From assembly GCF_036227485.1 (NCBI RefSeq), contig NZ_CP109479.1, forward strand, positions 10,106,001 through 10,170,000: a DNA stretch of 64,000 nucleotides, read 5' to 3'. Source of the stretch: Streptomyces sp. NBC_01451 (GTDB lineage Bacteria; Actinomycetota; Actinomycetes; Streptomycetales; Streptomycetaceae). Under the pieces are notes generated by a model that was given only the letters and a program-made list of their open reading frames with translations, was not told the DNA's origin and searched no databases. Both the position numbers and the translations under genes were made by a program. Of this stretch, positions 1 to 64,000 are shown one piece after another; positions within the stretch are counted from its first letter, which is position 1; each line of letters begins with the position of its first letter.

Positions 1-2268
1 TGAGAGTTGTCGGCCGGCATCCGCGGCCTCCTCGACTTCGTCCTGGCCGTCCTCCAGCTCGTGGATCATGCGGTCGAGGTTGTCGGCGACCTGCTGGTTC
101 ATCTCGGCGACGCGGGTGTGCCCGCAGCCGGTGGCGTTGTCGATCAGCGTCAGGGTGCGGGTGTGCTGATCGCGGAGTTCGGGCAGGAACTCGGGCCCGG
201 TGAGGAAGACCGGGCAGGTCAGGCAGGCGTTCGCATGAGGGCAGGTCTTCTGGACAGGCAGCCCGCAGTAGCCGTTTGGCAGGGTCTGGGTGGCGACGCC
301 GTAGCGGGTCTTGGCCCATTGCGCCTGACCGAGCGGCCCGTTGACGTCGAGGGAGACGTGCTCGCCCTTGATGTTGACCTTCATTGCCGCTTCCCAGCGG
401 CGCCGGACGGTCTGGTCGGTGATCCGCGCGTAATGGGCGGTCATCCGTGACGATTCGTGATCGAGGAGAACCCGTACGACTTCCTGAGGGACGTCCCGAT
501 TGATCAGCCGGCAGGCGAACGTGTGCCGCCACTGATGGGGCGTCAAGCGGACGGGGCGGCCATGCTCGTTGTGAATGTCGCAGGTCGCCAGCCAGCGGCG
601 GAGCATCTGCCGGTAGCTGCCGTCGGACATCCGCAGCCGTCCCGAGGCGTTTGCGTGTGGCCGGGGGAAGAGGACGCCGGTGCCCTGGGGCCAGCGTTGA
701 AGGACCCGCTGTTGATGGTCACGGATGGCCTGCTCGAGCTCCTCGTCGATCGGGACGGCTGCCTCGCGCTTCATCTTGGTGTTGAAATACCGCAGGTAGG
801 GGGCGTCTTGGCCGTCGTGGAGGAGGCAGTCGAAGTCCAGGCAGATGACGCTGGAGATCCGCAGACCGCCGCGGATGAGGATGAGTGTGATCAGGCGGCC
901 GGACGGGTTGTCCCAGCGGTCCAGGTTGTCCTCGGATTCGACCTGGGCCATGACGTGCTCGGCCAGCCGCCGGGAGACCGTGGCGGCCGGCTCCGGCGGG
1001 ATGTCGCCGGGATAGAACGCGGCGGTTCCTGGCAGAGAGTCGTCCCAGCGGTGTTGCCGGATGGCCTGGAAGAACAGGTTCAGGTTGCTGATCCGGCCCT
1101 TCTTCAGACCGTGTCCGCCAGGCTGGGAAGCGACGTGAGCGAGATGACGTTCCAGCAGCGGCCGGCTGATGTCGGCGAGACGGCCGACGCCGACGTGTGC
1201 GAGGAAGTCGCCGAAGCAGACCAGCGCGTCCAGGCCGGTGTGGGCCGCGGTGGTGCTCAGCCCGCTGGTCAGCCTCAGCCGCAGCCATCGTTTGGCCAAG
1301 TCACGCAGCCACAGCTGTCCGATGCGCTCGAAGTGCAGCCGGACTCGTGGTCTGGGGGCGGTGGCGGTGGCCGGGGTGGTGATGCCCGGGAGCCGCTCCA
1401 GCCGCCATACATCCTTCGGAAACTCACTCTCCCAGCCTGTGCCGTCGCGCAAGACCTCGACGGCGTCACGGACCTCGATCAGGAAGAGCACCGGCTCACG
1501 GACCCGGCCCGAGGCCGCGTCGTGCCGCCATTGCTCTTCTGTGAGGTCGAGCAGGGAGGACACATCGGCGGCTCGGGCGAGCCGGACGGCCTGTGCCACG
1601 ATGCGGGGCGGTGTCGTGCGGCGGTGGGCGTCGGCCCGGCACTGCAGCCCGTACTGAAATTCCAAGGTCAGCTGGCGGGGCAGGTCGCGCAGGTCGATGT
1701 GCGGGCTGCCGGTCAACTCGCAGTCCGTGACGAACCGTTCAGGATCCGGGCGGCCGGCGTTCGTCCACCGCTCGTGATGACTGCGGCAGAAGATCTTCTG
1801 CGGACCCTCCGCCCACAGGGTGCAGAACGACAGTCGGCACTCGGCCGGCCCGGCATCGGGCACGATCAGATTCGGCGCATCCCAGACGTCCGGACTGGGC
1901 CGTCCGGCCCGAACCCACCGGTCATAGTGCTTGCAGCACAAGCCCTTGCCGAAGTTCCCGTAGCGGCAACCGGCGATCTTGCAGACCGACAGGGCCTGGC
2001 GCCCGCGAACGGGCAGCCCGGGATCGGCAAGAAAGTCATCCATCTCTGGGCTGCCGCGGTGGCGCCAGCGGATCACGTGGCCGTTGCAGAGCCCGCGCAT
2101 GCTGACGACGCGGTCGCAGTCGGCAACACTGCAGGCCGGAGCGACAAACACCGGGTCGTCGGGGGCCGGACGGTAGATCTCGGTGCGGAACTCGGCCCGG
2201 ACTGCAGCCAGGAGCTTCTCCAGCAGTCCGGCCCGGCCGTGACCGGCAGGCAAGGCATTGAGGGTCAC
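1..2268 (-). CDS. Large tyrosine recombinase, Tn554 TnpB-like (3' end outside window)
   Basis: Site-specific DNA recombinase of the phage-integrase fold. The frame is open from a GTG at 2268 to the window edge (>755 residues), so the C-terminus is missing here. The N-terminal third is rich in Cys pairs, suggesting zinc knuckles. The catalytic domain shows the first Arg in 'RGGLRISS', the HxxR box 'HQWRHTF', and a late His/Tyr pair in 'LLDHESSRMTAHYARI'. A Cys cluster ('CGLPVQKTCPHANACLTC') follows. The GTG overlaps the TGA of the upstream recombinase (GTGA), implying coupling. A ~360 aa recombinase followed by a much larger one is the tnpA-tnpB order of Tn554-type elements; a small tnpC-like gene may lie beyond the window. 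Family is clear, the Tn554 label is inference. Confidence 0.85.
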   Translation of the reverse strand, partial: MTLNALPAGHGRAGLLEKLLAAVRAEFRTEIYRPAPDDPVFVAPACSVADCDRVVSMRGLCNGHVIRWRHRGSPEMDDFLADPGLPVRGRQALSVCKIAGCRYGNFGKGLCCKHYDRWVRAGRPSPDVWDAPNLIVPDAGPAECRLSFCTLWAEGPQKIFCRSHHERWTNAGRPDPERFVTDCELTGSPHIDLRDLPRQLTLEFQYGLQCRADAHRRTTPPRIVAQAVRLARAADVSSLLDLTEEQWRHDAASGRVREPVLFLIEVRDAVEVLRDGTGWESEFPKDVWRLERLPGITTPATATAPRPRVRLHFERIGQLWLRDLAKRWLRLRLTSGLSTTAAHTGLDALVCFGDFLAHVGVGRLADISRPLLERHLAHVASQPGGHGLKKGRISNLNLFFQAIRQHRWDDSLPGTAAFYPGDIPPEPAATVSRRLAEHVMAQVESEDNLDRWDNPSGRLITLILIRGGLRISSVICLDFDCLLHDGQDAPYLRYFNTKMKREAAVPIDEELEQAIRDHQQRVLQRWPQGTGVLFPRPHANASGRLRMSDGSYRQMLRRWLATCDIHNEHGRPVRLTPHQWRHTFACRLINRDVPQEVVRVLLDHESSRMTAHYARITDQTVRRRWEAAMKVNIKGEHVSLDVNGPLGQAQWAKTRYGVATQTLPNGYCGLPVQKTCPHANACLTCPVFLTGPEFLPELRDQHTRTLTLIDNATGCGHTRVAEMNQQVADNLDRMIHELEDGQDEVEEAADAGRQLS

Positions 2269-3337
2269 AGCCTCACCTCCCGTCCGGTGAACCAGCCAGC
2301 TTCCTCCAGGGTGCGGCGGGCGTCCTCGACGGTCAGGTGACCGTAGGTGTCGATCGTGGTGCTGATCGAGGCGTGTCCGAGGAGTTCCTTGACACTCTCC
2401 ATGCCGGCGCCGCGACGCAGAAGCCAGGTGGCGTAGGTGTGGCGGTACTGATGGGGCTCGAACGCGATACCGGTGGTCTTCCGCAGCCTTCTGACCAGGT
2501 CATAGACAGCCGGGTAGGCCCATGGGTGGCCGTGGGGTTCGGCGAAGAGGTTCACGAAGACGTAGTCGGAGTCCAGGGCGCCGTACTCGCGGTGCAGGTA
2601 GTCGGAGTACAACCGCATCAACTCCGCGCTCGCCGGGATGGATCGCGTGCGACCGGCCTTCGCGCGGGCCCGATTGTCGTTGGCCCGCGGCACCACGGTC
2701 ACCTGCTTCTCGGCGATCTCGATGTCGTCGTGCCGCAACCCCAGGGCCTCGCCGATGCGGACCCCGGTGTCCAGCAGCAGGGCGAACAGCAGCCGGTCCC
2801 GCAGGTGTTCGCAACCGTCCAGGATCTTCTGGGCCTGGACGGGGGTCAGGACACGGGGACGCTTCCGGCCGGACTTGAGCTTGATGGTCCTGGTCCGCTC
2901 GGGCCTGCCGGAGGCGATGTACTGCAGGAACGGCTTGTAGCAGGTCGGCGACCTCGATGCCGCTGCGGGCGTGAAACTCGTAGAACGTGCTGACCGCGGC
3001 GAGCTTGCGGTTCACGCTGGAAGCCGTGCAGTGATGCTCGACCGTCGGCAGCACCGCCACCGCCCCCGCTCCGGGCCAGGGGCGGCAGCCGCAGCCAGGC
3101 CACGAACGCGGCCACCGCCTCCAGGTCCACCGACTTCCAGCCCAGGCCGCGGCCGTCGAGGTAGACCCACCAGTCCTTCAGGTCATGGGCGTACGCCTTG
3201 ACGGTGTTCGGCGACCGCTCGACCGCCGTCAGGTAGGCCAGGAACGACTCCACCGGATCGACCGGCCGCAAATCATCCCCCAGCAGCGTCCACGACTCCG
3301 TCGTCGACCCGGGTGCCAGCACCCTCTGTACGCGCAT
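2265..3337 (-). pseudogene. Tyrosine recombinase, Tn554 TnpA-like, two frameshifts
   Basis: Integrase of about 357 residues if repaired. The N-terminal core-binding (SAM-like) domain reads from ATG 3337 ('MRVQRVLAPGSTTESW'), then the frame changes near 3060 ('VEHHCTASSVNRKLAAVSTF') and again near 2945 ('YKPFLQYIASGRPERT'). The last frame carries the catalytic domain: Arg in 'TGVRIGEALGLRHDD', 'HQYRHTYATWLLRRG', 'LGHASISTTIDTYGHL' with the nucleophile Tyr. All active-site residues survive, so either two single-base indels inactivated it recently or they are assembly errors. It is transcribed toward and coupled to the larger recombinase. Confidence 0.8.
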
Positions 3338-3415
3338 CGCGCATCCGCCCCTTCCGTGTTGGACGGCGGCAGATAACCGCATCCACCACGGGAGTTGGGG
3401 GACTTTCAGAGTGCT

Positions 3416-3961
3416 TCACGCACATGAAGGACACGCTTGTGCGGGCTCAAGATAACGACCGTCCACCTTCTTCCCGCCGTCCCAGCCGCGTGAGGCGGCC
3501 GGCACCGAGGCCGCGGCCTTCACCGACTGCGCGTCGATGATCCCCGCCGTTGGCCCGGCCTCACGGCCCTCCCGCTCACGCACCCGTCCGCGCAGCCGAT
3601 CGTGGAACTCGGCGATCAGCCCGTGCTCGCGCCACCGGCGGAAGAAGGCGTAGACGCGGCCCCATGCGGGGAAGTCCGCGGGCATCGCCCGCCACGAGAT
3701 CCCGCCCGCGACGAGGTAGCGGATCGCGTCCAGCAGCTGGCGGTGGCAGTAGCCCTCGGGCTGCCCGCCCCTGCCCTTCAGCCAGGCCGGCAGCGGCAGC
3801 AACGGCCGGACGGCCGTCCATTCCTCGTCCGTCATGTCCGACGGATACCGGCGCACCCGATCAGGATGATCTGCCGCGTTGCCGTACACGTGCGCGAGGC
3901 AGTCACACGATGGTGCAGCCGAGTTGAACTGGACGGGCTCGGACGCGTACAACAACGACAC
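3416..3961 (-). pseudogene. IS5-family transposase, N-terminal fragment
   Basis: The stretch 'YPSDMTDEEWTAVRPLLP' through 'GIIDAQSVKAAASV' and 'GWDGGKKVDGR' is the start of an IS5-type (DUF4096 plus DDE) transposase, with the first catalytic Asp in 'IIDAQS'. Homology stops after 'KKVDGR' near 3455, so the rest of the DDE domain is gone and the frame ends in unrelated residues. The true start is probably inside the fragment, close to 'MTDEEW'. It lies just upstream of the recombinase pair. Confidence 0.75.
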
Positions 3962-4202
3962 CAGGGCCTCCCGGCACTGCTCGGTCAGATTCGCATCCCC
4001 GAGCTACCGAGAGGCCGTGTCTTCATGCGCGCACAACGGGAAGATCACCCCGGCGGGAAACCTGTTCGACCCCCACGTTCCATGATCGGTTGAGATACGG
4101 CTTCTTACGAAGGACCAGCTCAGACCCACGCTTGAAAGGTAGGATAAGCTCAGCAGGATCGTTGGTCCTCGCGGAGTTGCACAGTCGTGTGCCCTGATCA
4201 TG
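3962..4202. other. Intergenic, no feature recognised
   Basis: About 240 bases between the IS5 fragment and the lipoprotein gene. No convincing gene, inverted repeat or terminator was seen. Confidence 0.5.
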
Positions 4203-4781
4203 TCAGGGCCTGATCCGGCTCTCGTACTCCTGTCCGCTGATCTTGGCCACGGTGCAGGACCTGCCGTTACCGGAAACAGTGGGCTCCTTGCCGTCGGTGC
4301 CGTTGACCCAGCGCACGGTGACGAAGGTGGCACCGTCCAGACGGATGGCGCCGACTGTCTCAGTGATCACCGTGCTGGAGTTGCCCGTGATCCTGATAGT
4401 GTCGGCAGTCTCGACGGTGACGATGTTGAACCTGCCGCCGATGGTGACCGTTCCGCATCGTCCGGTGAGTCCGATGGAGTTCGCCTGGCCTTCGATGACG
4501 ATGTCGCGGCCTGTGCAGTCGGTGGCCCGCGTGCTGTAACTGCTGCCGATGGTGAGTGCTGTGTCACGGCCGCCGACAGCGGTCGCGGTTGAGCCCGAGG
4601 TGCTCTTCGAACCGGCAGGGGCCGAACCGGTGCCGTCATCGGCGTGCGCCCCGCCGGGGCTACTTGTCGCCGTCCCGGTGCTCGGGGCCGGAGCCGTTTC
4701 CGACGCGTTGTCGGCGCATCCGGCCATGACCGAGAGTGCCAGAGCGATGAGGGTGCGGGAAAGCAGTGTCGCTTTACGCAT
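4203..4781 (-). CDS. DUF3060 lipoprotein
   Basis: Predicted secreted lipoprotein of 192 residues. It starts with a basic n-region and hydrophobic h-region ending in a lipobox ('LSVMAGC'), then a Ser/Thr/Pro/Gly-rich linker to about residue 75. The rest is a repetitive beta-rich domain ('IVIEGQANSIGLTGRCGTV', 'ITGNSSTVITETVGAI') typical of DUF3060, a right-handed beta-helix-like repeat. Its function is unknown; such proteins sit on the outer face of the membrane. It has no operon partner. Confidence 0.8.
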   Translation of the reverse strand: MRKATLLSRTLIALALSVMAGCADNASETAPAPSTGTATSSPGGAHADDGTGSAPAGSKSTSGSTATAVGGRDTALTIGSSYSTRATDCTGRDIVIEGQANSIGLTGRCGTVTIGGRFNIVTVETADTIRITGNSSTVITETVGAIRLDGATFVTVRWVNGTDGKEPTVSGNGRSCTVAKISGQEYESRIRP

Positions 4782-4994
4782 GGCGGGATTTCCCTTTCGG
4801 GGGTGATTTTGCAGCCGCCCGGGGGCCGGTTTTCCTATAGGCGTCTGTGTACAGAGCGGAGAGCCAGGTCACTGGCGCGTGCAACGCGCTGGAGCGCTGG
4901 CACCGGTCGGCTGTGGATGTCGCACTGTCGCCGCTCCCGGAACCGCCGCGGCCTGCCCCTGCGCGGTAATGGAATATGACGATCTGCACGATGG

Positions 4995-5375
4995 TTAGTC
5001 CGACGCTGGTGTGCCGGTTGTAGGGAAGTGGTCCTCCGCCCACACGAGCACGGCAGCGAGGGGAATGAGAAAGGCATTGCCGTGCACTGAGAGTGCGTAG
5101 AGGGTTGGCGAGGACGGGTCCGGTGCGACAGTTCGGGTCACGAGGTCAACCGTGGCCAGTTCCCTGAGGCGTTCGGCGAGCATGCGGTCGCCGATGCCGG
5201 GGATTCGATCGCGAACCTGTGCGAAGTCGGCTGGCCCTTTGGCCAAGGCCGCGATGACCAGGCTGTTCCAGGGCCTGCCCAGATGGGCGAGGGCCTGATC
5301 AGCGGCCAGAAGAGATTCGGGCAGCCGCAGTGTGCCGGACCGGTGCTCCCGCTCAGTGCAGCGCGGGGTGTTCAT
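4995..5375 (-). CDS. HxlR-family winged-helix regulator
   Basis: 126 residues from ATG 5375, which has a GGAGAAGGG ribosome site. The core 'LGRPWNSLVIAALAKGPADF' followed by 'IGDRMLAERLRELATVDLV' and 'YALSVHG' is the HxlR winged helix (single conserved domain, usual length 100-130). The canonical N-terminal Cys is not obvious; a Cys is present in 'MNTPRCTER'. The frame stays open upstream into an MFS remnant, so a longer fused product is formally possible but unlikely. HxlR proteins often control divergent transporters or redox genes; here the adjacent transporter is only a remnant. Confidence 0.82.
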   Translation of the reverse strand: MNTPRCTEREHRSGTLRLPESLLAADQALAHLGRPWNSLVIAALAKGPADFAQVRDRIPGIGDRMLAERLRELATVDLVTRTVAPDPSSPTLYALSVHGNAFLIPLAAVLVWAEDHFPTTGTPASD

Positions 5376-5450
5376 GATGGCTGTCCCTTCTCCGTGGGAG
5401 CTTGGCATCACGACGCGATGCCTCGCGCCGCACTTCGTTTTGGCCGTCCT

Positions 5451-5582
5451 GACGATCCAGGCTGGATTCGCGTCGGAGACGCCGAGGTCGCTCTGGACGG
5501 AGGACAGGGCGATGTTGGTGATGGTGTTGTCGAGGACCATCATCAGTTAGGCCGCGGCGATCACGATGACCGCGATGCCGAG
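5451..5582 (-). pseudogene. DHA2-type MFS transporter, first-helix remnant
   Basis: The stretch 'MMVLDNTITNIALSSVQSDL' followed by 'ANPAWIV' is the first transmembrane helix and motif D1 (LDxTIVNVALP-like) of 14-TM MFS drug exporters. An in-frame TAA precedes it ('LGIAVIVIAAA' then stop) and homology ends after 'WIV', where it runs in frame into the HxlR leader. Only about 45 codons remain; a deletion appears to have fused exporter start and regulator. Confidence 0.65.
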
Positions 5583-6691
5583 GTGTCAGTTGCCTGGACA
5601 GCTCCCGTCGCATCGGCACCCGCCTGAATGGAACCTAAATTGAAAGTCCGGGAGATTCCAGACAGTGGGATGGGTATAACTGCGGGCGTTGTTGTCAAGC
5701 TCTGTTGCGCGATTGTTGATGGAGTCGCATGCGGCATACGAGCCCGTTTCGGGACCGAATGAACAGTAACACCTCGGTTCTCGGCGACGGGCGCCCTCCC
5801 TCGTGTGATTGTTTTCGCGCTTGACATGAGCGACGGATTTGTGATCGAGCGGCAAGATATCGAAATTAATTGAGCACGAATAGGCTACGCTGTCAAACGT
5901 AGAATCGCTTCCGAAGTTCTTTTATGTGAACGCCGGCGACCCCCGCGCTGAGGCCGGCCCTGGTCAGGCAGCAGTTGGACCGTGCCTGCGGCGCGACACG
6001 CGCGAAACCGGAATCCGCTGCTCAACAGCGGCGAGCCGGGGGCCCGCCGCGTCGCCGGGAGGAGCTCGATCGCCGGCGCGCGGCCCGGGCGTGCGGACAC
6101 TTTCCCAACGAGACCGTCGCCCTGCCGGGCCGCCGTCGCCCTCCACCGGCCGCCGACGCCGACGCTGGAGCAACCGCTGGAAGACTGGACTCAACAAGTT
6201 CTGCGTCCTCTTCGACGGCCGCCATACCCTCACGTGAGCGCAGACCGATCAGCTCGTCGAAGAACCTGTTGAGGGGCCACGAAATTTCCGGACAGGGAGT
6301 CCGTAGGGTTGTCCTGATAAATCCCTCGCAACAGGAAATCAGAGGCAACTGGAAATCAATCCGAACGGGCCGGAACGAGTCCTGTAAATCGACCTGGGAT
6401 CGAAACTGCAGAAGTGAAGATCGTAACCGGCTCTCTTCGAATGGAGCTCTCACCTCAGGCCGTTTCTCTCGCATCGCTGGCGGGCCATTGAAAGGACCTG
6501 TGCCGGAGGTCCGGCTGCGTGCCTGGTGCAGCAGGCAGGGCCCTTGAGAAATCTTGAGGTGGGTGGTTCGCCTGCTGAGCGACGGATGTGACGTCTTGTC
6601 AGCTTCTGTCGGCAGCGACCCTGGATGCAGGACAGGCATGGATGCTGGTGATCATGTGGGTGTCGAGTCCGTATGACCACCGAGCGAGTCC
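5583..6691. other. Long intergenic stretch, no gene recognised
   Basis: About 1.1 kb, parts of it lower in GC (for example 5700-5900 and 6290-6440) than the rest of the window. Open frames here show no family motif and no protein-like composition. No clear repeat or terminator was found. It is probably scar DNA between the HxlR locus and the ISAs1 copy. Confidence 0.4.
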
Positions 6692-7873
6692 ATGACTGCG
6701 CGCCCATCTTCCCGCATGCCGTCATGTCTCCAGCAACTGGGGGACGCCTCCGACCCTGCCCCACTGAAAACAGTCGCTGACCTGCGGAATTATCTAGCCA
6801 CGGTGCCTGACCCGCGAGCCCGTCGAGGTATCCGTCACCCATGGACAGCCCTGCTCACCGCTGCGGCCGCCGCCGTTCTGGCCGGCGCTGCCTCGATCAC
6901 AGCGATCGGCGAGTGGGTCGCCGACGGCCCACAGCGCGTCCTGGCCCTGCTCGGCTTCCGGCCCGATCCGCTGACCGGCCTGATCCGCCCGCCCATGCCA
7001 CGACCATCCGCCTCGTCCTGGCCGCCGCGGACGGTGACGCACTGGACCGCGCCATCGGACACTTCCTCCAGGAACGCAAGACCCCAGCTTCGGGACGGAA
7101 GATCATCGCCATCGACGGCAGGACTGTCCGCGGTTCCCGCACCACGAAACAGCCGGCCGTCGCCCTGATCGCAGCGATGATGCACAGCGGCCAGGTCCTC
7201 GCCCAACGACAGATCGACGGGAAGAGCAACGAGATCCCGGCCTTCGCTCCACTCCTGGACAGCATCGATCTGACCAGCGCCGTCATCACCGCCGACGCCC
7301 TGCACACCCAGCACGACCACGCCACCTACCTGCACAAACGCGGAGCCCACTACCTCGCCGTGGTGAAAAGGAACCACCCCGCTCTCCACGAGAGCGTCCG
7401 GCGCCTGCCCTGGCGCGACGTCCGCCTGGACCATTACGAACGCGGACGGGCCCACCACCGCGACGAGATCCGCCGTCTGAAGACCGCCACGTTCGCCCAC
7501 CTCGACTACCCCCACGCCCGCCAGGCCCTCCAAGTCGTGCGCTGGAGACGCGATCTGGGCACGGGCAAACTGACGATCGAGCGGATCTACCTGGTCACGA
7601 GCCTGCCACCCGGTGCGGCCACGGGCAGCGAACTCGCCACCTGGATCCGTGGCCACTGGCGCATCGAGAACCAGCTGCACCACGTCCGCGACCGCACCTT
7701 CCACGAGGACGCCTCCAAGACCCGCACCCGCCGCCTCCCCCCGCGTCATGGCCGGCCTGCGCAACCTCTCCATAGGTATCCACCGCCAGGACGGCCACAC
7801 CAACATCGCAGCCGCCCTCCGCCGCACCGCCCGTGACCACCTACGGCCCCTCACCGCCCTCGGGCTGGCATGA
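6692..7873 (+). pseudogene. ISAs1-family transposase, two frameshifts
   Basis: The N-terminal DDE-associated domain ('LRNYLATVPDPRARRGIRHP') starts at ATG 6692 or 6716. The frame changes near 6990 into the DDE domain: 'KIIAIDGRTVRGS' (first Asp), 'AVITADALHTQ' (second Asp) and 'HWRIENQLHHVRDRTFHED' (Glu). It changes again near 7730 into the tail 'RVMAGLRNLSIG'. A repaired protein would be about 390 residues, the normal size. Terminal inverted repeats were not found by eye. Inactive unless the indels are sequencing errors. Confidence 0.8.
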
Positions 7874-8528
7874 CGAACCCGGACACAAGATCATTTCTCA
7901 AAGACCCTGGGTTGTGGCCTGGGAGACGTCTGCCCGGGTGGATGCCGGCCTGGTGCTGACCATGTTCGAGTACGTCCTCGTGTTCCGCGGGGTCGAGCCT
8001 GGCACGCTCGTCCGCTATGCCGGCCGCGGGTGTCCATGCGCGTCCGTGAGACGGGTAACTTGAGTTCTGTGGGTGGGTGTTGAGGTTTGTATGGGATCTG
8101 TCGGGGGGCTTGTGCGGCAGTGCCTTCGTGGAGAGCCTGTGGATGCTCATCCATGCTGAATGCATCCGTGGCCGCTCTTTCATCACGCGGGGTGGGGCGA
8201 GCCTCGCGTTCTTCGGGTGTGTCGACGGCTTCTGCGGCAGCCGGCGTGTCCGGAAACGGCTGGGCTGCCTCGGTCCCGTCGAGTTCGAGGAGAAGTGCTG
8301 CGCCGGGCGGGCAGCGGCCGAACGAACGAACGTGAATCCCTGTCAACCCGCCCTGACCGGCTGACCGGCTGGTCGGTGCCTTCCGCATGCCGGGGGATTC
8401 TCGGCCGCCTGGGTGCTCCTGGATGCAGCCCGGAGCCTGGGCGGGGTGTGTACTGACCTTGGCGTTTTAGCGTCTGGGTCTTCGTCGGGTCTGGTGGCAG
8501 GGCCCGTCTTGGCTGGTGGCCCGGAAGT
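7874..8528. other. Intergenic between two IS remnants
   Basis: About 650 bases with no recognisable gene. It contains a short GAAC tandem (aacgaacgaacg near 8320). Otherwise nothing supportable was seen. Confidence 0.4.
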
Positions 8529-9603
8529 ATGCGGTATCCGGACGGGGGCGGGCTGACCGCCGAGCAGCGCAAGCGCCGCGAAGAGGTACGCATGCGGGCC
8601 GCTGACCTCTTCGAGGGATACGTGAAAGTCCCGTGCGTCGCCCGGGAGTTACGGGTGAGTGAGAAGTCGGTCTGCCAGTGGCGCCGCGCCTGGGTGTGGG
8701 GCGGGCGGGACGCGCTGCGTTCCCAGGGGCCCCCGGGCTACGACTGCCGGCTCGGCCCCGATCTGCGGGCCAAGCTCGCCGTCCGGCTGGAAGAAGGGCC
8801 GGCCACGCCTGGCTGGGCGGACGACCAGGTGTGGACCGCCGCGAGGGTCCGCACGCTGATCGGGCGGAAGCTCCACCTCTCCTGCAGCGTCTCCGGAGTG
8901 ACCCGGCTGCTGCACCGGATGGGCTCCAGCGTGCAGATGCCCGCCCGGCCCGCCGCCGAACGCGACGAGGACGCGGTCACCGCATGGCGGGAGGCGACCT
9001 GGCGGGAGGTAAAACCCTCCGGGCGGCGACCGGCGCGTTCCTCTGCTTCGAGGACGAAGCGGGCGTGACCGGCCGGCCGCCCAAGGGCCGTACCTGGGGC
9101 CGACGCGGCATCACCCCGAGGGTCAAGGTGTCCGGCCGCAGCCGGGGGCGGCTCTCGGTGGCCGGGCTGCTGTGCTACCGGCCCGGCCTGCCCGCCCGAA
9201 TGTGCTACCGGCTGCGCCGGCATACCGGGCGCAAGGGCGAGCGCCGCTCGCTCGGCGAGAGCGACTACATCCGCCTGCTGGACGGCGCCCACCACCTGCT
9301 CAAGGCCCCGCTGATCGTGGTGTGGGACCGGCTGAGCACCCACACCTCCAAGACGATGAAGACGCTCGTGGCCGGGGCTGGCTGACAGTGATCCTGTTGC
9401 CCGGGTATGCGCCCCACCTCAACCCGGTCGAGGGCCTGTGGGCGCACATCAAGCGAAGCCTCGCCAACCTGGCCGCCCGCACCCTCAACGAGCTGGAGAC
9501 CCTGCTCCGCAGGCGGCTCAAGGCGCTGCAGTACCGGCACAGCATCCTCGGCGGATTCCTCACCGGAACAGGGCTCGCTCTCGACAGACCGGACGGACCC
9601 TAA
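8529..9603 (+). pseudogene. IS630-family transposase, two frameshifts
   Basis: The N-terminal HTH ('VPCVARELRVSEKSVCQWRR') and winged segment ('LLHRMGSSVQMPAR') read in the first frame. The DDE domain continues in a second frame from about 9010 ('FLCFEDEAGVTGRPPKGRTW', then 'LIVVWDRLSTH'). After about 9345 a third frame gives 'LLPGYAPHLNPVEGLWAHIK' with the catalytic Glu. The three acidic residues are intact but split over three frames. Repaired length (~358 aa) is normal for IS630. Confidence 0.82.
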
Positions 9604-9897
9604 TACGCCGAAGTCAGTATGTCGCATGCTGGTGCGAATATCGTCGGGTGACGCGCATTGATTGACGCCATGTCAAACTTTGATCATCTGAACTGCTTGT
9701 TTGCTGTCGGATGTCTGTGCGACTGTGATCGGACTCGTGCCGGGTGAAGGTCCGACCCACCTTTTCTCCCGTGCGGGATTCCATGCCGGGCCGACCCGAA
9801 GTCCCCACAACTGACGAGTCGTAGGTATGCGCCAATCATGTACCTGCTTTCCGGTGGACGCGCAATTTTCCTGGTGCCGTCCTGCCGTTTGGAAGGA

Positions 9898-11532
9898 ATG
9901 GGTTCTGTGCGATCCCCCCACCCCCCGCGTCCGTCCTGCCCTCCGCGTCCTGGCGCGGGCCCGTCCGACTCCGACATGAACCTCGCCGCGCGGCTGCGTG
10001 GAGGGGCGGAGGGTGAGAGCGCGTACGCTGTCGCGGTGCTGCTGGCGCGGCACTGGCAGGCGGCGTACGACTACGCGGTCATCTGCCTCGCGGCCGAGGC
10101 CGAGAGAGACCTTGCCGCCACGGTGGCCACGTCGGCCTTCTATCGCGTACTGGGGGTACTCGAACGCGGTGGGTCGAATCGGGCGTTGCGGCCCCAACTT
10201 CTCGTGTCGGTAGGGGAAACGGTCCGGGAGTGGTCTGCCGGGGACGGTGTATCGGCGCGCTTTCCGGAACTCCGCGAGCCCGTCGGTGCGCGTGGTCCAC
10301 GTGGGGAGAAGGCGCGGGCATCTGAAAGGCGGCAACTGGCCGAGCGGTCGTTTGGCGCTCTGCCGAGAGCGGCCCAGTGCCTGCTGTGGCACACCGAGGT
10401 CGAGGCCGAGCCTCTGCGCGTACCGGCCAGGCTGGTGGGGGTGGACGCCGCCAGTGCTTCGGCGGCGCTGGAGCAGGCCCGCGACCAGTTCTGGGCGTCC
10501 TGTGTACAGGCCCATCGCGAACTTGCGCCGACCGATGAATGCCGCTCTTACAGCCGTCTCCTCGACGTCCTGATCCGCCGGGGCGGCGCCCTGTTGCCCG
10601 ATGTCAGGCAGCATCTGTCGACGTGCCCTCACTGCCGTTGCACCGCGGACCAGCTCGGCCGTTCCAGAAGCGAACTCGGCACTGTCCTTGCCGAGGCGGT
10701 CCTGGGCCGGGGAGCCCGGCGTTATCTCTACTCCCGCCCGGGGCGCGGCGGCCGGGGCAGCTTCCTGCGCGACCAGGCGGTCCAGGACGGCGGGCGGACC
10801 GGTGGCGTTGGCCGTCATCGGGTCGGGGCCCGTCTGCCATGGCCCGGCGGGCGGTCCGCCGGGCCATGGCGACGGGGACGGGCCGTGGCCGTCGGAGTCG
10901 GCGTCATATCCTTCGCGCTGCTCGCGAGCGTGCTCGGCGCCCGCGGCTGGTCGGACGGGAACACGGTGCCGGCGGCCACGTGGGGCGAGGCGAGCGGCTA
11001 CTCGGCCGGCCTGGCTCCCGCTTCGCCGGGCTCCGCCGGACCCGGGCCGGCCTTCCCGCCGCGGGCCGACGGATCGGCGCCGGCCGCTCCCGCCGGCCGT
11101 TCCCGGGTGGCGGAACGCGGCCGGCTGCGCCATGTCGCCACGGGTCTGTGCCTGGACGTCCGGGGAGAGAGGGTCGTGGCCGGCGCGGGGACCCGGCTGG
11201 CGGTGTGCTCGTCCGCCGGGGCCCAGCGGTGGTCGTACGAGTACGACGGGCTGCTGCGCAGCGTCGCCGACCCCAGCCTGTGCCTGGACTCCCGCGCCGA
11301 CGACGGGAACGTCGCTCTCTCCGGCTGTGTCAGGGCCTACGCCGACGGGGTCCGCTACGACCTCACCGTCCGGGGCGAGCTGCTGCCCCACGGGGGCGGC
11401 GAGCTGGCCGTGGTGCCTGCCTCGCTCCGTGCCGGGGCGGACGTCGTGGTCAGGACGAGGTCCGGGGTGGCGGGGGAGATCTGGGTGTTCGCGTCGGACC
11501 AGTCCGTGTCCGGCGGCGCCAGGGCGGAGTGA
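9898..11532 (+). CDS. Sigma-factor-like / zinc-finger / ricin-B lectin membrane protein
   Basis: About 544 residues from ATG 9898 (an alternative ATG at 9838 is possible). Residues ~20-180 resemble an ECF sigma region 2/4 ('VLLARHWQAAYDYAVICLA', 'ERSFGALPRAAQCLLWH'). Next is an anti-sigma-like HxxxCxxC knuckle ('HLSTCPHCRC'), one transmembrane helix ('AVAVGVGVISFALLASVLGA'), a Pro/Ala/Gly linker and a C-terminal ricin-type beta-trefoil ('RHVATGLCLDVRGERVV', 'DPSLCLDSRADDG'). It looks like a membrane-anchored sensor with a cytoplasmic sigma-like part and an external sugar-binding part. I recall similar proteins as widespread in Streptomyces; the function is inferred. A LuxR gene follows on the same strand. 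Confidence 0.8.
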   Translation: MGSVRSPHPPRPSCPPRPGAGPSDSDMNLAARLRGGAEGESAYAVAVLLARHWQAAYDYAVICLAAEAERDLAATVATSAFYRVLGVLERGGSNRALRPQLLVSVGETVREWSAGDGVSARFPELREPVGARGPRGEKARASERRQLAERSFGALPRAAQCLLWHTEVEAEPLRVPARLVGVDAASASAALEQARDQFWASCVQAHRELAPTDECRSYSRLLDVLIRRGGALLPDVRQHLSTCPHCRCTADQLGRSRSELGTVLAEAVLGRGARRYLYSRPGRGGRGSFLRDQAVQDGGRTGGVGRHRVGARLPWPGGRSAGPWRRGRAVAVGVGVISFALLASVLGARGWSDGNTVPAATWGEASGYSAGLAPASPGSAGPGPAFPPRADGSAPAAPAGRSRVAERGRLRHVATGLCLDVRGERVVAGAGTRLAVCSSAGAQRWSYEYDGLLRSVADPSLCLDSRADDGNVALSGCVRAYADGVRYDLTVRGELLPHGGGELAVVPASLRAGADVVVRTRSGVAGEIWVFASDQSVSGGARAE

Positions 11533-11700
11533 GCGGCCGGGAAACGGCCGGGCGGCGGGCTGCGGGGGTTTGGGCGGAGGCCGCGTGCGGTCGGAGGATG
11601 ATCCGCCTGACATCAGTCTGGATGTCTTCGAGTTTTTGAACAGATCCAGAATGAGACACGTACCTAGGGGTGTCACGGTTCCGGTGGAAGGACATACACG

Positions 11701-12450
11701 GTGTGCGTCTCCCCAGTCGTCGTCTGTTCCTCGGCGGTGCCCTCGGTCTTTCCCGGGCTGTCTGTCGCGCTGGCCGGTGCCGAGGGGCAGTGGCCGCTGT
11801 GGGGGCGGCCGGACCCCGACGGCGGGCGGGACGGGCGGGTGGTGCGGGTGGTCCCGCCCTACCGTGAGCTGGGGGAGCCGGGCGCGGTGGACGTCGTCGT
11901 CCTGCGGTGCGAGGATCCGGCGAGGGCGCTTGGGGAACTGACGGGCGCCATGGGAGCCGTGCGTGTTCCGGTGGTTGTGGTCAGTCCCCGGCGGGACACG
12001 CGGACCGTGGTGGAGGTGTTCCGGAGCGGAGCGGGCTATCTGGTCGCTGAGGACTACTGCGGCTGCATGCTGGTCGCGGCGGTCGTGGCGGCGGCGATCG
12101 GGCACAGCTATCTCTCGCCGGCCGCGTGCGCGGCCCTGGCGGAGGGGGAGCGGGGGGCGTCCGGGAAGGGGCTCGGGGACACGTCCCCTGCCAGGGCCGG
12201 GGCGGCGGCCGAGCGGATGCGCAGTCGGCTCTCGCCGCGGGAGCGGCAGATCATGGAGTTGCTGGCGACCGGTCTGGGCGCCCAGGAGATCGGCCTGCGG
12301 CTGCGGCTGAGCGAGAAGACGGTCCGCAACTACCTCAGCAACATCTACGGCAAGCTGGACGCCCGGGGGAGTACGGACGCGGTGCTGCGATGGCTGGGCG
12401 CGGCCCCGGCCCCGGCCGCTCGTACAGGAGAGAGCGTCCGGCGTAGGTGA
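11701..12450 (+). CDS. LuxR-family (NarL-type) response-regulator-like protein
   Basis: 249 residues from GTG 11701, preceded by GGAAGGA at good spacing. The N-terminal half resembles a degenerate receiver domain; I see no clean phospho-acceptor Asp context, so it may be an atypical regulator. The C-terminal HTH is canonical: 'LSPRERQIMELLATGLG' then 'LSEKTVRNYLSNIYGKLD'. It lies 168 bases after the ricin-B protein and probably belongs with it. Targets are unknown; the secreted proteins downstream are candidates. Confidence 0.85.
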   Translation: MCVSPVVVCSSAVPSVFPGLSVALAGAEGQWPLWGRPDPDGGRDGRVVRVVPPYRELGEPGAVDVVVLRCEDPARALGELTGAMGAVRVPVVVVSPRRDTRTVVEVFRSGAGYLVAEDYCGCMLVAAVVAAAIGHSYLSPAACAALAEGERGASGKGLGDTSPARAGAAAERMRSRLSPRERQIMELLATGLGAQEIGLRLRLSEKTVRNYLSNIYGKLDARGSTDAVLRWLGAAPAPAARTGESVRRR

Positions 12451-14012
12451 ACCACTCCGGCCGCTCTTTGTCCCGCCCGATGTGGACCTCGAACCGGGCT
12501 TTTCGCCCGGTCGTCCCGCTCTCGCTTGCCGCTCCTGCCTCCGTGCCGCCGCGCACCCGCGGCGGACGGCACCGGTCCAGGATCACCGGACGGCTGAGCG
12601 GCCGCTGCGTTCCCTGGGCTCCGGGGCGCACTCCCGTCGTACCGGCACGGGGTCTCGGGATGAGTGCGTGTGCGCGGCGTGTCCGCCTCGCCGCCGTCCT
12701 TTTCCGCGCGCGGGCGGCAGGCCGGATTCCCCGTCGATCCCCGTCGTCCGGTGCCCGGCATCGCGCGCAGTGGCCCGCCGCGCGCTGACCGGCGTGTGCG
12801 GACAGGACTCCGGCGTCGGCCCGGGAGGACGGGGTCTCGGCCCGGGCTCCTTCTCGTGTCGCCCCGGAGATCCTTCGCCGGGGCCTGACGTCGTTTGTCG
12901 CTGCTCCGGCTTTCTGTTCGGCGGCGGTCAAGGGCACGGGCGGACTCCGCTTCGTCGTCGAGCGGATGTTCGCATGCGCGGCAGTCGCCGGTCCGGCCGC
13001 CTCTGCGTCCGCAGGAAACGCCGCGGGGAACACCTCGGGAAATGCCGGTCAGAATCGCGTTGCGAGCCCTTCCGGGATGGTTGCGCAACCATGGAACTGC
13101 CCTCTTCGTGTCGTGGAGCCGGGCAATCCTCAATTCCAGCTCAAATCCGCCGGCGGGTTACAGGGAGGCCGAACAAGCGTTTGGCTTAAGGGTGGACATA
13201 ATGGCTTAAATCGCCAGGTTGAACTTCAAAGGATACTCACCGGTAGGGATATTTGACCCTACCGGAAGCGAAAATTCGAGTCGTAAAGTAATCGTAAAGC
13301 GGCCTGGTCGTTGCGATAGGCGGCGGGGCAGCTGCAGGCGGATTGTCTGGTGACGCTTCGTCAAATGACCGGAGCAGCGGCAGAGGGATTCTGTGGACGG
13401 GAGGTGGTGGCTGTGGCGCAGGCCGAGGGAGTCCGCGCTGGCGGTTCGACGGTGTGCGTGAGCACGGGTGAGTGTTCCGCGTGGGCCTGCCCCCTGTACG
13501 GGTTCCCGGCCGCCCGGCCGGCGTGCCGCCGCATCGGCCGGCCGGGATGCCTGTCCCCGCCCGCGGACCCAAAGTTCCGCGGATGCGTCCGGTCCGGGCA
13601 GCTCACGGGCCATGACGTCGCCCCGGCCTCGCCGCCGCTCGCACGCCTGCTTGCAACGTTCACCCTCACCGGGACCGGTCGGCGGGGGGTGGTCGGCGCC
13701 GGGCCTCCTGGCCGCCAACGCCGCCGGCGCTGTGGGGTGGAAGGGGCGGCAGGTCCGCCTTCCGGGGGCGGCGAGCCGCGGCGCCGGGCATCACACTGCG
13801 CAACGGATCGTGGAGCGGGCGGGAGGTGCGTCCCCCTCTCCGCCGGATCGGAAGACCGTGGAGCCGGGGCCGGTTGTCGACGCGCGCAACAGCGTTTCCC
13901 GGCCGCCGCCTGAAACGGATGCCCCGCCCGGAACCAGCGTTCATCGATTCCGTGCGCCTTGACGCGCCACGGAACACGAAAACCCTCATGTATTCACTCG
14001 GAAAGGTAGAAC
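12451..14012. other. 1.5 kb without a convincing gene
   Basis: Several open frames cross this region on both strands but are Arg/Pro/Gly-rich, lack domain motifs and contradict one another. The only structured element seen is the hairpin at 13240-13265. The last 25 bases before 14013 contain the ribosome site (GGAAAGG) of the secreted protein gene. Confidence 0.5.
13240..13265. promoter_or_regulatory. Perfect 9-bp inverted repeat with 8-base AT loop
   Basis: CCGGTAGGG and CCCTACCGG are separated by atatttga. No T tract follows, so an operator or an RNA stem is as likely as a terminator. It sits in the otherwise empty region upstream of the secreted-protein genes. Confidence 0.45.
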
Positions 14013-14819
14013 ATGTCTGCAGCACGCCGCCACAAAAAGCGCGGAATTCTGACCGGGACCGCGGGCGCGGCCCTCGCCACAGCTCTGGGTATCACCGCAA
14101 TCGCCGTCCTGAACAACTCCGCATCTGCGGCAATCGTCCGCAGTACGGTGGTGGACCCGGCGGACACGAAGGAAGTCAACTTCCGCGTCGACGAGTGCAA
14201 TGGGCTGATAAGGGACAAGCAGAATGGGGCAAATGTTGTTTCGAACTGCAAGTGGACCGACATCAAGGTCACCACGGTGGACGGCAAGAGCGTGATCGTC
14301 GGCGACAACGACAACGCGCAGAAGTTCGTGAACTGCGGAACGGGAACCCTGCGCGAGACCGTGTCGTGGTCCCGCGGCAGCCAGACCGCCGTCACGATCG
14401 CGGCCAGCGTCGCCTTCAAGGGCGAGGTCAGCTTCCTCATCGCCGCCTTCGAAGCGTCCGGCACCATCACGGGCAGTACCGCCTGGACGTTCGAGCGGAC
14501 CTACACCAACAACACCACGGTCGAGGTGCCGCCCGGCGAAACCGGCTGGATCACCCACGCCGAAAAGCGGATCAAGGGCACCGGCACCCTCGACCTGCAG
14601 CTGAGGGCCAACACACCGGGCGACTTCCTCCAATTCCTCATCAAGGACGTCGAGATCGACTCACCGGCGAAGGAAGCGGGCGGGTCCATCGTCACCCACA
14701 CCCGCAAGCACACCGCCGCCGACAAGGAGATCTGCGCCAACAACGCCGAACCCGCGGGGCCGGGAGAGACGGGTGCCCTGATCGCGGCGGACGGCAGCGA
14801 CCTGCCCGACACCCCCTGA
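14013..14819 (+). CDS. Secreted protein, paralogue of the next gene
   Basis: 268 residues. The start ATG follows GGAAAGG. An N-terminal basic stretch ('ARRHKKRGILTG'), a hydrophobic core and 'NSASAA' form a Sec signal peptide (cleavage near residue 39). The mature protein has three Cys in its first half and a beta-rich body with the motif 'VEVPPGETGWITHAEKRIKG'. The C-terminus ('AADGSDLPDTP') is shared with the paralogue. The alternating Thr/Ser-rich strands around the VPPGETGW motif recall aerolysin/ETX-type pore-forming proteins, but that is only a resemblance. Function unknown. Confidence 0.8.
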   Translation: MSAARRHKKRGILTGTAGAALATALGITAIAVLNNSASAAIVRSTVVDPADTKEVNFRVDECNGLIRDKQNGANVVSNCKWTDIKVTTVDGKSVIVGDNDNAQKFVNCGTGTLRETVSWSRGSQTAVTIAASVAFKGEVSFLIAAFEASGTITGSTAWTFERTYTNNTTVEVPPGETGWITHAEKRIKGTGTLDLQLRANTPGDFLQFLIKDVEIDSPAKEAGGSIVTHTRKHTAADKEICANNAEPAGPGETGALIAADGSDLPDTP

Positions 14820-14970
14820 CCCACGGGCTCGGAACGCGCCAAGGCGATACGGCGTCGGCCGGACGACCACACACCGATTTTCACGCACACAGGGCGTCGC
14901 CGTCAGGCGACCGGATTACTGACCCGTAAACAGATCGCGCCCAAGGCCGAGAAGCCCGGTCCGCCGTCGG

Positions 14971-14999
14971 CCAACAGGCCAACAGGCCAACAGGCCAAC
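14971..14999. repeat. Short tandem repeat (CCAACAGG unit)
   Basis: Three full 8-base units CCAACAGG and a partial fourth lie in the spacer between the two secreted-protein genes, about 80 bases upstream of the second start codon. Confidence 0.7.
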
Positions 15000-15079
15000 G
15001 GGATCGGGCCCGGCCTCCGCACGACCGACCCCCGGCCGCTCGGCGGCCGACCCCCCACCGCAACACGAAAGGCACCGTC

Positions 15080-15823
15080 ATGTCGAACAACAGGCGCAGG
15101 AAACGAGGCGCCCTCACCGGAACCATCGGGCTGGGACTCGCCGCGGTCGTCGGAGCAGGCCTCCTGGCCACCACCGGCAACCCCGCCTCCGCCGCCACGC
15201 TGGAAGTGGACGCCCTGACGGACCCGGCCCGCGCGGAACAGATCATGAACGACTGCAACAACCCCACGGCCTCGGGCGCGGTCTGCGACTGGACCAATGT
15301 CACAGCCGAGGCGGCACCGGACGACTTCAACCTGATCAGCGACTCGCAGGCCGTGAGCAAGTGGGTCAACTGCAGCAGCACCAACACCACGACGGCGATC
15401 GAGTGGAAGATGCAGACCAGCCACGCCTGGACGATCGGAGAGAAGACCGAGGCCACCTTCACCCTCGGCGCGCTCTTCGAGAAGATGAAGGTGTCGGCGT
15501 CACTCAGCGAAGAATTCAAGATCACCAGTACGGGATCCTTCGCGTCCACCACGACACTGGTCATCCCGCCCGGCGAGACCGGCTGGCTCGTCCACGACAG
15601 CAAGCGTGCCAAGATCACCGGCACCCTGGTCGCCAAGATCGGCGCTGACGACATCACCGTGCGCAACCTCTCACTCGACGCACCCCGCTTCAACGACGCC
15701 GGCGCCATCGCCGCGCACACCCGCAAGCACAACGGCAGCGACACGGCACTGTGCAAGGACGGCGCCGCCCCGGCCGGCCTCGTCGAATCGAGCGACGGCA
15801 GCGACCTCCCGCTGCAGCCCTGA
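15080..15823 (+). CDS. Secreted protein, paralogue of the preceding gene
   Basis: 247 residues. The signal peptide begins 'MSNNRRRKRGALTGTIG' and ends near 'NPASAA'. The body repeats the architecture of the upstream gene: Cys-containing N-terminal half, 'VIPPGETGWLVHDSKRAKI', an 'AHTRKHNGSDTALCKDG' segment matching 'THTRKHTAADKEICANN' in the neighbour, and the same 'SDGSDLPLQP'-type tail. The pair arose by tandem duplication and has diverged strongly. Both are probably exported; beta-pore-forming or surface-binding roles are speculation. Confidence 0.8.
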   Translation: MSNNRRRKRGALTGTIGLGLAAVVGAGLLATTGNPASAATLEVDALTDPARAEQIMNDCNNPTASGAVCDWTNVTAEAAPDDFNLISDSQAVSKWVNCSSTNTTTAIEWKMQTSHAWTIGEKTEATFTLGALFEKMKVSASLSEEFKITSTGSFASTTTLVIPPGETGWLVHDSKRAKITGTLVAKIGADDITVRNLSLDAPRFNDAGAIAAHTRKHNGSDTALCKDGAAPAGLVESSDGSDLPLQP

Positions 15824-15916
15824 CCCCTCCAGGCCACCAGAACCCGACCGTGTGTCCGCGCCGGCAGGAACGACGCGGACACACGTCGGTGTGTGGGTGT
15901 GTCAAATTGTGTGGCC

Positions 15917-16104
15917 CCGACCCACGTCCGGTGGCAACAGAAAGTGACGTTCGATGTTTTTCGTGATGTGGCCGGCCCGGGTGGGAGGCCGGCGCCCGGG
16001 CGGTGCGTTCGCCCCGGGCGGGAAACGAGGTCCTGGGGGAGTACCCACGCGGTTCGGCCAGACGTTCTTCCCATGGCTGTCCGTCACCGCCGGACGTGGG
16101 TCGG
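15917..16104. repeat. 188-bp element with perfect 15-bp terminal inverted repeats, copy A
   Basis: The ends are CCGACCCACGTCCGG (15917-15931) and its exact reverse complement (16090-16104). The interior is related over its whole length to the stretch at 17407-17595. It lies between the second secreted-protein gene and the DUF4394 gene. A MITE-like mobile element or a structured RNA repeat are the two readings. Confidence 0.65.
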
Positions 16105-16130
16105 GGGTGTTGGCGTGGCACGCCTCACGG

Positions 16131-16172
16131 TTGTCGGGTTGTCGGGTTGGTGGGTTGTCGGGTTGGTGGGGT
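16131..16172 (+). repeat. Direct repeats of a GTCGGGTTG(G) motif
   Basis: Five tandem, slightly varied copies of gtcgggtt / ggtgggtt follow copy A of the 188-bp element, about 120 bases before the DUF4394 start. The role is unknown. Confidence 0.55.
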
Positions 16173-16294
16173 GCTGTGGGGTGGGCTGTCCGGGTGGTTT
16201 TCGGTGCTGGCGCCTGTCCGTGGTGGTGGTGGTGACGGATTGCTTTCAGAGACCTCGGCGGTCCTGTTCGAGGCGTGTGAATCTGGGAGTGAAC

Positions 16295-17149
16295 ATGCGT
16301 AAACGCATCATCGCTGTGGCCGGTCTGCTGGTGGCCGCTTCGTGTGCCGGGCCGGCGCTCGCGGCCGGCGACACCGCGGCTGGAGTCAAGCAGGCCGGGT
16401 TGTCGGCGATCGGTCTCACGAGTGATCAGCGGCTGGTCGTGTTCGATGTCCGTCGTCCCGCGGGCGTCTGGTCGCTGGGCAGGGTCTGGGGACTGTCCGG
16501 GGACACCAGGCTGGTGGGGATCGATTTCCGGGTGCAGAACGGAAAGCTGTACGGAGTCGGTGACCGGGGCGGCATCTACACCTTCAGTACCCGCAACGCG
16601 CAAGCGATGAAGGTGTCGCAGCTGACGGTCGCCCTGTCCGGGACCGCGTTCGGGGTCGATTTCAACCCGGCCGCCAACCGGCTGCGGGTCGTCTCCGGCA
16701 GCGGGCAGAACCTGCGGCACAACATGGACGACCCGGCCGCCCCGCTGGCCACCACCGTCGACGCCACCCTCACCAACCCCACCACCCCGCCGTCCACCGC
16801 CATCGGCGTGACCGGCGCCGCCTACACCAACAACGACCTCAGCACGGCGACCGCGACGACCCTGTTCGACCTGGATACGATGGCCGACCGGGTCTCGGTG
16901 CAGTCCCCGGCCAACACCGGCACCCTCGCGCCCGCCGGCAGCCTCGGAACCGACGCGGACCCCGACGCCGGCTTCGACATCTACTACGACCCGGCCACCG
17001 GGACCAACCAGGGCTACGCGGTCATCAAGACCACGGGGACCTCCCGTCTGTACCGCGTCAACCTGCTGAACGGCAAGGCCACCGACAGCGGCGCCTTCCC
17101 GAAGAAGTTCCAGGTCACCGACCTGGCACTGCCCATCAACCAGCGGTAG
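16295..17149 (+). CDS. DUF4394 secreted protein
   Basis: 284 residues from ATG 16295 (GGGAG ribosome site). The signal peptide 'MRKRIIAVAGLLVAASCAGP' is followed by the AxA site 'ALAAG'. The rest is a single DUF4394 domain with beta-propeller-like repeats ('AIGLTSDQRLVVFDV', 'GVDFNPAANRLRVVS', 'YDPATGTNQGYAVI'). Usual family length is 250-300. Biochemical role is not established. A strong terminator follows. Confidence 0.88.
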   Translation: MRKRIIAVAGLLVAASCAGPALAAGDTAAGVKQAGLSAIGLTSDQRLVVFDVRRPAGVWSLGRVWGLSGDTRLVGIDFRVQNGKLYGVGDRGGIYTFSTRNAQAMKVSQLTVALSGTAFGVDFNPAANRLRVVSGSGQNLRHNMDDPAAPLATTVDATLTNPTTPPSTAIGVTGAAYTNNDLSTATATTLFDLDTMADRVSVQSPANTGTLAPAGSLGTDADPDAGFDIYYDPATGTNQGYAVIKTTGTSRLYRVNLLNGKATDSGAFPKKFQVTDLALPINQR

Positions 17150-17179
17150 CCCCTGAGCCCTGACACGCGGAGTCCGGCA

Positions 17180-17216
17180 GGAGGCCTGAGAGGGGGCTGC
17201 CCCCTCTCAGGCCTCC
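17180..17216 (+). terminator. Perfect 17-bp stem-loop terminator
   Basis: GGAGGCCTGAGAGGGGG pairs exactly with its complement around a CTG loop, 30 bases after the DUF4394 stop codon. There is no U tract, as is usual for Streptomyces terminators. Confidence 0.85.
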
Positions 17217-17318
17217 CCAGCACCCTGCTCGTCGCGGGCGGCCGGCATCAGGTTCCCCCCCGAGATACGGAGTGTGCTGACAGAGGGGCAGACGGTTCTG
17301 ACGAGAGGAACACCGGCC

Positions 17319-17383
17319 ATGGCCGCTCCCGGAAAGCACTCGCTGGAGTTGCGTGAGCGTGCGGTGATGTACCGCACCTCCGG
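17319..17383 (+). pseudogene. IS3-family transposase OrfA, N-terminal remnant
   Basis: 'MAAPGKHSLELRERAVMYRT' is the opening of a common actinobacterial IS3 OrfA (HTH), with one residue missing in 'AVRMYR' and loss of homology about 20 codons in. A ribosome site GAGAGG precedes the ATG. Copy B of the 188-bp element starts 24 bases later. Confidence 0.65.
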
Positions 17384-17406
17384 GGTGGGTCACTTCAACC
17401 GTTCTG

Positions 17407-17595
17407 GCTCACGTCGGGTGGTGATGGAAGGTGATGTTGGATGGTGTTCGTGATGTGTCCGGCCCGGGTGGGTGGCTGGTGTTCGGGTGGTGTGTTCGTT
17501 CTGGGTGGGAAGTGAGGTTCCGGGGGAGTGCTTACGCGGTTCAACCAGGGGTCTGTTCCGTGGCTGTCCGTCACTGCCGGATGTGGGTTGGGGTC
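17407..17595. repeat. 188-bp element, diverged copy B
   Basis: Aligned with copy A it shares long blocks, including GGCCCGGGTGGG near the left end and GTGGCTGTCCGTCAC near the right end. The terminal inverted repeats are degraded (CTCACGTCGGG against CCGGATGTGGG). It is in the same orientation as copy A and about 1.5 kb away, flanking the DUF4394 gene and IS3 debris. Confidence 0.6.
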
Positions 17596-17854
17596 GTTGA
17601 AGTGAGATGCTGCATCAACTGGCGCAGCAATGCGCGTTCTTGCTGTTCGGGCAGTCCTTCCAGCTCGTGATGGGCCGTGCCCCGCGCCGGGTCGCCGGCC
17701 GGCGTTGTGGCGAGGCGTTCGGGGGCATTGCGGGTGGCGGCATGCGCATCTGGCCCGGGCAAGGTGTCGTGGGGTTTCGTCTGGGGCTCTTTTTCGGTTC
17801 TTCTTGCGGTTCGTTCGGTTGGTACTTCCGGATCTACGCAGAGGAGCTCTTTGG

Positions 17855-18360
17855 TCACGGGGAGTTGGCGCGGCGGGCGTCCCCGTCATGGCGGGCGGGG
17901 GTGAACCGTCCCGGCGGCGGGTCCTCGTCCAGCCAGCCCCGCTCCACCAGACGCTTCAGTTTCCCCCGGGTCCCGTCGGTCTTCGCTGTGGTGGCTTCCG
18001 GTCCGATCCGCGGCTCGGTCTGTTTGGCCTGCAGCGGATTGGGAGCGTCTGCGACGATCTCGACGATGTCCCGGTACACGTCCGGCAACGCCTGAGCAAC
18101 CAGGTCCTCCCGCCACGGCGGCACCGCCATCATGCCAATGCCGTGCGGTGCCGGCGTTTCCTTGGGTTCCAGCCCATCGTGCGCTCCTACTTCTGGTGCT
18201 GCCTGCGCGGCCGGCGGCTCTGCCAGCACCTGCGCGGTGACCCTGCTCATCCTGTGGCGGGAGACCCGCCGCTGGCGCCGGCGGCGGGTCTCCCGCCGGT
18301 GGGCCCGAATGGTCTTCCGGAACCCGCCGTTCGTGAACTCGCGGACGGCACGGTCGTCTC
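17855..18360 (-). pseudogene. Degenerate gene with winged-helix-like C-terminal segment
   Basis: The frame 'VREFTNGGFRKTIRAHRRE' through 'ALPDVYRDIVEIVADAPNPL' to 'GTRGKLKRLVERGWLDED' looks like real coding sequence with a wHTH-like end, but it has no plausible start codon or ribosome site. I associate this segment with Streptomyces mobile elements without being able to name the family. Adjacent frames (17571-17858 and 18361-18520) may be further pieces. Confidence 0.4.
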
Positions 18361-18520
18361 GGAGAAGAACACGCCGCGGGCCTCCTGGCCGGCGGCGTGC
18401 CCTGTCTCCGGTTCAGCCCCCGCGTCCGCGACCGCCCGGGAGAGCGCCGCAGGCCACACGGGCTCTGCACGCAGGCCGATGGATCCGTCTGTGCCAGTAG
18501 CCCCGAGCGCAACTCGGCGA

Positions 18521-19093
18521 TCAGCGCGGCGAGGAAACAGGGCATTCCTCATGGTCGTCGGAGTGATGGAAGAGGACCAAAACCGCTTCCCGGGCCTGCG
18601 CCCATGCTGCATTGACACTCGCAAACGTCCGGGCGCTTTCATACCCGGAGACAAGATCCAAAACTTTCCCTACGAGATCGAGTCGGCGCAGTGCTTCTTC
18701 CCTGGTCAAGGCCCTGAGCTTCAGGAGCCTGGACAACTGAGCGACCTCGTTCATGGCATATGCCGTGCCGGAGGCGGCCGCCATGCCGTCAGCTACGAAG
18801 TGCCTGGAGAAGGCATCCAATTGCGCAGAAAGGGCCTCCAGGGAAAGCAGGGCTCGCGTTACAGGGTTGTTGTCGCAGTGGCCGGCCCCGTCCCTCTGCC
18901 ACGGCAGCCCATCCGACGGCATCAGCCGGCGGGGCGAGACCCGAGCGATGCCGGGGCCGCCAGGGGAGTGTCGCCCGGTCTGAGCGACGCTGATGGCCTC
19001 CAGGAGCTCGGCGTCGGTGGACGCCAGGATCTGGTCCAGCCGGTCGTCAGCCGCAGTACGGTCGTCGTCCAGGTCATGCGGGAAGTCACTCAC
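18521..19093 (-). CDS. Hypothetical protein coupled to an ECF sigma factor
   Basis: 190 residues from GTG 19093, with GGAGGGAGAG upstream and an 8-base overlap with the end of the sigma gene. It is largely alpha-helical, with a Leu/Ala-rich middle ('ALLSLEALSAQLDAFSRHF', 'NEVAQLSRLLKLRALTREEA'). No transmembrane helix or zinc motif is visible, so it is not a typical membrane anti-sigma factor. Its position directly after the sigma factor suggests a regulatory partner or cytoplasmic anti-sigma. No known family recognised. Confidence 0.65.
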   Translation of the reverse strand: MSDFPHDLDDDRTAADDRLDQILASTDAELLEAISVAQTGRHSPGGPGIARVSPRRLMPSDGLPWQRDGAGHCDNNPVTRALLSLEALSAQLDAFSRHFVADGMAAASGTAYAMNEVAQLSRLLKLRALTREEALRRLDLVGKVLDLVSGYESARTFASVNAAWAQAREAVLVLFHHSDDHEECPVSSPR

Positions 19094-19655
19094 GGGTCTC
19101 TCCCTCCTCAAGGCCGAGATTGATCTTTAGCTGACGTCGGGCGCGGTGCAGGTTCTGTCGTACGGCAGCGGGAGTCCGCCTGAGCGCGGCCGCGATCTCT
19201 TCGGCGGTGAAACCGTCCAATGACCAGGCGAGGACATCTCGCTGTGCGGGCGGCAGCTGACGAATGGCGTCAATGACGGTGCGGCTCTCCTCGGACAGCG
19301 CCAGCTTGGCGACGGGGCAGATGCCGCCAGGCATATCTGGTACCTCGCCGGTGGACTGCTCCCGCCGGTCGTTTTGCCGCCAGTAGAACCGCAGGGCCGC
19401 CGTACGCAGATAGGCCCCGGGATACTCCAATCTCGTCCAGAGATCAGGAAGCACGGCGAGGAGAGCTTGGTGCGCGGCGTCGTCGGCCTCGAACTCGCTC
19501 GCGCCCTGATACATCAGAAACTTGGTCAAGAGCTTCTTCTCGGCAACGTAGAAGGTGTCGAAGTCCTCACGGTGCACGGCGGGGGACGGCACGAAGGACC
19601 GCACCTGCTGAGGGCGCGGCCCGGTGTGCCCGGCCGGAGCCGGTAGTTCGCTCAT
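19086..19655 (-). CDS. ECF-type RNA polymerase sigma factor
   Basis: 189 residues. Region 2 lies at about 32-100 ('FDTFYVAEKKLLTKFLMYQG', 'AHQALLAVLPDLW', 'YLRTAALRFYWRQND'). Region 4 lies at about 130-180 ('IRQLPPAQRDVLAWSLDGFT', 'EEIAAALRRTPAAVRQNLHR'). It would direct RNA polymerase to its own promoter set. It is transcribed with the 80-residue protein upstream and the 190-residue protein downstream. A paralogous but truncated copy sits at 40999-41331 next to a paralogue of the 80-residue gene, so the module has been duplicated or acquired twice. Confidence 0.85.
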   Translation of the reverse strand: MSELPAPAGHTGPRPQQVRSFVPSPAVHREDFDTFYVAEKKLLTKFLMYQGASEFEADDAAHQALLAVLPDLWTRLEYPGAYLRTAALRFYWRQNDRREQSTGEVPDMPGGICPVAKLALSEESRTVIDAIRQLPPAQRDVLAWSLDGFTAEEIAAALRRTPAAVRQNLHRARRQLKINLGLEEGETRE

Positions 19656-19656
19656 G

Positions 19657-19899
19657 TCAGGCTGCCTCGCCGCGCGGGAGTTTGATGGTCACGCGCCGAC
19701 CGTCGGGCAGAATCTCCGTGATCTCGCTGCCGGGCGGCAGATGGCCGATCGTGTCGATCGGAGTCTCCCGCTGCTGCTCAGCCCTGCGGATCTCCCTCTC
19801 CACACGGCGCCAGCACGAACGCGCGCTCATCCAGGTGTACACCAGCCGCAGCGCTCCGGCCGCAGCGGCGAACCCTGCGGTGATCGTCACGGGCTCCAT
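19657..19899 (-). CDS. Small membrane-associated protein upstream of the sigma factor
   Basis: 80 residues with an N-terminal hydrophobic helix ('TITAGFAAAAGALRLVYTWM'), a basic amphipathic stretch, and the motif 'LPPGSEITEILPDGRRVTI'. The 78-residue protein at 40763 has the same layout and an 'LPPGSRLIE' motif. Both lie immediately upstream of a sigma gene, so the pairing is conserved. Function is unknown. Confidence 0.7.
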   Translation of the reverse strand: MEPVTITAGFAAAAGALRLVYTWMSARSCWRRVEREIRRAEQQRETPIDTIGHLPPGSEITEILPDGRRVTIKLPRGEAA

Positions 19900-20474
19900 A
19901 CGAACTCCCCAAGTCGTCGGCGCCTCCCGAGGCGCCGTATTACCCCCTTAAGCGTCCAGTCCCAGGACTTGTGACATTTCGCAGGTCAGCGACGTCAGCT
20001 ACCACACAACAACAGCGCACCGCAACGAGATCGCTTCCCGCTGCTCTCGCTGCGCCCAGATTCCTGACACGCCGGGCACCGCAGCGGACCGGGGGGTGGG
20101 ATCCGATTGGCGAGGCCCGTGAGGCAGACAGATGCCGGTGGAGAGCGAGCGAGGGTCGACTGCAGCCTCGAGGCGCCGTCTTGAGCCCGAAGACCGCCTC
20201 GGTGCCGTAGAACACGAAGGCGACCACGGAGAACAACACGGTGATGGTCTCCATGGTGGTGCCGGGCGTCTCCGAGACCACGCTCGCTTGTACCTCTGCC
20301 AGAGCCACTTCCCAGAGCCACGTCGACGTGTACGCCGGCACCGCTGGCTGTGCTGTGCGTGCCGGGCCGCGAAGTCGTGAGTGTGTGCGGGAGTTGGGAG
20401 GGGTCCTGTCGGGCGTGAGGCGGAGGCTGGGGAACATCCTGTGGGGGGGCGCGGGGGTCGGGTTCGGTGGCTGT
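19900..20474. other. Intergenic, possible membrane-protein remnant
   Basis: On the minus strand around 20170-20260 the peptide 'METITVLFSVVAFVFYGTEA' looks like the first helix of a membrane protein but leads nowhere. No terminator or repeat is clear. The 5' part probably holds the promoter of the sigma module. Confidence 0.35.
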
Positions 20475-21038
20475 TCAGGTATCGGAGAGTGCGGTGTGGA
20501 GGAGTGCGCGGGCGTAGTCCTCGGCTGGCATGTTCGCGGCTGCGGCTTTGGCTTGGAGGGTGTGGTGTTGGGTTTCTCCTATGGAGATGTGGAGGCTGTG
20601 GTCCGCAGCGATGCCGAGTAGTCGCGGTGTGTAGGGCTGGGTGAGGTGTTCGGTCAGGAGGGTGGCGAGGAGTTCGGGGACGGGGTGGCGGGGTTTTTCG
20701 CCGTGGCGGATCCATCGGCTGACCCGGGAGCGGTCGACGGCGATGCCGCGTTGTCCTGTTTGTTCGGCCCGGTGGTTGATGCGGCGGGCGGTTTCGCTGT
20801 TGTTCCAGCCTGCCTGGGCGAGGGCGAGTGCGAGGGTGTAGTTCGGGTTTTTCAGTGTGTGCCGTCCGGGTGGTGTGGGCTGGCAGGGGGGCGTGATCGT
20901 GTTGCGGAGGGGTTCGCAGCACCGCGGGTCGTAGACGGTGTGGGGGGCCGGGCGGGACGGTGGTGGTGTGCCTTCCACCAGGTGGGCGTGTGGTGCTTGG
21001 TGAGGTGGCTGGGGCCGCCTTGGAGGAGGGTGTGTCAT
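20475..21038 (-). CDS. Helix-turn-helix regulator
   Basis: About 187 residues if started at ATG 21038; the Pro-rich first 60 residues may be untranslated. The conserved part is 'LALALAQAGWNNSETARRIN' and 'VDRSRVSRWIRHGEKPRHP', an XRE-like HTH seen in many Streptomyces proteins. A C-terminal stretch 'LLGIAADHSLHISIGETQHH' follows. Its 5' end overlaps the start of the divergent murC-like gene, so the two promoters must overlap and mutual control is plausible. Confidence 0.6.
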   Translation of the reverse strand: MTHPPPRRPQPPHQAPHAHLVEGTPPPSRPAPHTVYDPRCCEPLRNTITPPCQPTPPGRHTLKNPNYTLALALAQAGWNNSETARRINHRAEQTGQRGIAVDRSRVSRWIRHGEKPRHPVPELLATLLTEHLTQPYTPRLLGIAADHSLHISIGETQHHTLQAKAAAANMPAEDYARALLHTALSDT

Positions 21039-22482
21039 GGCGGAAGCCGCAGTCCCTACGATCACGCCGACGGTGCCGGCCGGTGGTCCGGTGGATGTGA
21101 GGCGCCCGTATTTCGTGGGGATCGGCGGCCTGGGCATGCTGCCGGTGGCGCGGGTGTGTGCCGAGCGGGGATACATGGTGTCGGGCAGTGATGTCCGGGT
21201 GTCGGAGGGGCTGGAGGAACTGGTCCGCTGTGGTGTGGTGGTGCACACCGGGCACGCGGCCGGGCAGGTCCCGGCGGACGCGACCGCGGTCGTGTTCACG
21301 CATGGAGTGGGTGAGGACCATCCCGAGATCGCACAGGCGCGCCGGCGCGGTATCCCGCTGGTGCACCGGTCGGCGGTGCTGAACGCGTTGATGGCGGCCG
21401 ACCGTGCGGTGGTGGCGGTGCTGGGGACGCACGGGAGGACAAGTACGTCGGGGATGCTGGCGTTCTCGCTCGCCCGCATGGGGCAGGAGCCCTCGTACGT
21501 GCTGGGTGGCGACCTTGATGTGCCGGGCAGTGGCGGATGTGCGGGCAGGGGTGGTTTCTTCGTCGCGGAGGTCGACGAGTCGGACCGCACTCATATCGGT
21601 GTGCGGATGGGCGTGGCGGTGATCACGAGCATCGGGCACGGCCACGTGGAGAACTATGCCGCGGCGGTCGACCACGTCGGCGCCTACGAGCGGTGTGTCC
21701 GTACCGGTCTGGACGTGCACGGCACGCTGGTGCTGAGCGCCGACGATCCCGGATGCCGGGAACTCGCCTCCCGGCTGGCCGCGCGGGGGGACGGGCCCCG
21801 GAGGGTGACGTTCGGCCTCTCGTCGTCCGCGGACTGGCGGGTGAGTGAGGCGGTCAGTACGGGCGGGAGCACCACGGCGGTGCTGCACGGTCCGCGGGGT
21901 AGGGAGTTCGATCTCGTGCTGCGGGTGCCCGGCGTCCACCAGCTCCTGAACGCCGCCGCGGCCGTCGCCACCCTGCACACCCTGGGCCAGGAGGGCGACC
22001 TGGCCGTGGAGGCCCTGGGCTGCTTCGACGGTGTGCGGCGGCGTATGACGCTGTCGGGGGAGGCGGCCGGGGTGCTGGTCTTCGACTCCTACGCCCATCA
22101 TCCCGACGAGGTGGGCGTGGATCTGGCTGCCGCGCGCTGCCTGGTGGAGGCCGGCGGCCGGGTGATCGTGGTGTTCCAGTCGCCTGGCCAGGCCCGGCTG
22201 GACATGTTCGGCGATGCCTTCGCGAAGGCGCTGGCCGGCTGTGACCGGGTGGTGCTGACGGACAGTGGTCAGGGCGTCGTCGCCGGGGCGCTGGAGGCGC
22301 TGGCCGCCCGCATCACCGGTGCGGGCGGCAGCGCGGGGCATGTGGTGCCCGACCGGGCGCAGGCCGTGGTGTCCGCTGCCGATGGGGCGCGGTCGGGTGA
22401 TGTGGTGATCCTGATGGGGACCGGTGACATCGTCGAGTCGGGGCCGCTGCTGCGGGCCGCGCTGGCCCCCGCCGCGGCCTAG
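21037..22482 (+). CDS. Divergent MurC-like (UDP-MurNAc:L-Ala ligase) protein
   Basis: 481 residues with all three Mur-ligase domains: Rossmann-like N-terminus ('YFVGIGGLGMLPVARV'), central ATPase ('VVAVLGTHGRTSTSGMLAF', 'EVDESDRTH') and C-terminal domain ('LMGTGDI'). Canonical MurC joins L-Ala to UDP-MurNAc in the cytoplasm. Here the P-loop reads GTHGRTST, so the invariant Lys is Arg. The usual HNxxNA box reads 'HQLLNA', and the 'PHxxSRT' segment is replaced by 'SPGQARL'. It is accessory, not the housekeeping copy, and may be inactive or repurposed. Its 3' end overlaps the convergent murF by 4 bases. Confidence 0.85.
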   Translation: MAEAAVPTITPTVPAGGPVDVRRPYFVGIGGLGMLPVARVCAERGYMVSGSDVRVSEGLEELVRCGVVVHTGHAAGQVPADATAVVFTHGVGEDHPEIAQARRRGIPLVHRSAVLNALMAADRAVVAVLGTHGRTSTSGMLAFSLARMGQEPSYVLGGDLDVPGSGGCAGRGGFFVAEVDESDRTHIGVRMGVAVITSIGHGHVENYAAAVDHVGAYERCVRTGLDVHGTLVLSADDPGCRELASRLAARGDGPRRVTFGLSSSADWRVSEAVSTGGSTTAVLHGPRGREFDLVLRVPGVHQLLNAAAAVATLHTLGQEGDLAVEALGCFDGVRRRMTLSGEAAGVLVFDSYAHHPDEVGVDLAAARCLVEAGGRVIVVFQSPGQARLDMFGDAFAKALAGCDRVVLTDSGQGVVAGALEALAARITGAGGSAGHVVPDRAQAVVSAADGARSGDVVILMGTGDIVESGPLLRAALAPAAA

Positions 22483-23867
22483 GCGCCGGTGGGATGGGGG
22501 CTGGGCTGGAGCAGCGCGTCGGCGAGCTGCTGCAGCTGGACGTCCCGGCCGGCTTTGATCAGGACGACGTCGCCGGAGCGCAGGGTGTTGCGCAACAGGT
22601 CCAGGGCGGTGTCCTGGTCGGGCAGGTGGAGGGCTGTCCCGCCGCTGCTGCGCACGCCGTCCTGCATCCATCCGGCTTCGTCCTCTCCCACCAGGATGAT
22701 CTGGTCCAGGTCCCGTTCGGCGGCGTGGCGGCCGATCTCCTCGTGGGAGGTGCGCGCGTCGTCGCCGAGTTCGTTCATCCGGCCCAGGACGGCGATGGAG
22801 CGCTGGTCGCGTCCGCCGGTCATGGAGGCGAGTGCGTTCAGGGCGTGGCGCATCGAGTGGGGGTTGGCGTTGTAGGCGTCGTTGACGATCGTGACGCCGT
22901 CGGCGCGGGTGGTCGTCTCCATCCGCCACCGGGAGCGCGGGAGGGCCTGGGACAGGCGTGCGGCGCTCTCCTGCACGCGGAGTCCGGCTTCGCGGGCGAC
23001 GGCGGCGGCGGCCAGGCTGTTGGGAACCTGTACGTCGCCGGCGGACTGGAGGTGGACGGGGGCGCTGCCCTCGGGGGCGGTGAGGGTGTAGGAGGCCCGG
23101 CCCTGACCGTCGGTGGTGACGTCGACGGCGCGGACGGTGGCCTGTTCGCTCAGCCCGTAGGTGACGACCCTGCCCCGGGTGCGCAGGCGGATGGCTGCGG
23201 TGAAGTCGTCGTCGGCGTTCAGGACGGCGAGTCCGTCGGGCTGGAGGGCTTCGACGATCTCGCCCGTGGCCTGGGCGATGTTCTGCCGGCTGCCGAACTC
23301 GCCGAGGTGTGCGGTGCCGACGTTGGTGATGACGCTGATGTCCGGCGGGGCGATCCAGGTGAGGTCCCGGATGTCGCCGATGTGGCGGGCTCCCATCTCC
23401 AGGACGAGGTAGTCGGTGGTCTTGTCGCCCAGGGTGATGGTCAGCGGCAGGCCGGTCTCGTTGTTGAAGGACTGCGGGGTGCAGACCACGGTGCCGGGCA
23501 GCACCTGGGCGATGAAGTCCTTCGTGCTTGTCTTGCCGGCCGAGCCGGTGACGGCCACCACCGTGGCGGTGGCCAGGGGGTCGTGGAGGAGGGCGCGGCC
23601 GAGGCGTGCGAACGCGGTCAGGACATCCTCGACGACGATCGCGGGGAAGCCCACGGGCCGGGTGACGAGGGCCGCGACCGCACCGCCTGCGATGGCGGCC
23701 TCGACGTAGTCATGGCCATCGGTGTACTGGCCCTTCAGCGCGACGAACAAGGCTCCGGGGACGATCTCGCGGGAGTCGACGCGGGCGGGCTGCGTGACCT
23801 GGGCCTTGCGGTCGAGGACATTGGCGAGCCGGCCGCCGACGACGGCGGCGATGCTGGTCAAGGACAT
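22479..23867 (-). CDS. murF: MurF-like UDP-MurNAc-tripeptide:D-Ala-D-Ala ligase
   Basis: 462 residues from ATG 23867 (a TTG at 23876 with a closer ribosome site is the alternative). N-terminal domain 'MSLTSIAAVVGGRLANV' and 'VDSREIVPGALFVALKG'; ATPase P-loop 'VTGSAGKTSTKDF' intact; 'EMGARHIGDI', 'VITNVGTAHLGEFGS' and 'VNDAYNANPHSM' are all MurF signatures. MurF adds D-Ala-D-Ala (or an altered dipeptide) to the peptidoglycan precursor. As an accessory copy beside a MurC-like gene it may serve self-resistance or a special cell-wall precursor; that is inference. Confidence 0.85.
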   Translation of the reverse strand: MSLTSIAAVVGGRLANVLDRKAQVTQPARVDSREIVPGALFVALKGQYTDGHDYVEAAIAGGAVAALVTRPVGFPAIVVEDVLTAFARLGRALLHDPLATATVVAVTGSAGKTSTKDFIAQVLPGTVVCTPQSFNNETGLPLTITLGDKTTDYLVLEMGARHIGDIRDLTWIAPPDISVITNVGTAHLGEFGSRQNIAQATGEIVEALQPDGLAVLNADDDFTAAIRLRTRGRVVTYGLSEQATVRAVDVTTDGQGRASYTLTAPEGSAPVHLQSAGDVQVPNSLAAAAVAREAGLRVQESAARLSQALPRSRWRMETTTRADGVTIVNDAYNANPHSMRHALNALASMTGGRDQRSIAVLGRMNELGDDARTSHEEIGRHAAERDLDQIILVGEDEAGWMQDGVRSSGGTALHLPDQDTALDLLRNTLRSGDVVLIKAGRDVQLQQLADALLQPSPHPTGA

Positions 23868-23891
23868 GGGATGCAACGCGATTCTCCCTGC

Positions 23892-24525
23892 TCAGGTGGT
23901 GGGTTGGGACGCTGCCGGGCGGGCCGTGGAGGGCCGGGCAGCCGGCAGCCGTACGGTGCGGCGCAGGTCGGGCCGGACACCGCGTCCGGCGAAGAAGTCC
24001 CCGAAGCGGTCCAGGGACAGGACCGGGGCCAGGGTCTGGGGGATGGTGTCTGGGACGGGGTGCGCAAGACGACCTGTCCCGTCCGTGTGGCCGATGGCCA
24101 GGACGCGGTGGCCGCCGCGCCGCTCCGGATCGTGTGCGGGCGGGCGGGTCTTCTTGGCGACGCAGGCCGTCACCAGGTGCCCCTCGCCCAGGAGTCCGGG
24201 GAGGCGGTGGAGGTCCGGCTCGGGGGGCACGGCGGCCGGCATGCGGGAGGTGTCTGCCGCACAGGCGGCGGACGGCCGGTGGACCAGCCCCATTTTTGGC
24301 CGTCCCGCCGCGCTGCTGGACGCAGCCGCCGAAGCGGCGGGCCCCGGCGGGGAGTTCGTACAGGACGGGGGCGTTGCCGTCGCGGTGCAGGAACGCCATG
24401 CCGTCCGTCACCGTCGGCGCCCCCCGGTGAACAAGCTGCGCGGTCTGCCCGGCCAGGTCCGGAGGTCTGGATGCCGTCCCGCACGGTGAGGCAGTTGTGG
24501 GTCGCTGAACCGTCGCCCGATCCCG
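23892..24525 (-). pseudogene. Degenerate gene upstream of murF, family not recognised
   Basis: Three successive minus-strand frames read like coding sequence: 'ATHNCLTVRDGIQT', then 'APTVTDGMAFLHRDGNAPVL' and 'ELPAGARRFGGCVQQR', then 'LHRLPGLLGEGHLVTACVAK' to 'VRPDLRRTVRLPA'. The joins imply at least two indels. I do not recognise the product. Confidence 0.4.
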
Positions 24526-24870
24526 GCAGCGGAGGCGGCTGCTGTGCGTCGACTCGGACGGAGCAGCGCGGGAAGGCGGGCGCAGTGGATGTATCAGGCG
24601 GACGCGGAACCGGAGGCGTCGGCCGGAGGCGGCCGGGCACAAAGACGTTCATGCAGGTCGGCACCATGGGTCCTGTCCAGAAGTGATGGGTTGTGCCGGG
24701 CCGGGCCGGGCCGCTTGGCTCTTGGCCCGCCCCCCCCGGCCGTCACGGGCCCGGGGGAGCGAAGGGTGCTGGTGTCCTGTCGTCGGGCGGGGAACCCCCA
24801 TTCCCGCTCGACGGCAAGGGGCCCGCGCACGGTGATGCGGATTTCACGGGGGTGCCGTGCGCGGGGGTTG

Positions 24871-26157
24871 TCAGACGGCTGTCGGGTCGGGCTCGATGTG
24901 CCGCAGGTGGTCGGCGAAGCGCACCGACCACGGAATGTGCCCTGTCTCGTCCTGGGGGGCGGGTCTGGGTCTGTGCTCGCGCAGGGCGGCTTGGGCCAGG
25001 CGCAGGCGCTGGACTTCGCCGGTGCCGGCGGGTGCGTAGGTGGTCTGCATGTCACGGAAGACCCGGGAGATCTCGCCGGAGGTGTCGAGGCTGTTCGCGC
25101 CGTGCAGTTCCATCGCGTCCCGGCCGGAGTCGCGGGCCGCTTCGTGGCCGAAGGTCTTGGCGGTGATGAGCTGGTCGTCGCAGTCCGTGCCGTGGTCGAG
25201 CATGTCGACGGCGTGGTAGGTGAGGATCCGGGCGGTGTGCAGGCGGGCCGTCATCGCGCCGACACGGTCGCGTACGACGCCGATGTCGCAGAGCGTTCCC
25301 TGGTAGCGGGGCCGGCTGGCGGTGTACCGGGTGGTGAGGTCGAGGGCCGCTTCGTGCAGGCCGAGGGAGAGGGCCGTGAGGTTGGGCCGTCCGTAGAGGA
25401 TGCTGCTGGACTGGGCGACGGCCAGGCCCCCTCCGACCTCGCCGAGAACGTTCTCCGGGGGGAGGCGTACGCGGTCGAATCCGAGCCCGCCGAAGCCGAA
25501 GCCGCGCAGGCCGAACGCGCCGACGTACCGGTTGGCGCAGACGCCTCTGCGCTCGCCGGCGACGAGGAAGGCGGTCAGGGCCTGGGAGGTGCGGGTGCCG
25601 GGCGGTGCGGTACGGGCGACCACGACATGGATGTCGGCGATCTGGCTGTTCCCGATGTGTGCCTTCGTGCCGGTGAGGATCCACGCTTTGCCGTCCCACT
25701 CGGCTGTGGTGGTCATGCCGCCGATGTGGCCGCCCTGGTCGGGTTCGGTGACGGCGATCGACAGCAGCACGCTGCCGTCGGCGACGCCCGGGAGGAGTTC
25801 CGCACGCTGTCGTTCGGTGCCGAAGTGGAGCAGGGCGGCGACGGGGATCAGGCTGGCCTGGAGGATCGCCGCGGCGGCGGCGGATACCCGGGCAAGGCGG
25901 TGGATGAGGATGGACTTGGCCACATGCCCGGCCTGCATGCCGCCGTACGCCTTGGGCACGGTGACGCCGAACCAGCCGCGGGCGGCCAGGAGCCGGGCCA
26001 CCTTCCGGTCGACATAGCGGGCGCTTTCCATGTGGGTCACCCGGGGGCGGATCTCCTCGTCGGCGAAGGCGTCGACGTCCTCCCACAGGGCCTGGTGGCG
26101 GGGGGTGAGGAACGTGTCGAGCACGCGGGGCGCGCGGGGTGTGCTGGATGCGGACAT
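24871..26157 (-). CDS. Acyl-CoA dehydrogenase family protein
   Basis: 428 residues, the normal size. The N-terminal helical domain ('FADEEIRPRVTHMESARYV') is followed by the substrate/FAD middle domain ('LLSIAVTEPDQGGHIGGMTT', 'WILTGTKAHIGNSQIADI'). The C-terminal four-helix domain is present ('YQGTLCDIGVVRDRVGAM', 'DAMELHGANSLDT'). These enzymes introduce an alpha,beta double bond using FAD. The position of the usual catalytic Glu is not certain from sequence alone. It lies 78 bases downstream of the GAF gene and could be the tail of the conservon operon. Confidence 0.88.
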   Translation of the reverse strand: MSASSTPRAPRVLDTFLTPRHQALWEDVDAFADEEIRPRVTHMESARYVDRKVARLLAARGWFGVTVPKAYGGMQAGHVAKSILIHRLARVSAAAAAILQASLIPVAALLHFGTERQRAELLPGVADGSVLLSIAVTEPDQGGHIGGMTTTAEWDGKAWILTGTKAHIGNSQIADIHVVVARTAPPGTRTSQALTAFLVAGERRGVCANRYVGAFGLRGFGFGGLGFDRVRLPPENVLGEVGGGLAVAQSSSILYGRPNLTALSLGLHEAALDLTTRYTASRPRYQGTLCDIGVVRDRVGAMTARLHTARILTYHAVDMLDHGTDCDDQLITAKTFGHEAARDSGRDAMELHGANSLDTSGEISRVFRDMQTTYAPAGTGEVQRLRLAQAALREHRPRPAPQDETGHIPWSVRFADHLRHIEPDPTAV

Positions 26158-26234
26158 GAACGTCCCCTTTCCCTGATGGGCTCACATGACGGCTGAGGCC
26201 GGCTGCACGCGGGGGTGCGCGGGCAGTTGCTACG

Positions 26235-26843
26235 TCAGGGGGCAGGCGGGGTGACGATCTGGAGCGTGTCGGCTGCGGTGCGCGCGGTGTCCTTGACGAT
26301 GGCCAGGACCCGTCTCGCGTCATGGAGGGTGCGCGGTTCGGGGTCGATGATGCAGACCGTGAGCAGGGCGAGGCCGGTGTGCGCGTCGATGACGGGGCTG
26401 CCGAAGTAGCTCTGGATGCCGATGGCGTCGACGACGAGGTTGCTGGCGAACCGCGGGGAGGCGGCCACATTCGGCAGAGGCAGCGACAGCTTGCGCCGGA
26501 CGACCTCGGGGCACCATCCGTGACTGCGGCTCATGGTGCGGCCCACGATGGGATAGCCGGCGTCGCGGGGCGGGTTGCGCAGGCCGAGAAAGGTCTGCTG
26601 CGCGCCGAACGCGTTCACCATGGCGTAGAGGAAGTCGGCACGCTCGCCCATGTCGTGGGCGATCTCGTCCAGTACCTCGACGCCCTCCGTCCCGATGCCC
26701 AGCTGCTCGAACCTGGTCAGGCGGGTGGCCATCTGGGCGGCTTCGGTCTGCGGGTCGTCGGTGAAGGTCTCGATCCGGTGGTGCACGGCGTGGAGCGCCG
26801 GGACGTGCGGAGCGGGGCTCGGGTGGCTGGGGGTGGAGGTCAT
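26235..26843 (-). CDS. GAF-domain protein of the conservon operon
   Basis: 202 residues; ATG 26843 overlaps the cvnD stop (ATGA). A GAF-type ligand-binding domain occupies most of the protein ('LNxVVDA'-like 'NLVVDAIGIQSYFGSPVI', 'TGLALLTVCIIDPEPRTLHD'). No enzymatic output domain is present. It takes the place held in some conservons by an accessory gene after cvnD. It may sense a small molecule or redox state for the CvnA-D complex; this is inference. Confidence 0.8.
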   Translation of the reverse strand: MTSTPSHPSPAPHVPALHAVHHRIETFTDDPQTEAAQMATRLTRFEQLGIGTEGVEVLDEIAHDMGERADFLYAMVNAFGAQQTFLGLRNPPRDAGYPIVGRTMSRSHGWCPEVVRRKLSLPLPNVAASPRFASNLVVDAIGIQSYFGSPVIDAHTGLALLTVCIIDPEPRTLHDARRVLAIVKDTARTAADTLQIVTPPAP

Positions 26844-27448
26844 CTCGCGTCCAAGAGGGCTGAGTCGTCGGTGGCCAGGGCCAGTGCGTGTCTGATCAGG
26901 GTGAGCAGGACGCCGGCCACGGAATGGGGGTTGCGGGCATCGCAGAAGATCACGGGGATGTTGTCGCCTACGTCGAAGGCTTCGCGGATCTCGGGCAGGG
27001 TGCGCGGGGCAGCCCCGGGGAAGCGGTTGACGGCGATGACGAAGGGCAGGCCGAGCTGTTCGAAGAAGTCGGCTGCCGGGTAGCTGCTCTCCAGGCGGCG
27101 GGTGTCGGCCAGGACCACGGCGCCGAAGGCCCCCGCGGAGAGGTCGTGCCACAGGTTCCAGAACCGCGGCTGTCCCGGAGTGCCGAAGAGGTACAGCTCC
27201 AGGTGTTCAGGGTCGTCCCAGCCGACACGGCCGAAATCGAAGGCGACCGTCGTGGTCGTCTTGGCCTCGACACCGTCCAGACTGTCGGTGGCCGCGCTGT
27301 GCGCGGTGAGGACTTCTTCGGTTCTCAACGGCTTGATGTCGCTGATGGCGCCGATCGCGGTGGTCTTGCCGACGCCGAATCCTCCGGCGACAACCAGCTT
27401 CAGGGCTGTGCGCCCGGCAGGCTGAGGGAACTGCGTCACAGGTGTCAC
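26840..27448 (-). CDS. cvnD: Conservon GTPase CvnD
   Basis: 202 residues from GTG 27448, overlapping the cvnC stop (GTGA). Ras-like G motifs: P-loop 'VAGGFGVGKTTAIGAIS', G3-like 'LYLFGTPGQPRFW', and 'FVIAVNRFPGA' in the NKxD position. In Cvn systems this G protein associates at the membrane with CvnA-C, in a way compared with eukaryotic GPCR signalling. It sits fourth in an intact cvnABCD order. Confidence 0.92.
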   Translation of the reverse strand: MTPVTQFPQPAGRTALKLVVAGGFGVGKTTAIGAISDIKPLRTEEVLTAHSAATDSLDGVEAKTTTTVAFDFGRVGWDDPEHLELYLFGTPGQPRFWNLWHDLSAGAFGAVVLADTRRLESSYPAADFFEQLGLPFVIAVNRFPGAAPRTLPEIREAFDVGDNIPVIFCDARNPHSVAGVLLTLIRHALALATDDSALLDAR

Positions 27449-27852
27449 CCGGCCTTCGCTACCGCGTCGGGGAACTTGGTCTTGAGGAAGGCGCTGAGGG
27501 ATTCCAGGAGCTGAAGGTCGGAGCGGTCGCCCGGCGTCTGCGGGACGGGCACCATCAGGGCGCCCGCATCGATCAGGTCGGAGACGAGAATCTTCACCGC
27601 GGTGACGTGCACACCGGTGGTGCCGGCCACTTCCGCGAGGGGACGCCGCCGTTGGCGGCACAGTCCGATGATCTGGGCGCTTTCCGGCGAGAGCCCGGGA
27701 GCGGGCTGACGGCGGCCGGGTCCGAGCACGGTCTGGAGGTTCAGGTGGTGTCGGGGACGGGTGCGGCCGTCGGTCAGCGTGTAGAGCCGGACGATGCCCG
27801 ACGTGTCGTCTCCAGCCCTGGGTAAGGGCTCCTGTGGTGGCCGGGAGGTCAT
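27445..27852 (-). CDS. cvnC: Conservon DUF742 protein CvnC
   Basis: 135 residues with the DUF742 pattern 'IVRLYTLTDGRTRP', 'QIIGLCRQRRRPLAEVAGTT' (HTH-like) and 'VSDLIDAGAL'. The ATG overlaps the cvnB stop and the stop overlaps cvnD, so the whole operon is translationally coupled. Confidence 0.92.
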   Translation of the reverse strand: MTSRPPQEPLPRAGDDTSGIVRLYTLTDGRTRPRHHLNLQTVLGPGRRQPAPGLSPESAQIIGLCRQRRRPLAEVAGTTGVHVTAVKILVSDLIDAGALMVPVPQTPGDRSDLQLLESLSAFLKTKFPDAVAKAG

Positions 27853-28343
27853 GACGCAGCCTCACCATCGGCATCCCGGTCACGGACGAGCGTGGTCATG
27901 AACGGCGCGAACCGTGACACCAGCCGCCCGATCTCGAACGCGACGGCGCCGATGTTCGCGTCCGTGGCGACCAGCACGACCAGCACCGTGGCGACAGTCT
28001 TCCCGCTCTGGTGGAACGTGCTGCCGACGCCGGCATTGGTGACGAGGAACATGACGTCTTCCCGTTCCAGCAGGATCTGCTGCGCCGGCACCTGCTTGCC
28101 CGTGGGCCCGGTGACGCCCTTGGCCAGCCCCGACATTCCCGAGAACGTGGCGGCCAGTTCGTCGGCCCAGTCGGGGTCCATGTGAGAGGAGAACACCTGC
28201 TTCAAGCCGTCGCGTGAGCCCAGCAAGGCGTGGCTGACACCGACCGTGCCCGCCACGAAGTCGTCGAGCAGGCGCGTCATCTGCCCCTTGACCGCATCGG
28301 GGGAAGCCGCGGGGGCCACTGCACCGGTCATGTCGTAAGTCAT
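27849..28343 (-). CDS. cvnB: Conservon roadblock/LC7 protein CvnB
   Basis: 164 residues from ATG 28343. A roadblock/LC7 domain spans about residues 22-115 ('LDDFVAGTVGVSHALLGSRD', 'QQILLEREDVMFLVTNAG'). Such domains modulate small GTPases, here CvnD. It follows cvnA by 40 bases. Confidence 0.92.
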   Translation of the reverse strand: MTYDMTGAVAPAASPDAVKGQMTRLLDDFVAGTVGVSHALLGSRDGLKQVFSSHMDPDWADELAATFSGMSGLAKGVTGPTGKQVPAQQILLEREDVMFLVTNAGVGSTFHQSGKTVATVLVVLVATDANIGAVAFEIGRLVSRFAPFMTTLVRDRDADGEAAS

Positions 28344-28383
28344 CGTCGATTCGCTCCATGCGAAGTTGCGGGGAAGTACAAGG

Positions 28384-29877
28384 TCAGGGCTGGCTGATCG
28401 GGGGCGCGCCAGGGGCGGGCTCGGCGCCCAGCCCGGCGCGCAGGCCCGTCCGCCAGTCGCCCCCGGCACGGGGATTCGCGGCCTGGGCCGGCACTTCAGC
28501 CTGCGCAGCGGTGCCGGCAACGGGTCTGCGCACACGCCTGCGCTTCGGCAACGGAGCCGTATCGCCTGCGCCGCCCGCGTTCACGGGAGGGCTGCCCTGC
28601 GCCGGACGGACGAACTGCTCTACGGCGCCCGTCCGCTCGGGCTGCGAAGCGGCAACCGGCTCCGGCGCCGCAGAGATCGTGACGGCGGCGACAGCAGGGG
28701 TGACCGGGACGAGGTAGCGGGCCGGAACCAAGACGTGGGCGGTGGTCCCGCCCATCGGGTTCATCGTCAGCCACACCGACAGGCCGTACTTCTCGGCAAT
28801 CTTCGCACTGGTGATCAGACCCAGGCGCCCCGCCCGGACCTGGCCCGCGACATCCGCCTGCCCGGGGTGCGCCAGGAGACGATTCAGCATCTCCCGCTGC
28901 TCCGGCTCCATCAGCAAAGTCGCCTTGTCCTCGACCTCGACCAGCAGACCGTGCGCCACCTGCTGCGCACGGACGACGACATGGGTCGCCGGATCGGAGT
29001 GCTCCAGACCGTTGTCGATCAGCTCGGCGAGCAGATGCGCCACATCGGGATGCACATGCGCCGGCAGCGCGAACGCGTCACCGACTTCACCCACCGCGAT
29101 CTTGACGCGCGGATACCTGACCACCTCGGACTTCGTGCCGCGCAGCACCGTGACGACCTCGACGGGAGCGCGCATCTCGCGAAGGTACTGACTGCCCAGC
29201 ACCACGGAGACGCTCTCCACCATGCGGCGCAGCCGCATCGCGAGATGGTCGATCTTGAAGCTCCAGTCAAGGAGTTCCGGGTCCTCGGTCGCGTTCTGCA
29301 GGCCGCTCAGATTCTCCAGCATCTCGCCGATCAGACTGTGCTGGCGCCGGGACAAAGTCCGATGCATCTCCACCAGCACCGCCGCCTGAGACTCGTCATG
29401 CACCCGTATCAGGGAGCCCGCCCCCTGCGTCTTCAGGTTCCCGATCAGCTCGATGACCTTGTCGAGCATGTCGCCGCCCGCCGCCTGCGGATCCTCCGGG
29501 AGCGGGGGCCGGGCACCCCGGCACAGCTCATGTGCCGTCCAGACCATGGTCTGCTCAGCGGCATGCGCGGCCTCCGCGACCCGCTGGAACTCGGCGTCGC
29601 GATGGCCCTGGAGAGAGGCCGCCACCGCCTGTACCCGGATGACGCCGACGAGCGCCGCGATGAGCACGCCGCCACCCAGAGCGCTCGCAAACTGGGTGAA
29701 CGTGAACCGGAACCCCCACGCGGCCAGAACGGACACGCTCCACACGCCAACGATGCACACCAGCGGCGCGACCAGCACACCGGCGACCTCATCGAGGAGG
29801 TAGCGATCCACACGGGGGCGGCGGCCCCGTCTACGGCGGTGCGTGACCTGCCGAGCGGGAGACACGCGGTCAGACAT
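28384..29877 (-). CDS. cvnA: Conservon sensor-kinase-like protein CvnA
   Basis: 497 residues from ATG 29877. Two N-terminal transmembrane helices ('VAGVLVAPLVCIVGVWSVS', 'ALGGGVLIAALVGVIRVQAV'), a helical nitrate/sensor-like region, then a HATPase domain with N-box 'LAELIDNGLEHSDP' and G-box-like 'GRLGLITSAKIAEKYGL'. A Pro/Ala-rich tail of ~100 residues follows. No clear phosphorylatable His is seen, as is usual for CvnA. First gene of the operon. Confidence 0.92.
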   Translation of the reverse strand: MSDRVSPARQVTHRRRRGRRPRVDRYLLDEVAGVLVAPLVCIVGVWSVSVLAAWGFRFTFTQFASALGGGVLIAALVGVIRVQAVAASLQGHRDAEFQRVAEAAHAAEQTMVWTAHELCRGARPPLPEDPQAAGGDMLDKVIELIGNLKTQGAGSLIRVHDESQAAVLVEMHRTLSRRQHSLIGEMLENLSGLQNATEDPELLDWSFKIDHLAMRLRRMVESVSVVLGSQYLREMRAPVEVVTVLRGTKSEVVRYPRVKIAVGEVGDAFALPAHVHPDVAHLLAELIDNGLEHSDPATHVVVRAQQVAHGLLVEVEDKATLLMEPEQREMLNRLLAHPGQADVAGQVRAGRLGLITSAKIAEKYGLSVWLTMNPMGGTTAHVLVPARYLVPVTPAVAAVTISAAPEPVAASQPERTGAVEQFVRPAQGSPPVNAGGAGDTAPLPKRRRVRRPVAGTAAQAEVPAQAANPRAGGDWRTGLRAGLGAEPAPGAPPISQP

Positions 29878-29944
29878 GGGATTCCTCAACAGTCCGTTCC
29901 AGCAAGAGGGCAAGAAGAGGGACAAGCGGTCGGCTCGTTCCTCC

Positions 29945-30403
29945 TCAGAAGGGGAGGGAGCACCAGGTCGTCGTACCGTCGAGGCTGACGCCCCAGTCGT
30001 CGGCGATGGAGGCAACGAGGAACAGGCCACGGCCGTCCTCATCGTCGAGAGCGGCGTTGCCCAGCACGGGAAGGTCGTGAGACCCATCCCTCACCTCGAT
30101 CAGGAGGTGACTAGCCGTGAGGTACAGGCGTACCCCGACATCACCGCAGCCGTGCTTGAACGCGTTGGTGACCAGTTCGGTAGCCAGTAGCTCGGCAGAC
30201 TCAGTGAGGTCGGGCAGGCGCCAGTACTTCAGCCCGGCCCGGATGATGAGGCGTACCCGAGATGGCACAGCTCTGTCAGCTATCGCGATGGCGCCGGCCG
30301 TGGAGCCACTTCCGCGGGCAAAGGACATATCAAATCCGGTGTACACGCGGAGGCTAGGAGGGATTCGGGGCTCCGTCCGGACAATGGTCGCAGTCGGTGT
30401 CAT
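29945..30403 (-). CDS. HATPase_c_2 (anti-sigma / SpoIIAB-like) ATP-binding protein
   Basis: 152 residues from ATG 30403. The GHKL fold is shown by 'LLATELVTNAFKHGCGD' (N box), 'LIEVRDGSHDLP' (G1) and 'DEDGRGLFLVASIADDWG' (G2). Streptomyces genomes encode dozens of such proteins, many acting as anti-sigma kinases or with unknown partners. ATG overlaps the stop of a 49-residue gene upstream. Confidence 0.85.
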   Translation of the reverse strand: MTPTATIVRTEPRIPPSLRVYTGFDMSFARGSGSTAGAIAIADRAVPSRVRLIIRAGLKYWRLPDLTESAELLATELVTNAFKHGCGDVGVRLYLTASHLLIEVRDGSHDLPVLGNAALDDEDGRGLFLVASIADDWGVSLDGTTTWCSLPF

Positions 30404-30549
30404 GCCGAACCCTCCGTATATCCGGAGGCTCCGGACGCCTGACACGTCACCACTCGCTCGACGTGGCAAGCCACGGCGGCGGGGATCAACCGTTCCATCC
30501 CCCGTACCTTGACGAGGAAGACTGCGATGCGCTGCTTCTCCGGCTTCAC
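30400..30549 (-). CDS. Small protein translationally coupled to the ATPase gene
   Basis: 49 residues from GTG 30549, with AAGGAG nine bases upstream. It reads 'KPEKQRIAVFLVKVRGMERL' and carries two Cys near the end. Its TGA overlaps the next ATG (ATGA), which supports translation. No family recognised. Confidence 0.5.
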   Translation of the reverse strand: MKPEKQRIAVFLVKVRGMERLIPAAVACHVERVVTCQASGASGYTEGSA

Positions 30550-30898
30550 GGGAGGGAGCTCCTTGGTTCGGCGGACACGACGTAGGTGTGGGCCTGCTAT
30601 TCCGAATCCGTCAACGCTTGGGCCGAGAAAACAGGCATCAGGCCTCACCTTGAGGTGTTGCCATCCGTGTTCTTGAGCGCCTCGAATGCGGTACCCCTAC
30701 CGTTCCAATCAAGGCAGTTGTCGTCACGGGCGCCCGTGACCAACTTTTCTGGACACGCGCCTCTACGCCGACCAGGGACAATCCCACTTTCTAGACAACC
30801 AGTTGGGCTGTCGCTACCTGATGTTCCAGGTCACGCCCACCAAATCGAGCGATGCCGCAGTTACCGTTAGGCCACCACACTGCACAGGGAGCACGCCC
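30550..30898. other. Divergent intergenic region
   Basis: About 350 bases between the small gene and the XRE regulator, relatively AT-rich, presumably carrying both promoters. No clear operator palindrome was noticed. Confidence 0.4.
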
Positions 30899-32368
30899 AT
30901 GAACTCCCCTTTGAAGCCCGGTTCCAAGGCAGACCGGGAGGCCCTCCGGCAAGGCATGGTTGCCGTCGGATGCCCCCTCGCGGATATCGCTATCGAGATG
31001 CGCACCCGCTTCAGGATGCGTCCCAGAGAAGCGTGGCGGCATTCCCACGGCTGGACGCTTCAGGAGGCAGCGGATCGAATCACTCAGGCGAGTATCGGAC
31101 GCCCCGGTGAATCCGTCGCCGCTGACGCATCCCTTGTGGGCAAGTGGGAGAAGTGGCCAGGCCCTTCCTCACGCCGTCCTAGTCTCTCGGTCCTCTTCGC
31201 CATGGCAGAAGCCTTCTCGTGCCGCGTGGCGGACTTGTTGGACCTGGAGGACCGGCACGCGCTCCCCAAAGGGGACTTACACCTGCTCGCCCATCGTCCA
31301 ACAACCGTCGAGACGCCGGCCCTGTCGTCTGCCGTTCCCCCGCCTGCGCCGACCGGGACCGACCTCGTCCGTCTCGCCGCCGATGAGTCCGCCACGTGGG
31401 CGCAATGGGCGGAGGCCACAAACGTCGGCGACATCGCCCTTGAGCAACTGATGGCCGAAGCACGGGCGCTCGCCTCGGACTACCTCACGTCCGAGCCCAT
31501 CGCGCTCTTCGTCCGAACCCGAGCATTACGCGATCGCGTCTTCGCTCTCCTCGAAGGCCACCAGTACCCCCGCCAGTCGACTGACCTGTACGTCGCGGCC
31601 GGTTACCTCTGCGGGCTCCTGGCATGGATGTCCTCCGACTTGGGACAGTTGCGCGATGCGGATACTCAAGGCCGCACGGCGTGGCTGTGCGCTGAGCTCG
31701 GAGGGCACAACGACCTACGCGCTTGGGTGCTTTCGACGCGCTCGAAGGTGGCCTTCTGGGACGGACGCCTACGGGAAGCGATCAACTTCGCCCGTCACGG
31801 CGCCACCTACCGCACAACTGGCTCGGTGGCAGTGCTCCTCGCCTGCCAGGAAGCTGATGCCTGGTCCGAACTGGGTGCCCAGGACAAGGCCTTGGCGGCG
31901 CTTTTCCATGCCGAACAGGCGCGCGCCGCTATGAGCGGCGGAGACGAGATCGGGGGCATCTTCGCCTGTCAGCCCGCACGGCAGGAGAACTATGCCGCCG
32001 CCGTCCAGCTGCGTATCGGGCGCCCCGCCGATGCCCTGAGATCCGCAGACAACGCCCTCGCACTCTTGGCTGTACAGCCAGTTAGGGCGTACGGCACCGA
32101 GGCGCAGATCCACATCAGCCGAGCCGCGGCCCACCTCGCGAATGGCGAAGCCGACGGCGCCCTCGAAGCCCTCGTACCTGTCCTCGCACTTCCGCCGGAC
32201 CACCGCCTGGAGCCCGTCACCCGCCGGCTCAATGAACTGTGCGTGAGTATCGGGCACCCCCGCACCAGCGGCACCGCTGCTGTCGGGCTGCGTCAAGCTC
32301 TCGAAGAGTTCTGCGTGGACTCCGCTCCACGGCATCTGGCACTCTCGCCAGGGGAAGGCTCTGCCTGA
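30899..32368 (+). CDS. XRE-family regulator with TPR-like C-terminal domain
   Basis: 489 residues. The N-terminal HTH is split by an insertion ('WRHSHGWTLQEAADRITQ', 'VGKWEKWPGPSSRRPSLSVL', 'AEAFSCRVADLLDL'). The remaining ~330 residues are helical repeats ('AAGYLCGLLAWMSSDLGQLR', 'QVRIGRPADALRSADNAL'-like), typical of the large Streptomyces XRE/TPR regulators. The ATG is at 30899. It is followed 13 bases later by a 2H phosphoesterase gene. Confidence 0.82.
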   Translation: MNSPLKPGSKADREALRQGMVAVGCPLADIAIEMRTRFRMRPREAWRHSHGWTLQEAADRITQASIGRPGESVAADASLVGKWEKWPGPSSRRPSLSVLFAMAEAFSCRVADLLDLEDRHALPKGDLHLLAHRPTTVETPALSSAVPPPAPTGTDLVRLAADESATWAQWAEATNVGDIALEQLMAEARALASDYLTSEPIALFVRTRALRDRVFALLEGHQYPRQSTDLYVAAGYLCGLLAWMSSDLGQLRDADTQGRTAWLCAELGGHNDLRAWVLSTRSKVAFWDGRLREAINFARHGATYRTTGSVAVLLACQEADAWSELGAQDKALAALFHAEQARAAMSGGDEIGGIFACQPARQENYAAAVQLRIGRPADALRSADNALALLAVQPVRAYGTEAQIHISRAAAHLANGEADGALEALVPVLALPPDHRLEPVTRRLNELCVSIGHPRTSGTAAVGLRQALEEFCVDSAPRHLALSPGEGSA

Positions 32369-32381
32369 TTTGATTTCAGAC

Positions 32382-33005
32382 ATGACGACTCAACCCGAGA
32401 CCATGCGGAACCACTGGTGGTGGCGGCCGGGCTGGACCGTGGGCCGCCGTTTCTATACCTGGCACCTAACATTCGAAGGCCAGGACGACGTGCACCGGCT
32501 CGCCGCCGAGTACCGTTCCGCACTCGCACCTCTCGGAGACACTCTGACCGCAATCCCCGACCAATGGCTGCACCTGACGATGCAAGGCATCGGCTTCGTC
32601 GGTGACACCAAGGAGCAGGATGTCCACAGCATCGTGGATGCAGCCCACACTCGTCTGGCCGCCGTTCCGGCTTTCGACGTCCAGATCGGGCCAGCGGTAC
32701 TGGACTCCGAGGCAGTGCTCCTGCATGTCCACCCCGACGGCCCTGCCCGAGCTGTCAGAAACGCCATCCGAAAAGCCATCGGGGACGTTCTCGGTGAGGT
32801 CCCCGAGAAGGCTGAGGGCTTCACACCACATGTCTCGGTGGCCTACAGCGCCGGAGACGGGCCCGCTGAGCCGGTCGCGCGGATTCTCGCTGACCTCAAC
32901 CTCACGCCGGCGCAGGCTCGCATCACCACCGCAGAGCTCATCCTGATCCACCGAGACAATCAGATGTACGAGTGGGAATCCTTTGCGAAGGTTCCTCTGG
33001 GCTGA
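32382..33005 (+). CDS. 2'-5' RNA ligase-like 2H phosphoesterase
   Basis: 207 residues. The two HxT/HxS motifs of the 2H superfamily are present: 'WLHLTMQGIG' and 'FTPHVSVAYS'. These enzymes act on 2',3'-cyclic phosphates or related nucleotide phosphodiesters in the cytoplasm. It is co-directional with and very close to the XRE/TPR regulator, an arrangement I believe is recurrent in Streptomyces. Start ATG 32382 chosen because an upstream TTG has no ribosome site. Confidence 0.85.
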   Translation: MTTQPETMRNHWWWRPGWTVGRRFYTWHLTFEGQDDVHRLAAEYRSALAPLGDTLTAIPDQWLHLTMQGIGFVGDTKEQDVHSIVDAAHTRLAAVPAFDVQIGPAVLDSEAVLLHVHPDGPARAVRNAIRKAIGDVLGEVPEKAEGFTPHVSVAYSAGDGPAEPVARILADLNLTPAQARITTAELILIHRDNQMYEWESFAKVPLG

Positions 33006-33150
33006 AGTTCCGCTGCCGATCGGGGTCTTGCAGCCCACGGCGGCGTTTCGAGGCCCCGTGCCGTACAAGCGAGGGCTTCGCGACGATGGTGCGGGACCCG
33101 ATGCGCCAGTAGAGGGGCGTCGATATCCCCTCGGTCCGACGGGCGTGACT

Positions 33151-33831
33151 TTAGGCTGTTCTTCGTCGTACGGCACGGAACACGCTTGTGGCGATGGGTG
33201 GTTCGTTCGCACTGCCCGGGTCGTGGATGGCGTCGGTGTGGGTGGTGTCGAAGCCGTGTTCGTCGCAGAGCTTGTGCCATACCGGGGTGTCGAGGACCCA
33301 GCGCAGCATGGTGGCCGGTGTGCCGTCCGGCCGGCGGGTGGAGATCTCGGCGGGCCGGGGCTCCGTCGCGGGAGGGTGGCCGTTGCGGTGGTGCGCGAGG
33401 GTGGAGAAGACGAGCAGTCCGCCGGGCCGCAGTCCTTCGGCGATCGCCGGCAGCAGGGTGTGGGGGTCGGTGAAATCCAGGGCGCCGAAGACGCAGTACG
33501 CGACATCGAACGCGCCGGGGTGCTGGGCCATGTACGTGGCTGCGTCGGCATGGACCAGGTCGAGGCGGGAGATGTTCCCGAAGCGTTCACGGCCGCGAGC
33601 GTGCTGGGCGGGGTCGTGGTCGACGGCCACCACGCGGGCGGGCTGGTGGGTGTGGGCGAGGTAGGCGGCCTGTCGCCCGGAGCCGGCGCCGAGTTCCACC
33701 ACGGCCTTGTCCGTGAGGTCGCGGAGGAGTTCCGGACCGGGTTCCGCGCGCTGGTACCAGTCCCAGTGGAAGCGGTCCACGATGGCGTGCGGGCTGTCTG
33801 CGGCGGCCGTTGAGGACGGGGAGAGCGTCAC
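33151..33831 (-). CDS. Class I SAM-dependent methyltransferase
   Basis: 226 residues with motif I 'VVELGAGSGRQAAYLA', acidic loop 'VVAVDHDP', 'DLVHADAATYM' and 'FDVAYCVFGALDF'. Substrate unknown. The N-terminal segment 'FHWDWYQRAEPGPELLRDL' is common among small-molecule methyltransferases of Streptomyces. Confidence 0.85.
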   Translation of the reverse strand: MTLSPSSTAAADSPHAIVDRFHWDWYQRAEPGPELLRDLTDKAVVELGAGSGRQAAYLAHTHQPARVVAVDHDPAQHARGRERFGNISRLDLVHADAATYMAQHPGAFDVAYCVFGALDFTDPHTLLPAIAEGLRPGGLLVFSTLAHHRNGHPPATEPRPAEISTRRPDGTPATMLRWVLDTPVWHKLCDEHGFDTTHTDAIHDPGSANEPPIATSVFRAVRRRTA

Positions 33832-33881
33832 GGCCCCATCCTGGCGGGCGTTGAGTGATCGCCGAGGCTATCCCGCCCGAT

Positions 33882-34439
33882 TCACCCGCAGGGCGGGCCC
33901 GGCCGCTGTACGGGCAACGGTCGGGCCCGCCCCCGCAAGAGCGGGCCCGCCAGGGGTGTGGGGCAGTGGCTGTCGCTGCCCGGGTGGCAGGGACTGCACT
34001 TGGCGGCGTCCGCCTGCCACAGCGGGAGGTCGACCTCGAAGCCGTGCGCCGCGATCTGGTGCGCGGTGCGCACGACCGACCTGTCGGTCTTCATGCCGAC
34101 GAGCGGCACGTGGTGCAGGAACACGCCATCGTTGTACCGGTCGCACAGCTCGGCGTACGCCACGGTGTCCAGGATGACCGTGTGGACGCCGATGTCGACG
34201 ATGTGACCGGGGCCTATTGCCTGTCCCCTGCCGCGGCTGGCCATGGCGGTGAGCATGTACGCGTACGCCTGGCCGAGGACGCGTGTGGCCATGACGTCGT
34301 CGTAGGGGTAGTCGCGCATCAGGAGCGCGACCTGTTTGTTCCACAGCTCCGGGGTGATGTGCGAGTGCGGGTCCGTGAACGGGGACGACTCCGGTCCGGC
34401 GGCCGGTGCAGGAGCGGGGGTCTCCAGGGCGGTAGCCAT
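33882..34439 (-). CDS. Hypothetical protein with GRDP-like HxxILxTxxYxxxC signature
   Basis: 185 residues. The central part 'VDIGVHTVILDTVAYAELCD' followed by a His-rich 'FLHHVP' resembles the glycine-rich-domain (GRDP) family motif 'WHxxILxTxxYxxFC'. The last ~30 residues overlap a GC-rich inverted repeat (33890-33937), so the natural end may differ in relatives. Two Cys ('KCSPCHPG') near the C-terminus could bind metal. Function unknown. Confidence 0.65.
   Translation of the reverse strand: MATALETPAPAPAAGPESSPFTDPHSHITPELWNKQVALLMRDYPYDDVMATRVLGQAYAYMLTAMASRGRGQAIGPGHIVDIGVHTVILDTVAYAELCDRYNDGVFLHHVPLVGMKTDRSVVRTAHQIAAHGFEVDLPLWQADAAKCSPCHPGSDSHCPTPLAGPLLRGRARPLPVQRPGPPCG
33890..33937. 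terminator. GC-rich inverted repeat between facing gene ends
   Basis: GGGCGGGCCCG and CGGGCCCGCCC are separated by about 22 bases. It overlaps the last codons of the minus-strand gene and may act as terminator for it. Confidence 0.5.
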
Positions 34440-34670
34440 GTCTGTTGTCCTCCTTCTGCGGGCCCCGCGGGGTTTAGGGGAAGGTCACCACCCTGCGGAG
34501 CGCCGTGGTGGTCAACTCTCAGGCTGTGCAAGCGGTTTGCAGATCGGCACTCCGAACGGGTGGGATTGGCGGTTCGCGTGGCGAGTTGTGAGACGACTTC
34601 TCTAGGCTGCGGCGGCATGAAGGGGCGGCGTCCGGCGACCGCCTCACGAAGACGGCGCGGGAGAGCATGG

Positions 34671-34997
34671 GTGGAGCCTTACAGCAGGCACGGCAAGTTG
34701 GTGCGGGACCGGATTCCGCAGATCATCCGGGAAGCCGGGGCCGAGCCGGTCACCTATACAGCTGGCCGGGAGGAACACCGCAGTCGGCTGAGGGACAAGC
34801 TCGGCGAGGAGGTCGCCGAGTTCCTTGGGGCGGATAAGGACTCGGCGCCGGAGGAACTCGCGGACGTGCTGGAGGTCGTGCGCGCGCTCGCTGCGGACCT
34901 GGGGGTCGGCGCGGATCAGATGGAGAAGATCCGTGAGACCAAGGCGAGTGAGCGGGGCGGCTTCGCCGACCGGATCGTTTGGACGGGCAACCGCTGA
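34671..34997 (+). CDS. Phosphoribosyl-ATP pyrophosphohydrolase-like (MazG superfamily) protein
   Basis: 108 residues from GTG 34671 (GGGAGA ribosome site); an ATG at 34617 would add 18 Arg-rich residues. 'KLVRDRIPQIIREAGAEPV', 'EEVAEFLGA' and 'APEELADVLEVVRALAADLG' match small all-alpha NTP pyrophosphohydrolases that lie outside his operons in actinobacteria and probably hydrolyse non-canonical nucleotides. The ExxE and ExxD metal ligands are present. Confidence 0.8.
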   Translation: MEPYSRHGKLVRDRIPQIIREAGAEPVTYTAGREEHRSRLRDKLGEEVAEFLGADKDSAPEELADVLEVVRALAADLGVGADQMEKIRETKASERGGFADRIVWTGNR

Positions 34998-35231
34998 CCG
35001 CAAGCCGTCCCCATCGAAGAGTTGGTGCACGACTTCGTGCACAACGGTGTACGCGACTGGGGACGTTGGTTGGTATGCGATTCACGTCCGGGGCTTTGCC
35101 AGGACGGCATGGCAGACCCCGGGCAGCGGAAGCACGGGGCACCGGGGGAGTGTAAAAGTGACACACCCGGCCTTGGCACGGGGGTGACCTCACTGTCATT
35201 AAACGGAACGATCAGGCCACGCTTGCCTGGA

Positions 35232-36731
35232 TCAGAACGTTCCTTGACGGTGGAGGGCTTGCCAGCGGCGTTCGAAGTTGCTGTGGTGTTTTTCGAGGTC
35301 GTGTGTGTGGATGGGCTGTTTGTACTGCGCTGTGATGCCGTGCTGCGCGAGGTCCTTGGCGACGCGGTCGGGGGCTGGATGGTCATCGATGGCTCGGTGC
35401 TGGGCCCAGATGGTGTAGATCCGGAACTGAAGGAAGTAGCGGGCCAGTGTCTTTGCTCTGAGGGGCTGGTTTTCGCGGTCCAGGATCCCCTGGCTGGCGA
35501 GATACGCCGACAGCTCGGTCGCGTCTGGCTCTGTCTTGTGCTGTTGCTGGAGGTCCTGCCAGGCCAGGTAGTAGCGGTCGACAGGCGTGAGGCTGCGCGG
35601 AGGGGGTGTTGTCTTCTTATCAGGCGTCAACTCGCCCGGCGGAATCACGGTGTTGGGTTCTGTTTCCTGGCCGGAACGCGGGGCCTGCACATTTCGCGGA
35701 GGAGGCACGGCGTCTGCGGAGTGTCCGGGGCGGAGTGCTTCTGCGGCTTCCGGGGCCGGGGAATTGGAGCTGAAAGCCGCTTGATGCGGAGAGGTGTGCA
35801 GGGCAGGCGGTTCTTCATCCCACTCCCATTCCTCGTCTCCGTGGGTGTACTCCTCCAGGTCGTATCCGGGGTCGTAGCCGCCCTCTTGTAGCAGATCGTC
35901 GGACCACAGGCTTGCGTCCGGCCCCGGGTGTTGAACATGTTCCGGCTGCTCGGGGGGTTCGTTGTCATCCAGGTCTGGACGCTGTTCGCCGGCAGGTGCC
36001 GTCTCGTTGCGTACGGCCGGTGCCGCCTCGGGGGTCCGACTGCTCGCGGGCGCGTCTGCCGACTGCGGGGCGGGGGGCGGCAGTACGGGCCCGATGCCCG
36101 CCGCGGCGAGGCCCGAGGGGGCGCTCTCTGTGAGGGGGATGCCGTAGCGGGCCAGGCGCAGGGGCATCAGGGATGCCACCGGGGCCTTGCGGCGCCAGCC
36201 GCGGCCGAAGCGGGCGTGGAGGCGGGCCTGGTAGACGAGACGTTCCTGCTCCAGCTTGATGACCTGGTCGTAGGAGCGCAGTTCCCACAGCTTCATGCGG
36301 CGCCAGAGGAGGAACGTGGGGAGGGGGGCCAGGAGCCAGCGGGTGAGGCGGACGCCTTCCATGTGCTTGTCGGCGGTGATGTCCGCGATGCGGCCGATGG
36401 CGTGCCGGGCGGCCTCCACCGAGACCACGAACAGCACCGGGATGACGGCGTGCATGCCCACGCCCAGCGGGTCGGGCCAGGCCGCCGCGCCGTTGAACGC
36501 GATCGTCGCCATGGTCAGCAGCCATGCCGTCTGGCGCAGGAGCGGGAACGGGATCCGGATCCAGGTGAGGAGGAGGTCCAGGGCGAGCAGGACGCAGATG
36601 CCCGCGTCGATGCCGATCGGGAAGACGTACGCGAAGGTGCCGAAGCCCTTCGTGAGGGCCAGTTCGCGGACGGCGGCGTACGAACCCGCGAAGCCGATCC
36701 CGGCGATGACGACCGCACCGGCGACGGCCAC
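35232..36731 (-). CDS. DUF2637 membrane protein (plasmid SpdB-like), likely N-terminal frameshift
   Basis: 499 residues in this frame from GTG 36731. Four N-terminal transmembrane helices ('VVIAGIGFAGSYAAVRELAL', 'IGIDAGICVLLALDLLLTW', 'MHAVIPVLFVVSVEAARHAI') define DUF2637, found on actinobacterial plasmids and integrative elements and compared with spread proteins. The long Pro/Glu-rich C-terminus carries a helical segment 'LARYFLQFRIYTIWAQHRA'. The upstream gene's TGA overlaps an ATG at 36880 whose frame ('MSIARLPQDTAPQPRRP') stops at 36737, while the conserved frame stays open upstream ('TDRAVTRAHRALIG'). A single-base shift between 36740 and 36880 is therefore likely. Confidence 0.75.
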   Translation of the reverse strand: MAVAGAVVIAGIGFAGSYAAVRELALTKGFGTFAYVFPIGIDAGICVLLALDLLLTWIRIPFPLLRQTAWLLTMATIAFNGAAAWPDPLGVGMHAVIPVLFVVSVEAARHAIGRIADITADKHMEGVRLTRWLLAPLPTFLLWRRMKLWELRSYDQVIKLEQERLVYQARLHARFGRGWRRKAPVASLMPLRLARYGIPLTESAPSGLAAAGIGPVLPPPAPQSADAPASSRTPEAAPAVRNETAPAGEQRPDLDDNEPPEQPEHVQHPGPDASLWSDDLLQEGGYDPGYDLEEYTHGDEEWEWDEEPPALHTSPHQAAFSSNSPAPEAAEALRPGHSADAVPPPRNVQAPRSGQETEPNTVIPPGELTPDKKTTPPPRSLTPVDRYYLAWQDLQQQHKTEPDATELSAYLASQGILDRENQPLRAKTLARYFLQFRIYTIWAQHRAIDDHPAPDRVAKDLAQHGITAQYKQPIHTHDLEKHHSNFERRWQALHRQGTF

Positions 36732-36876
36732 GCCGATCAGAGCCCGGTGTGCGCGGGTGACGGCTCGGTCTGTGCTGCGGGCGCGGCGGGAAGCGGTCCG
36801 GCATCCGGGTCCGGCCCGCTGTGCCTGGAGGGCCGGCGGGGCTGCGGCGCGGTGTCCTGGGGGAGCCGGGCGATGC

Positions 36877-39849
36877 TCATACGTTCTCGACGGGGGTGGG
36901 ACGGGCCGGTGTGAGGAGTTCGTTGATGAGATGCTCGGTGGCCGCCTCCATTGAACAGTCCAGCGCCCGGTTGATCTGCTGTACGCGGGTGATGGCGGTG
37001 TGCAGGCCCTGCCGGTTGCCGGCCGCGTGCTCGATCCGCAGCCAGTCCCGGTAGAGCAGCTCTGCGGTGTCGTCGACGTCGAGGGCGGTCGCGATGGCCT
37101 GGCGGGCCGTGCTGAGGTCGTGGTGGGGGCCTGCGGGGGTGCGGTGGGTGGCCACGGTGTGCGCGACGTCGATGATGCGTGTGATCATTTCCTGTTGGTT
37201 GGGCTCGGCCCAGGGCAGGGGTTTTCCCCCGAAGGGGCGGCCCCGTACCAGTGTCAGTGCTTTCTCCAGGTCGGTCAGTCCCGCCGGCCCCAGTGGCAGG
37301 GCGCGTTCGGTGAGCTGCAGGAAGCGGTTCCAGTCGCAGCGCACGCCGGGGGCCAGCCGGTAGGGGTCGTCGCCGGAACGGCGGCGCGGCACATAGGGGT
37401 GGCCGGCGGGATCGTTGCCCAGGGAGCGGCGCAGGCCTTGCAGCCGGGCGTTGAGGGTGCTGGACGACCAGGGGCTGGCGGGGTCCATGTCGGAGCACAG
37501 CGCGTCCGCGCTGCGCCCGGGCCGGAAGAACAGCAGGGCGGCGAGCTGGGCCATGCGGGGACCGTGGCCGGTGCTGTCCACGCCGGTCACCTCGACCGGG
37601 CCCAGGACGCGGATCTCCGGCGCGTGCAGGTCATGTGCCTGGCGCTGTTCGGCCTCCGGCCTCATGCCGTCCTCGCTGGAGTCCTTGTCGTCGTCGGCCG
37701 CCGTGGTCTTCTCGCTGGCAGGGGCCTGTCCGGCTGCCGGGGGTGCTGCTTGGCCGTCGCGGCCAGGCGCGGCGCCGGCCTCCGACGGTGTCGTGGCGGC
37801 CGGCAGGAGGCGCAGTCCGGACGGATCTGTGGTGGCGGCGAGCAGGGCCGGGAACACCCCGCCGCGTACGTCTGTCACCGCTGTCGGTGAGGGACGTGCG
37901 GCAGCGGGGGTGGGCTGCTGCGGCGCGGGCTGTTCGCACTGCCGCATCCCGTCGGGCTCGTCCGGGACCTCCTGCCAGGGGCCTTCGGCCGGGTGGGGCG
38001 GCTGCCCGGACACCTTCAGCGCCGTGGTGATCTGAACGTACGCGGCGTGTTCCAGGCGCTGCACCGTGATGGCGGTGCCGGCGTGGTTGAGGTTCTGCGG
38101 CCGGCTGAGGGACGCGTTGAGGATCTCCGCGTCGGGGAAGTGGGAGGCTGCTGAACTGGCGGGTGCGATCAGCGTGACGGGGACGCTGCCGGACTTGTCG
38201 ATGACCTCGGCGAACTGCCAGGCGGTGTCCGCGTCCAGGGGGGACGCGCACAACAGCAGATACGGCTGATGCCGGGTTTCGGGCAGCTGGTGTGCTTCCA
38301 GCAGCCGTTCGCTCAGATCACGCAGCGCGTGGGTGGCCTTGCGCATGTGGGCGATCCGTGTGGTGGGCAGCAGCTGCGGCAGGTCCTCGCCGAACCCGAT
38401 GGTGACGACCTCGACGTCGCTCGCCCACGGGCTCATCCCGATCTCCAGAGCAAGTGACGTGCACACCTCGGTGATGTGGACCGGGTTGCCGTCCAGGAGC
38501 AGCGCGGGCACGTGCGCGAGGTTGAGCAGGAGCAGGCTGTCCGTTTCGGTGCTGCCGATGGCCGGGCCGCCCGCAGCGGCGGGGGAGGCAGGACAGGGTC
38601 CGCAGGCTGTGGGGACAGCTGGTGGGCCAGGGTCCGCAGAGCGATGTCGAGGCGGGCCGCTCCGCTCGGCTCGGCGGTGGCCGCCAACTGGGCCTCGGCC
38701 GGAGAAGTTTCCGATGCGATGGCGATCTTCTCGCCGGGTTTGCGGCGTCGGCGCTGCAGCGTCCTACGCAGGGCGAGGGCGCCGGTGATGGCGGCGGCCA
38801 AGAGCGCGCCGGCGCCGAAAACCGTGCGCAGGTTCAGCGGGCTACTGGCCGGAGCCGTCGCAGGGGGCTCGGACGCCGTGGTCGCAGAGGATGCGCCAGA
38901 GCCGGACGATTCCGCCGTCGAAGGGGGCGCTGTAGAGGACGAGACGCTGGCACCGGGCCGGGGCGTCACGGAAGCCGGTGTAGAAGGCAACGCCTGCTCC
39001 TGTCCGGGCTGCTGGGCCGGACGGCTCGCTGGTGTGCTGGGGGCTGACGACTCTGGTGCGGGCGCGGTGGTCAGGCTCGGTACGGGCGCCTGCTCTTCCC
39101 CGTTGCCGCCGCCCGGCTCCTGCCCGGCATCGGGCTTGTGGGGTGCCGGGGGAGCGGTCTCCTGGCGGGCCCGCTCATCGCCCTGGTCGCGATCATTGGA
39201 CGGCCCGTCGGGCTGGACACCAGGCACCGTGACCTGCTGCCCCGCGTAGATGACGTCCGGGTCGGCGATGGCGGGCAGGCCGCCCGGCTGCCGCGTGCCC
39301 CGGCTGGCCTCGAACAGCTGCGGCCACGCGTCACCGTCCCCGAGCTCCTCCTGCGCGATCTTCGACAGGAAGTCGCCCGGCTGGACCGTGACCACGTGCG
39401 CGGTGTGCTCCCCGGCAGCCGCAGCGCTGTCACCCGACTGCGGACGAACACCTCCCGCGGCACCGGAGGTAGCGGGCATCTCCAGCTGCCAGCCGGGCTG
39501 CAGAAAGCTGTTCGCGCGGAAGACTTGGCCGTCCGTCATGGTCCGGCCCTCGTTCAGGCCGGCGATCTCCCGCCACCGCTCACCGTCCCCCAACTCCCGC
39601 TCGGCGATGCCCCACAGACTCTCCGCGGGCCGCGTCTCGCGCACCGTGTACGACGTGCGGGACGCTGACGTACCCGCGGCGGACGCCGAGGCTTGTTCGG
39701 CTTCGGTGACCTGCGGGGCTTTTGTCACTTGGCCGGGGACGCGGGATGCGGTGGTGTCCGGCGCGGCCTGCGCGTCGGACGCCAGAGCCGAACTGGTGGG
39801 CAGCAGGACCAGGATGCTGCCGATCAGAAGAGCGGCGGCCCGCTGCGAC
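36877..39849 (-). pseudogene. LysM / BTAD-domain membrane regulator, frameshifted and 5'-truncated
   Basis: From the 5' side: a transmembrane helix ('RAAALLIGSILVLLPTSSAL') with nothing before it, two LysM-like modules ('VRETRPAESLWGIAERELGD', 'VTVQPGDFLSKIAQEELGDG'), a linker, a second membrane helix, and then a frame change near 38590 in the run CCTCCCCCGCC. The other frame continues 'IGSTETDSLLLLNLAHVPAL' into a BTAD-type winged helix and TPR region ('WSSSTLNARLQGLRRSLGND', 'DTAELLYRDWLRIEHAAGN'). Full-length relatives begin with further membrane helices missing here. Truncation coincides with the terminal-repeat array at 39850. The pair with DUF2637 is typical of Streptomyces conjugative elements. 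Confidence 0.75.
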
Positions 39850-39960
39850 TTCTCATTTTGGTGTCACCGGTGGTTCTCAGCTGGATGTCATGCATCTCTA
39901 CTGGTCGAAGCGCAGAGTTGGTGACATCAAGTGAGAAGTCTTGGTGACATCGCGTGAGAA
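39850..39960. repeat. Four copies of a TTCTCA-n-GATGTCACC motif, IS21-like terminal repeats
   Basis: Two plus-oriented copies (39850-39870 TTCTCATTTTGGTGTCACCGG in part; 39874-39893) face two minus-oriented copies (39918-39937 and 39941-39960, TTGGTGACATCnnGTGAGAA). Multiple subterminal repeats of this kind are typical of IS21/Mu-type transposons. Here both ends lie about 25 bases apart with no genes between, as in a MITE or a collapsed element. The array abuts the truncated LysM-BTAD gene. Confidence 0.6.
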
Positions 39961-40317
39961 TTCCCAGCGCACTGAGATGAGAAGGCCATAGGAGTGGCTC
40001 TCTGACCTGCCGTTTTGTGCTTTGACCTTGCTAGGTGAGAGCCGTGCGTGGTGGCCGAGAAGTCTGATCCTCAAGGACCGTCGCTGGGTGAATGAACCCG
40101 AGCGCTGTGACCGGGCATTGCAGGTTGCTGTGTCCGTCGGCTGGCCGATCGGCTATCACCGTCCTGCTGAGGGCTGGGACCGAGTGGGAGCACGTAAGCA
40201 TGGTGCTCCGACGGTTCGTCCGTAGTGTTACTGAGATTCCGTGCGTGATGTCGCGCGACGCGGAGTCTCTGAGCTGGGAATCTCGTCGACCGTCCGGCGA
40301 CATGACGCCGAGATCAT
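39961..40317. other. Intergenic between repeat array and CRISPR array 1
   Basis: About 350 bases. No gene recognised; no match to the missing LysM-BTAD N-terminus was seen here. Confidence 0.4.
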
Positions 40318-40529
40318 CAGTAGACCCCCACCCAGGTGGGGAAGACATCGTCCTCGTCGTCGTGATCATGATCCAGAAGGAGAGACCCCCACGTGTGTGG
40401 GGAAGGCACCCGGATCATGTAGTCACCGCCTTGGTAGAGCGAGAGACCCCCAGGTGTGTGGGGAAGGCGGGCCGATCTTGGGAATGGAGGCCTGTGGATA
40501 GGAGAGACCCCCAGATGTGTGGGGAAGGC
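40318..40529 (-). CRISPR. Type I-E CRISPR array 1 (4 repeats, 3 spacers)
   Basis: Four 29-base repeats at an exact 61-base period give 32-base spacers. On the plus strand the repeat reads GGAGAGACCCCC...GTGGGGAAGGC. Read on the minus strand it has the I-E layout: GCCTT, stem CCCCAC/GTGGGG, then an 8-base GTCTCTCC handle. The leftmost repeat is degenerate, as expected for the leader-distal end, and the AT-rich leader is on the right, so transcription is leftward. Confidence 0.93.
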
Positions 40530-40561
40530 TCTTACTGGCCAGCGGGCTTGAAGATCGACAG

Positions 40562-40590
40562 ACTATTTTTTGCTTACTTTACACGGGCTG
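40562..40590 (-). promoter_or_regulatory. Leader of CRISPR array 1
   Basis: The AT-rich block TATTTTTTGCTTACTTTAC lies about 33 bases right of the last repeat. The same block with few changes lies about 34 bases right of array 2, which identifies it as the shared leader core and fixes the direction of both arrays. Confidence 0.7.
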
Positions 40591-40762
40591 GCTGTGCCGG
40601 TGAGGGGGTGTTGGCGTAGATACCGAGCAGTTGTTCGGCGTGCCGGGGGAGTGGTCTTGGCGGACCACAGGCTCTTGGCCCTATGTCACAACGAGGCGCT
40701 CTCCTTGCTTATAGAGGGGAGCGCGGCGTGACGGACGCCGCCGTGGAAACCGGGGGTGGGGT

Positions 40763-40999
40763 ATGGATCCCTTGACGGCAACGGCCGCGGCGGGAGTCGC
40801 CGCGAGCGTGTACATTCTGCGCCTTGGCCATCGTTGGATCAGGCTCCGCGCGCAGATCCGGCGTGTGGAGCTCCACCAGCAAGGGCTGTCGGAACGCGCC
40901 CGGTCGCTGCCGCCGGGCAGCCGCCTCATCGAGAAGACGGCGCATCACGACGTCGATATTTTGATCGGCAGCACGGCTGCCGCCCGGCCCGCGAGGTGA
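40763..40999 (+). CDS. Small membrane-associated protein, paralogue of 19657-19899
   Basis: 78 residues from ATG 40763. Hydrophobic N-terminus ('LTATAAAGVAASVYILRLGH'), a basic stretch and 'LPPGSRLIE' match the 80-residue protein upstream of the ECF sigma factor at 19.1-19.6 kb. It overlaps the following truncated sigma gene (TGATG), reproducing the same gene order. Confidence 0.7.
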   Translation: MDPLTATAAAGVAASVYILRLGHRWIRLRAQIRRVELHQQGLSERARSLPPGSRLIEKTAHHDVDILIGSTAAARPAR

Positions 41000-41331
41000 T
41001 GCGCGACATGACCATCGAACAGTCGCCCCCGCCTGTCCGTGCTACGGCCGCAGAGGCCCCGCCGAAGCCTGCCCTCATCCGGCGCGATGACTTCAATGCC
41101 TTCTACACACGGGAGATGAGCGCGGTCACGGTGTTCCTGATGCACCAGGGTGCCACCGCCTACGAAGCGGCCGACGCCGCCCACGAGGCCATGACCAAAC
41201 TCCTGCCGGACCTGTGGCAAACATTGGATCACCCCCGGACCTGGTTACGGGTTACTGCCCGTTCCCGAGCCGAGCAGCGAGTCCGCGCACGCGTAACGCC
41301 ACCGAGCGAAAGGGAATGCCGACTCGGCTAG
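40999..41331 (+). pseudogene. ECF sigma factor, truncated after region 2
   Basis: 110 codons. 'RRDDFNAFYTREMSAVTVFL' and 'AHEAMTKLLPDLWQTLDHPR' align with region 2 of the sigma factor at 19086-19655. After 'TWLRVTA' the homology ends and region 4 is absent, so promoter recognition would be lost. The 3' part overlaps a small minus-strand gene, which marks the rearrangement point. Confidence 0.7.
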
Positions 41332-41487
41332 GAACTGGTCGCCCGCCCCGTCGAAGTGGAATACCGCTGACAGGTCGTCAAGGTGCATCCGCAGGGCCCG
41401 GGTGGCTGCCCGTAGACGCAGAGTCGTGTGATCTGCCTCCCGGCCGTCAGGGCGTCCGCTGTTTGCTCCCTGCGGCTGCCCGTTCAT
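41245..41487 (-). CDS. Hypothetical small protein
   Basis: 80 residues from ATG 41487, which has a purine-rich GGGGTGGAG directly upstream. Helical middle 'LRLRAATRALRMHLDDLSAV' then 'FPFARWRYACADSLLG'. It may itself be cut at the 3' end where it meets the truncated sigma gene. No family recognised. Confidence 0.45.
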   Translation of the reverse strand: MNGQPQGANSGRPDGREADHTTLRLRAATRALRMHLDDLSAVFHFDGAGDQFLAESAFPFARWRYACADSLLGSGTGSNP

Positions 41488-41567
41488 CTCCACCCCTGTC
41501 TGCCGTCGATGCCCTGCCGATTCCCGGACGGGGATCCTCCTCGGTGACCTTCTGTGAAGCCGATCGT

Positions 41568-41861
41568 TCAGGTGGGTGTGGTACGTCGCGGGCCGGGGGT
41601 GCGGACGTGGGGGAGGTCGTTGCGGCCGGCGTCGTCGGCCAGAGCGTCCTCGGGCAGGCCCCGGTAGCGGTGCAGCAGGAGGGCCAGTTGCTCGGGCTGG
41701 GCTTCGGCAGTGGTCACCAGGGCGGCCAGCAACTCGGCGCGTGAGGTGCGTTCGCCGGCCGCCGTGGCGGCGCGGACCAGGATGTTCAGACGACGGTCGA
41801 CGTCCTCGGGCCACTGCACCGAGGTCGTACGGCGCTGCTGCTGATGGTGCAGCAACTCCAT
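41568..41861 (-). CDS. Small putative DNA-binding regulator
   Basis: 97 residues. 'TSVQWPEDVDRRLNILVRAA' followed by 'GERTSRAELLAALVTTAEAQ' has the beta-strand/helix-helix pattern of ribbon-helix-helix proteins. It is divergent from the HMUDK-type gene across a 48-base AT-rich gap, a good position for an autoregulator of that gene. Confidence 0.6.
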   Translation of the reverse strand: MELLHHQQQRRTTSVQWPEDVDRRLNILVRAATAAGERTSRAELLAALVTTAEAQPEQLALLLHRYRGLPEDALADDAGRNDLPHVRTPGPRRTTPT

Positions 41862-41909
41862 GGCTCCCCCTCGGTGACAGCTGACCTATAACAAATATAT
41901 ATTGCGCAC
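41862..41909. promoter_or_regulatory. AT-rich divergent promoter/operator gap
   Basis: CTATAACAAATATATATTGC is a striking AT island in this GC-rich DNA, lying between the RHH-like gene and the thymine-pyrophosphorylase-like gene. It is so close to ATG 41910 that either the transcript is leaderless or the true start is ATG 41967. Confidence 0.55.
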
Positions 41910-42926
41910 ATGGTGACGTTGCTGCAAGACCGTCAGACGATCGATGGCCGGGACACGGTGCCGGAGATGCTGCGGGTGGCGGGGCGGGAACTGCGGCCGA
42001 CGCCGGTGTTCGACACCTATTGGCGGTTCGCCGCCGCCCGGCAGGCGGTCTATGAGGCGCGCCTGGAGGGCCGGGCGCGGCCGTGGACCCACGATCCGAT
42101 CCTGGCCGGGCACCGGTTCACCAACTGCTACCGGGCTGCCGACCGCGTCAGCCAGGTCCTGATCACGGACGTGATCTACCAGGGGTCGCAGGACTGGGAG
42201 GACGTGTTCTTCCGCACCCTGCTGTTCAAGGTCTTCAACAAGGAGTCCACCTGGCGGCTGCTCAACCGCGAACTGGGCGAGGTGCGCTGGGGCAGCTATG
42301 CCTTCGACGCGTACGACCGGGTGCTCTCAGCGGTCTTCGCGCGGGGGGAGCGGCTGTACTCGGCCGCCTACATCGTTCCGCCGCCGCAGCTGGGGGAGAG
42401 CCGCAAGCACCGCAATCATCTGCGGCTGCTGGAGAGGATGATGACGACCGGCGCCCCGGAGCGCGTTGCGGGGGCATCGACGATGCGGGAGGCCTACGAG
42501 GTACTGCTCGGCTACCCGGCACTCGGCCCGTTCCTCGCCTACCAGTTCACCATCGACCTCAACTACGCTCCGCAGCTGACGTTTTCGGAGATGGACTTCG
42601 TGGTTCCCGGGCCGGGAGCGCGTGACGGCATCCGTAAATGCTTCGGTCCGGCAGCCGATGGCATCGAGGCCGAGGTCATCCGCTACATGGCTGCTTCCCA
42701 GGACGAGCATTTCGCCCGTCTGGGGCTGTCCTTCACCGGGCTGGGGGGGCGGCCGCTGCAGCTGATCGACTGCCAGAACCTGTTCTGCGAGGTCGACAAG
42801 TACGCGCGTGTTGCCCACCCGGACATCGCCGGTATCAGCGGCCGCAGCCGTATCAAGCAGGTCTACCGCCAGGACGCTGCTCCGGTACGGGCCTGGTTCC
42901 CGCCCAAGTGGGGCCTGAACGCCTAG
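41910..42926 (+). CDS. Alpha-glutamyl/putrescinyl thymine pyrophosphorylase-like (HMUDK_hel) protein
   Basis: 338 residues, all helical. 'PVFDTYWRFAAARQAVYEAR', 'HRFTNCYRAADRVSQVLI', 'VFFRTLLFKVFNKESTWRLL' and 'FLAYQFTIDLNYAPQLTFSE' match the helical domain linked to 5-hydroxymethyl-dU DNA kinases and to thymine pyrophosphorylases that build hypermodified thymines in phage DNA. In bacteria such genes occur in prophages and mobile islands. Next to it are a thymidylate-synthase-like gene and a MazG-type gene, which fits a role on modified pyrimidine nucleotides or DNA. Substrate unknown; it could also be a defence component. Start uncertain (41910 or 41967). Confidence 0.8.
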   Translation: MVTLLQDRQTIDGRDTVPEMLRVAGRELRPTPVFDTYWRFAAARQAVYEARLEGRARPWTHDPILAGHRFTNCYRAADRVSQVLITDVIYQGSQDWEDVFFRTLLFKVFNKESTWRLLNRELGEVRWGSYAFDAYDRVLSAVFARGERLYSAAYIVPPPQLGESRKHRNHLRLLERMMTTGAPERVAGASTMREAYEVLLGYPALGPFLAYQFTIDLNYAPQLTFSEMDFVVPGPGARDGIRKCFGPAADGIEAEVIRYMAASQDEHFARLGLSFTGLGGRPLQLIDCQNLFCEVDKYARVAHPDIAGISGRSRIKQVYRQDAAPVRAWFPPKWGLNA

Positions 42927-42960
42927 AGACGGGCGCTGCGGGCCGGTGCCGGGTGCCCGC

Positions 42961-43809
42961 TCAGGCACCCAGCCCGAACAGTGGTGTGGTCAAGGCATCC
43001 TGGAGTGCGCCGAGTTCTGATTTAGTGCAGTCCAGCCGGGCGCAGCCGGACATGACGCTCACCGTGCCGGGTGTGAGGTTGGCATGCCGGGCGACCCAGG
43101 CGCAGAGGTGGCCCAGGGCGAGGTAGTTTCCGTAGGCACGGTCGAACATGTAGTGGCTGCGGTAGTAGGCGGCCAGGTGCACGGTGTTGGTGGCGCTGTC
43201 GAGCTGGAAGGAACAGTGGCTCAGGCAGGGGAAATCCAGTGTCTGTGTGTCGAGCGAGGCCGCTCGGATCACGGCTTCGGACCCGGCGGCGCTCTGCGCC
43301 GGCTCGTCCTCCTCCCACTCGCTCGCGTCATCGTCTGCGACATGGGCGGTGCCGGCCTCGTAGACCGCGCTCCACTTCGCCGAGGTGCGCAGTTTGTCCA
43401 GGCGCCTGATGACCCGGGCGAGCTGGTCGACCGGCTGCGGCTTGTCGGGGGTGCCGGGATAGGAGACGAGCCGGCCGAAGTAGGTGCCGTGGACGTTGCG
43501 GTGGATTTCCTGCAGCCGCGGATACAGGGCCCGGTAGCGGGCGGTGAGCTCGTCGTGAGTGGTGCAGGTCGCGGCGAGTGCGGTGGGGAAGAGCGTGTTG
43601 ACGACCGTGTCGATGGGATACAGGGGTTTGGTGGTGCGGGCGGCGCGCAGCCGGTCGAGTTCGGCCCGCAGATGGGGGTCCTCGTGCAGGGGGCGGGCGA
43701 TCCGGACCATGGTGTGGAAGGCCTTGTTGCCCGGGATCTCCGACAGGCGGGTGCAGGCTTCCAGCCAGGCACGGGAGACGTCCGTGGCGTCGACGGTGAT
43801 CGTGTGCAT
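42961..43809 (-). CDS. Thymidylate-synthase-like protein
   Basis: 282 residues. The C-terminal half shows the TS pattern: 'LDFPCLSHCSFQLDS' with the candidate catalytic Cys in PC, then 'LAAYYRSHYMFDRAYGNYLA' in place of 'YQRSxDxxxGxPFN', then 'LGHLCAWVA'. The N-terminal half is not obviously TS-like. Relatives include dUMP/dCMP hydroxymethylases of phages. It is convergent with the HMUDK-type gene (35 bases apart) and first after the ImmA gene. A reaction on the C5 of a pyrimidine nucleotide is likely; which one is unknown. Confidence 0.72.
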   Translation of the reverse strand: MHTITVDATDVSRAWLEACTRLSEIPGNKAFHTMVRIARPLHEDPHLRAELDRLRAARTTKPLYPIDTVVNTLFPTALAATCTTHDELTARYRALYPRLQEIHRNVHGTYFGRLVSYPGTPDKPQPVDQLARVIRRLDKLRTSAKWSAVYEAGTAHVADDDASEWEEDEPAQSAAGSEAVIRAASLDTQTLDFPCLSHCSFQLDSATNTVHLAAYYRSHYMFDRAYGNYLALGHLCAWVARHANLTPGTVSVMSGCARLDCTKSELGALQDALTTPLFGLGA

Positions 43810-43842
43810 CGGCTCGCTCCTTTATCGGCAAAGAGGCGGCGT

Positions 43843-44760
43843 TCAGGACCAGAAGGCGTCGGAGCCCTCGCGGCCGGGCGTGCGCCGCAGTGTCACCCGG
43901 AACAGCTCACCGGCATGGGCCGTGGCGGTCACGACCGTGTCGCTCGTCATGTCCTCGCTCACCCATACGGCCCTGGGCTGCTGCGGGGCGGGGAACAGGT
44001 CCAGCAGGGGCATCTGGCTACCGGTGTCCGGCGGGGTGAGAGACAGCCCGGCGGGCAGGTGCTCGAAGGCTGCGGAGGAGATGTCCAGCAGCAGGCAGTC
44101 TCCAGCGGCCACATGCAGCAGGGCGTCGTGCGCGGCGGGCGCCAGGACGTGGACGTGCGCGCGCGGTCCGACCGGCAGCCCGCCGGTGAGGTCCGCCTTG
44201 AGGGCAGCGGGGGAGGGCTTGAGCCACACCGCCTCGGTAGGCCGGTCGATCATCTTCAGCCGCACCAGGTGGCGCACTGTGGTGGCATACGGCGCGCCTA
44301 GCCAGCGGGCCGTCCGATACGCGTCCAGCGGGGAGCCGGGGCGTGTGAGGCCGCAGCGGACCAGCGCGGCACGGGCGGCCGGGCGGGGCATCAGGAACCA
44401 GGAGGCGAAGGCCTCGGCTTCCTTCTCATGCTGCGGCCACCCCTCACCCCAGCGCCCCGATGACTGCTCCTCATGGTCGATGCTGCTGCCATGCCCCATC
44501 CGGTGGTGGCCCAGCTCGTGCGCGGCGGTGTGCCGCATGCTCACTTCTTCCAGGCCCGTGTTGAGCAGGCACGCCGGCCCGCCGGCGTACCGGTCTATGT
44601 ACAGACCGAGCAGACCGCCCAGTCTGCGTCCCACCACCTCCACCCCGGCGCGGCCCAGCGCGCCGAAGACGTCGATGTATCCGTCGTTGCTCGTGCCCAG
44701 GGCCTCATGGGCCTGGGCGGCCGCGATCATCGCGGCGCCGTGCGCGTTGTTCCAGCTCAC
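43843..44760 (-). CDS. ImmA/IrrE-family metallopeptidase
   Basis: 305 residues. Zinc motif HExxH in 'RHTAAHELGHHRMGH', with the third ligand likely in 'HEKEAEAFASWFLMP'. Such proteases cleave or inactivate a cognate XRE repressor, switching on mobile-element genes. Its start overlaps the end of the XRE gene (ATGA-type), giving the classic repressor/protease pair. The C-terminal ~130 residues are of unknown function. Confidence 0.88.
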   Translation of the reverse strand: MSWNNAHGAAMIAAAQAHEALGTSNDGYIDVFGALGRAGVEVVGRRLGGLLGLYIDRYAGGPACLLNTGLEEVSMRHTAAHELGHHRMGHGSSIDHEEQSSGRWGEGWPQHEKEAEAFASWFLMPRPAARAALVRCGLTRPGSPLDAYRTARWLGAPYATTVRHLVRLKMIDRPTEAVWLKPSPAALKADLTGGLPVGPRAHVHVLAPAAHDALLHVAAGDCLLLDISSAAFEHLPAGLSLTPPDTGSQMPLLDLFPAPQQPRAVWVSEDMTSDTVVTATAHAGELFRVTLRRTPGREGSDAFWS

Positions 44761-45170
44761 GCACCCCCCTCCCGGGCCCGGGGCGTCAGGCCCGGCTGGT
44801 CTTCCTCGGCCTGGCGCCGGGCCTGCAGGTACTGGACGAACTTCGCCACCTCGATGCGGTCGCCTTCGCTCAAGGGCTTCGCGGTGCGGGGAAGTCCGGC
44901 CAGCGCGTGTTCTCCGGCGTCGGCCGACTCCTCCTCGTCCAGGAAGTAGGAGGCCGGCAGCCGGTAGAGACGGGCGAGTTTCTGCAGCTCCATCACCTCC
45001 ACCTTGCGCAGTCCGCGCTCGATGTCACTGACGGCCGAGCGCACGATGCCGGTGCGCTCGGCGACCTGCTGCTGCGACAGCCCGAGATACTCGCGCGTGC
45101 CTTTGAGTCGCTGGCCCAGACGAGCGCGCTGGCCGGCGTCATCGGCGGAGAAGGGGGCGTTGTCGTTCAT
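44757..45170 (-). CDS. XRE-family repressor paired with ImmA
   Basis: 137 residues from ATG 45170. HTH 'LGLSQQQVAERTGIVRSAVS' and 'IERGLRKVEVMELQKLARLY'. The ATG overlaps the stop of the acyl carrier protein gene, so acp, xre and immA form one coupled unit. It probably represses this island. Confidence 0.88.
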   Translation of the reverse strand: MNDNAPFSADDAGQRARLGQRLKGTREYLGLSQQQVAERTGIVRSAVSDIERGLRKVEVMELQKLARLYRLPASYFLDEEESADAGEHALAGLPRTAKPLSEGDRIEVAKFVQYLQARRQAEEDQPGLTPRAREGGA

Positions 45171-45448
45171 GGCTGGTGCTCCTTGGCCTGCTGCATGGTG
45201 TCGTACACGGTCTCGGCGAACGCCCAGACCGAACGCAAAGAACGCCCGGCCTTGGCGTCGGCAGGTACACGAACACCGAAGTGCTCCTCGACGCGCGCCA
45301 GTATCTCCATGATCAGTACGGAGTCGATCGGCAAGTCCTGCCCCCGGGCCGCCAGTTCCTCGTACACCTCCTGGACCGGCCTGTCCTGGTACTCGGCAAG
45401 GAAATCGACCACGATGTCCACGATCTCCTGGACGCTCTGCGACGGCAT
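45167..45448 (-). CDS. Acyl carrier protein
   Basis: 93 residues. The phosphopantetheine site is 'LPIDSVLIMEIL', Ser in the DS(V/L) motif, within a helical ACP fold ('VQEIVDIVVDFLAEYQ', 'RVEEHFGVRVP'). It stands alone, with no ketosynthase or ligase nearby. Its partner may be outside the window, or it may carry an aminoacyl or acyl group for nucleotide modification. Divergent from the MazG-type gene. Confidence 0.82.
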   Translation of the reverse strand: MPSQSVQEIVDIVVDFLAEYQDRPVQEVYEELAARGQDLPIDSVLIMEILARVEEHFGVRVPADAKAGRSLRSVWAFAETVYDTMQQAKEHQP

Positions 45449-45551
45449 GCTCTGGATTCCCCCCTTTCACTCAACTCCCGGACAGGCAGCCCGACGTGAC
45501 CTACTGTAGAGCGATGTCGGGAAATCCGACAGACTTGTTGGAAGATCCTTC

Positions 45552-46442
45552 ATGGGAGTGCGTGTGCATCTCGCCCGCTATCAGCAAGCAGCCCTCAAAA
45601 CCCTGCAACCCCCCACCGACGGCACCGACCCCGTCCTGATACCCCTGCTCGGCCTCGTCGGCGAAACAGGCTCAGTGATCACCGCCTACAAAAAACGCCT
45701 GCGCGACGGAGCCGACGCAGGACCCTCAAAACAGCAACTACGCGAGGAACTCGGCGACGTCCTCTGGTACACAGCCACCCTCGCCCACCTGCTCGGCCTC
45801 GACCTCGAGGACATCGCCGCCGCAAGCCTGGAGAAAACCAAAGACCGCTGGCGCACCACCCCAAACGACCAACGCCCCCACTTCGACGCCGACTACCCCG
45901 CCCACGAACAGCTGCCCCGGCGCACCACCGTCACCTTCACCCCCACTCCCCAGCCCGACGGTCGCACCGTCATCACCCTCGCCCGCGAAGACGGAACCCC
46001 CGCCGGCGATCCACTGACCAGCGCCAGCCACATTGAGGACGACTACCGCTTCCATGACGCCTTCCACCTCGCCCACGCAGCCGTCCTGGGCTGGTCACCC
46101 GTCAGCCGCTTCCTGCTCGACCGCAAGCGCCGCAGCCGCCCCGGCATCGACGAAGCCGAAGACGGCGGCCGCGCCATCGCCATCGAAGAAGGCATCAGCG
46201 CCTTGGTTTTCTCCTACGCCAGCCGCCACCACTACTTCGAAAACCTCCGCCACGTCGACCACGAACTACTGATCACCATCGACCACATGACTGCCCACCT
46301 CGAAGTCAGTGTCCTGCGCGCCGCCGACTGGGAAAAAGCCATCATGACCGGCTACGCAGCCTGGCGGCAGCTGCGCAAACACGGCGGCGGCCACCTCGAA
46401 CTCGACCTCGACGCACAGGCCCTGACGTTTACCGAACCCTGA
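45552..46442 (+). CDS. MazG-like NTP pyrophosphohydrolase with C-terminal extension
   Basis: 296 residues. The first ~100 form a MazG-type helical domain ('LLGLVGETGSVITAYKKRLR', 'LREELGDVLWYTATLAHLLG', 'KTKDRW') that would hydrolyse a (d)NTP to (d)NMP and PPi. A Pro/Thr linker follows, then about 150 residues with conserved His/Glu-rich helices ('FHDAFHLAHAAVLGW', 'IEEGISALVFSYASRHHYF') that could be a second metal site. Phage-type hypermodification systems often pair such enzymes with TS homologues to clear the normal nucleotide. Confidence 0.8.
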   Translation: MGVRVHLARYQQAALKTLQPPTDGTDPVLIPLLGLVGETGSVITAYKKRLRDGADAGPSKQQLREELGDVLWYTATLAHLLGLDLEDIAAASLEKTKDRWRTTPNDQRPHFDADYPAHEQLPRRTTVTFTPTPQPDGRTVITLAREDGTPAGDPLTSASHIEDDYRFHDAFHLAHAAVLGWSPVSRFLLDRKRRSRPGIDEAEDGGRAIAIEEGISALVFSYASRHHYFENLRHVDHELLITIDHMTAHLEVSVLRAADWEKAIMTGYAAWRQLRKHGGGHLELDLDAQALTFTEP

Positions 46443-46541
46443 GCGGCTCACGTAATGCCCAGTCGCCTGCCTCCTCGCGGCGGTGGAGGAACGCCGCCGG
46501 CCATCGCTTCGAAGAGACCCCACCGGCCTCCGGGTAGCAAG

Positions 46542-47951
46542 CCGGCAGCCCCCACGGGGCCGGGGAGCGTTTCCAGACTGAACCCATCGTCACCCAATTC
46601 GCGGACAGACCCCCACGTGCGCGGGGAAGGCGACGGTGACGTCGAACGCGGTGGGCTGGATCGGGTGGGCCCAGTTCACCGAAAGACCCCCACGCGTGTG
46701 GGGAAGGCAGGGTGAAGAGCTCCGTACGGGCCTCGGTCGCGGAGAGACCTCCACGTGTGTGGGGCCTTGGATTCACCAGGACCATATCCATCAGCCAGAC
46801 CGACCCCCACGCGTGTGGGGAAGGCTCAGTGAGCTGGCCTGTGCGCAGAGCGCGGTAGGACAGACCCCCACGCGTGTGGGGAAGGCCTCGCCATGGTCGG
46901 CGTGTGCGCGTTCGTGCCGGACGGACCCCCACGCGTGTGGGGAAGACGAGAGTGCGTCGTCGTCCAGGTCGACGACCTCGGACGGACCCCCACGTATGTG
47001 GGGAAGATTCCGCCCTCTGGGCGGTCCGTACGGGAGGAGAAGCCTGCCGCCACTGCAAAGACTCTCACCACCGAAGGCTGACCCCCACGCATGTGGGGAG
47101 CCAAGGTGGGCTGGACCGGGTGTGCGCAATTCACCGACGAACCCCCACGTACGTGGGGAAGACGGCAACTACTTCCTCGGCAGCCGCGAGGAGCTGGGCA
47201 GACCCCCACCCGCATGGGGAGGACATGCTGGCATCGCGCATCTTCATCTGGCAGAAGGACTGACCCCCACGTGTGTGGGGAAGACGGTAGTGGCGAATGC
47301 GCGGTGGCTGGCCGGGACTTACCCCCACGTGAGGTGGGGCCATCGTTGGCGTGCCGTCACCGACCGCGGTATCCGCGAAACACCCCCACATCTATGGGGA
47401 GGGAGCTACCGGGTACTGCCCGATGAACGCCGCGTGCGGAAGACCCCCACATCTTTGGGGAGGGTGCCGTCGAACTGTACCGGCGCACCGGCGGCTACGA
47501 CGGACCCCCACGCATGTGGGGAAGGCTTCCTCCAACCTAGAGAAAAACCGGAAGACATGGACAGACCCCCACGGATATGGGGAAATGTGCTTCAGTACGG
47601 TCCTGCTGCACCAGGGAACGACTGACTCTCATGTCCGCGGGGAGGAATGCCCTTGGGCGGTCAAGTGCGCCCAGCCCCGGAACGGCAGACCCCCACATGC
47701 GTGGGGAGCGCAGGAAGCCGGTGGAGCGGCCCTGTTGGGTGAAGGACGGACCCCCATGTGTATGGGGGTGTGTCGAGCGTACCTTCGGCACTATCAACTC
47801 CCTGGACCCCCACCGCACGTGGGGAATGCATCCAGTCTTGGCGGTAGAGCTTCCGGTTGTAGGGCAAACCCCCACGCAGGTGGGGAGGATTCTGCCAGTG
47901 CGGCAAGGTCGACCGATACCTCGGACAGACCCCCACGCGTGCGGGGAGGAC
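46542..47951 (-). CRISPR. Type I-E CRISPR array 2 (about 22 repeats plus one decayed)
   Basis: 29-base repeats, consensus on the plus strand GGACAGACCCCC...GTGGGGAAGGC, mostly at 61-base period (32-base spacers). Repeat starts can be placed at 46603, 46680, 46741, 46797, 46858, 46919, 46980, 47075, 47135, 47196, 47257, 47315, 47376, 47437, 47498, 47559, 47619, 47683, 47744, 47800, 47862 and 47923. A decayed unit sits exactly 61 bases left of the first (46542). Several intervals are irregular (56, 58, 64, 77, 95) and many repeats carry substitutions in stem and loop. Leader is on the right; transcription is leftward, away from cas3. Confidence 0.95.
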
Positions 47952-47984
47952 CCTTGCTGGCCTGCTGGTTCTCTGACCCGAGGG

Positions 47985-48010
47985 GCAGTTTTTATTCACT
48001 TTACCGGGTC
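47985..48010 (-). promoter_or_regulatory. Leader of CRISPR array 2
   Basis: CAGTTTTTATTCACTTTACC matches the leader block of array 1 and sits at the same distance from the last repeat. The 325 bases between here and cas3 must carry promoters in both directions. Confidence 0.7.
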
Positions 48011-48335
48011 CGGTGTGGTGGTCGTGCCGGGATGCGGCTTCCACGGCGGCACCGAACTGCCGGGCTGGCAGTTGAGCACGGCCCACGCGGAATGGGGGAG
48101 ACCATTTTCAACTGTCCCCACTTCACAAGACGCTGCGGTACCGGGCCGGTTGGGCAATATGGCGAGCTTGTGGCGTCCGGCCGGGCCGGGATATCTGCCG
48201 GTGTGTTCCGCAGTCGTCCGTGGTATCTGTCCGACGGACGGTGGGCCCATGGGCGTACGCCTTCCTACGCGGGAGAGCAGCACCGCCTCCCGCTTTGGCA
48301 GTTCCGGGAGGCGGCCTGCGGAAATTGGTGATCGG

Positions 48336-51275
48336 ATGCGGCAGGATGGTGTCAACACCCCTTTACGGTGGGGTAGTTGGGTGTGGGGAGTGGTTGTGGG
48401 AGTCCGGGAGGATGCCCGGTTCGACGGGATCGACTTGACGCCGTGGGGGAAGTTCGACCGGGGGGTTCTGGCGGTGTATCCGCTGCTGTTCCATCTGCTG
48501 GATGTGGCGGCGGTCGCCGGTGAGGTGTGGGACCGGTTCCTGACGCGTGGTCAGCGGCGGCTGATCGCCGACGGGCTGAGCGTGACGGTGGCGGAGGCCC
48601 GGTGCCTGGTGATGTTTTTCGCCGGTTTGCATGATCTGGGAAAGTTGACATCTTTCCAGGAGCGGGAGGCGCATCCCTGGGCACGAGTGAGTGAGGTGCT
48701 GCGGGCGGACACTCAAGGCTGGCGGAGCATGCCGCACGAGCGGGCCTCCATGCACAGTGTGCTGCAGCTGCTGGCGGAGGCCGGCTACGAGGCGGACACA
48801 TCGGACAGTGCGGGGGTGCTGGTGACGCAGATGCTGGGCGGGCACCACGGCCGGTTCCTGCAGCTCGACATTGACGGTGCGGCCAGAGCGTCCCGGGTCA
48901 ACCTCGTTCTGGGAGGCCCCGCGTGGCAGGATCTGCGCCGCCGCTACTTCGCCCTGGTGCGTCATCTGACCGGCGCCACCATGGTGCCCTCGCGGGTGTC
49001 GGTGCCGGCCGCGGTACTGATCACCGGGGTCGGAGTGATCGCGGACCGGCTGGCCAGCCAGCGCCACTACTGGCTGCTGAAGGCGCAAGCACCCGCCTTC
49101 AGCGCCGGCGAGCACTACGCGCAGGCCGTCAAGGACGCCCCGGCCCTGCTCGACGGGTCCGGTCTGGCCCGCGTCACACTCCCTCCGGCGCCCTTCGCCC
49201 AGGCCCACCGCGGTCTGACCGCGCCGAACGACCTGCAGGCCTCCCTGATCAGGCAGCTCACCAAGGTGGTGGGGGAGAAGGGGCCGGGCATCGTGGTGGT
49301 CACCGATGCCACCGGCGGCGGGAAGACCGTGACCGGCCTGGAAGCCGCACGCATCTTCAACGCCGACGGCGCCACCGCCGGCATCGTGTGGCTGCTGCCC
49401 ACCACCGCCACCGCGGACGCCTCCTACGAGATCCTTGAGCGGTACGTGGCCGCGCACCGCCCCGAGCGGGCTCCGGTCTCCCTGGTGTACAGCCACAGCT
49501 GGAACAACTCCGCCTACTCCGACCGCCAGATCGCCGCTGACGAGGCCTCCACCACCGACGAATTCTGGCCCGAGGAGCCCGACGGCCGGGGAGGCCCGGA
49601 CGGGGCACAGCGCCCTGAGGAGCGGGTGACCGTACCGGACGGCTGGCTGCGGGGCTGGGACCGGGCACTGCTGGCGCAGTTCACCGTCGCCACCCACGAC
49701 CAGGCCCTCATGGCGGCGCTCCCGGTCCGTTTCAGCGCGCTGCGCATGCTGGCCCTGTCCGGGCGGACCGTCATCGTCGACGAGGCCCACGCCCTGACCC
49801 CGTTCATGCAGCAGCTACTGGGGCGGCTGCTGCACTGGCTGGGCGCACTGGGCTGCCCAGTCGTCCTGCTCTCCGCCACGATGCCGGCCCGCGTCAGCAC
49901 CGACCTGGTGCGCAGCTACCTCGCCGGCGCAGGCCACCGGCCCAGCAGCACCGCCGGTCTGGACTGCGCACCCGCCTACCCGGGCTGGCTGTTCGCCGCG
50001 GCCGCCGACGCCTCCCTGACCCGTATGGACCCGCACGCGGGCGAGGCCCACGCCCAACGGCACCGCCGGACCGCTTCCCTGCGCCTGTACCCGGTGCGCC
50101 ATTCGTCGTACACCGACCCCGACGACGCCCCGGCGCGGGAGAGCCGGCTGGAGCGCATCAGCGCCGAGATCGCCCCCGTTGTCCAGGGCGGGGGATGCGC
50201 GGCGGTGGCGTGCGCGACCATGGCCGACGCCCAGGCCGCCTACCAGCACCTCCACGACACCCTGCCCTGGCCCGGCGGGCCGGAGGGCCAACTGCTGCTG
50301 TTGCACGCACGCCTGCCCGGCCATCAGCGCGAGGCCCTCACCCGCCTGATCCGCGACCGGCTCGGCTCCGCCGGCGAGCGCCCCGCCCGCCTGGTCATCG
50401 TCACCACCAGCCTCCTCGACATGAGTCTCGACATCGACGTCGACGTCCTTGTCAGTGACCTCGCCTCCCTCGAGAAGCTGCTGCAACGCCTGGGCCGGCT
50501 GTGGCGGTTCGAGAACTTGTGGGGGGCGGGCGCGGACCGCAGGCCCGCCTGGCTGCGCCGGCAAGGGGTGCCTCGCCTCAGCATCCTGCAGCCCACCGAC
50601 CACCGGGGCCGCACCCTGATCCCGGCCGCCTGGCGCACCCTGGAACCGGCCCTCTTCACGCACGCCGCTGCAGGCCGCCTCTCCGGCCTGCCTCAGCGCA
50701 CCCTCACTCTCACGCTGCCCGACGACGTCCAGCACCTGGTCGAAACCGTTCACGCCGGCGCCGCCGAACTCGCCCGCACCAGCCCCGACCTCACACAGCA
50801 TCACACCGCCTACCAGAGCAGGCGCCGCGGCGAGGAACACCTCAGCGCCCTCCACCTCGTCCCCACCTGGCGGGACACGCTCTCGCTCGCCGACCTGCAC
50901 CGCCAACGCCTGCATGCCCGCGAGGCCGCCACCCGGCTGGGCGCCATGCCGCGGCGCCTCCTGCCCCTCTACCGCACCCCCGAAGGCCGCCTCGCCCTCG
51001 ATCCGGCCGGCACCCGGTTGCTGTCCCTGGACCGCGAGCCCACCACCGCGATGATCCGCACCATTCTTCAGCACACCCTGCCTGTCCCCGCCGCCTGGGT
51101 CGCCGAGCGCCGCCGCGAACACCACGCCCCCGCCCTGTGGAAGAAGCACGCCCTGCTCGCCGACCTCGTCCTGCTGCCGCACGACGCCACGGACCCCGGC
51201 GCGGGCGTGCGCTTCGGCCGCAACACCCTGCGCCTCGACCCCGTGCTGGGACTGGTGGCCGAGCACGGCGAATGA
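48336..51275 (+). CDS. cas3: CRISPR-associated helicase-nuclease Cas3 (type I-E)
   Basis: 979 residues from ATG 48336; GTG codons at 48381 and 48396 are alternatives. HD nuclease: 'GLHDLGKLTSF', a His in 'PHERASMHS' and the HH pair in 'LGGHHGRF'. SF2 helicase: Walker A 'TDATGGGKT', Walker B 'VIVDEAHAL', motif III 'LLSATMP', motif V 'SLLDMSLDIDVDVLVSDLA' and motif VI 'LLQRLGRLWR'. All key motifs look intact, so target degradation should be possible. This matters because known CRISPR-guided transposons lack a working Cas3. Divergent from array 2; separated from cas8e by 450 bases. Confidence 0.95.
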   Translation: MRQDGVNTPLRWGSWVWGVVVGVREDARFDGIDLTPWGKFDRGVLAVYPLLFHLLDVAAVAGEVWDRFLTRGQRRLIADGLSVTVAEARCLVMFFAGLHDLGKLTSFQEREAHPWARVSEVLRADTQGWRSMPHERASMHSVLQLLAEAGYEADTSDSAGVLVTQMLGGHHGRFLQLDIDGAARASRVNLVLGGPAWQDLRRRYFALVRHLTGATMVPSRVSVPAAVLITGVGVIADRLASQRHYWLLKAQAPAFSAGEHYAQAVKDAPALLDGSGLARVTLPPAPFAQAHRGLTAPNDLQASLIRQLTKVVGEKGPGIVVVTDATGGGKTVTGLEAARIFNADGATAGIVWLLPTTATADASYEILERYVAAHRPERAPVSLVYSHSWNNSAYSDRQIAADEASTTDEFWPEEPDGRGGPDGAQRPEERVTVPDGWLRGWDRALLAQFTVATHDQALMAALPVRFSALRMLALSGRTVIVDEAHALTPFMQQLLGRLLHWLGALGCPVVLLSATMPARVSTDLVRSYLAGAGHRPSSTAGLDCAPAYPGWLFAAAADASLTRMDPHAGEAHAQRHRRTASLRLYPVRHSSYTDPDDAPARESRLERISAEIAPVVQGGGCAAVACATMADAQAAYQHLHDTLPWPGGPEGQLLLLHARLPGHQREALTRLIRDRLGSAGERPARLVIVTTSLLDMSLDIDVDVLVSDLASLEKLLQRLGRLWRFENLWGAGADRRPAWLRRQGVPRLSILQPTDHRGRTLIPAAWRTLEPALFTHAAAGRLSGLPQRTLTLTLPDDVQHLVETVHAGAAELARTSPDLTQHHTAYQSRRRGEEHLSALHLVPTWRDTLSLADLHRQRLHAREAATRLGAMPRRLLPLYRTPEGRLALDPAGTRLLSLDREPTTAMIRTILQHTLPVPAAWVAERRREHHAPALWKKHALLADLVLLPHDATDPGAGVRFGRNTLRLDPVLGLVAEHGE

Positions 51276-51725
51276 CCCCCAGCCCTTTACCGCGACATCG
51301 GCGGACCATTTACTGGCCGGTGCACGACAAATCCTGCCGCCATCGAAAGCAGTCGATTCGGAAAGCCGAAAAAAGAGTAACTGGCCGGTAATTGAATAAG
51401 GGTCAGAGTGGTTCGAGGAGATCCGCTTCTGTGACTACTATGAGAAACACGAAGACGGACATACGTTCGACCGCTTCTTCGTGACCCCCTCCTGTGCTTC
51501 TGCGACGTTGAGCACTGCACCCCCTGGTGCCCGGCGCGAAGCAACTCCGACCCTGTGGGCATGGCTTGACCTGGCCGCATGCCTCCTGAGCCGGGCTCGT
51601 AACTTTTGCCTGCCGCTGCCCCGGCACAGCGCCGCGTCCTGGCGTGCCGTCAGCAGGAGGCCCGCTCACGCTCCTTCCCTCTTTCTCTTCCCCTTTCCTC
51701 CCTGTCTGGCATTTGGAGCTTCCCT
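51276..51725. other. cas3-cas8e intergenic region
   Basis: 450 bases with no gene, unusually long for a cas operon. ACTGGCCGGT occurs twice in direct orientation (51313-51322 and 51380-51389), and the stretch 51300-51440 is AT-richer than its surroundings. It is a likely site for a second promoter driving cas8e to tnsC. Confidence 0.55.
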
Positions 51726-53279
51726 ATGCCCGAACCTCTCTACGCAACCGACAAAGAACCCTGCATTCCGGTCCTCTTCCTCGACGGGCACCAGGAATTC
51801 CTTGGCTGGCGCGACGTACTGCTGCGCGCCCACGAGATCGAGGACCTGGCCCTTCCCCTGCCACCGGCGGCGTCCGCCGTGCTGCGCGTCCTCATCGCCA
51901 TCACCGCCCGGGTCACCGGGCTGGACGATCCGGAGATGGGCGCGGGGGAGTGGGCGGCCCGCCGCCGCAGGCTGCTGAAGGAACCCGACGGCTTCGACGC
52001 CGACACGGTCCACCGCTATTTCGCCGCCTACGTCTGGGATCTGTTCGACCCCGTGCGCCCCTTCCTGCAGGACCCGCGGCTGGCCGTCCAATGCAAGAAG
52101 CGCGCCGGGGTCAACAAACTGGTCTTCGGCCGCCCGGAGGGCAACAACCTGGCCTGGCTGAGTCCGCACGCCGACACCGACCCCCAGCCGGTGCCCAGCG
52201 AGCAGGCCCTGTGGCACATGCTCATCCACCACTACTACGGCGCCGTCGGCCAGTGCTCCGTCCGCACCGTCGACGGCCAGGACCAAGGCAGTGCCAAAGC
52301 CGGGCCGCTGCGCACCACGCTCTCCTTCCACCCTTTGGGCCGCACCCTGTACGAAACCCTCCTCGCCGGCCTGCCCAAACCGGACGAGGACTGGCCCGGC
52401 GCCCAGGACCACTGCCCGTGGGAAGAGCCCGACCTGCCCGACCCGCTGGCTGCACCCCCGCCGGTGACCTGGCCCGGACGGCTGCTGACCGGCCGCTCCC
52501 GCCACGCCATCCTCCTCATCCCCTCCGCGGACGGCCGACAGGTCACCGACGCCTACCTGACCTGGGCCACCCAGACCAAACTCCTCGCCACCGACCCCTT
52601 CCTCGTCCATCACGACAACCCGGGTCAACCTGTCACCCGGCGGCACCAGCCCCGCAGCGCGGACGCCGACCGGGCCCTGTGGCGCGACCTGGACGCCCTA
52701 CTGCTCGCCGGCGACGAAGACTCAGCCGTCCAGCGCCCCGAAGCCTTCACCACCCTCAACGACCTTCCGGCCGATCTGCGCGCCCAACTCCGCGTCCGCG
52801 TACACGGCTTCGACCAGGACGGCTGGACCACCAATCGCACCTGGTACACGGCCCTGACCCCGCCGATCTGGCCCTGGATGCAGGAGCACGATGCCGCCGC
52901 GGCCGAGCGGGTCGCCGAATGCCGCAAGGAAGCCGAGGCCATCGGCGTCCTGCTGGACAAGGTCTCCAGAGACGCCTGGCGGACCGTCACCACACCCCCC
53001 GGGGCGTCCCCCCGCGGCTCCCGTCCGCCCAAGAGGCTTCCCCCCTGGACGAAGCGGGTCCGTGCCGCGTACTGGCCACGCGCCGAGACCGTCTTCTGGA
53101 ACCTTATTGAGACCCCGGAACGCGATGCGCGGGCGGCGTTCGCCGCCGAAGCCGCCGCCGCCCTGCGGGAAGCCGCCCGCCCCGCGATCTCCCAGCACTT
53201 CCGCGCCGCACCAGCCATCGCCACAGCAGTGGCCACACTGCGCCGCCGGCCAGCCGCCGCCCGGCGCCGCGCCACCTGA
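51726..53279 (+). CDS. casA: Cascade large subunit Cas8e (CasA/Cse1)
   Basis: 517 residues from ATG 51726. N-terminal 'PCIPVLFLDGHQEFLGWRDV', 'RPFLQDPRLAV' and the 'KLVFGRPEGNNLAWLS' segment near the PAM-sensing loop are typical of Cse1 in actinobacteria, as is 'LIHHYYGAVGQCSV'. A C-terminal four-helix bundle follows. It recognises the PAM and in I-E recruits Cas3. Length is normal. Confidence 0.92.
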   Translation: MPEPLYATDKEPCIPVLFLDGHQEFLGWRDVLLRAHEIEDLALPLPPAASAVLRVLIAITARVTGLDDPEMGAGEWAARRRRLLKEPDGFDADTVHRYFAAYVWDLFDPVRPFLQDPRLAVQCKKRAGVNKLVFGRPEGNNLAWLSPHADTDPQPVPSEQALWHMLIHHYYGAVGQCSVRTVDGQDQGSAKAGPLRTTLSFHPLGRTLYETLLAGLPKPDEDWPGAQDHCPWEEPDLPDPLAAPPPVTWPGRLLTGRSRHAILLIPSADGRQVTDAYLTWATQTKLLATDPFLVHHDNPGQPVTRRHQPRSADADRALWRDLDALLLAGDEDSAVQRPEAFTTLNDLPADLRAQLRVRVHGFDQDGWTTNRTWYTALTPPIWPWMQEHDAAAAERVAECRKEAEAIGVLLDKVSRDAWRTVTTPPGASPRGSRPPKRLPPWTKRVRAAYWPRAETVFWNLIETPERDARAAFAAEAAAALREAARPAISQHFRAAPAIATAVATLRRRPAAARRRAT

Positions 53280-53320
53280 CACCTTCCGCCAGGCCGCCGC
53301 CCGCCGCGCCCTGCCCCCTG

Positions 53321-54055
53321 ATGCCGGAGACCCCGTTGCCGCCCACCCTCACCACCGCGCAACGCCGCGAGCACTACGACGACTTCGTCGCCGCGGTCCT
53401 CGACCTGTGCGCCACCAACAGCATCCGCTCCGACCTCGCCTCCGGACGAGGACGCCCCCTGGAGGAATGCGGGGCACGCATGCAGCAGTACCTCGTGGCC
53501 CGCGTCTCCCGCTACGGAGCCCGCCGCGCCCACTACACCGTCGCCAGCCTGATCGCCATGCAGCGCCACCTGGTCCACGAAGACGGCCTCTACACCCCGG
53601 AGTTCGCCGTCCCCGCCCCCGACGACAGCACGACCGAGGCCGCTCGCCTGCCGGCTGCGGAAAGCGACAGTCCGCTGGACGAACCAGCCCACACACCTGT
53701 CCCGGGCAGCAGCCCTGCAGGCGGCCCGGTGGCAGGGGAGAGGACAGCGGTGCGGCACTGGCGGGCCCGCCCGGATCTCGGCTCCAGCCTCGCCATCGCC
53801 GTGGCCCGGCACGGCTTCAAACAACACCGCATGGACGACCAGGTCAAGATCCTCACCAGACTGTCCTCCCCGCTGCTGCACCCCCTGCTGTGGAGACTCA
53901 CCTCCCGCCTGGCCAACCGCGACGCAGCCCGCCTCGACTTCGCCGTCCTGCTGGAAGACCTCGCCCGGTGGGACTACGACCAGCTGCACATCGCCGACCG
54001 CTGGCGCGAGTCCTACTTCCAAACCCTTGACCGTCTCGTGTCCCAGGAGGACTGA
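53321..54055 (+). CDS. casB: Cascade small subunit Cse2 (CasB)
   Basis: 244 residues from ATG 53321. Helical Cse2 fold with 'RREHYDDFVAAVLDLC', 'YTVASLIAMQRHLVHEDG', 'SSLAIAVARHGFKQHRMDDQ' and 'LTRLSSPLLHPLLWRLTS'; a Pro/Ser linker of ~40 residues in the middle. It stabilises crRNA and target DNA in Cascade. The stop lies one base before the cas7e ATG. Confidence 0.9.
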   Translation: MPETPLPPTLTTAQRREHYDDFVAAVLDLCATNSIRSDLASGRGRPLEECGARMQQYLVARVSRYGARRAHYTVASLIAMQRHLVHEDGLYTPEFAVPAPDDSTTEAARLPAAESDSPLDEPAHTPVPGSSPAGGPVAGERTAVRHWRARPDLGSSLAIAVARHGFKQHRMDDQVKILTRLSSPLLHPLLWRLTSRLANRDAARLDFAVLLEDLARWDYDQLHIADRWRESYFQTLDRLVSQED

Positions 54056-54056
54056 C

Positions 54057-55274
54057 ATGGCCGCCTACGCGCCCGCCCGCTACATCGACCTGCACGCCCT
54101 GCAACCCGTGCCCGCCTCCCTCCTCAACCGTGGGGAGGACAACGAACCCAAGACCCTGGTGTTCGGCGGCGCGATGCGCGCCATGGTCTCCTCCCAGTCC
54201 TGGAAGCGAGCCATCCGCCTCCCGATGGAGGCGGAACTCGACGAACACGCCGCCCGCACCCGCAACCTGCCCCTGCGCGTGGCCGACGCACTGCGCGAGG
54301 CCGGCTGGCCCCAGGACCTGGCCGCCTTCGCCGGAGCCCAGATCGTCCGCTCGGCCACCAAAGAAGGCCTCAAGACCGAAGAACAACAGGGCGGCATCAC
54401 CTCGGCCCTCCTCTACCTGCCGCGCGATGTCCGCTCCGACATGGTGCAGCTGTGCCACGAGCACCGCCCGCAGCTGGAAGAGACCCTCGCACAACAACAG
54501 GCCGCTGCCGCCGCCGCAGCAGCCGCTCCCAAGCCCAACGGCAGACGCAAGGCCAAGGACAGCGCAGTGCCCGCCGTCCTGCCCACCCGCACGGTCGCCG
54601 CACTGATCCGGCGGCGCACCGCCACCATCAACCTGTTCGGCCGCATGCTCGCCGAACTCCCCGACGCCCACGTCGACGGCGCCGTACAGATGGCCCACGC
54701 CTTCACAGTGCACCAAAGCGACCCGCAGCCCGACTACTTCACCGCCGTCGAGGACTGGTCCGCCCCCGGTGAAGCGGGCAGCGCACACCTGCAGACCAGC
54801 TTCTTCACCACCGGCATCCTCTACCGCTACGCCACCGTCAACCTCACCGAACTCATCCGCAACCTGGGCGGCGACCACGACCAGGCGCTGCGGCTGCTGG
54901 CCCTGTTCACCGAGATGTTCATCGAGAGCATTCCCCAGGCGAAAAAAACGTCCACCGCCCCCCACACCCTGCCGCACCTGGTCCACTACGCCGTCCGTGA
55001 GCGCCGCCCGGTCTCCTACGCCGCCGCCTTCGAACAGCCCGTCAAACCAGCCCCCGGCGGCGGCTACACCCTCCCCGCCGTCCAGGCACTGTCCACCCAC
55101 GCCGACGCCCTGGGCCGACTACTGGGCAGCCGGCGCCGCATCGCCCACGGCTACGCCACTTACCAGAACACCCCGGTCGACCACCTCGGCACCCCCCACG
55201 CCTCCTTCGAGGAACTCACCGACGCGCTGACCGAGGCCGCCGCCCAGCCCGCCGCCTCCCTGGCCGTCGCGTGA
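54057..55274 (+). CDS. casC: Cascade backbone Cas7e (CasC/Cse4)
   Basis: 405 residues. The signature 'YIDLHALQPVPASLLNRGED' then 'EPKTLVFGGAMRAMVSSQSW' with 'KRAIR' is the standard Cas7e opening. RRM-type core and a Gln/Ala-rich insertion ('ETLAQQQAAAAAAAAAPKP') follow. Six copies usually line the crRNA. Its last codons overlap the GTG of cas5e. Confidence 0.95.
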   Translation: MAAYAPARYIDLHALQPVPASLLNRGEDNEPKTLVFGGAMRAMVSSQSWKRAIRLPMEAELDEHAARTRNLPLRVADALREAGWPQDLAAFAGAQIVRSATKEGLKTEEQQGGITSALLYLPRDVRSDMVQLCHEHRPQLEETLAQQQAAAAAAAAAPKPNGRRKAKDSAVPAVLPTRTVAALIRRRTATINLFGRMLAELPDAHVDGAVQMAHAFTVHQSDPQPDYFTAVEDWSAPGEAGSAHLQTSFFTTGILYRYATVNLTELIRNLGGDHDQALRLLALFTEMFIESIPQAKKTSTAPHTLPHLVHYAVRERRPVSYAAAFEQPVKPAPGGGYTLPAVQALSTHADALGRLLGSRRRIAHGYATYQNTPVDHLGTPHASFEELTDALTEAAAQPAASLAVA

Positions 55275-56059
55275 ACGGCATCCTGCTGCGCCTGGCCGCT
55301 CCGCTGATGTCGTTCGGGGAACACGCAGCCTTCCGCTACCGCGACACAGTCGGTTTCCCCACCCGTTCCGCGCTCATCGGCATGTTCGCCGCCGCCGATG
55401 GACGCTCCCGAGAAGAAGCCCTCGCCCCCGATCCGGGCACCGGCGCCATTCCGTACACCGACCTGGTCTTCACCGTCCGCATCGACCGGCCCGGCCACCG
55501 GCACACCGACTACCACACCGCCGGCGGCGGCCGCCCCCACAAAGAAGGCCTGCACACCAGCAGTGGAGAGCACCGCGCCCAGAAGGCATCCACCTTCATC
55601 AGCCATCGCGTCTACCTGGCCGACGCCGTCTTCACCGTCGCCGTCCGCGGCCCCGACCGGCTCCTGGAAGAGATCACCGAACGGCTCGAACAGCCTGCCT
55701 TCGCCCTCTACCTGGGCCGCCGCGCCTGCATCCTCGACGAGCCCCTCCTCCTGCGCACACCGCACCCTGATCCCGTAGCAGAACTCCTGCACCGGGTGCC
55801 GCTCAGCCTCGCAGCCGGCCCCCCGCCCCGGCAGGACACCGTGCCGGTCGACTTCGTGTGGGAGGCGCCGCCCGCCCACGTGCCCGCCGCCGACGTCCAC
55901 CGGGAACTCGCCGATGTCCCAGTCGATTTCACCCCCACCCGGCGCTTCCACCACACCCGCCGCGTATGGCGCACCACCGAACAGCTCCCCGCCACCCTGG
56001 CCGCTTCCCATCCCCCGATCGAAGCACTGACCGCCTACATCCAGCAGGACACCCCATGA
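55271..56059 (+). CDS. casD: Cascade Cas5e (CasD)
   Basis: 262 residues from GTG 55271 (GTGA overlap with cas7e). 'ILLRLAAPLMSFGEHAAFRY', 'VGFPTRSALIGMFAAADGRS' and 'ASTFISHRVYLADAVFTVAV' match Cas5e. It binds the 5' handle of the crRNA. ATGA overlap with cas6e. Confidence 0.93.
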   Translation: MNGILLRLAAPLMSFGEHAAFRYRDTVGFPTRSALIGMFAAADGRSREEALAPDPGTGAIPYTDLVFTVRIDRPGHRHTDYHTAGGGRPHKEGLHTSSGEHRAQKASTFISHRVYLADAVFTVAVRGPDRLLEEITERLEQPAFALYLGRRACILDEPLLLRTPHPDPVAELLHRVPLSLAAGPPPRQDTVPVDFVWEAPPAHVPAADVHRELADVPVDFTPTRRFHHTRRVWRTTEQLPATLAASHPPIEALTAYIQQDTP

Positions 56060-56760
56060 CCCCGCCCCTGGCGACCACACCCGCCACCGTGACGCTGACC
56101 CGCATCCGTCTCAACCGCAACAGCCGCGACGTACGCCGCGACCTGGCCCGCTCCACCAGCCTCCACAAGACCGTCATGCTGCTGGCCCCCGAAGGCCTGG
56201 GCGACAGCCCCCGCCACAAGGCCGGACTCCTCTTCCGTCTGGAACAGGCCACCCACCACACCCCGCCCACTCTGCTCATCCAGTCCCAGCTGTCGCCCGA
56301 CTTCAGCCGCCTGCCCCACGCCTACGGCACCACCGAAACCCGCGACCTCACCCCCATGTTCCAAGCCCTGGCCACCGGCACAAGCGTGCGCTACCGCATC
56401 ACCGCCAACGCCAGCACCCGCCACAAAGTCCTCGACGGCGACCCCTTCTTCGACACCCGACCCCGCCACAAGGACATCCCCCTGTACGGCGACGACGCCC
56501 TCGCCTGGTGGCAGCGCAAAGCCGCTCACGCAGGCCTGGCCCCGACCAGCACCGACCTCACCCCCGTCGGCGCCTTCCGCAGCCCCTCCACGAAAAAACA
56601 GACCAGCGACAGTGCCCCGCACGTCTTCCGTCACGTCCTGACCCGCTTCGACGGCGTCGCCACCATCACCGACCCCAGCCAGTTGTGCCACGCCCTGCTC
56701 GCCGGCATCGGCCGCGGCAAACCGTACGGCGCCGGACTGCTCAGCCTCGCCCCCGCCTGA
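56056..56760 (+). CDS. casE: crRNA-processing endonuclease Cas6e (CasE)
   Basis: 234 residues from ATG 56056. The conserved His of the Cas6e active site is in 'DLARSTSLHKTVMLLAP', and the Gly-rich C-terminal loop is 'GIGRGKPYGAGLLSL'. It cuts the repeat hairpin and stays bound to the crRNA. In ordinary I-E operons cas1 and cas2 come next; here a transposase gene does. Confidence 0.93.
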   Translation: MTPPLATTPATVTLTRIRLNRNSRDVRRDLARSTSLHKTVMLLAPEGLGDSPRHKAGLLFRLEQATHHTPPTLLIQSQLSPDFSRLPHAYGTTETRDLTPMFQALATGTSVRYRITANASTRHKVLDGDPFFDTRPRHKDIPLYGDDALAWWQRKAAHAGLAPTSTDLTPVGAFRSPSTKKQTSDSAPHVFRHVLTRFDGVATITDPSQLCHALLAGIGRGKPYGAGLLSLAPA

Positions 56761-56801
56761 CCCACCAGCCCCCGACGTCCGCCGCCCTCAAGGAAACCCC
56801 C

Positions 56802-58388
56802 GTGCCCGCCACACCATCACCCGATGGCCCCTACGACACCACCACCCTGCGCGCCGCCGCCGTACGCCGCCTGCTGCGCCTGCGCGTCGCCGACCGCCTG
56901 ACCCACCACGACGTGCGTACCGTCGCCGCCGCCTTCACCGTCCACTGGCGCACCGTGCGTCGCTGGATCGACAACGCCGACTCCCACCACGGCACCTACA
57001 CCCCCCAAGGCCGCCCCCACTTCGCCCTCACCCCGGCCATGCACGAAGCCCTGGTCCAATGGCACGGCAACGTGGCGAGCGCCTACCTCGCACTCGTCGC
57101 TCACGGTCACCTCGGCACCCCGCCCCGGGCCTCCCAGGCCACCTTCTACCGCGCCGTCAACCGCGAACTCAGCGCCGGGCAACGCGCCGCCCTCAAGAAC
57201 GGCGAAGCAGCACGCCGCCGACACGACGTCCACGCCCTGCGCCCGCGCGGCAACCGCAACGACGTCTGGGAGACCGACCACGTCGAAGCCAGTGTCTTCG
57301 TCAACGTCGACGGACGCCGAACCAAACCCTGGATCACCTGGTTCATCGACCACGCCACCGCCGTCATCTGCGGCGTGGCCATCACCCCCCACCAGCCCAG
57401 CCAGGACGCCATCCTGGCCGCCGCCCGCGACGCCATCCTCCACACCGATCACCACCGGCCCTTCGGCGGCATCCCCCGCAAACTGAGAGTCGACCGCGGC
57501 CGTGACTTCCTGGGCAAATGCGTAACCGAGGCCTTCCAGAAGTTCGGCACCGAAATAATCGTCCTGCCGCCCTACAGCCCCCACCTCAAAGGCACCGTCG
57601 AAGCCGTCAACGGCGCCGCCAAGCACATGCTGTTCAAGGGCCTGCCCGGCTACGCACACACCCCCCGAAGCCGCCGCGACCGCCGCGGCCACCCCCTGTG
57701 GGCCCTGGACGAACTCCTCGACTACGAAACCTTCATCACCATCGTCCTGAACTGGGTGGACTGGTGGAACAACGACCACACCATCGCCCGCCTCCACCGG
57801 CGCACCCCCGCCCAGGCCTGGCACGCCGACCTGACCCCCATCGACACCCTCGACCCCGAAGACCTGCACACCTACACCCTCAAAGACGGCGGCCCACCCC
57901 GGAAGATCACCAGCAAAGGCGTCCGCTGGAACAGCGCCTACTACGTCGGCGACTGGATGCACGGCCACGGCAGCGCAGGCGAGATGGTCCGCCTGCGCCA
58001 CGAACCACACCACTACCACCGCATCGAGCTCTACGACGCCGACACCCTCACCTACCGCGGCGCCGCCTTCCGCAGCGACGAGATGAGCCCCCGACAATCC
58101 CGCGCCCTGCGCAACGCCCGCCGCCGCGAAGCCGACCGCTACGCCGCCAAAGCCCGCCGGGCCCGCAAGAACGCCAAACCCCGCTACGCCGCCACCAGTG
58201 TCGCCGCCACGCCCGAGCCCCTCAACCGGCTCACCGCCAGCCAAGCAACCGCCCAGCTACGCCAGCTACAGACACCAGAAGCAGACCTCCACGCCGAGTC
58301 CCGACCCGACCTCCTCAACCGGCCCAAGCCCGACTCCACCCGCTGGACCAAGCCCCTGCCCGCCCCCGAGCCCCAGGACGCTCCATGA
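56802..58388 (+). CDS. TnsB/TniA/MuA-type DDE transposase in the cas operon
   Basis: 528 residues from GTG 56802 (AAGGAA six bases upstream), 41 bases after cas6e. N-terminal HTH ('DVRTVAAAFTVHWRTVRRWI'), a second helical DNA-binding region, then an RNase-H-fold core with D159 ('WETDHVEA'), D231 ('LRVDRGRDFLG') and E267 ('KGTVEAVNGAAK'), spacing D-71-D-35-E. A Mu-transposase C-terminal beta-barrel follows ('KGVRWNSAYYVGDWMHGHG', 'RIELYDADTLTYRGAAF'), then a basic tail likely to contact the ATPase. All catalytic residues are present. Family is certain; whether it is TnsB-like, TniA-like or closer to IstA needs a tree. No terminal repeats fit in the 41-base gap, so it is not a separate insertion starting here. 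Confidence 0.92.
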   Translation: MPATPSPDGPYDTTTLRAAAVRRLLRLRVADRLTHHDVRTVAAAFTVHWRTVRRWIDNADSHHGTYTPQGRPHFALTPAMHEALVQWHGNVASAYLALVAHGHLGTPPRASQATFYRAVNRELSAGQRAALKNGEAARRRHDVHALRPRGNRNDVWETDHVEASVFVNVDGRRTKPWITWFIDHATAVICGVAITPHQPSQDAILAAARDAILHTDHHRPFGGIPRKLRVDRGRDFLGKCVTEAFQKFGTEIIVLPPYSPHLKGTVEAVNGAAKHMLFKGLPGYAHTPRSRRDRRGHPLWALDELLDYETFITIVLNWVDWWNNDHTIARLHRRTPAQAWHADLTPIDTLDPEDLHTYTLKDGGPPRKITSKGVRWNSAYYVGDWMHGHGSAGEMVRLRHEPHHYHRIELYDADTLTYRGAAFRSDEMSPRQSRALRNARRREADRYAAKARRARKNAKPRYAATSVAATPEPLNRLTASQATAQLRQLQTPEADLHAESRPDLLNRPKPDSTRWTKPLPAPEPQDAP

Positions 58389-59245
58389 CCACCACGCCCG
58401 ACAGCCAGCCGACCACCGGCTCCGGCTACCACTACATGGGCCTGCCCGGCGCCCGCGCCATGCTGACCAACGCCAGCGCAGAGACCTACGCCAACCTCGT
58501 CACCACCCTCAACGCCGACGCCGGCAAGGGCGCCATCATGTGCGTCCACGGCGGCGTCGGCCTGGGCAAGACCTTCGCCGTCAACAGCCACCTCGACGAC
58601 CTCGCCCCCCACACCACGCTGCGCATCAAAGTCGGCTCCGCCAAAATCCAGGCCCTGCGCGCCGCCCTGTACAAAAAGCTCGGCCTGCCCGGCGAAGCCC
58701 CCCTCAACAGCACCCGCTGCGAAGCCATCCTCAAGGAAACCCTGTCCGAGACCCCCCGCGTCCTGGTCGTCGACGAAGCCCAGTGGCTCGACACCCGGGC
58801 CTTCGAATTCATCCGCGAGCTCTGGGACGACGAGGACACCCGCCTCGCCGTCGTCCTGGTCGGAGCCGAAACCTGCTACCAGAAGATCAAGAACCGTCCG
58901 GCGCTGGACTCCCGCATCCTCATCTGGCAACGCTACAAGCCCCTCACACCCACCGAAGTCCTCACCGTCATCCCCGAGTACCACCCGCTGTGGGCGGACG
59001 TACCCGCAGACGAACTGCTCTGGATCGACGACGTGGCCTGCCACGGCAACTTCCGCCAGTGGGCCAAAATCAGCTACCTGCTCTGGGACGAATACGGCAG
59101 CACCCACGCGAAGGGGCCCGGTTCCGCAGATCCGCCGCACCCGCCCACTCCACACGGCACGGCCACACCCCTTCCTCCCTACAGCCGGGACTTCGTGCGG
59201 GCCATCCTCAGCCGCCTCGACCCCACCCAACGCCATACCGACTGA
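58385..59245 (+). CDS. TnsC/TniB/MuB-type AAA+ ATPase in the cas operon
   Basis: 286 residues; ATG 58385 overlaps the transposase stop (ATGA). Walker A 'CVHGGVGLGKTFAVNSHL' (K62), Walker B 'RVLVVDEAQWLDTR' (D130, E131), sensor-1-like 'AVVLVGAETCYQ' and an Arg-containing helix ('RPALDSRILIWQRYKPLT'). These ATPases pick the target DNA and activate the transposase. In Tn7-like CRISPR-guided elements TnsC links the transposase to Cascade through TniQ; no TniQ is seen. The C-terminal 40 residues are Pro-rich. Last gene of the operon. Confidence 0.9.
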   Translation: MTTTPDSQPTTGSGYHYMGLPGARAMLTNASAETYANLVTTLNADAGKGAIMCVHGGVGLGKTFAVNSHLDDLAPHTTLRIKVGSAKIQALRAALYKKLGLPGEAPLNSTRCEAILKETLSETPRVLVVDEAQWLDTRAFEFIRELWDDEDTRLAVVLVGAETCYQKIKNRPALDSRILIWQRYKPLTPTEVLTVIPEYHPLWADVPADELLWIDDVACHGNFRQWAKISYLLWDEYGSTHAKGPGSADPPHPPTPHGTATPLPPYSRDFVRAILSRLDPTQRHTD

Positions 59246-59484
59246 AGCCGCGCCCGCATCCTTGAAGACCCAACGAGCCGCTCGTTTGCCACCGGTATGC
59301 AGCAGTCCCGGACGGCATTGAAGGCCCGCAGTGTGCGCTCCAAGGGATGGAGGACGCCCGCGCATGGTCGCAGCCGTGTGGCCGGGGGTGATCCGCAGGC
59401 GAGCCGCCGGTTAGGGTGACGGGGGCGTGCGCTTTGGGTTGGTGTGCGTGAAGTGGCCGTAGTTTTGAGGGGGGTTGACGGGGG
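59246..59484. other. Region just after the transposition genes
   Basis: About 240 bases. I looked for repeated TnsB-type binding sites or a TG...CA end and found none that convinced me. A right transposon end, if there is one, could still lie here or further right. Confidence 0.35.
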
Positions 59485-59658
59485 ATGGGCTACGTCCTGC
59501 CTGGCTGGATGGACGAGATCCTGGACTTCATCGGGATCAACGGGCCTCGGCTGGACGGGGGAGACCAGCCGGGGCCGTGGCGTGGCGTGCGGAGGGCGGT
59601 CGCCTCTCGGCGGGGTGCTCCATGGGGCTTCAGCCGGATGATCGTCCCCATGGGCTAG
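59485..59658 (+). pseudogene. N-terminal remnant of a polymorphic-toxin-type protein
   Basis: 57 codons. 'MGYVLPGWMDEILDFIGING' closely resembles the first residues of large Streptomyces polymorphic-toxin / type VII-associated proteins. After that the sequence is unrelated and soon stops, so it is a truncated leftover. Confidence 0.55.
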
Positions 59659-59880
59659 GGGTGAGGCCCGGGGACACTGTCCCCTCCGCAGCCACATGTA
59701 GATGAACGGTCAACTGCCCCGTCTTGTTCCGCTGTTGGCGCTTCTGCCGGTGTGAACCACGGCACCCTGCTTGGCGTCTCGGAGTCGCCGTGGCGCATCA
59801 TCGAAGACACCATCATGTCAGCGTCGGATGCGTCACCCGTCACATGCGGCAACCGGAAATCTGGCGGAACCCGGCCCGGG
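59659..59880. other. Intergenic
   Basis: No gene recognised. A GC hairpin-like GGGGACACTGTCCCC (59671-59685) lies shortly after the remnant and could be a terminator or operator. Confidence 0.4.
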
Positions 59881-60723
59881 TCACCGCCGGGGTCGTCGGT
59901 GGGCCTCTTTCTCCCAGGCGTCGTACGCCTTCTCCAGGACGGCCGCGGCCCGGTCGGAGGCCGAACGCAGGTTCGCATCCGCGTCGGCGATCATCCGACC
60001 GTTCTCCTCGGCGACTTTGGCTCGCCGAGTCTCGACCTGCCGCATCTCGTCGTCGATCCCGGCAACGCGGGACCGCAGCTCCTCGCGGAACACCTCGTCC
60101 CGCTCCTGCTGGTCACGGACCTTGACGACGAAGGCATGGAGAGCAGCCTCCCAGTGCTTCTCATTCGGATAGAGCCACTCCCGCACGGGGTTCCTGTCCC
60201 GGGGCAGGGTCACACGGAGAACAAGGTGGTGGGAGAGCGAGTCGATCTCGACGCGCAGGCCGTACAGTGCCAGCGGTTCGCCGTCCTCTTCCCGAACCTC
60301 CCCCTCCTCCGACGTCACCGTCTTCCAGGGCAGCAGGGCGTGCTGGTGCAACTGGAGCCGCTCCAGGTGTTGTTCGGACCTCTCAAGGGGTGCACCCACC
60401 GGGTCGCCGCACTCCCCGGCCTGCTTCAGCCGGGCCTCCCGTTCAGTGCTCAGGTTCTGGAAGCGCTCGTCCCACGGGCGCAGGCCGTTGTCGGCGTCCG
60501 CCTTGGCCTTCTCGACCTGAGCCCGCGCTTCTTCCGTGATCTGCGCGCTCTTCCGGCGCCCCTCACGCAGCTCGTCCCAGGCAGTGCGCAGACGCTGCCG
60601 GGTCTCGCGCCCTTCCGCGCCCCGGGCAGCTCGCAGCACGTCCCAGGAACAGGGAAACCGCCCGGCCCACCACCACACCAGCGCGAGCAGCACCACCGCC
60701 GAGCTCAGCAGAAAGAACGCCAC
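59881..60723 (-). CDS. Single-pass membrane protein with long coiled coil
   Basis: 280 residues from GTG 60723 (GGAGGG seven bases upstream). It begins with a transmembrane helix ('FFLLSSAVVLLALVWWWAG'), then a charged coiled-coil region ('EEARAQVEKAKADADNGLRP', 'RSRVAGIDDEMRQVETRRAK'), with a beta-rich piece in the middle ('LYGLRVEIDSLSHHLVLRVT'). No family recognised. It shows no sign of decay, unlike its neighbours. Confidence 0.7.
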   Translation of the reverse strand: MAFFLLSSAVVLLALVWWWAGRFPCSWDVLRAARGAEGRETRQRLRTAWDELREGRRKSAQITEEARAQVEKAKADADNGLRPWDERFQNLSTEREARLKQAGECGDPVGAPLERSEQHLERLQLHQHALLPWKTVTSEEGEVREEDGEPLALYGLRVEIDSLSHHLVLRVTLPRDRNPVREWLYPNEKHWEAALHAFVVKVRDQQERDEVFREELRSRVAGIDDEMRQVETRRAKVAEENGRMIADADANLRSASDRAAAVLEKAYDAWEKEAHRRPRR

Positions 60724-60792
60724 GCTCCACCCTCCCCCTCCGACTGCTCCGGCCACAGTGCCGGGAACCGCCGGAGCCGTCCATAGGGCCTC

Positions 60793-61150
60793 AGCGCTCC
60801 AGGGCCACCCGGCCGCCGATCTCCACCCATCCCCCCCGGCTGCGGAGCCGTGAGGATCTGGGAGCCGGAGCCCTGGACAAGGTTCAGGGCACGTCCCAGT
60901 GCGGCGGTGAGCTGGAGGGCCGCGGCACCGGTGGCCTCGTCCTTCTAGGCCCAGGCGTAGATCCACTCTCCCTGGGCCTGGACGGCAAGATCGTCGACCT
61001 CGGCGACGGTGCCTTCTGGTGGAACGTCCGTGATGCCGCCCACTCGGCCCGCGCCTCGATCCAGCTGAACTCCCCGTCGGGCCGGGTCCCGACGACCCCG
61101 GCGGGCGTGACGAGCTCGGGCGCGTCGAGCAACCAGGCGGCCCCGACATA
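60793..61150 (-). pseudogene. PhzF-family protein, degenerate fragment
   Basis: Reading frames with at least two shifts, one in-frame stop and an internal loss give 'LLDAPELVTPAGVVGTRPDG', 'AVQAQGEWIYAWA' (stop), 'KDEATGAAALQLTAALGRAL' and 'WVEIGGRVALER'. This is the C-terminal half of a Streptomyces PhzF-type isomerase. Non-functional. Confidence 0.65.
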
Positions 61151-61167
61151 CGGGTGCTGGGTGCTGG

Positions 61168-61569
61168 GTGCTGGTCGCGGCGTCCTGCGGCATGGCTTCC
61201 TCCGTGGCCGTACTCGTTTTCACACCCTCGGGTCTCGTTGCCATTGCCGCCCTGGGGCTGTACGGGTTCTTCGAGTCACCGGTCGCGCCGCTCGGCTACT
61301 CGGCGGCGGGCAGACTACTCCCCGGCCGTTCGGGATTCGCGCTCGCCTGGGTGGGAGCGGTCAGTTTCGTGGCGTACTCCCTCGGTCCGTTGTCGATGGG
61401 TTTGCTGGTAGCCCGCACATCCCTTTCGTTCTCCTTCGCCCTGGTGGGATGTGCGGCCCTGGGCCTTTTCACGGTCGGGCTCTCACGACGAAACGGCCTC
61501 TCAGTTTGTCCTACCTTGCCCCCCGCGGGAGCGCGGTCCTGGCCCTTCGCGAGGAGGGCGCATGCCTGA
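61168..61569 (+). pseudogene. MFS transporter, C-terminal fragment
   Basis: About 100 codons with three hydrophobic helices ('LVAIAALGLYGFFESPVAPL', 'FALAWVGAVSFVAYSLGPLS', 'FSFALVGCAALGLFTVGLS'), resembling the last helices of a 12-TM major-facilitator protein. The rest is missing. Lies head-to-head with the PhzF fragment. Confidence 0.55.
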
Positions 61570-62054
61570 TCTCGTCTCGTCTGCTGCGCGCCGTTCCACG
61601 GCTGCCAGCGCCCGGTCGCCGGCACAGCAAGCCGCTGCGCACCCCGCCGCCACCAGCGCCGAACACCAGACCGTGCCTACTGGCGAGGAATCGCTGACGC
61701 GCTCCCGCCGTCGCACGCGCCGCCCTGCTGGGACGCGTCGTCAGTGGTGAGCACATCAGCGACGTCTGGGCCCTGCAAATCTCCGTCCACCGGGCCGCAG
61801 TTACGCCACGTACGCCCCGGTCTGGGGCTGCGCCCCGGACCTGGCCCTGAGCGCAGGCCGCGATCGTCAGAGGCGGGGGCCTTCTTCGCGATGCGGCATT
61901 CGGGTAAGTGGCAGCGGCCATGCCGGTAGGCCACGTGAAGCGGAACAGTGAGGACCGGCAATGCCAGCGAAAGTTACAACCCTTCCGGTGTCAGTGCAGC
62001 GAAATTTGCAGAATTGATGTAAACAACGCTGCTGAAAGGTGTAATAATTGCTGC
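61570..62054. other. Intergenic upstream of the AbiE pair
   Basis: No gene recognised. The last 100 bases are AT-rich by local standards (62000-62054) and probably hold the abiE promoter. Confidence 0.45.
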
Positions 62055-63338
62055 ATGAATCAGGCTGACGTGCTGAGGAAGCTAGGGGAGAGGGCCTCCG
62101 ACCAGTGGGGGCTGGTGACTGCTGCCCAGGCGAAGCTGGACGGTGTCCAGGGGGTGCATCTGCTGCGGCTGGAGCGCGCGGGCCTGCTGGAGAGCGTCGG
62201 GCGCGGGGTCTACCGGATTGCGGCCGGGGCTCCGCCGGAGCATCTGGAGACCAAGGTGGCCTGGCTGCGACTGGACCCCAAGACGCCGGCCTGGCAGCGC
62301 AGCAGTGCGCAGAAGTGGGCGGGCGTCGTTTCCCACGCGTCCGCCTGCGAGCTCCACGGACTGGGCGATCTTCCCGCCGACAGGGTGGAGCTGATTGTCC
62401 CGATACGGCGCACCACCCGGGACGACAGTGTGCTGCTGCACCGCCTGGCGCTGGAGGCCGACGACGTCACCGTGGTGGACGGACTGCCGGTCACCACGGC
62501 CGAGCGGACTATTGCCGATCTGCTGCGCTCGCGTGCAGACGGCGCGCACATCGGCACAGTGATCGCAGATGCCGACCGCAGAGGCCTGATCGACGTCGAC
62601 CACCTTGCCGACCGCGTGGTTCCCTTCGTCCGCGGCTACGGCCTTCCCGCCACTGCCTCGGGGGAGGAACTGCTGCAGGCCCTGTGCCAGCAGGCAGGCC
62701 GCAGCCTGCGCCGCCACGAAACCGAACAGGCCGTCGCAGCAGGCTTCGCCTCCGCCCTGAGCGCACTGGAAGAACTGGACGCCTCGGCCGCGCTGGAGAA
62801 GGTCCTGCAGAACATGCCTGTGGCCGATCGTCAGTCCCTGCTGCGGTCGATGGCTGCTCAGCCGACTGCGCTGGAGAAGGTTCTGCAGAGGCTCGGGTCG
62901 ACGCCCCTGGAGAAGATCCTGCAGGACTCGGCTGGCCGTCAGTCCGTACTGCAGGGGCAGAGCGCGGTGGAGAAGATCCTGCAGAGGCTCGGCTCGACGC
63001 CCCTGGAGAAGATTCTGCAAGACGTGGCCGATCGTCAGTCCCTGCTGCGGTCGATGGCTGCTCAGCCGACTGCGCTGGAGAAGGTTCTGCAGAGGCTCGG
63101 GTCGACGCCCCTGGAGAAGATCCTGCAGGACTCGGCTGGCCGTCAGTCCGTACTGCAGGGGCAGAGCGCGGTGGAGAAGATCCTGCAGAACTCGCCTGCC
63201 CTGCGTTTCCTGAAAGCTTCGAGCGGTCTGGGCCAGCCTCTGAAGGGCCTGGACGTATGGCGGCCTGTGCTGGAGCAGACAACGCCCCGGCCGCGGGCGC
63301 TTGAGAGGGCCAAGCACGATGAAGAAGAAGCTGACTGA
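62055..63338 (+). CDS. AbiEi-type antitoxin with internal repeat expansion
   Basis: 427 residues from ATG 62055. N-terminal wHTH ('WGLVTAAQAKLDGVQGVHLL', 'RGVYRIAAG') and the AbiEi_4 core ('WAGVVSHASACELHGLGDLP', 'LPVTTAERTIADLLRSRADG') define the antitoxin/autorepressor of the AbiE abortive-infection family. After about residue 250 it has an unusual tail with eight LEK[VI]LQ or VEKILQ motifs. The toxin gene follows 60 bases later. Confidence 0.82.
   Translation: MNQADVLRKLGERASDQWGLVTAAQAKLDGVQGVHLLRLERAGLLESVGRGVYRIAAGAPPEHLETKVAWLRLDPKTPAWQRSSAQKWAGVVSHASACELHGLGDLPADRVELIVPIRRTTRDDSVLLHRLALEADDVTVVDGLPVTTAERTIADLLRSRADGAHIGTVIADADRRGLIDVDHLADRVVPFVRGYGLPATASGEELLQALCQQAGRSLRRHETEQAVAAGFASALSALEELDASAALEKVLQNMPVADRQSLLRSMAAQPTALEKVLQRLGSTPLEKILQDSAGRQSVLQGQSAVEKILQRLGSTPLEKILQDVADRQSLLRSMAAQPTALEKVLQRLGSTPLEKILQDSAGRQSVLQGQSAVEKILQNSPALRFLKASSGLGQPLKGLDVWRPVLEQTTPRPRALERAKHDEEEAD
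62820..63189 (+). repeat. In-frame tandem duplication in the antitoxin gene
   Basis: 166 bases at 62820-62985 recur without a mismatch at 63024-63189, a 204-base (68-codon) period. Inside each copy are shorter related units ending in CTGGAGAAG(G/A)T(T/C)CTGCAG. The identity implies a very recent event or gene conversion. Confidence 0.9.
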
Positions 63339-63398
63339 CCCTGCCGGGCCCGCGCCCGTAGGGTCGGTTCCTCCGAAGACGGCCCGGCGAGGAGCACG

Positions 63399-64000
63399 AT
63401 GAACGATGGCTATGCCACTCCGGGAGCGCTGGATACCGCGCTCAAGCACCACGCCAAGAAGCATGCGAAAAACGCCAAAGACGTCGGGGCGCTGCGCCGT
63501 GCGTTCTTCTTCCAGCGGCTGGCGGCGCGCGTCTTCGTCGCCGACCCGGACGGCTGGATGATCAAGGGTGGGCAGGCGCTGCTGCTGCGCTACTCCACTG
63601 ACGCCCGCCTGAGCAAGGACATCGACATCCTGCGTGCGGACAGCGAGGCGAGCATCGAGGAGGCAGTCCAGGCTCTGAAGGCTGCGGCAGCTGTGGACCT
63701 GGGGGACCATCTCACATTCGTTCCCACCGGGCTGACCATGCACGGCGACGAGGAAGGCGGCGCCAACCAGGCCTTCATAGTTCAATTGGGGCCCCGCAAA
63801 TCCGAATCCATCCGAGTAGACCTGGTAGTCGGGCGCACCCCCACGGCCATTCCCCAGGTGCGCCGTATCGAGCCGGCGGTACCGATGCCCTGGCCCGACG
63901 ACTGGCCAGAGGTGCGTCTGTACCCTGTGGTCGATCATCTGGCCGACAAGATCTGCGCCATGTACGAGTGGCACGGCACCATCCCCTCAAGCCGGTTCCG
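63399..64000 (+). CDS. AbiEii-type nucleotidyltransferase toxin (3' end outside window)
   Basis: Open to the window edge (200 residues visible). 'WMIKGGQALLLRYSTDARLS' followed by 'KDIDILRAD' is the GG...S-x-D-x-D motif of the MNT-fold nucleotidyltransferase toxins, and 'VDHLADKICAMYEWHG' is the usual AbiEii C-terminal signature (the KixA region). With AbiEi it forms a type IV toxin-antitoxin / abortive-infection system. Ribosome site GGCGAGGAG upstream of ATG 63399. Confidence 0.9.
   Translation, partial: MNDGYATPGALDTALKHHAKKHAKNAKDVGALRRAFFFQRLAARVFVADPDGWMIKGGQALLLRYSTDARLSKDIDILRADSEASIEEAVQALKAAAAVDLGDHLTFVPTGLTMHGDEEGGANQAFIVQLGPRKSESIRVDLVVGRTPTAIPQVRRIEPAVPMPWPDDWPEVRLYPVVDHLADKICAMYEWHGTIPSSRF

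Follow-up and report, generated by a model that had tools for sequence, protein, structure and literature searches.

A type I-E CRISPR operon that continues into TnsB-like and TnsC-like transposition genes was found in the window, the whole stretch of 64,000 nucleotides of Streptomyces sp. NBC_01451 analysed in this study. Judging from comparison of sequences, there is about an even chance that it is a working anti-plasmid system, in which slow spacer acquisition is performed by TnsB-TnsC in place of Cas1-Cas2. Pfam and sequence analysis indicated the order cas3-cas8e-cse2-cas7e-cas5e-cas6e-tnsB-tnsC on the plus strand (Table 1), that is, six cas genes followed by tnsB-tnsC. Gaps of 41 bases separate cas8e from cse2 and cas6e from tnsB, whereas cas7e/cas5e overlap by GTGA, and cas5e/cas6e and tnsB/tnsC by ATGA. 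Thus, the order and tight coupling on one strand described in an earlier sequence-only reading were confirmed, as was its placement of the TnsB- and TnsC-like genes at the position of cas1-cas2. The start of cas3 agreed with the alignment to L004; its Pfam domains were Cas3_HD and Cas3_C, with DEAD barely above its cut-off, indicating that the effector nuclease is retained. The Pfam score of cse2 (21.2 bits) was below the cut-off (24.6), while the orthologue in L018 matched clearly.

Table 1 Features of the TnsB-TnsC-linked type I-E locus in the window.
Feature	Position	Strand	Evidence
CRISPR subarray 1 (4 repeats, 3 spacers, 61-nt units)	40318..40529	- (crRNA strand inferred)	Pattern and PWM scans
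Leader of subarray 1 (TCTTACTGGCCAG...TTGAAGATCG...TTTGCTTACTTTACACG)	40530..40600		Common to leaders of related arrays
CRISPR subarray 2 (21 repeats detected, degenerate; units mostly of 61 nt)	46603..47951	-	Repeat scans
Leader of subarray 2 (CCTTGCTGGCCTG...TTCACTTTACC)	47952..48020		Leader comparison
cas3 (HD nuclease-helicase)	48336..51275	+	Pfam PF18019, PF22590, PF18395
cas8e (cse1)	about 51726..53279	+	Pfam PF09481 (Cse1); start picked by aligning relatives
cse2 (cas11e), divergent	53321..54055	+	Weak Pfam PF09485 match
cas7e	about 54057..55274	+	Pfam PF09344 (CT1975)
cas5e	55271..56059	+	Pfam PF09704
cas6e	about 56056..56760	+	Pfam PF08798
tnsB-like DDE transposase, 528 aa	56802..58388 (GTG start)	+	Pfam rve and Mu-transpos_C; D159/D231/E267
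tnsC/MuB-like AAA+ ATPase, 286 aa	58385..59245	+	Pfam AAA_22; Walker motifs

The same reading had suspected that this arrangement was new, but it has already been published. In the passages of PMC12231136 and PMC8730458 that concern it, a TnsB-TnsC-linked I-E variant of Streptomycetaceae is credited to Faure et al. (2019, Nat Rev Microbiol 17:513), who suggested that TnsB-TnsC substitute for Cas1-Cas2. As far as these passages describe it, the variant has identical genes in identical order, no cas1-cas2, an array of variable unit length, and undetected transposon ends; no essential difference was found, and the window system is one more member. What the present analysis adds to the published picture is the Cas1e survey, the leader polarity, the PAM, and the plasmid targets.

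Homologues recurred beside I-E cas6e in other Streptomyces, as the earlier reading had asked to be checked: cas6e directly precedes tnsB in 13 of 17 other loci. As for the remaining four, contigs L007 and L013 begin at or inside tnsB, L008 has lost cas6e, and L014 has a truncated tnsB and no cas6e. cas3 was also present in L004, L005, L009, L010 (in two pieces), L011, L018, L019, L054, L055, and L073. The adjacency of cas6e and tnsB is not due to chance. The position of tnsB-tnsC corresponds to that of cas1e-cas2e in three annotated plasmid loci and in a second locus of HM190.

The TnsB residues D159, D231, and E267 were matched by D, D, and E throughout the 48 TnsB rows of the alignment, including all 15 CRISPR-linked rows, and the Walker motifs (Walker A, GGVGLGKT; Walker B, VLVVDEA in TnsC) were intact in 17/17 rows of sufficient length for comparison; the triad and motifs had been called intact beforehand, and the alignment agreed. 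Among PDB sequences, TnsB matched TnsB 7svw (E 5e-11), which we take to be of type V-K origin, and the single match of TnsC was the ATP-dependent target DNA activator B 8xvb (E 0.003). The DDE core, Mu-transpos_C, and the similarity to a solved TnsB place the protein in the TnsB family of DDE transposases.

TnsB relatives were common (35 of 101 Streptomyces genomes), often close to chromosome or plasmid ends, as would be expected if a free two-gene insertion element had landed behind cas6e by chance. This explanation is hardly credible, since the CRISPR-linked TnsB (15 rows) formed one clade against 33 free rows with a support of 100/100, and cas6e adjoins tnsB even in lineages where TnsB is only 39-51% identical to that of the window. 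The single clade rules out a recent IS insertion. TnsB relatives occur in 34 other genomes, 30 of which were compared, and the closest free row (L057) was 46% identical; as far as sampled, the homologues did not prove to live mostly as independent two-gene IS elements whose ends map to cas6e or the 41-base gap, the finding named in advance as refuting. Pairwise comparison of the free relatives yielded no clean boundaries for their ends, and a third gene in two free elements had no Pfam match. In the Cas6e tree, the TnsB-TnsC-linked rows fell on one side of a branch with a support of only 75/72. The dS of tnsB-tnsC was clearly below that of the cas genes in five of seven locus pairs, mixed in one, and higher in one, suggesting that the cas genes and tnsB-tnsC have not always been inherited together.

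Cas1 searches with PF01867 were discarded as too weak (26.6 bits with a partial model on the Cas1e of HM190) and were rerun with this Streptomyces Cas1e as the query. With this query, Cas1e was not detected anywhere in the window genome; of the 16 carrier genomes, the window genome included, 15 gave no match. The carriers are genomes that hold the whole system or what is left of it, three of them just a broken tnsB, and several are drafts from which plasmids may be missing. The lone carrier with Cas1e, HM190, has a canonical Cas1-bearing system besides the TnsB-TnsC-linked one. Among 101 sampled Streptomyces, Cas1e was found in 29 and in none of the five carriers.

Two CRISPR arrays, at 40318-40529 and 46603-47951, had gone unmentioned in the earlier reading. 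Canonical Streptomyces I-E systems (L121, L123-L125; in a nearer lineage, L163, L165, L167, L169, and L170) have the same cas3-to-cas6e order, array architecture, leader motif, and 61-nt units, but cas1e-cas2e replace tnsB-tnsC, and 10 of 11 scans showed almost no difference between neighbouring repeats. By one method for carriers and controls, the neighbouring repeats differed by a mean of 6.9/29 bases in the TnsB-TnsC-linked arrays, whereas the difference in Cas1-bearing arrays was 0-0.54 in those 10 scans and 1.5 in the other. The unit was exactly 61 nt in 109 of 161 adjacent units (range, 50-68) of the carrier arrays, compared with 33/41 to 55/56 across six control scans; such variability also marks the variant of Faure et al. 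Array L024 was not counted among the carriers, having no cas genes within the surrounding 12 kb.

The repeat differences showed a polarity. In 15 leader-bearing carrier subarrays (119 pairs, none dropped), the difference between neighbouring repeats rose from 2.5/29 beside the leader to 7.7 from the sixth pair onward (rho 0.43, reached by none of 2000 within-array permutations). The trend held without the 27 pairs of at least 10 differences (92 pairs, 2.5 to 5.9), and also with HM190 excluded. From these sequences, the carrier arrays look as if they had grown from the leader end. A merely decayed array was ruled out because repeat divergence increases away from the leader and the spacers match known plasmids. 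One spacer (47104-47134) recurred in L004 over 31/31 bases; such units common to different species indicate that arrays also change by recombination.

The spacers of carrier arrays matched Streptomyces plasmids at 92-100%. In the window, a spacer of subarray 1 (40348-40379) matched plasmid genes at up to 97%, and four spacers of subarray 2 matched Streptomyces plasmid genes at 92-97%; no phage match was obtained for the three array stretches tested. An AA PAM was present at 19 of 20 fetched protospacers, and the PAM reported for the I-E system of S. avermitilis is AAN, according to the relevant part of PMC12231136. Spacers matching foreign DNA and a defined PAM are thus both present, as would be expected of functional type I-E immunity. 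In 14 clean units, chosen for good protospacer matches, spacers and protospacers differed at 16/448 positions and the two flanking repeats at 60/406 by hand count (4 of 18 units were dropped for missed or mis-registered repeats, and 2 of the 20 protospacers lay outside this set). Such young spacers between old-looking repeats are suggestive of unfaithful repeat copying, but given this choice of units, no weight is placed on the comparison.

A one-spacer array with a conserved spacer lies 3' of tnsC in L005, L008, L011, and L014. A site matching this spacer with at most three mismatches was found in 7 of 12 other carrier genomes, that in G028 being an array spacer, and not in the four genomes bearing the mini-array; TT was present at six of the seven sites, and a reversed control pattern gave one chance match. 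A role as a homing guide was considered, but the spacer also matches plasmid HTH genes, which equally fits ordinary targeting.

That the locus is a true CRISPR-guided transposon, as the earlier reading hinted, is very improbable. Cascade is accompanied by TnsB and TnsC, as TnsB/TnsC-type proteins stand beside Cascade or effector in the Tn7-like transposons (I-F, I-B, I-D, and V-K), and a review counts I-E as a CAST subtype in the part concerned (PMC11656645). However, a profile search for TniQ (PF06527) gave no match in the window genome; the matches in 7 of 12 carrier genomes were on other contigs or megabases from the locus, and none of 14 control genomes was flagged. No exact inverted repeats of at least 10 bases were found within 250 bases upstream and 400 bases downstream of the window tnsB-tnsC. 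Such repeats were lacking nearby in five of eight loci including the window, while the other three had one or two, unlike each other. As Cas3 is also kept and the spacers are diverse plasmid pieces, CAST identity was rejected. CasMu-I and CasMu-V (Altae-Tran et al. 2023, PMC10910872) likewise combine a Mu/TnsB-type transposase and a MuB-type ATPase with CRISPR effectors, but, in the sections describing them, are of type I-A and type V, lack a working effector nuclease, and have mapped ends.

We consider it improbable that TnsB-TnsC act after target recognition, with Cascade in plasmid cutting or recombining or in repair, and have no memory role. Operon coupling with Cascade would fit, and TnsC-type ATPases link targets to transposases in CASTs. 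Nevertheless, Cas3 cuts in ordinary I-E systems and its domains are already present here, no donor ends were found, and the missing adaptation module would stay unexplained.

The main rival is that Cas1-Cas2 act in trans: Cas1e-Cas2e of canonical I-E systems, encoded by plasmids that pass through or by former hosts, would feed the arrays, and TnsB-TnsC would serve another purpose. Cas1e relatives are found in 180 plasmid records, half of which (90) come from Streptomyces, and the repeat divergence suggests rare events. The leader motif TGACCTGC resembles that of Cas1-bearing arrays, as do unit length, PAM, and repeat duplication; therefore, Cas1-Cas2 acting in trans or in the past would produce identical marks, and the polarity test is silent on which integrase acted. 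Type IV-A arrays are reported to use a host I-E adaptation module, in the portion of PMC11656645 dealing with them. Still, we regard this explanation as unlikely, though seriously to be weighed. Carriers were not enriched in Cas1e (1/16 versus 29/96 other sampled genomes, Fisher p 0.065), and the TnsB-TnsC-linked subarray of Cas1e-bearing HM190, a single genome, was no more uniform (neighbour differences 0, 1, 4, 6, 10, 12, and 10) than that of Cas1-less L090 (1, 1, 1, 1, 1, 2, and 4), while in the canonical array of HM190 itself, 57 repeats are close to identical. Nor would this explanation account for the conservation of the active sites in TnsB-TnsC.

The adaptation reading is based on the gene order, one TnsB clade, intact active-site motifs, Cas1e not found in nearly all carriers, leader polarity, plasmid spacers, and the AA PAM. 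The interference arm would consist of crRNA, Cascade, and Cas3 directed against Streptomyces plasmids. The anciently recruited TnsB-TnsC pair would have replaced Cas1-Cas2 as spacer-integration machinery: Cascade or Cas3 products may supply a PAM-defined 33-nt piece, TnsC may position TnsB, and TnsB may perform strand transfer at the leader-repeat border. This reading gives no account of the duplication of a 28-29-nt repeat by a DDE transposase. In its fuller form, to which we give slightly less than even probability, this would be the second time that a transposase was independently turned into a CRISPR spacer integrase, TnsB-TnsC having taken the place of Cas1-Cas2 on one occasion in Streptomyces and now slowly acquiring plasmid spacers at a retained leader, by a chemistry leaving unlike repeats around fresh spacers.

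The hypothesis of adaptation by TnsB-TnsC has been published since 2019, as cited in parts of PMC12231136 and PMC8730458, and no experimental test of it was found in the literature searched. With Cas1e-negative carriers, PAM, leader, and plasmid targets now named, it has become testable; the array memory looks filled stepwise with plasmid fragments, which makes the question of recording by a transposase accessible to test. Cas1 descends from a casposon enzyme. If the hypothesis is true, CRISPR memory would have been built twice, from the casposon enzyme and from a Tn7-like TnsB.

The window carried, on the plus strand, cas3, cas8e, cse2, cas7e, cas5e, cas6e, tnsB, and tnsC in this order, that is, a complete interference gene set continuing into the two transposition genes. 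The sequence-only reading had reported this operon with tnsB and tnsC replacing cas1-cas2, and the gene order, spacings, and overlaps that it gave were borne out on rechecking. The window lies at 10106001-10170000 of a single 10.27-Mb contig, and a second copy of the operon and the cas3-adjacent array was found at the left contig end within an inverted terminal repeat, the two copies differing by one base over 19,250 compared bases. The left-end tnsB (G000:C1:102266-103848, in the same genome) was frameshifted by one C missing from a C run, equivalent to window 57692, which could be genuine or could reflect an assembly error.

Features of the window outside the operon
Feature	Position	Remarks
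Open frame	36877-38511	Minus strand; no Pfam match
Matches to TnsBC-array spacers of HM190 and S. stelliscabiei	37530-37557 and 38216-38238	Within the above open frame
CRISPR array	40318-40529	Upstream of cas3; leader on right
HMUDK_hel (5-hmdU DNA kinase-like) gene	41910-42926	Near the CRISPR arrays
MazG_C gene	45552-46442	Near the CRISPR arrays
CRISPR array	46603-47951	Upstream of cas3; leader on right
166-nt direct repeat	62820-63189	Within an open frame having AbiEi matches

A search of genome contigs gave 11 close TnsB relatives (79-90% in the best segment), all from Streptomyces, and a TnsB relative was present in 35 of 101 Streptomyces genomes, NBC_01451 counted. Of the 59 such places outside NBC_01451, the neighbourhoods of 35 were fetched, covering 30 of the 34 other positive genomes, and tnsB adjoined cas6e in four of these neighbourhoods. 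Among 107 plasmid records with a TnsB relative, four neighbourhoods were examined, two with the full operon and two without cas genes. Recurrence beside I-E cas6e in other Streptomyces, a check that the sequence-only reading had proposed, was confirmed in 13 of the 17 other loci classed as CRISPR-linked. Some loci were damaged or incomplete: cas3 to cas7e were wholly absent from L006, tnsB was broken in L012 and L014, and L007 and L013 were truncated by a contig end. In S. ipomoeae 91-03 (L008:2929-4927), cas6e and the tnsB start were missing; similarity to cas5e stopped at 3459 and that to tnsB started at residue 38, position 3461, in a different frame, reflecting either a deletion or an assembly error.

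A TnsB tree, from which L012, L013, and L014 were omitted as too short, placed the 15 CRISPR-linked rows in one clade against 33 free rows (support 100/100). The DDE triad was intact in 15 of 15 CRISPR-linked rows, and all 17 rows compared had intact Walker motifs (L012 being too short). TnsB relatives without cas genes (L020, L067, L069, L070, and plasmid matches) often lay near linear plasmid or chromosome ends, at distances of up to a few kb or some tens of kb, and the third gene of two such elements had no Pfam match.

The crRNAs of both window arrays would presumably read from the minus strand, judging by likeness to known I-E repeats. Fifteen subarrays that had a leader and three or more repeats (119 neighbouring repeat pairs) came from carriers, namely genomes with the linked system or its remnants. 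In these subarrays the differences between neighbouring repeats per 29 bases rose with rank from the leader: 2.5 (adjoining the leader), 4.2 (rank 2), 5.4 (rank 3), 7.7 (ranks 4-5), and 7.7 (rank 6 or more), with a rho of 0.43 attained by none of 2000 within-array permutations. The rise persisted (2.5 to 5.9) without 27 pairs having at least 10 differences, which were probably mis-registered, and was little altered when HM190, a carrier with an additional canonical Cas1e system, was omitted. As read from the repeats, this polarity is the mark that growth at the leader would leave. Over all 161 adjacent carrier pairs the mean difference was 6.9 (5.2 for the 120 pairs below 10), and 109 of the 161 units measured 61 nt. 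The same method gave mean differences of 0.10 to 0.54 for canonical Cas1-bearing loci (six scans, four loci) and 0, 0.12, 0.14, 0.14, and 1.5 for the nearer Cas1 lineage (five scans, a masked stretch of L167 left out). The value of 1.5 came from L169, whose repeats were uniform near the leader and degenerate far off; no array was found in L164 of this lineage. A plasmid array (L024) with the same repeat and leader was excluded from these statistics because cas genes were absent from the surrounding 12 kb examined.

TGACCTGC or a near form adjoined the first repeat in both carrier and canonical leaders, and a Cas1-bearing ancestor was therefore the probable source of the leader. Weak agreement with this ancestry came from the Cas6e tree, in which the TnsBC rows grouped together (support 75/72) with three Cas1 rows as the nearest.

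Such arrays might instead be served by Cas1 in trans. Since PF01867 was weak on Streptomyces Cas1e, the HM190 Cas1e was used as the query, and Cas1e was detected in one of 16 carrier genomes (three with only a broken tnsB, and several being drafts from which plasmids may be lost), namely HM190 itself. Cas1e was found, partly as partial matches, in 29 of the 101 sampled genomes and in none of the five carriers among them; one of 16 against 29 of 96 other genomes (Fisher p 0.065) indicates no enrichment of Cas1e in carriers. Furthermore, the TnsBC array of HM190 was no more uniform than that of the Cas1-less L090, which speaks, for this one genome, against Cas1 in trans.

Plasmid searches covered six array stretches from five loci, together with the mini-array described below (E 0.01, one search at E 0.1; 40 of 48 records listed in one search); this set excluded the L091, L093, L095, and L023 arrays and, in L090, the degenerate 3' part. 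Among the matches listed, at least 26 distinct spacers matched plasmids, the best record at 92-100%; no phage matches were found for the three array stretches searched. Annotated targets included helicase genes lying close to the ends of plasmids, DNA-binding regulators, one gene for a DnaB-like helicase, and one for a Mu-type transposase, the last on a plasmid record also bearing TnsB relatives. Flanks were fetched for 20 of the 26 spacers, and in 19 of 20 protospacers base 33 of the array strand was directly followed by TT, corresponding to 5'-AAN on the crRNA strand; a script scored 16 of 18, with one of the two misses due to mis-registration, and L107, L115, and L119 were scored by eye. 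The sole exception, L110, read GTAC. AAN is the PAM reported for the S. avermitilis I-E system in a passage of PMC12231136.

A one-spacer mini-array was conserved 3' of tnsC (L005:12723, L008:6080, L011:12723, and L014:14216). Seven of the 12 other carrier genomes contained a site matching its spacer; no such site was found in the four genomes with the mini-array. The array of another carrier (G028, L055) contained a related spacer with the same end point, and the L013 mini-array had a different spacer.

Synonymous divergence (dS) was lower in tnsB-tnsC than in the cas genes in five of seven locus pairs, for example 0.17-0.23 against 0.46-0.63 (cas3 to cas5e) between the window and L005, where cas6e was aligned over 15 codons only; L005-L009 was mixed and L004-L011 showed the reverse. 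The identity profile broke in cas5e/cas6e for L005-L011 and stepped near the cas6e end for window-L005. Exchange between strains thus seems to affect tnsB-tnsC, or the 3' half of the locus. Two successive window-array spacers, one identical over 31 bases, recurred in S. stelliscabiei (L004) despite Cas proteins just 55-72% identical, indicating that array segments move too. Both kinds of exchange count against a simple story.

In the proposed mechanism, a 33-nt piece defined by the PAM would be joined at the leader-repeat border by TnsB, and TnsC would serve as the ATPase partner of TnsB. This proposal leaves the 28-29-nt repeat duplication unexplained: the duplications made by DDE transposases of this family are about 5 bases long, and a different geometry or another enzyme would therefore be needed.

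The observation stands, and this arrangement has already been published. Passages of a 2022 essay (PMC8730458) and a 2025 review (PMC12231136, naming Faure et al. 2019) describe it for Streptomycetaceae and raise the idea that it is an alternative adaptation module; passages of a 2024 review (PMC11656645) give I-E among CAST subtypes without details, and the CasMu systems (2023, PMC10910872) are there described as type V and I-A, unlike the I-E system here. An experimental test of the adaptation idea was not found in the literature searched, which lacked most subscription papers. The interest of the system is that a named open hypothesis becomes testable, the leader, PAM, and targets being defined and hosts without detected Cas1e being available.
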